A stretch of DNA of 35,319 bases from Phycisphaerae bacterium. Its GTDB lineage: Bacteria > Planctomycetota > Phycisphaerae > SM23-33. The translations under genes were made by a program, and so were the position numbers. The stretch is taken from NCBI GenBank assembly GCA_003551645.1, contig PUND01000025.1, positions 1 through 35,319 on the forward strand. The letters are read 5' to 3'. Position 1 is the first letter of the stretch. Every line of letters starts with the position of its first letter. This document shows positions 1 through 35,319 of the stretch, piece by piece. The notes below the pieces were generated by a model. It saw only the letters and a program-made list of their open reading frames with translations. It ran no database searches and was not told the DNA's origin.

Positions 1-1195
1 CGTCGATGTCTCCCGGCGAGGGAAGCTCGCCGGCCGAGTCCACCTCGACTGTCGTCCCGTCGCGAAGCAGCACCTCGTAAGGCACCGTCGGGGCGGTCTG
101 GACAACGTCGATGTCGTATTCCCGCTCCAGTCGTTCCTGCACTATCTCCATGTGCAGCATGCCCAGAAAGCCGCATCTGAAGCCGAAATGCAGCGCATCG
201 GAGTGGATCGGCTGGAATGTCAGCGATGAATCGTTCAGTTGGAGCTTCTCGATGGCTTCGCGGAGGTCCGTTACCTCTGTCTGCGCTCCCGGATAGAAGT
301 CGCAGTAAACCATCTGCTTCGGCGAACGGTAGCCCGGAAGCGCCTCCGAGGCGGGCTTGTTCGCCCGCGTGACCGTGTCGCCCACATGCACCGACGCCAG
401 CGTGCGGATGGCGGCGCAGAAGTAACCCACCTCGCCGGCACCCAGCGATTTGACCTGCTTAGGACGCGGCGTGAACTTGCCAAGCTCATGGACGTTGTAG
501 GTCTCGCCAGAGCCGATCATCAGTATCTCATCGCCGGCCGAGAGTGACCCGTCGAAAACCCGGACGTAAACGATGACGCCGCGGTAATCGTCGTAGGTGC
601 TGTCGAACACCAGCGCCCGCGTGGGACCTTCCGGTTCGCCCTTCGGCGGCGGCACCTGCCGGATAGCGGCCGTGAGCATATCCTCCACGCCCTCGCCGCT
701 CTTGGCGGAGGTAAAGATGCAGTCCTCGGCCGGCGTGCCGAGAAGGTGTTCCAGCTCCATGGCCGTGTCTTCAGGCCGGGCCGTGGGAAGGTCGATCTTG
801 TTGACCACAGGCACGATGACCAGGTTGTTACGATTTGCCAGGTGGGCGTTCGCGACCGTCTGGGCCTCCACGCCCTGGGCCGCATCCACCACCAGCAGCG
901 CACCCTCGCACGCGGTGAGAGACCGGCTGACCTCGTAAGCGAAGTCAACGTGGCCCGGCGTGTCGATAAGGTTCAGCATGTACTGCCGGCCCTCGAACTC
1001 GTAGGGTATAGTTACAGCCGAGGCCTTGATGGTGATGCCGCGCTCACGCTCAAGGTCCATCTCGTCCAGTAGCTGCTCTCGGAACTCCCGCTGCGTGATT
1101 GCCCCGGCGCGCAGAAGCACCCGGTCGGCAAGAGTGCTCTTGCCGTGGTCGATATGGGCCACGATGCTGAAGTTTCGAATCTGAGCCAAGTCCAT
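1..1195 (-). CDS. lepA: Elongation factor 4 (LepA), C-terminus beyond the window
   Basis: Translational GTPase that acts on ribosomes in the cytoplasm and is linked to back-translocation or 30S biogenesis. About 398 N-terminal residues are present of a family length near 600; the reading frame is open to the window edge. Visible motifs are the G1 loop AHIDHGKST near residue 15, the G3 motif DTPGHVDF, the G4 motif NKID, and the LepA-typical GFRCGFLGMLHMEI near residue 350. The ATG at 1195 sits directly against a GAGG sequence, which is too close for a normal ribosome binding site. A TTG two codons in, at 1189, has that GAGG at a 6-base spacing and gives a start beginning AQIRNFS, so either start is possible. 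It is divergent from the UspA-EIIA gene. Assignment is very secure. Confidence 0.97.
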   Translation of the reverse strand, partial: MDLAQIRNFSIVAHIDHGKSTLADRVLLRAGAITQREFREQLLDEMDLERERGITIKASAVTIPYEFEGRQYMLNLIDTPGHVDFAYEVSRSLTACEGALLVVDAAQGVEAQTVANAHLANRNNLVIVPVVNKIDLPTARPEDTAMELEHLLGTPAEDCIFTSAKSGEGVEDMLTAAIRQVPPPKGEPEGPTRALVFDSTYDDYRGVIVYVRVFDGSLSAGDEILMIGSGETYNVHELGKFTPRPKQVKSLGAGEVGYFCAAIRTLASVHVGDTVTRANKPASEALPGYRSPKQMVYCDFYPGAQTEVTDLREAIEKLQLNDSSLTFQPIHSDALHFGFRCGFLGMLHMEIVQERLEREYDIDVVQTAPTVPYEVLLRDGTTVEVDSAGELPSPGDID

Positions 1196-1365
1196 CCTCG
1201 CGATTCTACACGACGCCGTCGCTCAGACAAGCGGTTCACACGCACCTGTTACCGGAGTTCCATCCGTGACTGCGACGAAATGCCGGCCGAGCCAGCCGCA
1301 AGGCGATCAACTCAGATCCCTCCCCAAACGGGCGATCGGATAAAACTCAGATATTTTGAGGCATT

Positions 1366-1394
1366 TGCCGATTGCTGTTATGGGGCCTTTACTG
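1366..1394 (+). promoter_or_regulatory. Candidate sigma-70-type promoter for the UspA-EIIA gene
   Basis: TTGAGG at 1366-1371 and TATGGG at 1389-1394 are separated by 17 bases, about 45 bases ahead of the chosen ATG at 1439. The -10 hexamer is a poor match, so this is only a plausible promoter. Confidence 0.3.
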
Positions 1395-1438
1395 GCCCGA
1401 TGTTTGACGGAAATCCCAAACTCGCCGGAGACAAAGTC

Positions 1439-2722
1439 ATGGCCAACGCAACTCGCAGTTCCACCGAGCACGGGCGCACCGCCGCGGGCGCCGCCGGGGC
1501 GTATCGCATGCTGGTTGTTCTGACGCGACCGGGGCAGGAGCGGCACCTCTGTAGATACGTCCAGGCCCTGGCGGGTCGGCAGTCAGTACATCTCGGGGTG
1601 TTGCCGTGTTACGACCGGTCGGAAACCGAGGCCCCGCCCGATGTGGAAATCGACAGTCAGGGCCGGACGGAACTAAGAATGTTCGAGCCGGGAGGCGACC
1701 TGACCGACCGTGTGATGCGGATAGCGGAAAGCTGGCCCTTCGACATGATTGTCGCCGACTGGCCCGGCACCGATGACGAAATGGGCGTTTTCGCCGCGCT
1801 GGTCAGCAATACCAACGCAACGGCCGTCCTTATCCGACATCGCGACCGCGCGCCCGGCCGGGTGCTCGTCCCCACAGGCGGTGGATTCAACGCCCGCCAT
1901 GGCGTCAGGATAGCGGAGATGCTGGCCAAGGCCTGGTCGCTGAAGGCCGAGGTGCTGAGGATACTCCAGCCGGGACAGGGCTTCTGGACGAGGGATCGCG
2001 GGCCGGATCACAAGTGCCGAAACATACGCGAGGCCACGCGATTGTACCTGGACGTGGACGACGATGAAGTGCCGGTCAAGGTGCGACTGGGCCGAGACGC
2101 CGCCGACGACATCGTCTGCCGCTGCCGCCAGGACGACGTCGTGGTAATCGGCGGTCCCGGACAGTGGCTGATGGCCAGACACGCATCATCATCCATACCC
2201 GGGCGTGTGGTCCGCGGCGCGGACTGCTCGGTGGTGATGGTACTGGCCAACTATGCAAGACCATCGGTGCTGACGGACGTGTTCTGGGACCGCATGGTGC
2301 TGCCCGGGCTGGACGCAGCGGACAAACACGAAGCCGTCGAACTACTGGTCGATGCAATAATCAAACGAGGACAGGCCCCGCCGGAGCAGAAGGACCAGCT
2401 ACTCGCGGCGGCCACGCGGCGGGAAGATTCATCCGAAACGTGCGTTGCCGAAGAAACGGCCGCTATTCACGCAAAAGTGCCCGAATTCCGCGGGCTGGCC
2501 GGTATGCTGGGCGTATTCCCCGAAGGTGTCCCCTTCGGCGATGCGGCAGACCGAAAGGTGAGATTCCTCTTCCTCCTGCTGACCTCAACGGAAGGCGATG
2601 AGTGCTACAGGCACGTTCTCAAGCAAATCGTCAACGCTATGGCAGATTCAGAAAAGCGCCGGATGATAGCACGGTCGACAAATTCCGGTGAGATTGTCGA
2701 TATGCTCGCCTCCGATGCGTAA
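1439..2722 (+). CDS. Universal stress protein domains fused to a PTS EIIA (PtsN-like) domain
   Basis: A 427-residue soluble protein with two parts. Residues about 22-270 look like two UspA-type nucleotide-binding modules: the first is degenerate, the second begins GRVLVPTGGGFNARHG near 140 and ends with the Usp-like VVIGGPGQWL and ADCSVVMVL strand. Residues about 290-425 resemble a PTS EIIA type-2 domain, with the phosphoacceptor region around His344 (AAIHAKVPEF) followed by FPEGVPFG and FLFLLLTSTEGD. In known EIIA proteins that histidine accepts phosphate from HPr. No EIIB or EIIC gene is nearby, so a regulatory PtsN-like role is inferred. The ATG at 1439 is chosen because GGAG lies 8 bases upstream; earlier in-frame codons run into lepA. 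ATG 1508 is an alternative. Confidence 0.75.
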   Translation: MANATRSSTEHGRTAAGAAGAYRMLVVLTRPGQERHLCRYVQALAGRQSVHLGVLPCYDRSETEAPPDVEIDSQGRTELRMFEPGGDLTDRVMRIAESWPFDMIVADWPGTDDEMGVFAALVSNTNATAVLIRHRDRAPGRVLVPTGGGFNARHGVRIAEMLAKAWSLKAEVLRILQPGQGFWTRDRGPDHKCRNIREATRLYLDVDDDEVPVKVRLGRDAADDIVCRCRQDDVVVIGGPGQWLMARHASSSIPGRVVRGADCSVVMVLANYARPSVLTDVFWDRMVLPGLDAADKHEAVELLVDAIIKRGQAPPEQKDQLLAAATRREDSSETCVAEETAAIHAKVPEFRGLAGMLGVFPEGVPFGDAADRKVRFLFLLLTSTEGDECYRHVLKQIVNAMADSEKRRMIARSTNSGEIVDMLASDA

Positions 2723-2726
2723 CAGC

Positions 2727-2752
2727 AAAAGCCCCCGTGTGGCAACGGCGGG
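2727..2752 (-). terminator. Probable intrinsic terminator on the minus strand, 5 bases past the UspA-EIIA stop
   Basis: Read on the minus strand, CCCGCCGT and ACGGGGG pair with one bulged G around a six-base loop, followed by CTTTTGCTG. The ending GGGGCTTTTGCTG is identical to that of the terminator at 5214-5234. It would end transcription of the small minus-strand ORF, and the hairpin could also act on the plus-strand gene. Confidence 0.5.
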
Positions 2753-2892
2753 TAGGGGTCAGGCCATCCACCTCCGCTATCGAAAAGTTCACACAAAGGC
2801 GGTGGATAGCTGGAAGTTGCCCGGTCAGTGCCTGCCGGGACGATGCGTCGCCGGGCACCCCTTGCAGCCGCTCGCCGAAACACCGTCCGGCA

Positions 2893-3042
2893 TCAGCCGC
2901 GGAGGGGCTGGCCAAGCGCGTCGAGTATGCGCCGCCGGAAGTTCTGAATGGCCCGCCACTGCTCCCTGCGCGCCTGCTCGATGTGCTCGCGCGTAGGCGG
3001 TTCGGGCCTTTGTATCTCAGTCCGCGTGTCTGTAGTCGTCAT
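2893..3042 (-). CDS. Small hypothetical protein, 49 residues
   Basis: An ATG at 3042 opens a 49-codon frame ending TGA at 2893-2895. The product is hydrophilic and strongly basic in its second half (MTTTDTRTEIQRPEPP at the start, then an Arg/Gln-rich stretch predicted to be one helix, ending DALGQPLRG). A GGAAAGGG sequence lies 9 bases before the ATG. The codons are GC-rich at third positions like the neighbouring genes, and a terminator-like hairpin lies downstream at 2727-2752. It has no recognisable family and may be spurious. It lies downstream of rpsA on the same strand, separated from it by the strong hairpin at 3130-3165. Confidence 0.4.
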   Translation of the reverse strand: MTTTDTRTEIQRPEPPTREHIEQARREQWRAIQNFRRRILDALGQPLRG

Positions 3043-3129
3043 CACGATCCGCCCTTTCCACCCCCTGTATCGGCCGAATTCCCCGAATGGCTTAAGTCTG
3101 TTTGAGGCGTTTATTTGGCCGCGCAGAAG

Positions 3130-3165
3130 CCCGGCCGTCGGGTCTGTTGAAGCCCGGCGGCCGGG
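3130..3165 (-). terminator. Strong hairpin just after rpsA, likely terminator
   Basis: A 13-base stem, CCCGGCCGTCGGG against CCCGGCGGCCGGG with one G-T wobble, closes a ten-base loop. It begins 25 bases beyond the rpsA stop. The tail on the minus strand is only CTTCTG, so termination may be imperfect or the hairpin may serve to stabilise the mRNA 3' end. Confidence 0.6.
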
Positions 3166-3190
3166 GGTGCGTTACGGTTGGTTGCGTCTT

Positions 3191-5095
3191 CTATTCGGAC
3201 TTCTCTTCGTCCTTTTTCTCCGGCTCCTCGGCCTCGGACTGTTCTGCGGCCGGCTCGTCCGTCTGCTCATCGCCGGCCTGTTGCTGCCGGTCCTCATCCG
3301 GCTGGGACTGGTCCTGCTGCTGACCACCGTCGCGGACGGCCGAGATGATATGGTCGCCGAGACCGCCCAGCATGCCGCCTTCGCTGGCAAGTCCGCCGCG
3401 TCGTGCGGTCGGTTCGACGTCGCCCTCGCCACCCGTCTCGGCATCTTCGGCGGCCCACTGGGCCCGCTTCAAACTCAGACCTATCTTCCGCTCCTCGCAG
3501 TCCACCCGGAGTATCTTCACCTCCAGCTCGTCGCCGGGGTTGACCATGTCCTTCGGGTTCTCGACCTTGTGCTCGGCCAGCTCTGAGATATTCAGCAGGC
3601 CTTCCAGTTCCGGCTCAAGCTCAACGAAGACGCCAAAGTTGGTAATCTTGGTGACCTTCCCTTGAACGATCTGTCCCGGCAGGTACTGCTCCGGAATCTG
3701 CCGCAGCCAGGGGTCCTCGGTAAGCTGCTTCAGACCGAGCGCGACTCGTTGTTTTTCCTCGTCCACGGCCAGCACCACGCACTGAACATCCTGGCCCTTC
3801 TGAAGAATTTCGGTGGGGTGACCGATCTTGCGGGTCCAGGACAGATCCGAGATGTGCAGAAGCCCGTCGATGCCCTCTTCTATCTCCACAAAGGCCCCGA
3901 AGTTCGTCATGTTCCGGACGGTCCCGGTGATGACCGTACCCGGCGGGTACTTTTCCTTCACCACCGTCCAGGGGTTCGTCTCGGCCTGCTTCATGCCCAG
4001 CGATATCTCGTTCTTCTCCTCGTCGATCTCCAGCACGACGACCTCGACCTCATCGCCCAGACTGACCATCTCCGACGGATGGTTGATACGCTGGGTCCAG
4101 CTCATCTCGGAGATATGCACCAGACCCTCAAGGCCTTCCTCAAGCTTCACGAACACACCGTAAGGCACGATATTGACCACCTCACCGGTCAGCTTCGTAC
4201 CGACGCCGTATTTGTCCCGAACGCGATCCCACGGAGACGTGGTCTTCTGCTTCAGGCCGAGGGCGATCTTCTCGTTGTCCTTGTCCACCTTCAGGACCAT
4301 GACCTCAATTTCCTGGTCTATGCTCACGACCTCCGACGGATGCCCGATCCTGCCCCAGCTCATGTCCGTTATATGCAGCAGGCCGTCCAGCCCGCCCAAG
4401 TCCACAAACGCGCCAAATTCGGCAATGTTCTTCACAATGCCCTTGCGAATCTCGCCTTCCTCGACCTCGGCCAGCAGCTTATCCTTGGCGGCCTGTCGCT
4501 GCTCCTCGAGGAGTTTGCGACGTGAAATGACTATGTTCCGCCGGCTCTCGTCGATCTTGAGAATCTTAGCGTCGATTTCCTTGCCGATGTACTCGCCGAT
4601 ATCGCCCGGTCGGCGGATGTCAACCTGCGAGGCCGGCAGGAACGCCGGCACGGAGATGTCCACCAGCAGCCCGCCCTTGATCTTACGGCTGACCTTGCCG
4701 GTTACGGTGTCGCCTTCCTTCTTAGTCGCCAGGATATTCTCCCAGCCGCGGATACGGTCGGCCTTGGACTTGGAAAGCTCAATCAGCCCGCTCTCGGACT
4801 CCACCGCCTCCAGAAGTACTTCCACTTCCATGCCCGGCTTGATGGCGTCGGGGTCGTCGAATTCCTCTATGGGAACCGCCCCCTCCGACTTCAGCCCCAC
4901 CTCAACGACGACCTCGTCGCCGATGACGTTTACCACGTGCCCCTTGAGAATGGTCCCGGGCGTAGCCGCCACGTTCTCATCGACAAGCTCGCCGAGGACT
5001 TCTTCGGGGTTATTGCCTTCGGCGGCCGCCGACAACTGCTGCTCGACCTCTTCGTCCGATACGCCCAGTGACTGAATCAGATTGTGATCTACCAT
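3191..5095 (-). CDS. rpsA: Ribosomal protein S1 (30S), six S1 domains with an acidic Gln-rich tail
   Basis: A 634-residue RNA-binding protein of the small ribosomal subunit that recruits mRNA for initiation. Six consecutive S1 OB-fold repeats are visible at roughly residues 45-115, 130-200, 215-290, 300-375, 385-460 and 470-545. Repeats 3-6 carry the typical GVFV/GAFV and GLLHISDLSW-type motifs; the first two are more divergent, as is normal for ribosome-binding S1 domains. The last 90 residues form a hydrophilic tail rich in Gln, Glu, Asp and Lys ending EEPEKKDEEKSE. The E. coli protein has 557 residues, so the excess is mostly this tail. The ATG at 5095 is chosen because AGGA lies 5 bases upstream; the in-frame extension to 5215 reads through leader structure and a terminator and is unlikely to be coding. 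Confidence 0.96.
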   Translation of the reverse strand: MVDHNLIQSLGVSDEEVEQQLSAAAEGNNPEEVLGELVDENVAATPGTILKGHVVNVIGDEVVVEVGLKSEGAVPIEEFDDPDAIKPGMEVEVLLEAVESESGLIELSKSKADRIRGWENILATKKEGDTVTGKVSRKIKGGLLVDISVPAFLPASQVDIRRPGDIGEYIGKEIDAKILKIDESRRNIVISRRKLLEEQRQAAKDKLLAEVEEGEIRKGIVKNIAEFGAFVDLGGLDGLLHITDMSWGRIGHPSEVVSIDQEIEVMVLKVDKDNEKIALGLKQKTTSPWDRVRDKYGVGTKLTGEVVNIVPYGVFVKLEEGLEGLVHISEMSWTQRINHPSEMVSLGDEVEVVVLEIDEEKNEISLGMKQAETNPWTVVKEKYPPGTVITGTVRNMTNFGAFVEIEEGIDGLLHISDLSWTRKIGHPTEILQKGQDVQCVVLAVDEEKQRVALGLKQLTEDPWLRQIPEQYLPGQIVQGKVTKITNFGVFVELEPELEGLLNISELAEHKVENPKDMVNPGDELEVKILRVDCEERKIGLSLKRAQWAAEDAETGGEGDVEPTARRGGLASEGGMLGGLGDHIISAVRDGGQQQDQSQPDEDRQQQAGDEQTDEPAAEQSEAEEPEKKDEEKSE

Positions 5096-5183
5096 GTGTG
5101 TCCTGCAAAAGTTTGTGATTCGCGACGGTCGCTCGGCACACCCGATCCTCCCGCCGCATCCGTCGGTCGCCCCGACGCAGGCC

Positions 5184-5202
5184 CGGCCGGACCACCCGGC
5201 CG
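5184..5202 (-). promoter_or_regulatory. Hairpin in the rpsA leader
   Basis: CGGCCGG and CCGGCCG form a perfect 7-base stem with a five-base loop about 90 bases upstream of the rpsA ATG. The rpsA leader of E. coli folds into hairpins used in autoregulation, so an analogous role here is possible but unproven. Confidence 0.35.
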
Positions 5203-5213
5203 ATAAATTCAGC

Positions 5214-5234
5214 AAAAGCCCCGCATACGCGGGG
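5214..5234 (-). terminator. Intrinsic terminator downstream of the XylR-like gene
   Basis: On the minus strand CCCCGC-GTAT-GCGGGG is followed by CTTTTGCTG. The hairpin has a 6-base perfect stem and lies about 120 bases past the regulator stop, separating it from rpsA on the same strand. Confidence 0.7.
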
Positions 5235-5356
5235 AGTTCAGAAACATTGAATCTGTAATCCGCGGTGCGCGGTCAGCGCCGGCAAGCCGCCTTTGCGGAC
5301 AATGCCAGCGCGCAATTGGAGATTCTATTACTCCCGCCCCTTACGAGCAAGCTAAA

Positions 5357-6517
5357 TCAGGTCGGTCGAAAGCGCCGGCGGTACTCGGTCGGGGTCATTC
5401 CGGTTTCCTTGTGAAACACCACGCTGAGGCGGCTGGCACTGCTGAAGCCCGCTGCGGCCGCGACCTTCGGCATCCTCATGTCGGTGTCCGAAAGCATCTG
5501 CTTGGTCAGTTCGATCCGCACGCGGATGATTTCATCCAGCGGGCTTCGCCCCAGCATCTGGCGGAACCGCCTCTCCAGCGACCTGCGCGACGTTGAGCTG
5601 TGGCGCAGCACGTCCGAGACCCCTATAGGGTCGGTCGCGTGCGTCCGGATGAATCGCAGCGCCTCGGCGACATCGGCATCCTCGACCGCCAGGATGTCCG
5701 AGGACTGCCGTGTAACCACGTGCGAGGGCGACAGCAGCAACGGCTCCTCAGGCGCCGGGGCGCCGGCAAGCATATCGTCCAGCAGCCGGGCGGCCTTGAA
5801 ACCGATCTCGCGCAGCGGAAGCCGCACACTGGAAAGCGGCGGCCTGGCCATCTCGCAGAGCAGCTCGTCGTCATCCACGCCGACTATAGCAATATCCTCA
5901 GGGACTCGCAGCTCGGCAAGCCGGCATCCCTCTGACAGCCGCATGGCCATCACGTCGTTGCACGCGAACACCGCCGCGGGGGTAGCCAGAGAATTCAACC
6001 ACCTCGTTATGGCGGCGTCACTGTGCTTCCAGCTACGCTCACGGTACGCGGAGATCGGCCCGCCCCGTTCCAGAAAGACATGGCTGTCCAGCCCGTCTGA
6101 GCTGAGCCGCTTTTTGAAGCCCGACAGCCGGCGGTCGGAGTAGGCGGTGTCCCGCTCACCGACGACACCGAACTCCTGAAAACCCCGCTCCAGAAAGTGT
6201 TCCGCCGCCAATCGCCCTATGGCCTCATCCTCCAGGCCCACTCGCGGCACGGCCACGTCACGCAACACGCCGGAGACATTCACGGCCGGGCGATTCAGTT
6301 GCTCCACCGCCGCTGCGTCGGCCGGCGCAGAAAGATGGGCTATCACGCCCGCCGGCTCCCACTCGGCCAGAAGGCGTCCGGCGTTCGAGCCAGGCAGCGC
6401 CCAATTGAAGACCCACGGCCGGCCCTGCTTGGCGTACGCACAGACGCCCCGCAGCACCTGCCGTCCATAGCCGAAATCCATCGCGATAATTAGCGCTATA
6501 CGTCGCGTCTCGGACAT
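5357..6517 (-). CDS. XylR-like transcriptional regulator (LacI-type sensor plus AraC DNA-binding domain)
   Basis: A 386-residue cytoplasmic regulator. Residues about 5-270 resemble the periplasmic-binding-protein-like sugar sensor of LacI/XylR proteins: MDFGYGRQVLRGV at the start, FACNDVMAM near the hinge, and EDIAIVGVDDDELLCEMARPP. Residues about 285-386 form an AraC/XylS double helix-turn-helix, with RRSLERRFRQMLGRSP and the terminal GMTPTEYRRRFR. This architecture matches E. coli XylR (392 residues), which senses xylose. Planctomycetes hold many such regulators with diverse sugar ligands, so the ligand is unknown. GAGG lies 5 bases before the ATG. It is divergent from the prepilin-like gene and has a terminator at 5214-5234. 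Confidence 0.9.
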   Translation of the reverse strand: MSETRRIALIIAMDFGYGRQVLRGVCAYAKQGRPWVFNWALPGSNAGRLLAEWEPAGVIAHLSAPADAAAVEQLNRPAVNVSGVLRDVAVPRVGLEDEAIGRLAAEHFLERGFQEFGVVGERDTAYSDRRLSGFKKRLSSDGLDSHVFLERGGPISAYRERSWKHSDAAITRWLNSLATPAAVFACNDVMAMRLSEGCRLAELRVPEDIAIVGVDDDELLCEMARPPLSSVRLPLREIGFKAARLLDDMLAGAPAPEEPLLLSPSHVVTRQSSDILAVEDADVAEALRFIRTHATDPIGVSDVLRHSSTSRRSLERRFRQMLGRSPLDEIIRVRIELTKQMLSDTDMRMPKVAAAAGFSSASRLSVVFHKETGMTPTEYRRRFRPT

Positions 6518-6548
6518 TTCAACCTCGCTGACTCGCTGAAAAGTTCGG

Positions 6549-6554
6549 ATTATA
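6549..6554 (-). promoter_or_regulatory. Perfect -10 box for the XylR-like gene
   Basis: TATAAT on the minus strand, about 32 bases upstream of the ATG at 6517. The position 16-17 bases further upstream (TTTCCG or CTTTCC) is a weak -35, suggesting dependence on an activator or weak expression. Confidence 0.45.
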
Positions 6555-6612
6555 TTGCTTAGATATCGGACGGAAAGCGAAATTTTTTTGACGCAAACAA
6601 GTCTTGCCCTCA

Positions 6613-6632
6613 GGTAATAACCTTCGGTAATA
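6613..6632 (+). promoter_or_regulatory. Direct repeat GGTAATA in the divergent intergenic region, candidate operator
   Basis: GGTAATA occurs at 6613-6619 and 6626-6632, a 13-base period, and the first copy sits in the small palindrome GGTAATAACC. The repeat lies midway between the regulator and the prepilin-like gene. A TATACT at 6653-6658 could be a -10 for the rightward gene. Operator function is inferred. Confidence 0.3.
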
Positions 6633-6781
6633 TGGATTACAGTTGAGCTGGATATACTGTCGCCTTTGAGGTTGAGATCGCGGCCAACGGAGTTTTTCAG
6701 AGTTCATTGTCTGGAAGCAGGCATCCGCAACGGTGCGCAGGACGAGGCCGAGGGTGCCCGGTCACGAGTGGAGGTGTGTCT

Positions 6782-7606
6782 ATGATGGTCAGGTCGGTAC
6801 GGCAGGCAGGTCGCGGACGGGGCTTTACGCTGATCGAACTGCTGGTGGTGATCGCCATCATCGCCCTTCTGATGAGCATTCTGATGCCGGCCCTTGGACA
6901 GGCACGGGAGCAGGCACAGAGCGTGGTGTGCCTGACGAATCTTCATGGCATCGGGCGCGGCGTGGCCCAGTACGCCAACGAATTCCGGGATTTCATCTTG
7001 CCCGGTCAGTTTCGTGATCCGTATGCCGAGAACAACTGGGCGTCGCTTATGGTCAACCAGGGCTATGCGAATGCCCCCATGGCCGATGGTACCGAACCGG
7101 CGCAGACCGGCACGCTTTTCCACTGTCCGTCCGCCTCGGACACCGTCGTCACGCAGGACTCCCGCGGCTTCTGGCCCCTGCCCGATGACAGGAACGACCC
7201 GCAGGGCTATCTCGGAACCGCCCAGCGGTGGACAAGAGACGACCAGGAAAAGCTGATTCACGTCTGGTATGCAGCGAACATGGCGACCTGGAGGGTGGAT
7301 GACTTCCCGTTCACATCCTTTCCTCAGGGAGGCGGGGGCAGGGAAGTGCTGCACAGGATGTCCGACGTCAGAAGACCGGCGGACATGGTGGCCATCTATG
7401 ACGGCGTCTGGGCGCACAACGACGGAACGACTAACAATGGGTGGGCCAGGATCTTCCCGCGCCACATCAACGGCAGGTTCTGCAACGCCCTGTTTGTGGA
7501 CGGTCACGCCGATTCGCTGGACAGGCAGATGCTCCCGGTCGGCAGCCTTCAGCACGAGGCCAGTCACGTCAGAAGGCCCCCCGAATGGTCGCTGGCGCTT
7601 CAATAG
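6782..7606 (+). CDS. Type II prepilin-like protein (N-terminal methylation motif, C-terminal H...DG motif)
   Basis: A 274-residue pseudopilin-like protein. After 14 residues it shows the prepilin peptidase site G-FTLIE, with Glu at position 5 of the mature chain, followed by one hydrophobic helix ([19 protein letters not shown]) that anchors it in the membrane. The C-terminus carries [20 protein letters not shown], the H...DG motif typical of the large planctomycete DUF1559-like prepilin families. Their exact role is unknown; they are abundant and often sit beside sugar regulators. The ATG at 6782 is fixed by GGAGG 7 bases upstream and by the position of the leader peptide. No pilus or secretion genes lie near it. 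Confidence 0.9.
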
Positions 7607-7754
7607 AAGGCCGGTCGCAGCCAAGACGTGAAACCGACGCCGCGATTCCGGACTCGCTGACGCCGTATCTTTGCTCTACTGCCGAAATCTCCCGCCGGAA
7701 GCATTGCCCCGCTGGCTCGGCACCGCACTCCGCGTTGCCTGGCAGACGGTGAAA

Positions 7755-8675
7755 ATGGTATCTTCCGCAGTGTACATGGACACCCCATGGGAACAGACCT
7801 GCTGGCGAGGGCTGACGGTGAACCATCCCGCCGACTGGGAGGTCGCCTATGCCGCCGGTACGTCCGAACGTCCAAGGATTACCTTTTCGGACCGTAGGTA
7901 CCGTCGCCTGGACGTCTTCTACGAGTTCATCGACTTCAAGCCGAACATCGAGCTTATGCTGGACCGGTATCGCCGCGAGGCCGACCCGGGGGTCGAGTTG
8001 AAACCCCTGACGGACGCGACGGGCGAGTGGCGTGGGCTTATCCGTCACGAACCCGACGGAACCGTGGTCCATGCCGGGAAATTTTTTGAGCAGGCGGGCT
8101 GCTTCGTCGAGGCGGCGGTGGTCTGGCCGGATCAGCGCGACAAGCGCCTGGAGCGGGATTTGCTGAAAGGCATCCACCCGTGCGAGTCGGATGAGCCGAG
8201 GCGGCTGTGGCAGGCAATGGGACTGTCGGTGGCGATGGACCGCGAATATGACCTGCAGAAGCACTCCTCGCGCGTGGGCCGGATAATCTGGGAATTCGCC
8301 CCGGACCCCAGACGCGGGCCGTTCCTGACAGTCCGGCGGCTGGCGATGCCTCAACACTGGCTCAAGGTGCCGCTGGTGGACTGGCTGCCCTCCCAGATCC
8401 CCGGCGAGTACACAGAAGACGACCGCCGTGAACGCGCCTTCAACAATCACGCCGGCGCGGAGGTCGTAAGCTCCCACCGCGGCGGACCGGCGACCCGGCT
8501 GCGGCGAAGGCGCCGGCTTCGTCTGGATGTGGCGTGGCTTTGTGAAACCGAGGACCGCGTGTATCACATCTCCTACGCCGAAGAGTCTCGCAATCGCAGC
8601 CCGGAGCTGCCGGATGTGTTCGAGATAAGGTGCTGCCGCGAGGTGCACGTGCCGGCTCCGGCGGGAGAGCTGTAA
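7755..8675 (+). CDS. Protein of unknown function, first gene of the PqqD-FtsX-OPT operon
   Basis: A 306-residue soluble-looking protein with no signal peptide or membrane segment and no family I recognise. It is rich in Trp and Arg. Near the N-terminus it reads CWRGLTVNHPADWEVAYAAG, followed by beta-strand-like stretches such as RLDVFYEFIDF, a pattern suggesting a small beta-rich fold. An Arg cluster follows near residue 260 and a short C-terminus contains CCREVHV. It ends in a TAATG stop-start overlap with the PqqD gene, so translational coupling is likely. The start is uncertain: ATG 7755 has a GGTGA sequence very close by, ATG 7776 has no ribosome binding site, and the frame is open back to 7671. 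A job tied to the PqqD protein or the ATPase is a guess from position only. Confidence 0.7.
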   Translation: MVSSAVYMDTPWEQTCWRGLTVNHPADWEVAYAAGTSERPRITFSDRRYRRLDVFYEFIDFKPNIELMLDRYRREADPGVELKPLTDATGEWRGLIRHEPDGTVVHAGKFFEQAGCFVEAAVVWPDQRDKRLERDLLKGIHPCESDEPRRLWQAMGLSVAMDREYDLQKHSSRVGRIIWEFAPDPRRGPFLTVRRLAMPQHWLKVPLVDWLPSQIPGEYTEDDRRERAFNNHAGAEVVSSHRGGPATRLRRRRRLRLDVAWLCETEDRVYHISYAEESRNRSPELPDVFEIRCCREVHVPAPAGEL

Positions 8676-9082
8676 TGCCCGGCAAGCGAGATAAATCTCA
8701 GCGGCGAATGTCGGCCGAGCAGGTGCTCTCGGCCGTGCCTTACCGGAACGCCGCCATGGAGGTTCGCCGTAACAACGACGGAACCGCTGTGGTGTCCGTG
8801 CCCATGAAGCGCCCCCGCTGGCTGGCGCCGCCGCTTAGCTGGGTGATACCGTTCAGCTCGCACCGTCGCGTGGAGCTGGACTCGGTGGGCGCGGCGCTGC
8901 TGGATTTGTGCGACGGCACTCGGGACATTGAAGCAATCATTGAAAAGTTCGCCGCCGACCATAAGCTTTCCTTCCGCGAGGCGCAGCTTTCGGTAACAAG
9001 GTTCCTCCAGCAACTGAGCCAGCGCGGAGTGGTGGCCGTCGTCGGGCTTTCGACAGAGGAAGCCGGAGCACAGCAGGCATGA
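8675..9082 (+). CDS. PqqD-family peptide-binding protein
   Basis: A 135-residue protein whose residues about 62-123 match the PqqD fold: RRVELDSVGAALLDLCDGTRDIEAI followed by an amphipathic helical stretch ending RGVVAVV. In PQQ and other RiPP pathways PqqD-like domains (RiPP recognition elements) bind a precursor's leader and hand it to a radical SAM enzyme. Neither a PqqA-like precursor nor a radical SAM enzyme is seen in this window. The N-terminal 60 residues are basic and Pro/Trp-containing (PRWLAPPLSWVIPF) and form an extension beyond the usual 90 residues. The start at 8675 shares the A of the preceding TAA and has GGAGAG upstream. The stop overlaps the next ATG as ATGA. Confidence 0.8.
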   Translation: MPGKRDKSQRRMSAEQVLSAVPYRNAAMEVRRNNDGTAVVSVPMKRPRWLAPPLSWVIPFSSHRRVELDSVGAALLDLCDGTRDIEAIIEKFAADHKLSFREAQLSVTRFLQQLSQRGVVAVVGLSTEEAGAQQA

Positions 9083-10794
9083 AACTGGACGTTCGTCAAC
9101 AGGTCCGTCTTCCGCTGCGACGCTGCGTGGAGCTTGTCGTCAGCGGCATACAGTTTCGGCTGTTCCGGGCGGCGATAACAGTCGGCATCATCGCTCTTGC
9201 GGTGGCTTTTCTGATGACGATGCTCACCGAGAGCTTTACCGCCAGGGAGGTCGCCGGGGCCATCGAGGAGCGTGTCGCCCCCCGTGAAGCGATGCTTACC
9301 TGGGTCAACCGGCTCTCGACCGGCATGACGGAGAATGAGGTTAACTCCCTGCTGCTTAAGGCCGAAACCGACCCGGACCGAGCCGCGGAGCTGAGACACT
9401 GGGGCGGGTTGGACCAATCCGAGATGGAAGAGCTCGTCAACGTGGCTCGAAGGCGGGACTTTTATCTGGGTTTCTTCGAGGAACAACCCGAAGGCATCCT
9501 CCGCGAAATGGTCGGCCGCGACCGTGGCGACCAGGTATTCCGGCGACTCTCGGACCCCGAACGCCTGGAGGAGTTTCGCCTCGCTCTGCCGCGGGCGACC
9601 ACCCAGTTCCCAACAGACATGGACGAATTCAACAGTTTTCTGCAGCACTATCAGGCCACGGCCGAGCACCGACAGCAAATCCGGAAGGGGCACGAACAGG
9701 CCATCAGCCAACTGAAGGAGAAGTTCCCCGACCTGCGGGCGGTGGAGATACTCGCCGAGGCGGACGACGACCTGCCGGATATTCTGGAGCCGCTGGGCTT
9801 TCGCATGAGCAGCGAGCAGTTGGAGCAGGTGCGAAGGGAGGCGCGGCTGAGCTTGGACGTCGAGCAGTTGAACCGGCTGTTAACGGTTCGTCAGGTAAGG
9901 GCGCGGCTGGCCCAGCGCGGGGCCGCCGGCAGAATCGCCGACGTCACGCAGGAGACTCTGCTGCGCGAGGTCCGCTCGAAGGACGGGGCGAGCTGGCTGA
10001 TCTCGATGGTGGAGGGCCTGCTACGGGAGCACCGCGATCTCGTCGAGCAAAGAGATGAACTGAGCGACCGTGTCGAGCAGCTCAGCGAGCAGACCGAGGA
10101 AATCCGCGAGAGCGTGGAAACGCTGCCGGCCGAGGCCGAGCAGCACGAGCACGAGGAGGCCAAGCAGCGCCTGACTCAGGCCGAAACAGACCTCGAAGCC
10201 GCCATGCTCGAATACGATAGGATAAGCGAAGACCTCCGGGCACTGGAAGCGGCCGAGCCGATGCTGCGGGATCTGGACCTCTCGGCCGAAAGAGTCAGCG
10301 AGGTAGCCAGGCACCGTCTCGAGCAGCGTCAACTGGCCGATATAGAGACAGCCGTCTCGCAGGCGGCAGTCCGGGGTGGGGTGCTGGGCTTTTCGACGCG
10401 AGCCATGTGGTTGATCGTCGTCTCTCTGATGGTCTGCATAGTGGGAATCGCAAACGCCATGCTGATGAGCGTCACCGAGAGGTTCAAGGAGATCGCCACC
10501 ATGAAGTGCCTCGGCGCCACCGACGGCTTCATCATGATCAACTTCATACTGGAATCGTGCTTCCAGGGCCTGGCCGGAGGACTTATCGGCGCGGTGCTGG
10601 GCCTTGTTCTGGGGCTGGTGCGCTCCTGGCTGAACTACGGTACGCTTTCGCTGATGCAGCTTCCGCTTGTCAGCGTGCTGGCCGCCGCCGGCGCGACGAT
10701 CGGCATCGGCGTGGTGCTCTCGGCGATGGCGGCGGTGTACCCGGCCCGCGTGGCCGCCCGGCTGGCGCCGATGGAGGCGATGCGCATTGAGTGA
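9079..10794 (+). CDS. FtsX/MacB-like ABC permease with a long helical extracytoplasmic domain
   Basis: A 571-residue inner-membrane permease. The topology is that of FtsX proteins: TM1 at about 31-50, then TM2 442-465, TM3 491-515 and TM4 531-556. The TM2-TM3 loop ERFKEIATMKCLGATD matches the family's EIGxxKALGA-type coupling motif that contacts the ATPase. The region between TM1 and TM2 is about 390 residues and mostly helical, with a heptad-like coiled-coil stretch near 315-400 (LVEQRDELSDRVEQLSEQ). This differs from the beta-rich periplasmic core domain of MacB. It overlaps the PqqD gene by 4 bases and is followed at once by its likely ATPase. The transported or signalled substrate is unknown. 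Confidence 0.88.
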   Translation: MKLDVRQQVRLPLRRCVELVVSGIQFRLFRAAITVGIIALAVAFLMTMLTESFTAREVAGAIEERVAPREAMLTWVNRLSTGMTENEVNSLLLKAETDPDRAAELRHWGGLDQSEMEELVNVARRRDFYLGFFEEQPEGILREMVGRDRGDQVFRRLSDPERLEEFRLALPRATTQFPTDMDEFNSFLQHYQATAEHRQQIRKGHEQAISQLKEKFPDLRAVEILAEADDDLPDILEPLGFRMSSEQLEQVRREARLSLDVEQLNRLLTVRQVRARLAQRGAAGRIADVTQETLLREVRSKDGASWLISMVEGLLREHRDLVEQRDELSDRVEQLSEQTEEIRESVETLPAEAEQHEHEEAKQRLTQAETDLEAAMLEYDRISEDLRALEAAEPMLRDLDLSAERVSEVARHRLEQRQLADIETAVSQAAVRGGVLGFSTRAMWLIVVSLMVCIVGIANAMLMSVTERFKEIATMKCLGATDGFIMINFILESCFQGLAGGLIGAVLGLVLGLVRSWLNYGTLSLMQLPLVSVLAAAGATIGIGVVLSAMAAVYPARVAARLAPMEAMRIE

Positions 10795-10801
10795 ACGCGA
10801 C

Positions 10802-11590
10802 ATGACCGAGACAACGCAGACATCCCCGCCGCAGTCGCCGGCGCCCGAGGCCGACCGGCCGGTAATCATCCGCACACGCGGACTGCAAAAGCACTACAAG
10901 ATGGGCGAGGTGATTACCAAGGCCCTCCAGGGCATCGACATAGAGATTTACCGAGGAGAGTTTCTCAGCGTGCTCGGGCCTTCCGGCTCCGGCAAGAGCA
11001 CGTTTTTCAACATGGTCGGCGGTCTGGACTCGCCCACCGAGGGTCGGGTATTCATCGACGAGGTGGACGTCGCTCAGCTCAACGCCATCGAGCTTGCGTT
11101 CCTGCGATGCCGCAAGATCGGCTACATCTTCCAGACCTACAACCTCGTGCAGTACATGACGGCGCTGGAAAACGTCACGGTGCCGATGGCCTTTGCCGGA
11201 GCCGACGCCGACCGGGCCAGAGAGCGCGGAATGGAGATACTGGAGCTGGTGGGGCTTAAGGAACGCTGGTTCCACAAACCCATCGAGATGTCCGGCGGAC
11301 AGCAGCAGCGGGTGGCTATAGCCCGCTCCATGGCCAACGCACCGTCAATCCTGCTGTGCGACGAGCCGACCGGGAACCTCGACCTGCAAACAGGCGCAGA
11401 GATTCATGAGATTCTCAGGCGACTCAACTGTGAGCACGGTGTGACGATTATCTGCGCCACCCACGACCACCGGCTCATCAACATAGCCCACCGGATCATG
11501 TGGATCCGGGACGGACAGATAGACCGACTGGCCGAACGCAACGAAGTGACCATCGAAACAGGCGCCATCGGAGGTGAGGAAAATGGCTGA
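10802..11590 (+). CDS. LolD/MacB-type ABC transporter ATP-binding protein
   Basis: A 262-residue nucleotide-binding subunit. Visible are Walker [10 protein letters not shown], the Q-loop region YIFQTYNL, signature [12 protein letters not shown], Walker [13 protein letters not shown] and the switch histidine in ATHDH, all canonical, so it should hydrolyse ATP. The first 20 residues are a Pro/Thr/Gln-rich extension. ATG 10802 has only a weak GAGTG upstream. An in-frame TTG at 10787, overlapping the permease stop, has GGAGG 9 bases ahead and is a real alternative that adds five residues. It probably energises the upstream permease, the downstream fused permease, or both as a heteromeric complex. 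The stop overlaps the next gene by 8 bases. Confidence 0.93.
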
Positions 11591-14500
11591 CCAGCGGCGG
11601 AAAATTCTGATGTTGGCCGCTGTCGCCGCGCTGGCGTTGTTCTGCGGGTGCGGATCGGAAGCCGAAGCCGACGACCAGGTACCCGACCAGCCGCCGGAGG
11701 CCCCGGAAACCGACACCGGGCATGTTGATGCTGAGCCGGATGAGCCGACCGAGGTGGAGGCCGCGGACACGCAACCCGCCGACATACCGGCCGGCGAAGC
11801 ACGGTTCGACAAAGACCGTTTTCTGCACGACATACGCGAACTGACCAGCGGCGACCACCGGCTCGCGGGCCTTCCGGAAGGCAGCCGTCGCGCGAGCAAG
11901 TACGTCGAGCAACGGCTGCGCGACGCGGGCGTCGAGGATGTATTCGTCCAGGAGTTTCCGGTTATTCAGAATATCCCGACCGAGTCGCGGCTCGTCTCAG
12001 ACGGTCGGGAGTATCCTCTGCTGGCCTGCCGACCGAACCTGCTGCAAGCGTCGGTTACGCCGGCCGACGGGCTTACCGGAAAGACGCTCTATGCCGGCGA
12101 AGGGGACATGGCCGAGTTCGGCGACGAGATGCCCCAGGACCGCATCGTCGTGATGGAGTGGGACAGCGACCTGCGTTGGCTACGTGCCTTCGCGTTCGGC
12201 GCCAAGGCGGTGGTGTTCATCGGCTCGGAAGAACCCGCGCCCAACGCCTGGCACCACCTGCACATGCCTGCGAACCTGCCACGGTTCTACGTTCCGGAGG
12301 AAACGGCCGAGGAGCTTGAACTGCGAAGCCGGCCACGAGAGGTAACGCTCCACGCCGCAAGTAAATGGGACGAGCTTAGCGGCAGAAACGTCATAGCCCA
12401 CCTGCCGGGCACCGACCCGGAGTTCGTCCAGGGCCGGCCCGAACAGGCGGTGGTGCTGGCGGCGCCGCTGGACAGCTACTCCGAAGTACCCGCCCTGTCT
12501 CCGGGTGCTCGCGGAGCGGCCAACGCCGCGGCGCTTCTGCAGCTTGTGGAATACTACCGGGTCAACCGCCCGCGGCGGGACATCATCGCGGTGTTCCTGG
12601 ACGCCCAGGCGCAGTCGCACGCCGGAGCGAGGGCATTCTACGGGGCCGTCGCCGCGGACGACAGGCGGGCCGAGGCCGTCAAAGACCGTATCAAGAACTT
12701 CGAGGATGAGCGGGAATACCGGCGGCAACTGCTGGATATTTTCAGCCGCGACGACCTGTTCGCCCCAGACACAAAAGGCCTTGCCTATTACGAAGAGGCC
12801 TTGCGAGCCGTCAACGACGAGGTGCTGAACTTCAGCAGCGACGTGCTTGAGCAGCTCCGTCCGCTGCGGCTGGAGCGGTCCCGCCTCAGACGTCGCGAGG
12901 AGTCGGTGCCGAGTGAACTAGAGGAGCGGATCGAGTTCCTGGCCGCTGAGGACCTCGGCTGGAACACGCTCCAGGGCTACATCGCCAACCACAGGCAGCA
13001 CGGCATGTCCGAGCCGGAGCTTGCCGAGCACGCCCGGCGGGAACTGGCCCGGCATGAGCGGGGGCTGCGACGGCTGGACTCCGACGAAGACCCTCGTGCC
13101 AGCGACCTGCGTATACAGCGGGCCATCTACGACGGGCTGATGGACAAGATGGAAATCGCCAAATGGCGGATGCGGGACATGACGACCAGCCGCCTCGAGG
13201 AGCTTGACACGCTCGAGGCCCGCGCCAAAAAAGACCTGGAGCTGCGAGATCGCTTCGGCCCGAAGCAAAGGCACCTGGTGCTGCACGTCAGCGTGAACCT
13301 CGGCGACGCCCGTCGGCAGTGGTCGTTCGTTCACGGAGACGACAGCGGACCGATGATGGGCGACGACCCGGGCTACTACCGGGGCCTGTTTGCCACCATG
13401 GACGAAACCGCCCGCCAACTGGGCGAGGATGCGGCGGATTTCGACCGGCGCGCGCTCTCGCCGGAATACAGCAGCCGGCTTTTCGCACCCGGCCGGTTCG
13501 TTCACAGCGGCGCGGCCGCGAGGATGTTCGCGTTATTCAACGTCGCGGCGATGACGTCCATGGACCGGCTCGATCGCGAGGGCCAGCCCGCCGACACGCT
13601 GGAGGCGCTGGACACCGACGCGGTGTTCTCCCAGACGCGGCAGTTGGGCGCGTTCCTGCACCGCCTGACCGAACACCGCGGACTTACCCTTTCGCCGCGA
13701 GCGCGTCCCCGCGCGAGGTGGCACGAATCACGCTGGGCCTTGCCACAGTCAACCGGCGGCCGGGTCCGCAGAGCTGGCGCCGGCAGCGCCATGGCCGACC
13801 GCTCCGTGCCCGACGCAGTGGTGGCGATAATCACCAGGGGCGTCGGCGGACACTGGGACATAAACAGCGTTCGGGAAAACCCGCCCGGATTCGTCAGGCC
13901 CATCCTGACACGTACCAACACCGACGGCGTCTTCAGCGTCGGGCCTTACGTGCCCGACCCCGGCTCGGGCCAGACCCCGCCGGCTCCGCTGATATTCTCG
14001 GCCGCCTTCGACGAACCAACCGTACTGTCGCAGCGCCAGAACCAGGAGGATGACTCCCACAGCCGGGGGCTTATCGCCTATGCGAACACCGAAGACACCT
14101 TCGAGCAGGACCGAGACCTCAGCAGCGCGTCGGTTGAGCTGTTCCACACCCGCGGTATCACCCTGGTGGGATTCGGCTTCCACCGAGGCGCTGTAGGCAC
14201 CCGCGCGATGGATGCCTCCAGCGGCGCGCGATTCAGCAACGATCGGCACCAGTTGTGCGAGTGGGAAAACGTCCTGACGCTTTTCGCGCCTTACGAGATC
14301 GAGCGGTACTCGTTGTTCAACCGTGCCGGCATGGTGCTGCTGAACAACGAGCCGACCCGGGAAGGCCACCAGGGCCAGGGCCTTCTGCTGGCGGATCCCT
14401 GGAGCCGCCCCGCGACGCCGGAGTGGACCGCGGGAGACCTGTCTCGGCTAAACGAATACCGGCTGTCTCTGCTGAGGGGAAACCGCATCAACGAGGAATC

Positions 14501-16871
14501 ACTGGAGATCATACACAGCAAGGCCAGGGCACTGGCCGAGGACGTCGAGCGGCGCGACCAGTCGGACTCCGCGGCCGGCGCGGATGAAGGCGGCGACGAA
14601 GACCCGCCCATGTCCGTCCAGCGGTATTTCGCCGGCAAGAGCGCCTCCGCGGCGTATTCACGCGGGGCGTATTCACCTTCGGTGAGCGTGATAACCGACC
14701 TGGTCAACGCGGTCGTACTGCTGCTTCTGATGGCTATGCCGTTCGCCTACGCCCTGGAACGGCTGATTATCGGCACACCGCATATCTACCGGCAGATCGG
14801 CTGGTTCACGGCGTTTTTCCTCCTGACCTTCATCCTGCTGTATCTGGTCAATCCCGCGTTCAGCATAGCCGCTACGCCGGTGGTTATCTTTCTGGCGTTC
14901 GCGATTATCCTGCTCAGTTCGCTGGTTATCTTCATCATGATCCGCAAGCTTCAGGCGGAGCTTAAGAAGCTCCAGGGGCTTTCGGTCAGCGTCCACAGCG
15001 CGGATGTTTCCCGGCTCAGCACTATGCTGGCCGCGGTGCACATGGGCATCTCCACCATGCGTCGCCGCCCGCTTCGGACGCTGCTGACCGCCTCGACGGT
15101 GGTTCTGCTGACGTTCACCATCCTGGCGTTCGCATCCTTCGGAACCAGTTGGGGCCTGCGGGAGCGGTACGAAGGCCCGCTGACGAATCCGCCGCCGCGG
15201 ATACTGGTTCGCAGCCAGCTCTGGAGCCCCGTCGGCGACGGCGTGTACGAGACGCTTCGCGGGCACTTCGACGGGCGCGGGCAGGTCGTCCCGCGATACT
15301 GGCTTTCGCCGACCGCCGGCGAGGTCGAACGCGCGATGGCCGACAACCGCGACCTTCAGAAGCTGGTGGCCGCGGGCGATGGCTCGCAGGCAACGAGCAT
15401 TGCCGCCGCGGTCGGTCTGGATCGGCGGGACGTGCAAAATCAGCAGGAGCTTGCCTCGATGCTCAGCGGCCGCTCGGAAATGCTCGAAGACGACGGCATA
15501 TTCCTGACCGAGGCGGTCGCGAGCGAGCTTGGTCTGACCGAAGACGATACCGGCAACGCCGACGTGCTGCTGGCCGGCAGAAGGTTCACCTTCGCCGGGA
15601 CCATACTCGATGCGATGGCCGGCTACACCCTGCTGGAAGACTCAAGCATTCTCCCGGTGGATTACCAGACTACCACAGGCGGCGCGCTGGAGTCGCTGCA
15701 GGATACCGGCGTGACCGCGCGCGGAGAGATGCCCGACATCGAGACATCGCAGTTCGTGACCTACAACCTTGACCGCGTGGTGATTATATCACCACGGGCG
15801 GCCGAGCGGCTGGGCGCCGAGATACGGGCCGTGAAGGTTTACCCCGACCAGCCGGAGGATATCCGCGAGCTGGCCTCCGAAGCGGCCCACATATCCAAGC
15901 TGCCGACCTACGTCGGCGACAGCGGCGGCGTGGACCGGCTAATCTTCGCGGCGCTGGCGACGGCCAGCGGCTGGCGGGATCTGATGATACCCGTCCTTCT
16001 GGGCGGTCTGATAGTGTTCGGAACGATGCTCGGCAGCGTCTCCGACCGCGAGCGGGAGATATACACCTTCAGTTCGCTTGGGCTTGCGCCGCCGCACGTG
16101 GCGAGCTTGTTCTTCGCCGAGGCGTCGGTTTACGCGGTGGTCGGCGGGATGGGCGGATACCTGCTCGGACAGCTCGTTACGAGGGTAATGGGCTTTCTGG
16201 CGGAGCTTGGCTACGTGGCCGTGCCGTCCATGAACTACAGCTCCACCAACGCCATCGTGACCATCCTGATCGTAATGGGCACGGTGCTGATTTCGACAAT
16301 CTATCCGGCGGTCAAGGCCTCGCGAAGCGCCAACCCCGGCATCCAGCGGCAATGGCGAATCCCCCCGCCCAAGGGCGACCTGTACGACCTGGTGTTCCCG
16401 TTCACCGTCTCGGCTTACGACATAACCGGTGTGGTGAGCTTCCTGAGGGAGCACTTCCACAACCACGCCGACGAGGCGCTCGGCGGCTTCGCCACGACCG
16501 CCTGCGAGATCTTCCGCCAGGAAGACAACGACATGCTCGCATTCGGCGCGACGGTGGCGCTGGCGCCGTTCGATCTGGGGGTGAATCAGGACTTCGTACT
16601 GCTGAGCCGCCCGAGCGAGATCGAGGGCATCGACGAGGTCCGCATCATGATATATCGTCGCAGCGGCGCCCACGGCGACTGGCGGCGAGCCAACAGAGTC
16701 TTTATAAACGACCTTCGCAAACAGTTGCTCATCTGGCGATCGCTGCCGGATGATGTGATAGATAACTACCGCCGCCAGACACTGAGCGGCTGGGAGGACC
16801 TGCCCCGACGGCGAGTTGACGCCGAAAGCTTCGGCCGCAACCATACCCCCACCGGACAGGGAACCACCTAG
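11583..16871 (+). CDS. Giant fusion: M28-like pseudopeptidase ectodomain plus FtsX-like permease
   Basis: A 1762-residue membrane protein; the ATG has GGAGG 8 bases upstream. It begins with a hydrophobic signal-like segment ending FCGCG, so cleavage or lipidation at Cys21 or Cys23 is possible, though the lipobox is poor. Residues about 60-360 resemble an M28 aminopeptidase with an inserted PA-like domain (LTSGDHRLAGLPEGSRRASKY at the start is typical). The metal and catalytic positions are lost: the AHYDS histidine is Pro295 (APLDS), the PGADDN aspartates are Arg310/Gly311, and the glutamate pair is Gln342-Ala343. A helical insertion follows at 360-570. Membrane helices lie near 1040-1060, 1070-1090, 1096-1121, 1165-1187, 1466-1486, 1513-1540 and 1555-1578. 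The last four form an FtsX core with the motif DREREIYTFSSLGLAP. A 180-residue cytoplasmic C-terminal domain is unidentified. Confidence 0.85.
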   Translation: MADQRRKILMLAAVAALALFCGCGSEAEADDQVPDQPPEAPETDTGHVDAEPDEPTEVEAADTQPADIPAGEARFDKDRFLHDIRELTSGDHRLAGLPEGSRRASKYVEQRLRDAGVEDVFVQEFPVIQNIPTESRLVSDGREYPLLACRPNLLQASVTPADGLTGKTLYAGEGDMAEFGDEMPQDRIVVMEWDSDLRWLRAFAFGAKAVVFIGSEEPAPNAWHHLHMPANLPRFYVPEETAEELELRSRPREVTLHAASKWDELSGRNVIAHLPGTDPEFVQGRPEQAVVLAAPLDSYSEVPALSPGARGAANAAALLQLVEYYRVNRPRRDIIAVFLDAQAQSHAGARAFYGAVAADDRRAEAVKDRIKNFEDEREYRRQLLDIFSRDDLFAPDTKGLAYYEEALRAVNDEVLNFSSDVLEQLRPLRLERSRLRRREESVPSELEERIEFLAAEDLGWNTLQGYIANHRQHGMSEPELAEHARRELARHERGLRRLDSDEDPRASDLRIQRAIYDGLMDKMEIAKWRMRDMTTSRLEELDTLEARAKKDLELRDRFGPKQRHLVLHVSVNLGDARRQWSFVHGDDSGPMMGDDPGYYRGLFATMDETARQLGEDAADFDRRALSPEYSSRLFAPGRFVHSGAAARMFALFNVAAMTSMDRLDREGQPADTLEALDTDAVFSQTRQLGAFLHRLTEHRGLTLSPRARPRARWHESRWALPQSTGGRVRRAGAGSAMADRSVPDAVVAIITRGVGGHWDINSVRENPPGFVRPILTRTNTDGVFSVGPYVPDPGSGQTPPAPLIFSAAFDEPTVLSQRQNQEDDSHSRGLIAYANTEDTFEQDRDLSSASVELFHTRGITLVGFGFHRGAVGTRAMDASSGARFSNDRHQLCEWENVLTLFAPYEIERYSLFNRAGMVLLNNEPTREGHQGQGLLLADPWSRPATPEWTAGDLSRLNEYRLSLLRGNRINEESLEIIHSKARALAEDVERRDQSDSAAGADEGGDEDPPMSVQRYFAGKSASAAYSRGAYSPSVSVITDLVNAVVLLLLMAMPFAYALERLIIGTPHIYRQIGWFTAFFLLTFILLYLVNPAFSIAATPVVIFLAFAIILLSSLVIFIMIRKLQAELKKLQGLSVSVHSADVSRLSTMLAAVHMGISTMRRRPLRTLLTASTVVLLTFTILAFASFGTSWGLRERYEGPLTNPPPRILVRSQLWSPVGDGVYETLRGHFDGRGQVVPRYWLSPTAGEVERAMADNRDLQKLVAAGDGSQATSIAAAVGLDRRDVQNQQELASMLSGRSEMLEDDGIFLTEAVASELGLTEDDTGNADVLLAGRRFTFAGTILDAMAGYTLLEDSSILPVDYQTTTGGALESLQDTGVTARGEMPDIETSQFVTYNLDRVVIISPRAAERLGAEIRAVKVYPDQPEDIRELASEAAHISKLPTYVGDSGGVDRLIFAALATASGWRDLMIPVLLGGLIVFGTMLGSVSDREREIYTFSSLGLAPPHVASLFFAEASVYAVVGGMGGYLLGQLVTRVMGFLAELGYVAVPSMNYSSTNAIVTILIVMGTVLISTIYPAVKASRSANPGIQRQWRIPPPKGDLYDLVFPFTVSAYDITGVVSFLREHFHNHADEALGGFATTACEIFRQEDNDMLAFGATVALAPFDLGVNQDFVLLSRPSEIEGIDEVRIMIYRRSGAHGDWRRANRVFINDLRKQLLIWRSLPDDVIDNYRRQTLSGWEDLPRRRVDAESFGRNHTPTGQGTT

Positions 16872-18910
16872 TGACAGGAATAAGATACGACCGGGAGCTG
16901 CAGCAATATCGCGACCTGATGGAGGTGCCCTCGCGCTTCGACGAGGGGTTCAGTTGGACGGCTCTCATAGGCGCGCTGTTCATCGCGCTGATGATGGTCC
17001 CAGGCGCGATGTATATGCAACTTCTGGCCGGTATCGGGGTAGGCCCGGCGGCGCAGTGGGTCACGGTCATCCTGTTTATCGAGGTCGCCAGGCGTGCGCA
17101 CAAGCGACTGCGACGCGCGGAGGTCTTCGTGCTGTTCTACATGGCCGGCGCGGTCATGATGGCCAGCCCGCACGGGCTTGCCCAAGGCCCCGTGCGGATA
17201 CTCTTTCACCAGTTCTTCGCCCAGAGCCGGGCGGCCACCGGAATGGGCGTCGCCGAGCAGTTGCCGGAATGGTTCGCCCCCACCGACCCGACCGTGCTGG
17301 CCGAGAGGAACTTCTTCAACCCGGCCTGGTACCCCGCCATAGGGCTGGTGGTGTTCCAGTTCCTGATGAGCCGCGTCAACCTGACGGTGCTAAGCTACGG
17401 ACTTTTCCGCGTGGCCAGCGATATCGAGAAGCTGCCTTTCCCGATGGCGCCCATCGGCGCCCAGGGCATAACCGCCCTGGCCGAGCAGCAGAGCGAGGAA
17501 AGCAAAGAGGGACAACAGGAGGAGGACGACGGGAACTGGAGGTGGAGGATATTCAGCATCGGGGGCGTGCTCGGGATGGGCTTCGGGGCCATCTATACCG
17601 GTCTGCCGACGTTTTCGACGGCGTTTCTGGACGAGTCCATAACCATCCTGCCCATACCGTTCACCGACTGGACTCGCCAGACGGGCAGCTTCCTGCCGGC
17701 CGTCGCCACCGGGTTGAGCTTCGACATGGGACAGCTCGTGCTCGGAATGGTGCTGCCTTTCTTCGCGATGCTCGGCAGCTTTATAGGGCTGATGATAACG
17801 TTCCTGCTCAACCCCATCCTCTATCGTTTCGGCATATTGTGGAGCTGGACGCCGGCCGACGAGACCGTCCAGACGCTGTTCAAGAACAACGTGGACTTCT
17901 ACTTCAGCTTCGCCATAGGCATCGCAATCGCCATCGCCCTTGCCGGCTTCTGGCAGGTCTGGCGCGGAATAGCCGCGAGGCGGCGAGAGAAAAAACGCCG
18001 CCTGCAGGCCCAGGGCGACGTCGCGGAGATGATAGAGCACAAAGGCCCGCCGCCTGATAGAGGCGACCTGAACCCGGCGCTGATAATCGGGCTGTATGTA
18101 CTGGTTTCGATGGCCTATATCCTTCTCAGCGGGCACCTTATCGACTGGCACAGGGGTGTGATGATAGTGCTGGTGTTCTTCGCGTTCCTTTACACCCCAC
18201 TGCTGAGCTATGTGACCGCGCGGCTGGAGGGCATGAGCGGTCAGGTCGTCGAAATACCCATGGTCCGCGAGGCGGCGTTTATCCTGTCCGGCTACACCGG
18301 CGGGGTGGATGTGTGGTTTTTGCCGATTCCCATGGGCAACTTCGGCCAGAGGACGGTGTTCTGGCGACAGGCGGAGTTGACCGGGACGCGATTCTGGTCA
18401 CTGTGGAAGGTGGAGCTGCTGCTGATGCCGATCGTGGTGGTGGCGTCCATTCTGTTCGCGCAGTTTCTCTGGTCGCTCTCGCCGATACCAGGCCCGCAAT
18501 ACCCATATGCCCAGACCATCTGGGAGCTTAACGCCGCAAACCAGTGCATTATCTACACCGCAACGCTGGGCAGACACAGCGCGTTCGCCGAGGCGTTCAA
18601 CGTGCGATACCTGGCCGCCGGTGCGGGATTCGGCGTGGCGATGTTCGCTATTATGAGCTTGCTTCACCTGCCGGTAATGCTGGTTTACGGCGTGGTCCGC
18701 GGTCTGAACCAGACGCTGCCGCACGTTGTGATTCCACAGTTTATAGGAGCGCTTATCGGACGGTACTACTTCGAAAGGCGCATGGGCCTGCGATGGCGGC
18801 AGTACGCGCCGGTGATAATGGCCGGGTTCGCCTGCGGCATGGGGCTGGTAACCATCCTCGGCGTAGGCGCCATATTCCTGGCCCAATCGGTTATCGAGAT
18901 ACCGTTCTGA
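16871..18910 (+). CDS. OPT-like (oligopeptide transporter superfamily) polytopic membrane protein
   Basis: A 679-residue inner-membrane protein with about 14 hydrophobic segments. Its size and pattern fit the OPT superfamily and the related large planctomycete membrane families (DUF6784/DUF6785-like). Landmarks are LPEWFAPTDPTVL near 140, FQFLMSRVNLTVLSYGLF near 170, and a Gln/Glu-rich cytoplasmic loop around 205-225. A basic cytoplasmic loop RRREKKRRLQAQ lies near 375, and SLWKVELLLMPIVVVAS near 515. OPT carriers move peptides or metal-siderophore complexes by proton coupling. The substrate here is unknown. The GTG start shares its G with the preceding TAG stop and has AGGGA upstream, so it is translationally coupled to the giant fusion. 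Family placement is moderate; membrane nature is secure. Confidence 0.72.
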   Translation: MTGIRYDRELQQYRDLMEVPSRFDEGFSWTALIGALFIALMMVPGAMYMQLLAGIGVGPAAQWVTVILFIEVARRAHKRLRRAEVFVLFYMAGAVMMASPHGLAQGPVRILFHQFFAQSRAATGMGVAEQLPEWFAPTDPTVLAERNFFNPAWYPAIGLVVFQFLMSRVNLTVLSYGLFRVASDIEKLPFPMAPIGAQGITALAEQQSEESKEGQQEEDDGNWRWRIFSIGGVLGMGFGAIYTGLPTFSTAFLDESITILPIPFTDWTRQTGSFLPAVATGLSFDMGQLVLGMVLPFFAMLGSFIGLMITFLLNPILYRFGILWSWTPADETVQTLFKNNVDFYFSFAIGIAIAIALAGFWQVWRGIAARRREKKRRLQAQGDVAEMIEHKGPPPDRGDLNPALIIGLYVLVSMAYILLSGHLIDWHRGVMIVLVFFAFLYTPLLSYVTARLEGMSGQVVEIPMVREAAFILSGYTGGVDVWFLPIPMGNFGQRTVFWRQAELTGTRFWSLWKVELLLMPIVVVASILFAQFLWSLSPIPGPQYPYAQTIWELNAANQCIIYTATLGRHSAFAEAFNVRYLAAGAGFGVAMFAIMSLLHLPVMLVYGVVRGLNQTLPHVVIPQFIGALIGRYYFERRMGLRWRQYAPVIMAGFACGMGLVTILGVGAIFLAQSVIEIPF

Positions 18911-19024
18911 TTCGACACAAAGCGCGAGATAACGAGGATAATGTGATTACCCAGCTGAAGAAGTACTCCTGAGAAGCCACAGACTCCGCGAATCGCGCAA
19001 GACCAGGAATTGCCCCCACGCTAT

Positions 19025-19753
19025 ATGAACAGAGACGAAATCATCATATCCTGCCGGAACCTCAGCAAGGTCTATCGCATGCGCGATTTGGAGGTCTATG
19101 CCCTGCGGGATATCGACCTGGACATCTACCAGGCCGAGTATCTGTCGGTAATGGGACCGTCGGGATCGGGCAAGAGCACGCTGTTCAACATGATCGGAGC
19201 GCTTGACCAGCCCTCGGCCGGCTCGGTGACCATCGGCGGGGTGGACCTGACGAAGCAGTCGTCGCTGGAGCTTGCCTATATCCGCAACAGGCACATCGGC
19301 TACATCTTCCAGGCATTCAACCTCATCCAGTCGCTGACCGCGTTGCGGAACGTGATGCTCCCGCTGGTGTTCTCCGGACTGGACACGCCATCGGCCGAGA
19401 GCCGGGCGACAGAGGTCCTGGAGGAGGTCGGGCTGGGCGACCGGCTGCACCATCGACCTTCGGAGCTTTCCGGCGGACAGCAGCAGAGGGTCGCAATCGC
19501 CCGGGCGCTGTCGATGGAGCCGACCATCATGCTCGCCGATGAGCCGACCGCGAATCTGGACCTGCACACCGGCGAGGAGATCATAAACACCCTCCGCAAG
19601 CTCTGCGACAACCACGGCGTAACCGTGATAACCGCCACGCACGACCACAACATGCTCGACAAATCCGACCGCATACTCTGGATAAAAGACGGCCAAAAGG
19701 ACCGTCTCGAAGACCGGGCCGACCTCGACATTCGTGTCGGCAGGGTCGAATAG
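19025..19753 (+). CDS. Second LolD/MacB-type ABC transporter ATP-binding protein
   Basis: A 242-residue ATPase subunit with canonical [41 protein letters not shown] and ATHDH motifs. It is close to the ATPase at 10802-11590 across the core but lacks its N-terminal Pro-rich extension. It follows the OPT-like gene after 114 bases and probably ends the operon. With two permeases upstream, one ATPase per permease or a mixed heterodimer are both possible. The ATG at 19025 has no clear ribosome binding site; a TTG at 19010 is also in frame but its AGGA is too close. The start is therefore uncertain, the function is not. Confidence 0.92.
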   Translation: MNRDEIIISCRNLSKVYRMRDLEVYALRDIDLDIYQAEYLSVMGPSGSGKSTLFNMIGALDQPSAGSVTIGGVDLTKQSSLELAYIRNRHIGYIFQAFNLIQSLTALRNVMLPLVFSGLDTPSAESRATEVLEEVGLGDRLHHRPSELSGGQQQRVAIARALSMEPTIMLADEPTANLDLHTGEEIINTLRKLCDNHGVTVITATHDHNMLDKSDRILWIKDGQKDRLEDRADLDIRVGRVE

Positions 19754-19810
19754 TGCGCGAACGGGAAGCCCTTATCCGGCGTACCATGTGTGAACCCCGT
19801 GAATTCGTCC

Positions 19811-19846
19811 TTGATTCAGCCGCTTTGATAACCTAATGTTCATTAG
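19811..19846 (+). promoter_or_regulatory. Promoter with overlapping palindromic operator for the Skp-like gene
   Basis: TTGATT at 19811-19816 and TAATGT at 19834-19839 are 17 bases apart. The -10 lies inside the perfect inverted repeat CTAATG-TT-CATTAG (19833-19846). A repressor bound there would block RNA polymerase. The downstream ATG is at 19910. Confidence 0.5.
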
Positions 19847-19909
19847 TCTCGCGATGGCCGCGAGCATGGAGTAACTTGCCGAAACCTGCAGCCCCCCAGG
19901 AGCATCCCA

Positions 19910-20428
19910 ATGCGATTTATCCGAAAGAACCCGAAGCTTTCATTTGCTGCGCTGCTTGCAGTCGTAGTCGCCGGCGGACTGATCGTCGCGGCTCAGGTTC
20001 AAGCCGGCAGTCATGAAAACGATGAGGATCAAGACGCCCGGATCGCCGTAGGCACGTACAATCCGGGCCAGGCCTTCGAAAGTCATCCCAAGCGACACGA
20101 GCTGGAGGAAACCGCCCAGGCCGCACAGGCCCAGATGCAGCAGGCCCAGCAGGCCGAGGACCGGCAAGCGATGATGCGGATCCAGCAGGAGTTCCAGATG
20201 AATCAGCAGCGCATCATCCAGGAGTTCCAGAACGACGTCGAGAAAGTGATGCCCACTGTGGTCGAGGCCGAGAACGTGCACGTGGTTGCGATGGAAATCG
20301 TGTACGCCCGTCCGGAGGTCGAGACCAAGGACGTCACCCAGGCCGTCATCGCCGAGCTTGCCCAGATTGTGGACGAGCCGGAAGAAACCGAACTCGAAGC
20401 CGAACCGGATATGCCCTGGCTTGAATAA
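19910..20428 (+). CDS. Exported OmpH/Skp-like coiled-coil protein
   Basis: A 172-residue protein with an N-terminal signal peptide: basic RFIRKNPK, a hydrophobic core, and a cut site likely after VQAG or QVQA near residue 33. The mature part starts IAVGTYNPGQAFESHP, like the beta-strand that opens Skp. It continues as a long Gln/Ala/Glu-rich helix (residues about 60-110) and ends with VVAMEIVYARPEVETKDVTQAVI, which resembles the closing strand and helix of Skp/OmpH. Skp is a trimeric periplasmic holdase for outer-membrane proteins. Length matches E. coli Skp (161). The last 20 residues are acidic, ending EPDMPWLE, and are unusual. AGGAG precedes the ATG. Similarity was judged by pattern only. 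Confidence 0.65.
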   Translation: MRFIRKNPKLSFAALLAVVVAGGLIVAAQVQAGSHENDEDQDARIAVGTYNPGQAFESHPKRHELEETAQAAQAQMQQAQQAEDRQAMMRIQQEFQMNQQRIIQEFQNDVEKVMPTVVEAENVHVVAMEIVYARPEVETKDVTQAVIAELAQIVDEPEETELEAEPDMPWLE

Positions 20429-20615
20429 GCCGGCAACGGTCTCACAATAGAGGCATATTCCGGCACAAGTACTGTCCTGACGGCAGGCGTGCCTGTCGCC
20501 ACCTGGTGTCAGCGCACGCCCGCCGTTGAGGATATTCCGGTATCTTGGACCCGGCACCTGCCGTTTGCACAATCAGCTCATCGCCGACTCCGAGCGCCGG
20601 GTCGGAGCAATCTTC

Positions 20616-21155
20616 ATGACCCCAGGTGCGAATCAGGCCGGACAGAACGTCGGGAACGGGTCAGACAGACATCTGTGCCGCCGAGCCATCTCCGTGGGCG
20701 CCGTCGATGCCAGGGTTGTATCACCTTCCGACATCGTCACCGACGTATGGGTGCGCTGGAAGTGTCAATTCGGCTGCGGGGGCTTCGGCTCCAGCTTGAT
20801 GTGCCCACCCCACACGCCGCAACCCCGGCAGACACGACGCATGCTGAACGGGTATAAGCGGGCTGTTCTGTTCGAGGCCCCGCCGGGAACATCCGGGAGA
20901 ATCGCCGTCGAACTGGAACGCGAGCTTTTCCTGGCGGGCTTCTACAAGGCGCTGGGACTGGGCGCCGGGCCGTGCAATCTGTGTTCGCCCTGCCCGCTGG
21001 AGCCGCCCTGCCGGCATCCGGACCGCGCACGGCCGAGCATGGAGGCATGCGGCATAGACGTTTACGCCACCGCCCGCCGCCACGGTTTCCGGATAAACGT
21101 CGTCCGAGACGAGGACGACCCGCAGCACTACTTCGGCCTGGTGCTGGTCGATTAG
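20616..21155 (+). CDS. DUF2284 cysteine-rich putative metal-binding protein
   Basis: A 179-residue soluble protein of the DUF2284 family of predicted metal-binding proteins, whose biochemical function is unknown. Cysteine clusters are visible as WKCQFGCGGFGSSLMCPPH near residue 50 and GPCNLCSPCPLEPPCRHPDR near 125, followed by the family hallmark RPSMEACGIDVYATAR. The arrangement suggests an iron-sulfur cluster or zinc sites. The ATG at 20616 is chosen because GGAG stands 8 bases upstream; the frame is open back to 20526. The gene is alone between the Skp-like gene and the HtpX-like gene. Confidence 0.85.
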   Translation: MTPGANQAGQNVGNGSDRHLCRRAISVGAVDARVVSPSDIVTDVWVRWKCQFGCGGFGSSLMCPPHTPQPRQTRRMLNGYKRAVLFEAPPGTSGRIAVELERELFLAGFYKALGLGAGPCNLCSPCPLEPPCRHPDRARPSMEACGIDVYATARRHGFRINVVRDEDDPQHYFGLVLVD

Positions 21156-21175
21156 ACCCCCGTTGTCCGCTGCGT

Positions 21176-21205
21176 TTGAACCGCAACCCACCGCTGTGCT
21201 AGACT
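21176..21205 (+). promoter_or_regulatory. Promoter for the HtpX-like gene
   Basis: TTGAAC at 21176-21181 and TAGACT at 21200-21205 are separated by 18 bases, 39 bases ahead of the ATG at 21245. Confidence 0.5.
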
Positions 21206-21244
21206 GAGTTTGACCAATACGCCATCAGGCGCGGAGACACCCCT

Positions 21245-22075
21245 ATGTACGGACTGTGGAACAACTTCAAAACGACAATGCTCCTGGGCGGGCTTATGGG
21301 CCTTTGCCTGGGTATCGGCTATCTGCTGGGCGGTACATCGGCGCTGATACCGGCGCTGGTGATCGGCGGGGCGATGAATTTCATCGCCTTCTTCTATTCC
21401 GACAAGATCGCCCTGGCGATGATGCGCGCAAAGGAGGTCTCCCGACAGGACGACCCGGTACTCTGGGACACCGTCGAGCGGCTCGCCCGGCAGGCGAACA
21501 TGCCGATGCCGCGAGTGTGCGTCTCACCGGCCGCGGCACCAAACGCCTTCGCCACCGGCCGAAGCCCCAGACACAGCGCCGTCTGCGTTACGCAGGGGCT
21601 GCGGCGGATGCTTTCCGACACCGAGCTTGCTGGCGTCGTCGCCCACGAACTGAGCCATATCAAGCAGCGGGATGTGCTCATATCAACGGTGGCGGCCGCC
21701 GTCGGCGGCGCCATCACCGTGCTGGGTTACATAGCGCTGTTTTTCGGCGGCGGGAACAGGCGAAGCCCCCTGGTCGGGCTGCTTATTCTCATCACCGCCC
21801 CGCTAGCGGCCGGGCTGATACGAATGGCCATCAGCCGCTCGCGGGAGTTCGAGGCCGACCGCAGGGCCGCTGAGATCGTCGGCTCGCCGCGAGGACTGGC
21901 GGACGCCCTGCAAAAGCTCGACGCCATGAGCAGACGGGCGCCCCTGCCGGTACCCGAAAGCCACAGCAACATGTTCATCGTCGAGCCGCTCACCGGACGC
22001 GACACGCAGAAGCTGTTCATGTCCCACCCGCCGGTGGAGGACCGCGTCCAACGCCTGCAGGCAATGGAACGCTGA
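21245..22075 (+). CDS. htpX: HtpX-like membrane zinc metalloprotease (M48)
   Basis: A 276-residue inner-membrane protease that degrades damaged membrane proteins on the cytoplasmic side. Two membrane segments near residues 12-30 and 34-52 precede the catalytic domain. The zinc motif HELSHIKQRD lies near residue 138 and the third ligand Glu in SREFEADRRA near residue 200. Two more hydrophobic segments (AAAVGGAITVLGYIALFF and VGLLILITAPLAAGLI) lie between them. The C-terminal SHPPVEDRVQRLQAM is typical of HtpX. It is slightly shorter than E. coli HtpX (293). GGAG precedes the ATG by 8 bases. All catalytic residues are present. Confidence 0.93.
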   Translation: MYGLWNNFKTTMLLGGLMGLCLGIGYLLGGTSALIPALVIGGAMNFIAFFYSDKIALAMMRAKEVSRQDDPVLWDTVERLARQANMPMPRVCVSPAAAPNAFATGRSPRHSAVCVTQGLRRMLSDTELAGVVAHELSHIKQRDVLISTVAAAVGGAITVLGYIALFFGGGNRRSPLVGLLILITAPLAAGLIRMAISRSREFEADRRAAEIVGSPRGLADALQKLDAMSRRAPLPVPESHSNMFIVEPLTGRDTQKLFMSHPPVEDRVQRLQAMER

Positions 22076-22236
22076 GACCACCCGCACGTGCCCGGCGGGC
22101 ATTCGGCATAATTCGCCCTTGCATCGGCGCGGCATTGGCTTCATGGTGTTCAGCGCCGGCCTTCGGGCCGACAACAGCAACGGAGCCGTTACACTGAGGG
22201 GGACTCGGCCTCTTGGCGAACTCCGGAAAACGGACC

Positions 22237-24012
22237 ATGAGCAAGGAAAGAACAGAAAACTGGCGGAATCTGTGTCGCTTCGCGCGCGCCTACCTGGCGC
22301 CTCGCAAGGGCGAGTTTATATTTGTGCAGTTCCTGCACGTCGTGGCGGTGGGTCTGCTGCTTATCCCTCCCCTGCTGATACGCATGTTCATCGACGACCT
22401 GCCCGGCGCCGAGGACATGTCGTTCGTGCTTATCCCCGCCGGCGCTATAGTCGCCATCTGCGTGGTATTCTTCCTGGCGGCCTGGCAGAAGGAATACCGC
22501 GGTCACGAAATCGCGCAGGACATCACCGTCCGGCTGCGGAACGACCTGTACGGCCACTTCCAGAAACTCTCGATGTCGTTCCACGACCGCAAGAAGACCG
22601 GCGGTCTGCTGGCGCGAATCGTCGATGATATGAACATCATCCAGGAGGTCGTCCACCACGGACCAGAGGCGATTATCGTCTCGGCGGTGATGGTCGTCGG
22701 CACGGCCGTGCTGCTTTTCTGGCTCAACTGGATACTGGCGCTGGTCGTGATGGCCTTTTTGCCGCTGATGGGTCTGCACGTGGCCCTGACGGCCGGCAAG
22801 ATGTGGCGACAGTTCCGCACGGTCCGGCGCCGGAAGGAATCGCTGTCGGACGAACTGGAGGAGAATCTCAGTGGAATCGCCGTCATCAAGGGCTTCGGCT
22901 CCGAAGACCGCGAATCGGCCGCCGTCCACCGCGAGAACATGGACCATTACCAGAGCCGGATGAGCGTTATCCGCTACATGTCGGTGTTGTTTCCAGGCGC
23001 CATATCCATCAACCAACTGTCGGCCGCGGCGGTAATCGTGGTCGGCGGCTACGTGGCCCTGGGTCGGCCGGATCTGCTCACCGCCGGAACGCTTACCGCG
23101 TTCGTGCTCTACCTGGGCAGGTTCCTGCACCCGATCATCCGAATGGTGATGATGCTCGAACACGCGGGCCGCTTTTTCGCGAGCATCGAGCGATTCTTCG
23201 ACTACATTGATATAGAACCGGATATCCAGGACAAGCCACAAGCCGTCGAGCTTGACGAAGTTAAAGGCGAGCTTGTCTTCGACGACGTCTGCTTCAGCTA
23301 CGACAAACAGCCGGTCCTCCAGAACGTCAACTTCACCGCGGGTGCCGGTCAGATGATAGCATTGGTAGGCCCCAGCGGCGCCGGCAAGACCACCATCGTG
23401 CGGCTGATACCGCGGTTCTATGACCCCCAGGCGGGCCGGGTGCTGCTGGACGGGCGCGATGTCCGAGACATCAAGCTCCGCTCGCTGAGGGCACAGATTG
23501 CCGCGGTGATGCAGGACGACTTCCTGTTCTCCGGCACCGTCCTGGAGAACATCGCCTACGGACGCCCGGACGCCTCGCGAGAAGAGGTAATCGAGGCGGC
23601 GGAAATGGCCAACGCGTCGCCGTTTATAGAGGGCCTTGTCGACGGCTACGACACCGAAATAGGCAAGCGGGGAGTCTCGCTCTCCGAGGGCCAGCGACAG
23701 CGGCTGTCCATCGCCAGAGCACTGCTGAAGAACCCTCGAATCCTCCTGCTGGACGAAGCCACAAGCTCCGTGGACCCCGAAACCGAGCTGCTGATACAGA
23801 AGGCGATGGACCGGCTCCGGGCCGGGCGGACGACCTTCGCCATCGCACACCGGCTGAGCACCATCTTCCAGGCCGATCAGATACTGTTCGTCCAGGACGG
23901 GCAGATTATCGAGCAAGGCACCCACCGGGAACTTGTGGCAGCCGGCGGCGAATACGCAAGGTTCTTCGACATACAATACCACAAGGCATACCGAGACCTG
24001 GACCGCGTCTGA
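22237..24012 (+). CDS. ABC exporter half-transporter (MsbA/multidrug type)
   Basis: A 591-residue fusion of a six-helix transmembrane domain (about residues 20-320) and an ATPase domain (about 340-585), which would work as a homodimer exporting lipids, drugs or peptides. Walker A GPSGAGKTT near 378, signature LSEGQRQRLSIARALL (Glu instead of the second Gly, common in exporters), Walker B ILLLDEATSSVD and switch IAHRLST are intact. The coupling-helix region includes LSMSFHDRKKTGGLLARIVDD. The substrate is unknown. The ATG at 22237 is preferred to the in-frame TTG at 22213; the ribosome binding site is weak for both. It is followed 23 bases later by the metallo-beta-lactamase-fold gene. The 161-base gap upstream contains a small CGGCC-TTCG-GGCCG hairpin and no clear promoter. 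Confidence 0.93.
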   Translation: MSKERTENWRNLCRFARAYLAPRKGEFIFVQFLHVVAVGLLLIPPLLIRMFIDDLPGAEDMSFVLIPAGAIVAICVVFFLAAWQKEYRGHEIAQDITVRLRNDLYGHFQKLSMSFHDRKKTGGLLARIVDDMNIIQEVVHHGPEAIIVSAVMVVGTAVLLFWLNWILALVVMAFLPLMGLHVALTAGKMWRQFRTVRRRKESLSDELEENLSGIAVIKGFGSEDRESAAVHRENMDHYQSRMSVIRYMSVLFPGAISINQLSAAAVIVVGGYVALGRPDLLTAGTLTAFVLYLGRFLHPIIRMVMMLEHAGRFFASIERFFDYIDIEPDIQDKPQAVELDEVKGELVFDDVCFSYDKQPVLQNVNFTAGAGQMIALVGPSGAGKTTIVRLIPRFYDPQAGRVLLDGRDVRDIKLRSLRAQIAAVMQDDFLFSGTVLENIAYGRPDASREEVIEAAEMANASPFIEGLVDGYDTEIGKRGVSLSEGQRQRLSIARALLKNPRILLLDEATSSVDPETELLIQKAMDRLRAGRTTFAIAHRLSTIFQADQILFVQDGQIIEQGTHRELVAAGGEYARFFDIQYHKAYRDLDRV

Positions 24013-24035
24013 ATCGGCCGTCGAAGGAGCAGAGC

Positions 24036-24800
24036 GTGACGGACAGCCCGACCGACTCACCCGCCCTTTTGCAACTCGCCGACGGGCTTTTTGTCCGCCA
24101 GGCGGTGGACAACATCGCCTGGTTCGACCTCGGCGGCAGTGCCGTGGTGGTCGATGCACTCGAGCACAGAGGCGAAGCCGACGCCGTCGCCGAAGCTATC
24201 GCCGAAACGCTGGGTGAAACGACCGTCGCGTTCGTTATCAACACCCATACGCACCCGGACCATGTCGCTTTGAACCGGTTCTTCCGCAAGCGCTATGGAG
24301 CCGAGATCGTCAACGCCCGCACCGCCGAGATCCCCACGGACGGCCGATGGTTCGAAGGCCCGCTCCGTCGCGCCCTTATGCTTCCGATGGGCGGACTGCA
24401 CACAGACGAGGACTGCATTATCCACCTGCCGGATGACGGCGTGCTCTTTACCGGCGACCTGTTCGGCTGGGGGATGATCCCGCTTATCCGCGGCCCGGAC
24501 GCCGAGACCGTGCGACGGCTTGAACAGGTGTACGAGCGGCTCATCGGCCTGGCGGCCGAACGGATCGTGCCGGGGCACGGTCCCCTGGCGACCACAGCCC
24601 ATCTGCGAAGGTTCGTGGAGTATCTCCGTCAAATGAGCGAAATCGCACATGCCGGAGTATCGGCGGGCCGCGACGACAATGAGATACTCACCGACATGGC
24701 CCCGCCTGAAGATATGTCCGACTGGTGGCGCTTCCGCCAGTGGAAGCACGCCGACAGCGCCAAGAAAATCCTTCGTGCCGTCCGAAGGAGGAAGCTGTAG
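24036..24800 (+). CDS. Metallo-beta-lactamase-fold hydrolase
   Basis: A 254-residue soluble hydrolase. The zinc ligands look complete: HTHPDH at residues 71-76, His122 in GLHTDED, Asp141 in LFTGDLFG and His180 in VPGHG. The substrate cannot be told; glyoxalase II-like thioesterases, lactonases and other hydrolases share the fold. The C-terminal 60 residues are helical and include the Trp-rich SDWWRFRQWKHADS, an addition to the core fold. The start is GTG with AGGAG 5 bases upstream. It is probably co-transcribed with the ABC exporter just ahead. No signal peptide. Confidence 0.88.
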   Translation: MTDSPTDSPALLQLADGLFVRQAVDNIAWFDLGGSAVVVDALEHRGEADAVAEAIAETLGETTVAFVINTHTHPDHVALNRFFRKRYGAEIVNARTAEIPTDGRWFEGPLRRALMLPMGGLHTDEDCIIHLPDDGVLFTGDLFGWGMIPLIRGPDAETVRRLEQVYERLIGLAAERIVPGHGPLATTAHLRRFVEYLRQMSEIAHAGVSAGRDDNEILTDMAPPEDMSDWWRFRQWKHADSAKKILRAVRRRKL

Positions 24801-24955
24801 CCCACGGCCCAGTACACCTTCGGCCGTAATGGTCGGCCACGACTTGCACCGGCCGGTAGCAAATCGGGTATAGTAGTATTTCAGTGCCGGCCGGGCGATC
24901 GGCCGGCGGAGCGAACCACGGCGTGACCAGACGCCCGATGAAAAGGAGCATGACC

Positions 24956-26128
24956 ATGGGCGAAAACAACACACCCGACCATCAGCAGCCGGAACAGCCG
25001 GACTATCGTGAACACCAGCAGCCGCCCCCTCCGCCGGAACCCCCGCGGAGGGCGGCCGAGCCGCCCCAGCAGCCCCCTCCACCGCAACAGGCACAAGTCG
25101 CCCCATCGCCGGCACCGCAGGCCCACAAGCCCGCCAGGCGGCGTCGCGGAAGCAGATTCCTGCGCGTCCTGGTCGGCGGCTTGCTGCTGGTCTCGCTGGT
25201 GATGAACGCGTACCTGCTGCTGCTTGTGGCCGCTCACATGACGGGGCCGTTCGAGACGACGGTGGTCCGCAAGGGCGAAAGGAACCAGACTATCGCCGTG
25301 TACGACCTCAGCGGCATCATCGACGGCCGCTCGGCCGGCAGTTTCAACGAATTCTGCCTTGAGATAGGTCCCGAGCAAAATGTCCGGGCCGTCGTGCTGC
25401 GTGTTGACAGTCCCGGCGGCGGTGTCGCGGCGGCGGACCAGATTCACCGGCTCGTCCGCGACCTTCGCAACCAGGGCAAGAAGGTGGTGGTCTCGATGGG
25501 CGCGGTCGCGGCCAGCGGCGGATACTATGTCTCCGCCCCCGCGGATGAGATACTCGCCGAACCCACCTCCATCACCGGCAGCATAGGTGTGATGATGCAA
25601 TGGTTCGTGCTCGAGGGAACGCTTGAGAAACTCGGCGTCGAGCCGATAGTGATGCGGTCCGATGACTCCGAGGCGTGGAAGGACCAGATAAGTGTTTTGG
25701 AACCGCCGCAACAGCACCACCGCGAACGTCTCCAGGAAGTGCTGGACACGATGCATGACAGGTTCGAAAAGATAGTCCGCGAAGGACGGCAAGACCGCCT
25801 CAAGACAACCACCAGCACGCTCGAAATCCAGCAGGACGGCCAAAGCCGGGAAGTCACAGTAACCGAACCGTTCAGCGGCAATATTTACCTGGCCGACGAG
25901 GCCAAGGAACTCGGGCTTATCGACGAAATCGGTTACACCGACTCGGCCATCGACCGCGCGGCGTCACTGGCCGGCCTGACCGACCCCCATGTAGTCCGAT
26001 ACAAGGTCAGGCGTCCGCTGGTGGCGCATTTGCTCGGGCGCGGGCCGGACCCGACCACACTCATCGAACCGGAGACCATCGACCAGCTTCGTACCCCGAG
26101 GATGATGTTGCTGTGGAAGGTCGAGTAG
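24956..26128 (+). CDS. sppA: Signal peptide peptidase SppA-type serine protease with a Pro/Gln-rich N-terminus
   Basis: A 390-residue membrane-anchored S49 protease that cleaves leftover signal peptides in the membrane. Residues 1-62 are cytoplasmic and strongly Pro/Gln-rich (QQPPPPPEPP), then a basic RRRRGSRFLR and one membrane helix at about 68-92. The protease domain carries RVDSPGGGV and the nucleophile Ser187 in VAASGGYYVSAP, with SITGSIGVM after it. Lys242 in AWKDQ is the likely general base. The length fits the short, single-domain SppA type rather than the 618-residue E. coli form. The ATG at 24956 has AGGAG 7 bases upstream; ATG 24950 is too close. A TATAGT at 24869 with TTGCAC 19 bases earlier is a weak promoter candidate. 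The next gene follows by 4 bases. Confidence 0.92.
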   Translation: MGENNTPDHQQPEQPDYREHQQPPPPPEPPRRAAEPPQQPPPPQQAQVAPSPAPQAHKPARRRRGSRFLRVLVGGLLLVSLVMNAYLLLLVAAHMTGPFETTVVRKGERNQTIAVYDLSGIIDGRSAGSFNEFCLEIGPEQNVRAVVLRVDSPGGGVAAADQIHRLVRDLRNQGKKVVVSMGAVAASGGYYVSAPADEILAEPTSITGSIGVMMQWFVLEGTLEKLGVEPIVMRSDDSEAWKDQISVLEPPQQHHRERLQEVLDTMHDRFEKIVREGRQDRLKTTTSTLEIQQDGQSREVTVTEPFSGNIYLADEAKELGLIDEIGYTDSAIDRAASLAGLTDPHVVRYKVRRPLVAHLLGRGPDPTTLIEPETIDQLRTPRMMLLWKVE

Positions 26129-26132
26129 GACG

Positions 26133-28343
26133 GTGAACGCACCCATCCGGATGCGAATGACGGCGTGCCTGTTGCTCATCGCGGCGGTGGCCACAGTTGT
26201 GCCTGCCGCCGAACAGCACCGTCTCGCGGACGGCGCGATCGAAAAGTCCCGCGAGTTTCTGCAGGGGCGCATCGACCACTACGGGATGTGCGTCGATGAA
26301 TACCCGACCGACCACCAGCGCAACCTCCACGGCGGGCGCACCGCGCTGACCGCCTACGCCCTGCTGGCTTCCGGTCTGGACCGCAACGACCCCACGCTCG
26401 AGCAGTGCCTGCACTGGCTGCTGGAGGCCGACCTCGACGGAGTGTTTCCCGTAGCGATGCGGGCGAAGGCCTTTGCGCTTGTGCCGGGAGAGCAGTTTCA
26501 CGAGCAGTTGGTAGCCGACGCCGAGTGGCTAATCGGCGCCGCCTCCGAGGACGGAACCTACACCTATACCCCATGCGACGGCGAAACCGGTTCACGCTAC
26601 GACAACACCACCACACACGCCGCGATGATGGCCGTCGCCGCCGCAGATGCTCGGGGGGTGGAGGTGCCACAAAGCTACTGGAGAACGATGGAGCGCCACT
26701 GGGCCTCCGAGCAACAGGGCGACGGCGGTTTCGGCTACCGCATCCCGCCGGGACGCCTGCGAGCAAGGACCTACGGCTCCATGACCGCGGCCGGGCTTGA
26801 GGCCGCCTCGGTCTGTTTTGACAAGCTGCACCGCGAACGGTTCATACTCTGCAGGCCCGTGGAAACCCCGCGACTGCTGACCGGCCCCGTCGAATGGCTC
26901 GAACGCAACTTCGCCGCCGACGTCAACCCCGAACTGGGCGTCCAGTGGTATTACTACTGGCTCTACACGCTCGGCCGGGCCGCACGTCGCACCGGGCTGG
27001 TGCGGCTCGGAGACCGTGACTGGTACGCCGAGGGGATCGCCGAACTGCTCGACCGCCAGCGAAGCGACGGCAGCTTCGGAGTCGGCGAACGGGTGGAGGA
27101 AACCGCACTGGCGCTGATTTTCCTCTCCTCCGGGCGGGCGCCCGTCGTGGTAAACAAGCTCAGCTACACCGGACAGTGGAACCCGCGCCCACACGACGCT
27201 GCCAATCTGGCGGACTGGCTTGCATACGCGTTTGAAATGCCGATCAATTGGGGGCAGGTCTCTGTGGACGACCCCGTGGAGGACCTCTGCGCGGCGCCGA
27301 TCCTGTACATCTCCGGCGCCGGACCGGCCCGGTTCGACTCGGAGCACAAAGAGAAGCTCCGCCGTTTCGTACTCCGCGGGGGCATGATCGTCTCCGAATC
27401 GGCCGGCAACAGCGGCGAGTTCTCGCTGGACATGCAACGGCTGATGCGGCGGCTATTTCCCGAATACCCACTGAGACGGCTGGACGCCGACCATCCGATC
27501 CACACGCACCATTACAATCTGGAAGACCCGCCCGCCTTGTATGCGGTATCCAACGGTGTGCGGCTGCTGGCGGTCCATTCGCCCACGGAGCTTTCGCTTG
27601 GCCTGCAACTGGGCCAGAGCGAGCAGACCCGGCCGAGCTTCGAGCAGTTCGCCAACATATTCCTCCTGGCCACCGGCGGCGGGCAGCTAAGGCCCGGCGG
27701 GTTTCCGGAAGAACCCGACGCCGAGCCGATAGAGCCGCGGGCCACCATTCGCGTTGCCCGTATATCGCACAACGCGAACCCTGACCCGGAGCCGCTGGCC
27801 TGGCCGCGACTGGCTCACCTGATGGCCCAGAGACACCGCATCCGCCTTGTTGTGTCCGAGCCGATGTCGCCGACCCGGCTAGACCCGGACGACTGGCCCA
27901 TCGCGGCCATGACCGGAACAGAGGAACTGGTGCTCTCGGACGTCGAGCGCGCGGCACTGGACGACTATCTCTCTCGCGGTGGAACGCTGGTAATCGACGC
28001 CGCCGGCGGTTCGCCCGCCTTTGCGGATTCGGCCCGCAGGCAGATACTGCCGATCGCCGGCCGATCGCGGCCGGCGAGATGGACGCCGCTTGCCGGACCG
28101 GAGGACCTTTCCGAAATCCGCTACCGGCTCGACTACGCACTGGCCCTCGACGAACGCCGCTACGAGCCGCGACTGACCGCCGTCACACGGCAGGGACGGT
28201 TGGCCGTGGTCTTCAGCCCGGAGGACATTACCGCGGGCCTGGTCGGTTACGAATACACCGGAATACGCGGATACGCCCCCGAAACAGCCGTGGCCCTGAT
28301 GACAAATATCCTCTGCCACCTCGCCGGCGTCCAGGCGGACTGA
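26133..28343 (+). CDS. Exported squalene-cyclase-like repeat protein with a DUF4159 domain
   Basis: A 736-residue secreted or periplasmic protein. A signal peptide (MTACLLLIAAVATVVPAAEQ region) opens it. Residues about 30-350 contain alpha/alpha-toroid repeats like prenyltransferase/squalene-cyclase proteins, with QGDGGFGYR and QRSDGSFGVGE motifs. No DxDD catalytic motif of true squalene cyclases was seen, so a binding role is likely. Residues about 365-560 match DUF4159 (NWGQVSVDDPVEDL, PILYISGAG, FVLRGGMIVSESAG, PIHTHHYNLEDPP). A second similar but weaker module follows (DDYLSRGGTLVIDAAGG near 620). Such proteins are common in Planctomycetota and their function is unknown. GTG 26133 follows SppA by 4 bases; ATGs at 26151 and 26157 are alternatives that keep the signal peptide. 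Confidence 0.82.
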   Translation: MNAPIRMRMTACLLLIAAVATVVPAAEQHRLADGAIEKSREFLQGRIDHYGMCVDEYPTDHQRNLHGGRTALTAYALLASGLDRNDPTLEQCLHWLLEADLDGVFPVAMRAKAFALVPGEQFHEQLVADAEWLIGAASEDGTYTYTPCDGETGSRYDNTTTHAAMMAVAAADARGVEVPQSYWRTMERHWASEQQGDGGFGYRIPPGRLRARTYGSMTAAGLEAASVCFDKLHRERFILCRPVETPRLLTGPVEWLERNFAADVNPELGVQWYYYWLYTLGRAARRTGLVRLGDRDWYAEGIAELLDRQRSDGSFGVGERVEETALALIFLSSGRAPVVVNKLSYTGQWNPRPHDAANLADWLAYAFEMPINWGQVSVDDPVEDLCAAPILYISGAGPARFDSEHKEKLRRFVLRGGMIVSESAGNSGEFSLDMQRLMRRLFPEYPLRRLDADHPIHTHHYNLEDPPALYAVSNGVRLLAVHSPTELSLGLQLGQSEQTRPSFEQFANIFLLATGGGQLRPGGFPEEPDAEPIEPRATIRVARISHNANPDPEPLAWPRLAHLMAQRHRIRLVVSEPMSPTRLDPDDWPIAAMTGTEELVLSDVERAALDDYLSRGGTLVIDAAGGSPAFADSARRQILPIAGRSRPARWTPLAGPEDLSEIRYRLDYALALDERRYEPRLTAVTRQGRLAVVFSPEDITAGLVGYEYTGIRGYAPETAVALMTNILCHLAGVQAD

Positions 28344-28354
28344 CCCCCATCGCG

Positions 28355-28376
28355 CCGAACCGGCGAGCCGGTCCGG
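28355..28376. terminator. Bidirectional terminator-like hairpin between convergent genes
   Basis: ACCGGC-GA-GCCGGT is extended by CCG and CGG on either side of one mismatch. It fills the 34-base gap between the stop of the DUF4159 gene and the hypC stop, without a clear T-run. Confidence 0.45.
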
Positions 28377-28377
28377 C

Positions 28378-28608
28378 TCAGCCGTTTTCGGCGGCTCGCC
28401 GTCGGCCCTCGGCCAGCAGGTCGTAGGTTTCCCTCGCCTCGGCCTCATCCAGAACGGTAATGGCGTAGCCGGCATGCACCAGCACCCAGTCGCCCTCGCC
28501 GGCGCCGGGCACCAGCGACAGAAGCACATCGGTCCGCGAACCGCCCACCTCGACGGTGGCCCGGTCGCCTCGTCTGGTCTCAATTCTTGCCGGTATCGCC
28601 AGGCACAT
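28378..28608 (-). CDS. hypC: Hydrogenase maturation chaperone HypC
   Basis: A 76-residue chaperone that, with HypD, carries the Fe(CN)2CO group for the [NiFe]-hydrogenase active site. It begins MCLAIPARI, so the essential Cys2 is present. It also has GDWVLVHAGYAITVLDEAEA with the conserved His. GGAGA stands 6 bases before the ATG, inside the end of hypF. The reading frames overlap by 29 bases (28580-28608). No hypD, hypE, hypA, hypB or hydrogenase subunits are visible in this window. Confidence 0.95.
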   Translation of the reverse strand: MCLAIPARIETRRGDRATVEVGGSRTDVLLSLVPGAGEGDWVLVHAGYAITVLDEAEARETYDLLAEGRRRAAENG

Positions 28609-30988
28609 CGTCTTTCTCCGTCAACCCGTCCGCTATCATCGGCCAATCCTTCCCGACCTGGGCACGTCTGGCCGCTGCCACCACCGCCTGCCCCAGGGCC
28701 ACGCCTCCGTCGCCGGGCGGGATGCGCTCGTGCCTCAGCACCTCCAGGCCGGCCGAGGCCAGCCGTTGTGTCAGGGCCGCCGTCAGGTAGCGATTGGCGA
28801 AACACCCGCCGGAAAGCACCGCCGTCCGCACGCCGGTCGCCTCAACCGCCCGCTCGGCCGCCGAGGCCAGAAACGCCGCGGCGGTATTGTGGAACTTCGC
28901 CCCCACGATACCGGCCTCCACATCCGCCAGCCGGTCGGCCACGATGCCCCGCACCATCGGCCGAAGGTCTATCTCCGTCGCGCCTTCGGCGCCGCCGTCG
29001 GTAATCGAGAATTCGTAGGCATCGTCCACCCCGGCCAAAGCCGCCGACTCAAGCAGCATCGGCGCTTCGCCCTCGGTGCGGTTGCTGGCGCAGATGCCGG
29101 TCAGTGCCGCAACCGCGTCGAACCATCGGCCGAGCGAGCTTGCCGGCGGGCAATTCGTGTCGGTCTCGAGCATCTCCACTGCCGATCGCACCGTCGCGGC
29201 GTCCAGGTCCATCAGGCAGCCGGCGAGTCGCTCCAGCCGGTCAGGCCCGAACGCATCGTACAGCGCCGCAAGCGCCGGCCGCCAGGTCTCCACGGCCGCC
29301 GCGTCGCCGCCTATCAGGGGCAGATATCGCAGATGCCCCAACCGGCGGTAATCGCCCAAATCCGCCAGAAGCACCTCACAGCCCCAGACGGCGCCGTCGT
29401 CGCCGTGCCCGGCCCCGTCGCAGACAATCGCTATCGCCGGTCCTGCCCGCCCGTGCTCTGCCAGGCAGGCGGCCGCGTGGGCATGGTGGTGCTGCACGCG
29501 GACAAGCGGCAGAGCCGCCCTGCCGGCCAGCCGCCCACGATGACGGCGAAGGGCGTATTCGCCGGACAGATAGCCGGGATGCAGGTCGGCGGCGACAAGC
29601 TCCGGGCGAACGTCGAACAGACGTTCCAGGTGGTTTATCGTATCTATGAAATGCCGATAGGTCCGCCCGTCTGTCAGGTCGCCTATGTGCTCGCTTAGCA
29701 GGACCTTGCCGTCACGGAGCAGGCACACGGTATTTTTCAGTTCCGCACCTACGGCCAGCACCGCCGGAGTATCGGCCCCGGCGAACACATCCAGTCGGAG
29801 CGGCGTGGGGGCGTATCCGCGCGCCCGGCGGAGCACGGCCGGGCGGCCGTCGGCGTGGACCTGTACGACGCTGTCGTCTATCCGCCGTTCAATGTGGCGG
29901 TTGTGGATGAGTATGGCGTCGGCGATCCGCCCCAGGTGCGCCACGGCCGCGTCGTTGTCCTTGACCAGCGGCTCCTGTGATACGTTGCCGGATGTCATCA
30001 CCAGCGGCGGAAGCACTTGCTGAAACAGCAGATGGTGAATAGGCGTGTAAGGCAGCATCACGCCTAGCGTATCGAGCGGGCCGGCAACCGCGTCGGCCAC
30101 GGGCACATTCTCTCGCCGGGTCAGAATAACCACCGGCCGCAGCGGACCGGCCAGCAGCGCCTCGGCCGACTCGGTGGTCTCGACCAGCGACCGTACCGAC
30201 GACAGGTCGGCGGCCATCAGGGCGAACGGCTTGGCGTCGCGGTTCTTGCGGCGGCGCAGCCGGGCGACGGCGTGATCATCGTCGGCTCGACAGGCCAGGT
30301 GAAAGCCGCCGAGTCCCTTGACGGCGACGATCCTCCCGCTTTCCAGGAGCCGGGCCGCGGCGACTATCGCATCGTCGCAGACTATCTGCCGCCCGTGCGT
30401 ATCGACCAGCCAGACGCTCGGCCCGCACCGCGGGCACGCCACCGGCTGGGCGTGGAAGCGACGGTCGCGCGGGTCGTGGTACTCCGCGGCGCACCGCGGG
30501 CACATTGCGAAGTCGGCCATGGTGGTGTTCGGGCGGTCGTAAGGGATGCTCCTGACGATGCTGTATCGCGGCCCGCAATTGGTGCAGTTGATGAACGCGT
30601 GACGGTGTCGGCGGTCGCGCGGGTCGTTCATCTCCCGCAGACAGTCCGGGCAGGTGGCCGTATCGACCGTCACCTGCGCATCGGCAAGCTCACCACCGGC
30701 GGAAGCGGCGATGCGGAAGCCGCGCTCGCCTTCGACCGGCTCTGTCGCTGACTGCTCGACGGAGACGATTTCGGCGAGAGGCGGGGCGTCGGTTTTCAGT
30801 CGCGCCGCGAACTCATCGACCGCCGCCGCCGGGCCCTGGATCTCGACGGTCACGCCGCGGGCGTCGTTGCCGACAAGGCCGGTAAGCGACAGCGACCCGG
30901 CCAGCCGGTACACGAACGGGCGAAAACCCACGCCCTGAACCTGGCCGGTCACGCGCAAGCGACGCCGGATTTTGTCTTTCACTGCCAT
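28580..30988 (-). CDS. hypF: Carbamoyltransferase HypF
   Basis: An 802-residue cytoplasmic enzyme that converts carbamoyl phosphate to the carbamoyl-adenylate used to make the cyanide ligands of [NiFe]-hydrogenases. Domains in order: acylphosphatase-like at about 10-95 (TGQVQGVGFRPFVYRLA), two zinc fingers at about 105-180 (CPDCLREMNDPRDRR with INCTNCGPRYS; CPRCAAEYHDPRDRR with ACPRCGPS), a YrdC-like domain at about 195-385, and a Kae1-like carbamoyltransferase domain to the end (VQHHHAHAAACLAEHG; LSGGCFANRYLT). The length is typical for HypF. The start at 30988 has a weak ribosome binding site. A -10-like TACAAT lies 26 bases upstream. hypC is coupled downstream through the overlap. Confidence 0.97.
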   Translation of the reverse strand: MAVKDKIRRRLRVTGQVQGVGFRPFVYRLAGSLSLTGLVGNDARGVTVEIQGPAAAVDEFAARLKTDAPPLAEIVSVEQSATEPVEGERGFRIAASAGGELADAQVTVDTATCPDCLREMNDPRDRRHRHAFINCTNCGPRYSIVRSIPYDRPNTTMADFAMCPRCAAEYHDPRDRRFHAQPVACPRCGPSVWLVDTHGRQIVCDDAIVAAARLLESGRIVAVKGLGGFHLACRADDDHAVARLRRRKNRDAKPFALMAADLSSVRSLVETTESAEALLAGPLRPVVILTRRENVPVADAVAGPLDTLGVMLPYTPIHHLLFQQVLPPLVMTSGNVSQEPLVKDNDAAVAHLGRIADAILIHNRHIERRIDDSVVQVHADGRPAVLRRARGYAPTPLRLDVFAGADTPAVLAVGAELKNTVCLLRDGKVLLSEHIGDLTDGRTYRHFIDTINHLERLFDVRPELVAADLHPGYLSGEYALRRHRGRLAGRAALPLVRVQHHHAHAAACLAEHGRAGPAIAIVCDGAGHGDDGAVWGCEVLLADLGDYRRLGHLRYLPLIGGDAAAVETWRPALAALYDAFGPDRLERLAGCLMDLDAATVRSAVEMLETDTNCPPASSLGRWFDAVAALTGICASNRTEGEAPMLLESAALAGVDDAYEFSITDGGAEGATEIDLRPMVRGIVADRLADVEAGIVGAKFHNTAAAFLASAAERAVEATGVRTAVLSGGCFANRYLTAALTQRLASAGLEVLRHERIPPGDGGVALGQAVVAAARRAQVGKDWPMIADGLTEKDDVPGDTGKN

Positions 30989-31013
30989 CTCGAAACGTTC
31001 TTAGAATCCCACC

Positions 31014-31042
31014 ATTGTAGCCGACGGCGACACGGACGACCA
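31014..31042 (-). promoter_or_regulatory. Candidate promoter for hypF-hypC
   Basis: On the minus strand TGGTCG (31042-31037) and TACAAT (31019-31014) are separated by 17 bases. The same pattern TGG-CG, 17, TACAAT precedes sixA. The -35 is a weak match, so confidence is low. Confidence 0.35.
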
Positions 31043-31162
31043 GACGACCTGACGGGACTCTGGAAAGTGCCCCGGACATCGTACCCCCCTCTGTATCGCC
31101 GCCGTGGGGGCGGTCCAGGTGTATCGAATGCCGGCGTTCAGATTCGATTCGGTGTTTCAGCC

Positions 31163-31179
31163 ACCCCCTTACGGGGGGT
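31163..31179. repeat. Small palindrome in the hypF upstream region
   Basis: ACCCCC and GGGGGT pair around TTACG. It is one of a cluster of inverted repeats in the 365-base gap between hypF and the DUF6485 gene; nothing in the gap looks coding. Confidence 0.4.
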
Positions 31180-31198
31180 TCCGAATTGCCCGCCGACT

Positions 31199-31226
31199 GT
31201 AACCACGTGCTGGCGCACGTGGCTAC
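31199..31226. repeat. REP-like palindrome, 12-base arms
   Basis: GTAACCACGTGC and GCACGTGGCTAC are complementary except for one position and enclose the loop TGGC. The GTA...TAC ends and imperfect arms look like a repetitive extragenic palindrome. Genome-wide copy number cannot be seen from this window. Confidence 0.55.
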
Positions 31227-31234
31227 TCTCATTC

Positions 31235-31252
31235 GTCCCGGCAAGCCGGGAC
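31235..31252. repeat. Short hairpin next to the REP-like palindrome
   Basis: GTCCCGGC and GCCGGGAC are perfectly complementary with two bases between them, 8 bases downstream of the larger palindrome. Confidence 0.45.
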
Positions 31253-31316
31253 TCGGGCCTTGTGTACGCCGCCGTTTCCGGTAATGGCGACCAAGCACCG
31301 CAGAGGGAGATTGAGA

Positions 31317-31357
31317 GTAGCCCGGGGCGACGCGAAGCGGATCCCGGGGACCGCTAC
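31317..31357. repeat. REP-like palindrome overlapping the DUF6485 stop codon
   Basis: GTAG plus CCCGGG at 31317-31326 pair with CCCGGG at 31343-31348 and CTAC at 31354-31357, with a five-base bulge. The ends resemble the palindrome at 31199-31226. The stop codon of the DUF6485 gene lies in the distal arm, so it may also help end transcription. Confidence 0.4.
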
Positions 31358-31548
31358 AGATTCCAGGCCTTGGCGAACGCCTGGAAGCTGCGGTCGTATG
31401 TCTTTTCCACCTCGTCGGGGAAACAGCACGCCGGTAGCTGCCGCATCCGCAGGTGGTAATGCAGGCAATCGCAGCAGATGCCCTTTCGGCCGCAGCCGCT
31501 GTAGGTGCAGTTGCACCTGTCCATGTTCTTGTCCTGCTTGCAGTCCAT
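31354..31548 (-). CDS. DUF6485-type cysteine-rich small protein
   Basis: A 64-residue protein with seven cysteines, in the order MDCKQDKNMDRCNCTYSGC, then RKGICCDCLHYHLRM and LPACCFP. The paired cysteines and histidines suggest zinc or iron-sulfur binding. The pattern matches DUF6485, a small family of unknown function. The start is fixed by GGAGG 5 bases upstream of the ATG at 31548. It lies 28 bases downstream of sixA on the same strand and is probably co-transcribed with it. Confidence 0.8.
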   Translation of the reverse strand: MDCKQDKNMDRCNCTYSGCGRKGICCDCLHYHLRMRQLPACCFPDEVEKTYDRSFQAFAKAWNL

Positions 31549-31576
31549 GTTTTCCTCCGCTTGTTGTCCTCTGGTC

Positions 31577-32077
31577 TTATCGGTCGGACAGCTTGGCCAG
31601 TATTTCCCGCCGCATGAGCCATCGCAGCTCCGGGGCGGCGTCGGGATACTCGGCCGGCAGCCGCACACACGCCGCACCGGCCTTTGAGAGCGAGATTCCC
31701 ACTTTCGGCTGCGAGGCCACCAGTTCGCCGATGCAGTGATCCAGCGACGGCGCGTGCCCCACCAGCACAACACACTCCAGGCCCTCGGCGAGCAACTGCT
31801 GGCATCGGCTGCGGACAGCGGCCGCGTCGGCCGGGTGCGCCAGCATCCGCGACTGCTCCACACGGCCGCCGTGCTCCTCGGCGATTATCTCCGCCGTCTC
31901 GACAGCCCGCACCGCCGGGCTTGCAAGCACGACTGATGGGCTTGCGCCCAACTCGGACAGCGCCAGCGCCGTAGTGCGGGCCTCGGTACGGCCTTTGTCG
32001 GTCAGCCGACGCTGGGAGTCGTCGGAGACCTCCGAAGCATCCTGCGCCGAGGCATGTCGGATGAATATCACTTCCAT
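31577..32077 (-). CDS. sixA: Phosphohistidine phosphatase SixA-like
   Basis: A 166-residue cytoplasmic phosphatase of the histidine phosphatase superfamily. The catalytic RHASA motif opens the protein (EVIFIRHASAQDASE), followed by RRLTDKGRTEA, the second-half VLASPAVRAVETAEI, and the second catalytic His in CVVLVGHAPSLDH. SixA removes phosphate from phosphohistidine of signalling or PTS proteins; in E. coli it acts on NPr of the nitrogen PTS. A PTS EIIA domain is encoded at 1439-2722, but no link is shown. GGAGAG precedes the ATG by 5 bases. The length matches E. coli SixA (161). Confidence 0.93.
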   Translation of the reverse strand: MEVIFIRHASAQDASEVSDDSQRRLTDKGRTEARTTALALSELGASPSVVLASPAVRAVETAEIIAEEHGGRVEQSRMLAHPADAAAVRSRCQQLLAEGLECVVLVGHAPSLDHCIGELVASQPKVGISLSKAGAACVRLPAEYPDAAPELRWLMRREILAKLSDR

Positions 32078-32111
32078 TATCGCTCTCCGGAGTTAATTGC
32101 CTGGGGGGTTT

Positions 32112-32140
32112 ATTGTAGCGCCGCTCGGCGGCGCCGTCCA
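32112..32140 (-). promoter_or_regulatory. Promoter for sixA
   Basis: On the minus strand TGGACG (32140-32135) and TACAAT (32117-32112) are 17 bases apart and lie 35 bases ahead of the ATG at 32077. Confidence 0.5.
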
Positions 32141-32186
32141 GCGCGCGCAACGGAAGCCACGTGGTTGGCGCTTGTCGCCTTCGGCG

Positions 32187-32287
32187 ATTTCGCGGCAAAC
32201 CACGGCACCCTCATCCGGCAATCTCGCGACGAGCCACGGCACCCCCATTCGACGATCTCGCGGCAAGGCACGGCTCCCGCGCTTGCA
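32187..32287. repeat. Degenerate 34-base tandem repeat, three units
   Basis: Units at 32187-32220, 32221-32254 and 32255-32287 each begin AT(T/C)TCGCG, continue with CACGGC near base 16 and end after about 34 bases. Shared core: ATCTCGCGGC followed by CACGGCACCC. A weaker fourth start follows at 32288. It lies between the sixA promoter and the Gfo/Idh/MocA gene and may influence expression of the latter. Confidence 0.6.
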
Positions 32288-32349
32288 ATCGCATACCGTG
32301 GCAGTACGCTCACAGCAAAACGGCAGTATCCAATACCGGAGGCATCTTC

Positions 32350-33372
32350 ATGGCTGATGAGAGTTGTGTGGTCGTCGGAGCCGGCGGCATATCCCGCGCG
32401 TGGTTTCCCCCGCTGAAGGCCGAGGGCGTAAAGGTGGCCGCCGTCGTTGACCTGAACATCGACGCGGCGAAGGAAAGGATTACGAATTACGATCTGGACG
32501 CCGAGCCGTCGGACGACCTGGACGCGACGCTACGTAAGCACCGGCCGGACTTCGTGGCCGATTTGACCACCCCGGAAGCCCACGCCGAGGTGACCTGCGC
32601 CGCCCTGGAGGCGGGTTGCCACGTGATAGGCGAAAAGCCAATGGCCGCCGACACGGACCAGGCCCTTCGCATGGTCCAAACGGCCGAGCGGACAGGCCGC
32701 ATGTACATGGTCAGCCAGAGCCGCCGCTGGGAACCGCACCACGAGGCGGTCCGCCGGGCCGTAGCCGACCGGCTGTGCGGCCGGCTCACCACCGTCAACT
32801 GCGACTTCTACATCGGGGCGCATTTCGGCGGCTTCCGCTCCGAGATGCAAAGCCCGCTGGTGCTGGATATGGCTATTCACCACTTCGACCTGGCGCGGAT
32901 GTTCAGCGGGGCCGACCCGCTGGCTGTCTATGCCCACGAGTTCAACCCGGCCGGTTCATGGTATCGCGGCGATGCGGCCGCAAGCTGCATCTTCGAGATG
33001 ACCGACGGCATCGTGTTTACCTATCGCGGAAGCTGGTGCGCCGAGGGCTTCCAGACGAGCTGGAACGGCGACTGGGACCTGGTCTGCGACGCCGGCGGGC
33101 TGCGACTGCGCCAGGATCAGCCGCCGGCCGCCTGCCGTATCAGCGGCGACGAGGGCTTCATCCGCCCGCGCGAGGATGTGCCAGTACCGACGGTGGAAAT
33201 GGAACACACCACGATGCACGGCGCCCTGGGCGAGATACTGGCGTTCCTCCGCGACGGAACAACCCCGCAAACCGAATGTCGCGACAACATCAAGTCGCTG
33301 GCTATGGTTTTTGGCGCCATGCGCTCGTCGCGCGAGAAACGCCGGGTGGAAATCGCCGAACTGCTCGGATAG
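32350..33372 (+). CDS. Gfo/Idh/MocA-family oxidoreductase
   Basis: A 340-residue NAD(P)-dependent sugar or cyclitol oxidoreductase. The N-terminal Rossmann fold starts CVVVGAGGISRAW and runs to about residue 120. The family motif EKPMA follows ALEAGCHVIG near residue 97. The C-terminal domain includes SPLVLDMAIHHFDLARMF near 178, carrying the characteristic catalytic D..IHHFD pattern. The substrate is unknown. The start is fixed by GGAGG 7 bases upstream of the ATG; the longer open frame to 32161 crosses the tandem repeat and is not likely coding. A TTGCAA-16-TACGCT pair at 32283-32310 is a weak promoter candidate. It is convergent with the glycosyltransferase, with one base between the stops. 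Confidence 0.95.
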   Translation: MADESCVVVGAGGISRAWFPPLKAEGVKVAAVVDLNIDAAKERITNYDLDAEPSDDLDATLRKHRPDFVADLTTPEAHAEVTCAALEAGCHVIGEKPMAADTDQALRMVQTAERTGRMYMVSQSRRWEPHHEAVRRAVADRLCGRLTTVNCDFYIGAHFGGFRSEMQSPLVLDMAIHHFDLARMFSGADPLAVYAHEFNPAGSWYRGDAAASCIFEMTDGIVFTYRGSWCAEGFQTSWNGDWDLVCDAGGLRLRQDQPPAACRISGDEGFIRPREDVPVPTVEMEHTTMHGALGEILAFLRDGTTPQTECRDNIKSLAMVFGAMRSSREKRRVEIAELLG

Positions 33373-33373
33373 C

Positions 33374-34456
33374 TCAGTCGGCCCCGCCATGCCCGCCGGC
33401 GGTAAGCTCGGCCGCGAAGTGTTCGATCGCCTCAACGGCTTCGGCCCTGCCGTCTCGGACCCTGTGCGGCATGGCCTCGCGATACTGGTCCCCTGCCGCC
33501 CAAAACGCCTCCAGCCGCTCGGGACAGACCTTGTCGCGCACGGCAGATTCGCCTATATTCATGCGTTCCACCGCCGCCGCGTTCAGTCGCTGCTCCAGCG
33601 AGTCCTCCGGCAGCACCAACACCGGCTTGCGGAAGTAGAGACACTCCGAGATAAGCTGGTTTCCCGCCGTCGAGAACACCGCCCGACAGCCGGCCAGGTC
33701 CGCGACGAACTGTTCGTTGCCCGGCGGACGGAACTCGATATTCCCCTCTCGTCCGGTTCGCCCGACGCCGTAGGCCCGAACCGGCACGTTGAGCGACTTC
33801 ATCGCCTCGGCCAGTTTCGGCGTGAAGTGCATGTCGCCATTGGAAAAGTACACCAGCAGGTAGTCGCCGTCGCTTGGCTTCCGGGCACGGACTGCCGGGC
33901 GCAACACCGGCCCCACCACGCGGACGTTCGGGCGGCGCGGCGGCGCATCGTAAAAGCTGGCCACGATGACGCGCTGCGGCCGACCCATAAGCCACTGATA
34001 CGCCAGCGCCTCTGCCGCCGCGACAGGACGGTCGCGATGGCGCATCGGCCAGCGGCAGTAGGCCAGCGCTCCGTAGCGGTCGAAGCTGATCCGTGGTATC
34101 TGGAGCCGCTCGGCCGCCTGGTGTGTCCATGGCTCGCTGTCGGAGACCACGATATCCGGGGCGAACTCCTCCATGGTCTCGGCTATAACCTCCAGCCCGG
34201 GACCGCCGAGGGCGAAACCCAGCACCGCCGGCAGATTCCGCTTGAATGTGCGGTGTTTGGAGAGCCGGCCGCCGGGATAGTGCGAGTAGCGTAGCGTGGG
34301 GATGCGGACGGGGTCGAAGTCGTTTCGCAGCGCCGCGTAGGCGTCGCCGCCGGCGAGGATAAGCACCTCGTGTCGCGCGACAAGCTCCGGCAACACCGCC
34401 AAGGCCCTGCTGGCGTGTCCGCGGCCGTATCCGTGTACGCCGTATGCGATTCGCAA
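33374..34456 (-). CDS. Glycosyltransferase-like protein (MJ1255/UDP-glucuronosyltransferase fold)
   Basis: A 360-residue GT-B fold enzyme likely to add a sugar to an acceptor at the cytoplasmic face. It begins RIAYGVHGYGRGHASRALAV, the glycine/histidine-rich loop seen in MurG and MJ1255-type glycosyltransferases. It has VVSDSEPWTHQAAERL near 115 and, in the second half, FSNGDMHFTPKLAEAMKSL, with the donor-binding EFRPPGNEQFVADLAGCRAV and STAGNQLISECLYFRKPVLV. The start is TTG at 34456, chosen because GGGAG stands 6 bases upstream and the conserved N-terminus begins there. The frame is open for a further 645 bases upstream, but that part crosses the rRNA leader region and has no homologous look. 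Donor and acceptor unknown. Confidence 0.82.
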   Translation of the reverse strand: MRIAYGVHGYGRGHASRALAVLPELVARHEVLILAGGDAYAALRNDFDPVRIPTLRYSHYPGGRLSKHRTFKRNLPAVLGFALGGPGLEVIAETMEEFAPDIVVSDSEPWTHQAAERLQIPRISFDRYGALAYCRWPMRHRDRPVAAAEALAYQWLMGRPQRVIVASFYDAPPRRPNVRVVGPVLRPAVRARKPSDGDYLLVYFSNGDMHFTPKLAEAMKSLNVPVRAYGVGRTGREGNIEFRPPGNEQFVADLAGCRAVFSTAGNQLISECLYFRKPVLVLPEDSLEQRLNAAAVERMNIGESAVRDKVCPERLEAFWAAGDQYREAMPHRVRDGRAEAVEAIEHFAAELTAGGHGGAD

Positions 34457-34748
34457 AGAAAGCTCCCTCTGAAGGCCGTCAGATGAAGGGCAGGATACCA
34501 CCGCAGCCCAGTACTCGCCAGAATGAGTCGGCCATCCTGCAAGGCACCCGCCAAGAACAGCCCGAAGTTCGCAAGAGTCCCAACTCCTATTGAGCCAATA
34601 CCTTGATCGGCGGTTGTCGGTGAGGCAGTTCACTGGTATCCAACCATAGTGAACATGGCGGGTCTTCTCGTGGTAACAAGACCTGTCGCTCCACCCGACG
34701 GCCGGGAGAGGCGGGTGAGAAAAAAAAGAAAAATTGCCGTTGTGGGGC
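34457..34748. other. Non-coding stretch upstream of the rRNA promoters, with inverted repeats
   Basis: No convincing gene is seen in the 292 bases between the glycosyltransferase start and the first rRNA promoter. It contains an inverted repeat TTCACT...AGTGAA (34629-34653) and GGTCTT...AAGACC (34661-34683), then an A-rich tract at 34718-34737 that could act as an UP element for the promoter at 34749. Confidence 0.45.
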
Positions 34749-34777
34749 TTGACCCGGCCTGGGCGGATGGCTATGAT
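34749..34777 (+). promoter_or_regulatory. rRNA promoter P1
   Basis: TTGACC at 34749-34754 and TATGAT at 34772-34777 are separated by 17 bases, a near-consensus sigma-70 promoter, with an A-rich tract shortly upstream. It directs transcription toward the 16S gene. Confidence 0.65.
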
Positions 34778-34954
34778 TATAAATGCGCCGGATGCAAAAG
34801 GCGCAGCAGCAGGGCCGCGGCCGGTTGGGTGATGCGGCCTGGCCGACGCCGCCGGGGAGGCCTGTTGACCCGGATGTAAGCGGGTTATGGGCCGGACGGT
34901 AAAAGTGTCGGCAAATTTCTTCCGAAAAAAATGCAACGAGGCGTGATTTGCCTC

Positions 34955-34982
34955 TTGACTGAGTAAGGCGAATCGGTAGAAT
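34955..34982 (+). promoter_or_regulatory. rRNA promoter P2
   Basis: TTGACT at 34955-34960 and TAGAAT at 34977-34982 are separated by 16 bases, about 310 bases before the mature 16S end. A-tracts lie upstream near 34925. It is tandem with P1, as in many rRNA operons. Confidence 0.7.
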
Positions 34983-35035
34983 GCCTCGGATGCACAGCGG
35001 GTCGGTGTTTCGGTCGGCCCGTCAATCGGCTTAAA

Positions 35036-35046
35036 GCTCTTTGACA
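35036..35046 (+). promoter_or_regulatory. boxA-like antitermination element
   Basis: GCTCTTTGACA closely matches the bacterial boxA core (GCTCTTTAACA in E. coli) that recruits NusB-S10 for rRNA antitermination. It sits between P2 and the hairpin-rich leader, the expected place. Confidence 0.65.
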
Positions 35047-35088
35047 AGTGAACAGTGTTGTTGCCGCGAGGATGTGACCCCGTTCGCG

Positions 35089-35235
35089 GCCGACCGGCCA
35101 CGGTCGGCGGCGGACAATCCTTGTAGCAATCGGACCGGCTGTTTTGCGACGGGTCGGTCCGGCCCGGCGGACCTTTCGAGGTGTGCCGGGTGGGTCCTTC
35201 GAGGACCCTGTCGGGTCACCCCAAATTGACCCGGC
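35089..35235 (+). other. Structured 16S leader with stable hairpins
   Basis: Three stems follow in order: GCCGACCG-GCCA-CGGTCGGC (35089-35108), CGGACCGGC with GTCGGTCCG (35131-35161, one G-T pair), and GCCGGGT with ACCCGGC (35185-35235) enclosing the perfect GGGTCCT-TCG-AGGACCC (35192-35208). They probably serve folding and processing of the pre-16S RNA; the 3' partner of the RNase III stem would be outside the window. Confidence 0.6.
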
Positions 35236-35293
35236 GAACAGGTTCAACCTCGGTTGAATGGTTCTTCCGCTTTGCGGGAGAGCAGCGATAAAT

Positions 35294-35319
35294 CAACTGA
35301 AGGGTTTGATCCTGGCTCA
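35294..35319 (+). rRNA. rrs: 16S ribosomal RNA, first bases only
   Basis: GAAGGGTTTGATCCTGGCTCA at the window end is the conserved 5' end of 16S rRNA. Aligning GAAG with E. coli position 6 puts the mature 5' end near 35294. The gene continues beyond the window. It departs from the usual AGAGTTTGATC by one base (AGGGTTTGATC). Confidence 0.95.

Follow-up and report, generated by a model that had tools for sequence, protein, structure and literature searches.

The seven plus-strand genes at 7755-19753 of the window form an operon that is real and widely conserved. By the window we mean the whole contig analysed (G000:C142; 35319 bases), which belongs to a genome, G000, of 2.83 Mb and 94% complete. 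The genes abut or overlap, and the overlaps between them are those given in an earlier note on this DNA, which had taken them for a single operon. In our preferred reading, with a probability of about 0.38, the operon encodes one type VII ABC motor that would drive its own OPT carrier (OPT1) and also DUF6785-DUF6784 carriers encoded elsewhere.

Table 1. Genes of the operon and parts of the BIG protein, with their positions in the window
Feature	Position	Strand	Description
U	7755..8675	+	306 residues, cytosolic, predicted tandem Mog1/PsbP-like domains
PqqD-domain protein	8675..9082	+	135 residues; PF05402 E 4.8e-10; alignment of 36 relatives
FtsXa, FtsX permease	9079..10794	+	571 residues; PF02687 E 1.2e-14; four TM (hydropathy)
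ATPase a, LolD/FtsE-like	10802..11590	+	profile matches; intact motifs
BIG	11574..16871	+	1765 residues (1762 from ATG at 11583); FtsX at residues 1474-1584
BIG head, M28 aminopeptidase fold	11793..13688	+	long helical insertion; degenerate metal ligands
BIG extra TM helices, three	14682..14936	+	hydropathy; between head and FtsX core
BIG tail, unclassified cytosolic domain	16329..16868	+	mean column identity 55%, 42 sequences
OPT1, OPT-superfamily carrier	16871..18910	+	679 residues; PF03169 E 1.8e-7
ATPase b, LolD-like	19010..19753 (ATG at 19025)	+	profile matches; intact motifs

A Pfam search of the operon found the PqqD protein, two FtsX proteins, two ABC ATPases and the OPT carrier. The window protein of the first gene, U, had no family match in this search. 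The FtsX family PF02687 is above its cut-off in FtsXa and in BIG (E 1e-8). In FtsXa, hydropathy places the transmembrane (TM) helices at residues 31-49, 445-463, 489-507 and 523-541, the first and the second being separated by a large extracytoplasmic part. Three of the four expected TM helices are detected in the FtsX core of BIG. Both ATPases rank LolD-type models first, with scores under their equivalog cut-offs, and their motifs are intact. These type VII parts, PF02687 twice and LolD-type ATPases, bear out the MacB/LolCDE-like ABC set proposed earlier. The closest class is that of the type VII ABC systems.

The BIG protein, with 444 relatives at E 0.001 or better, consists of a signal-like helix, an M28-like head, a beta-rich part, three TM helices (residues 1037-1055, 1080-1098 and 1103-1121 by hydropathy), the FtsX core and a cytosolic tail. 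The head has the M28 fold. At four positions, which we take to be the metal and catalytic positions of M28 enzymes, the window protein presents Pro, Gly, Gln and Ala. None of 214 aligned BIG-head rows keeps more than two of these four, a test that took in four positions while two further metal ligands were not located. With this fold and its degenerate ligands, the dead aminopeptidase-fold ectodomain suggested from the sequence is present in BIG. The head would be a ligand-binding receptor, not an enzyme. Likewise, the three extra TM helices are a candidate docking site for the carrier. The tail is the best conserved of the BIG parts measured, with 24 invariant columns over the 42 sequences. 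It has no Pfam match, and a PDB search gave no relative and one match at chance level. A common fold for the tail and U was considered and rejected, as the U profile found nothing in the tail (probability 0.1%).

OPT1 matches PF03169 with 30.7 bits (cut-off 25.8), so the OPT-like carrier of the earlier note is upheld. Seven of 20 OPT1 relatives match the same family at E 0.01, the best at 1.7e-14; the OPT1 profile had no match among PDB sequences. OPT carriers are proton-coupled secondary transporters. The PqqD protein matches PF05402 with 40.1 bits (cut-off 23.4). Each half of U presents a predicted Mog1/PsbP/DUF1795 fold. A Pfam search of 45 U relatives gave just weak single-member matches, PsbP included. 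U and PqqD are fused in five distinct loci.

Conservation of the operon was examined in 120 loci, consisting of the best 80 of at least 561 confirmed places in named genomes and 40 further loci; 108 of them are distinct by OPT1 sequence. The best 80 places belong to Planctomycetota, Verrucomicrobiota, Lentisphaerota, Kiritimatiellota, one Omnitrophota record and some "PVC group" bacteria, and they include Oligosphaera ethanolica DSM 24202 (L136). BIG lies immediately 5' of OPT1 in 104 of the 105 distinct loci with enough upstream sequence. The single exception, L150, has broken frames. In the 32 loci with flanks of more than 9 kb (upstream) and 5 kb (downstream), a second FtsX is present in 31, two or more ATPases in 30, PqqD in 24, U in 23 and DUF6785 in 20. 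Because the loci were chosen by likeness to OPT1, these counts describe near relatives. PqqD and U, absent from 8 and 9 of the 32 long loci respectively, look like accessories rather than core components.

The order FtsX-ATPase-BIG-OPT1 is found in at least 50 of the 108 loci, and the full order U-PqqD-FtsX-ATPase-BIG-OPT1-ATPase in 12 (among the 40 commonest arrangements listed); many contigs stop within the operon, and long overlapping reading frames may disturb the order read. OPT1 is present in 27 of 199 Planctomycetota genomes and in 27 of 100 nearer relatives. The gene order is maintained well beyond close strains. Nor is the OPT-like gene routinely found apart from the ABC genes: no genome of the Planctomycetota sample has OPT1 without BIG (27/27). 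So the earlier scheme of an operon encoding a conserved system stood. It omitted U, however, and missed the DUF6785-DUF6784 carriers outside the window.

The genome of the window carries a second, diverged copy of the system (L083; contig C30, 1-20000). It comprises DUF6785, BIG in a 1910-residue frame, a short FtsX protein, an ATPase and an OPT protein that shares 37% identity with OPT1.

Other genes flank the operon in the window. Just 5' of it, on the same strand, lies a prepilin-type gene (N_methyl, PF07963; 6707-7606). As a candidate operon partner it fared poorly: its profile matched 5 of the 120 loci. Further 5', the minus strand encodes an XylR-like AraC-type regulator with a periplasmic-binding-protein-like domain (5357-6517). 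On the 3' side, OmpH-like, DUF2284 metal-binding and HtpX-like M48 peptidase genes occupy 19910-22075; none of the 120 loci has a relative by their profiles. The minus strand also carries a [NiFe]-hydrogenase maturation gene of the HypF type (28580-30988).

Clustering of the unassigned neighbours in the 120 loci gave one further clearly real gene present in more than 10 loci. It encodes a DUF6785-DUF6784 protein (PF20581 and PF20580; E 1.1e-75 and 3.5e-18). By BLAST, 45 distinct loci have this gene within the operon or next to it; by profile, 48 of 120 do, duplicates included. The remaining large neighbour clusters resemble shadow frames of the DUF6785 gene. Three DUF6785 genes stand in tandem in one locus (L202; G056:C1:2760000-2775500, at 4564-11147). 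In Oligosphaera ethanolica (L179), a DUF6785 gene directly adjoins a second OPT gene, near a second BIG match at 3339159. The window operon has no DUF6785; its genome has one on contig C59, on the same strand as genes for a ClpB-type ATPase and formate-THF ligase, and one in the C30 locus.

The neighbourhood bears on two other explanations. PqqD-like proteins beside enzymes and transporters are reported to indicate RRE-dependent RiPP clusters (PMC7470986). The PqqD family match (PF05402) would then point to a precursor peptide bound by PqqD, whose product is exported by the ABC set. Nevertheless, no maturase recurs beside the operon among reading frames of at least 60 residues, where apart from DUF6785 no clearly real gene recurs in more than 10 loci, and PqqD is missing in 8 of the 32 long loci. 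For lack of a recurrent maturase we disfavour a RiPP cluster, which is highly improbable. The second explanation is a MacB/LolCDE-like pump for export or envelope maintenance, co-inherited by chance with OPT-type carriers. The type VII parts and the LolD-like ATPases agree with it. However, the reading frames of at least 60 residues beside the operon include no recurrent adaptor or outer-membrane partner, and OPT1 is the most tightly linked gene. We regard such a pump as quite improbable.

We then consider the presence of these genes in whole genomes, with BIG scored by its tail and DUF6785 by its cut-off. Among the 199 Planctomycetota genomes, BIG is present in 28. DUF6785 (26), OPT1 (27) and U (21) each occur wholly within these 28; Fisher values were computed for this co-occurrence. 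BIG is found without DUF6785 in G031 and G186, and without OPT1 in G079. None of 14 control genomes has DUF6785. In the 100 nearer relatives, OPT1 is present in 27 and DUF6785 in 30, with 27 common to both. The other three (G200, G211 and G229) carry DUF6785, lack both OPT1 and BIG, and have a completeness of 57-72%. When only nearer relatives with a completeness of 90% or more and a contamination of 5% or less are taken, OPT1 and DUF6785 are each found in 17 of 73. They covary within five families. Their presence is concordant in 97 of the 100 genomes, compared with a maximum of 87 in 20,000 within-family shuffles, which leave some effects of descent.

The phylum of Oligosphaera shows a similar pattern. 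Of its 194 genomes, 31 have DUF6785, 30 have BIG and 28 have both. DUF6785 occurs without BIG in G335 (450 bits), G415 and G450 (marginal, about 30 bits), in which a rescan at E 0.1 found no BIG tail. The strong match in G335 (G335:C7:9363-10838) is the clearest exception to co-occurrence. BIG occurs without DUF6785 in G423 and G469. Sub-cut-off DUF6785 matches without BIG are seen in G003 and G124 (Planctomycetota) and in G389 and G421 (Oligosphaera phylum). Because the sole DUF6785 match lies within about 8 kb of BIG in eight genomes (G301, G325, G343, G355, G420, G461, G467 and G479), linkage accounts for part of the co-occurrence in this phylum. All these exceptions in the two phyla, in both directions, and this linkage count against a shared motor.

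The number of DUF6785 genes per BIG varies among genomes. In G223 a single BIG stands with ten DUF6785, all of them outside the operon. One BIG accompanies five DUF6785 in G203, four in G202 (some cut by contig ends), three in G248, one of them in the operon, and two in G225. In G204 there are two BIG and five DUF6785 (some cut). Larger sets are found in G130, with three BIG and DUF6785 at 17 separate places (21 match rows), and in Oligosphaera ethanolica, with two BIG and DUF6785 at 11 places (13 match rows). That places are fewer than match rows, together with the linkage in the Oligosphaera phylum, slightly lowers the odds of a shared motor. Dispersed carriers exceed modules in G223, G203 and G202, and counts are equal in G000 (two of each), G215 and G217 (one of each).

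G079 presents a different case. It has four BIG copies with DUF6785 neighbours (L211-L214) and no OPT1 match in the genome. Two of its BIG contigs end at BIG, one extends 5 kb past BIG without OPT1, and one continues directly into an ATPase. A DUF6785 may therefore substitute for OPT1 in G079. A point against a shared motor is that OPT1 and DUF6785-DUF6784 are connected only by a weak profile match (probability 56%, E 1e-4, 131 columns).

A reading near that of the earlier note is peptide capture and recycling. The dead M28 head would bind envelope peptides or lipopeptides, the ABC stroke would release them to OPT1, which would import them, and their recipients in the cytosol would be PqqD and U. 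The DUF6785 proteins would be transporters in their own right, belonging to organisms that share a lifestyle. The M28 fold, the PqqD and OPT families and the fixed BIG-OPT1 pair are consistent with this. It leaves unexplained, however, the close tracking of BIG by DUF6785 and the presence of DUF6785 without OPT1 in G079. Furthermore, PqqD and U are absent in about a quarter of the long loci. We consider it unlikely.

Carrier biogenesis or quality control accounts for the co-occurrence about as well as a shared motor. Here U-PqqD would chaperone hydrophobic segments of OPT1 and DUF6785, and the ABC machine would insert, mature or extract these multi-TM carriers. The model is that of the Eag chaperones. 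Nevertheless, by Z, PsbP, Mog1, Apa and Tsi3 are nearer to U than the Eag proteins are. U is also unmatched in 7 of the 28 Planctomycetota genomes with BIG, and biogenesis has no need for a large pseudo-peptidase head. It is a doubtful explanation too.

In the preferred reading of one motor with several carriers, the two ATPases, the two FtsX-type permeases and OPT1 are predicted to form one inner-membrane motor. In its favour are the fixed BIG-OPT1 pair, the close co-occurrence of BIG and DUF6785 in the two phyla and the covariation of OPT1 and DUF6785 in the nearer relatives, the several dispersed DUF6785 for one BIG, the DUF6785 genes at 45 operon loci, the case of G079, two intact ATPases and a head fold without its ligands. 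ATPases a and b would pair beneath FtsXa and BIG. The ATP-driven movement might reach a docked carrier through the extra TM helices and the conserved tail of BIG, whose pseudo-peptidase head would be the receptor for the ligand. Free carriers may take turns in docking on one motor, like S-components on an ECF module. U-PqqD would assist in the cytosol by binding either the ligand as it enters or a segment of a carrier. Import is the direction assumed here, after the OPT family. A point against a shared motor is that, in the literature consulted, type VII ABC systems are not solute importers.

The neighbours of dispersed DUF6785 genes are mixed, which is a further point against this reading. 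We scanned 91 of 104 selected flanking reading frames as a set and 30 proteins individually. Among the 25 of 134 families listed and these 30 proteins, neighbours include GH127, GH20, sugar-type ABC import, SASA esterase and Gfo/Idh/MocA. TIM-barrel isomerase-like, BNR and nucleoside phosphorylase genes are also found, as are ClpB, formate-THF ligase, SAM synthetase, PheT, TPR and kinase genes. As these counts come without a background, we claim no substrate from these neighbours.

More generally, we tentatively suggest a PVC-wide class of transport in which OPT-type carriers encoded throughout the genome, OPT1 and DUF6785, are interchangeable and are all driven by one type VII ABC motor that bears a pseudo-peptidase head. 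It would be an FtsX-based counterpart of ECF transporters, and a superfamily of secondary carriers would in this case be powered by ATP. If so, one function would unite the large unnamed DUF6785 family with the giant permease, and solute transport would be added to the roles of type VII ABC machines. The planctomycetes and their relatives would gain a testable shared system, present in Oligosphaera ethanolica DSM 24202. U and the BIG tail are highlighted as two unclassified protein families. In one open-access literature collection, which is not all that is in print, we recognised no description of the operon or of DUF6785/DUF6784.

Compared with known systems, MacAB, LolCDE, FtsEX and YbbAP-TesA (type VII ABC) resemble the operon in that their FtsX-type permeases have large extracytoplasmic domains and their ATPases are LolD/FtsE-like. 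YbbAP-TesA is a type VII transporter joined with a hydrolase, which it serves. Unlike these systems, the operon has two different ATPases and two very different permeases. One of these permeases, BIG, is extended by extra TM helices, a new tail and an M28 head that is degenerate. Moreover, an OPT carrier is fixed alongside, and DUF6785 carriers track the operon.

The individual proteins also differ from their families. Among the M28 peptidases and their non-catalytic relatives, such as the transferrin receptor, the BIG head has lost the ligand positions in nearly all relatives and is fused to an FtsX permease. U belongs by predicted fold with PsbP, LpqN and the Eag chaperones (Mog1/PsbP/DUF1795), but it has two copies per chain, adjoining or fused to PqqD, and the window protein is without a sequence-family match. 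OPT1 is a member of the OPT superfamily by Pfam, distinguished by its place beside BIG in the loci tested (104/105). The DUF6785-DUF6784 family, to which Pfam gives no function, is a second carrier in or near many operons and is scattered over genomes.

Finally, group II ECF transporters offer a working analogy. One ECF module is common to several dispersed substrate-specific proteins. The likeness consists of two ATPases with a coupling membrane protein, and of one module with several dispersed substrate-specific membrane proteins. The operon is not a member of this group, as its membrane proteins are of the FtsX type, not the EcfT type, and its carriers are OPT-like, of about 680 residues, not small S-components. 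The parts of the operon are of known kinds, and their assembly and the one-to-many pattern appear to be new.
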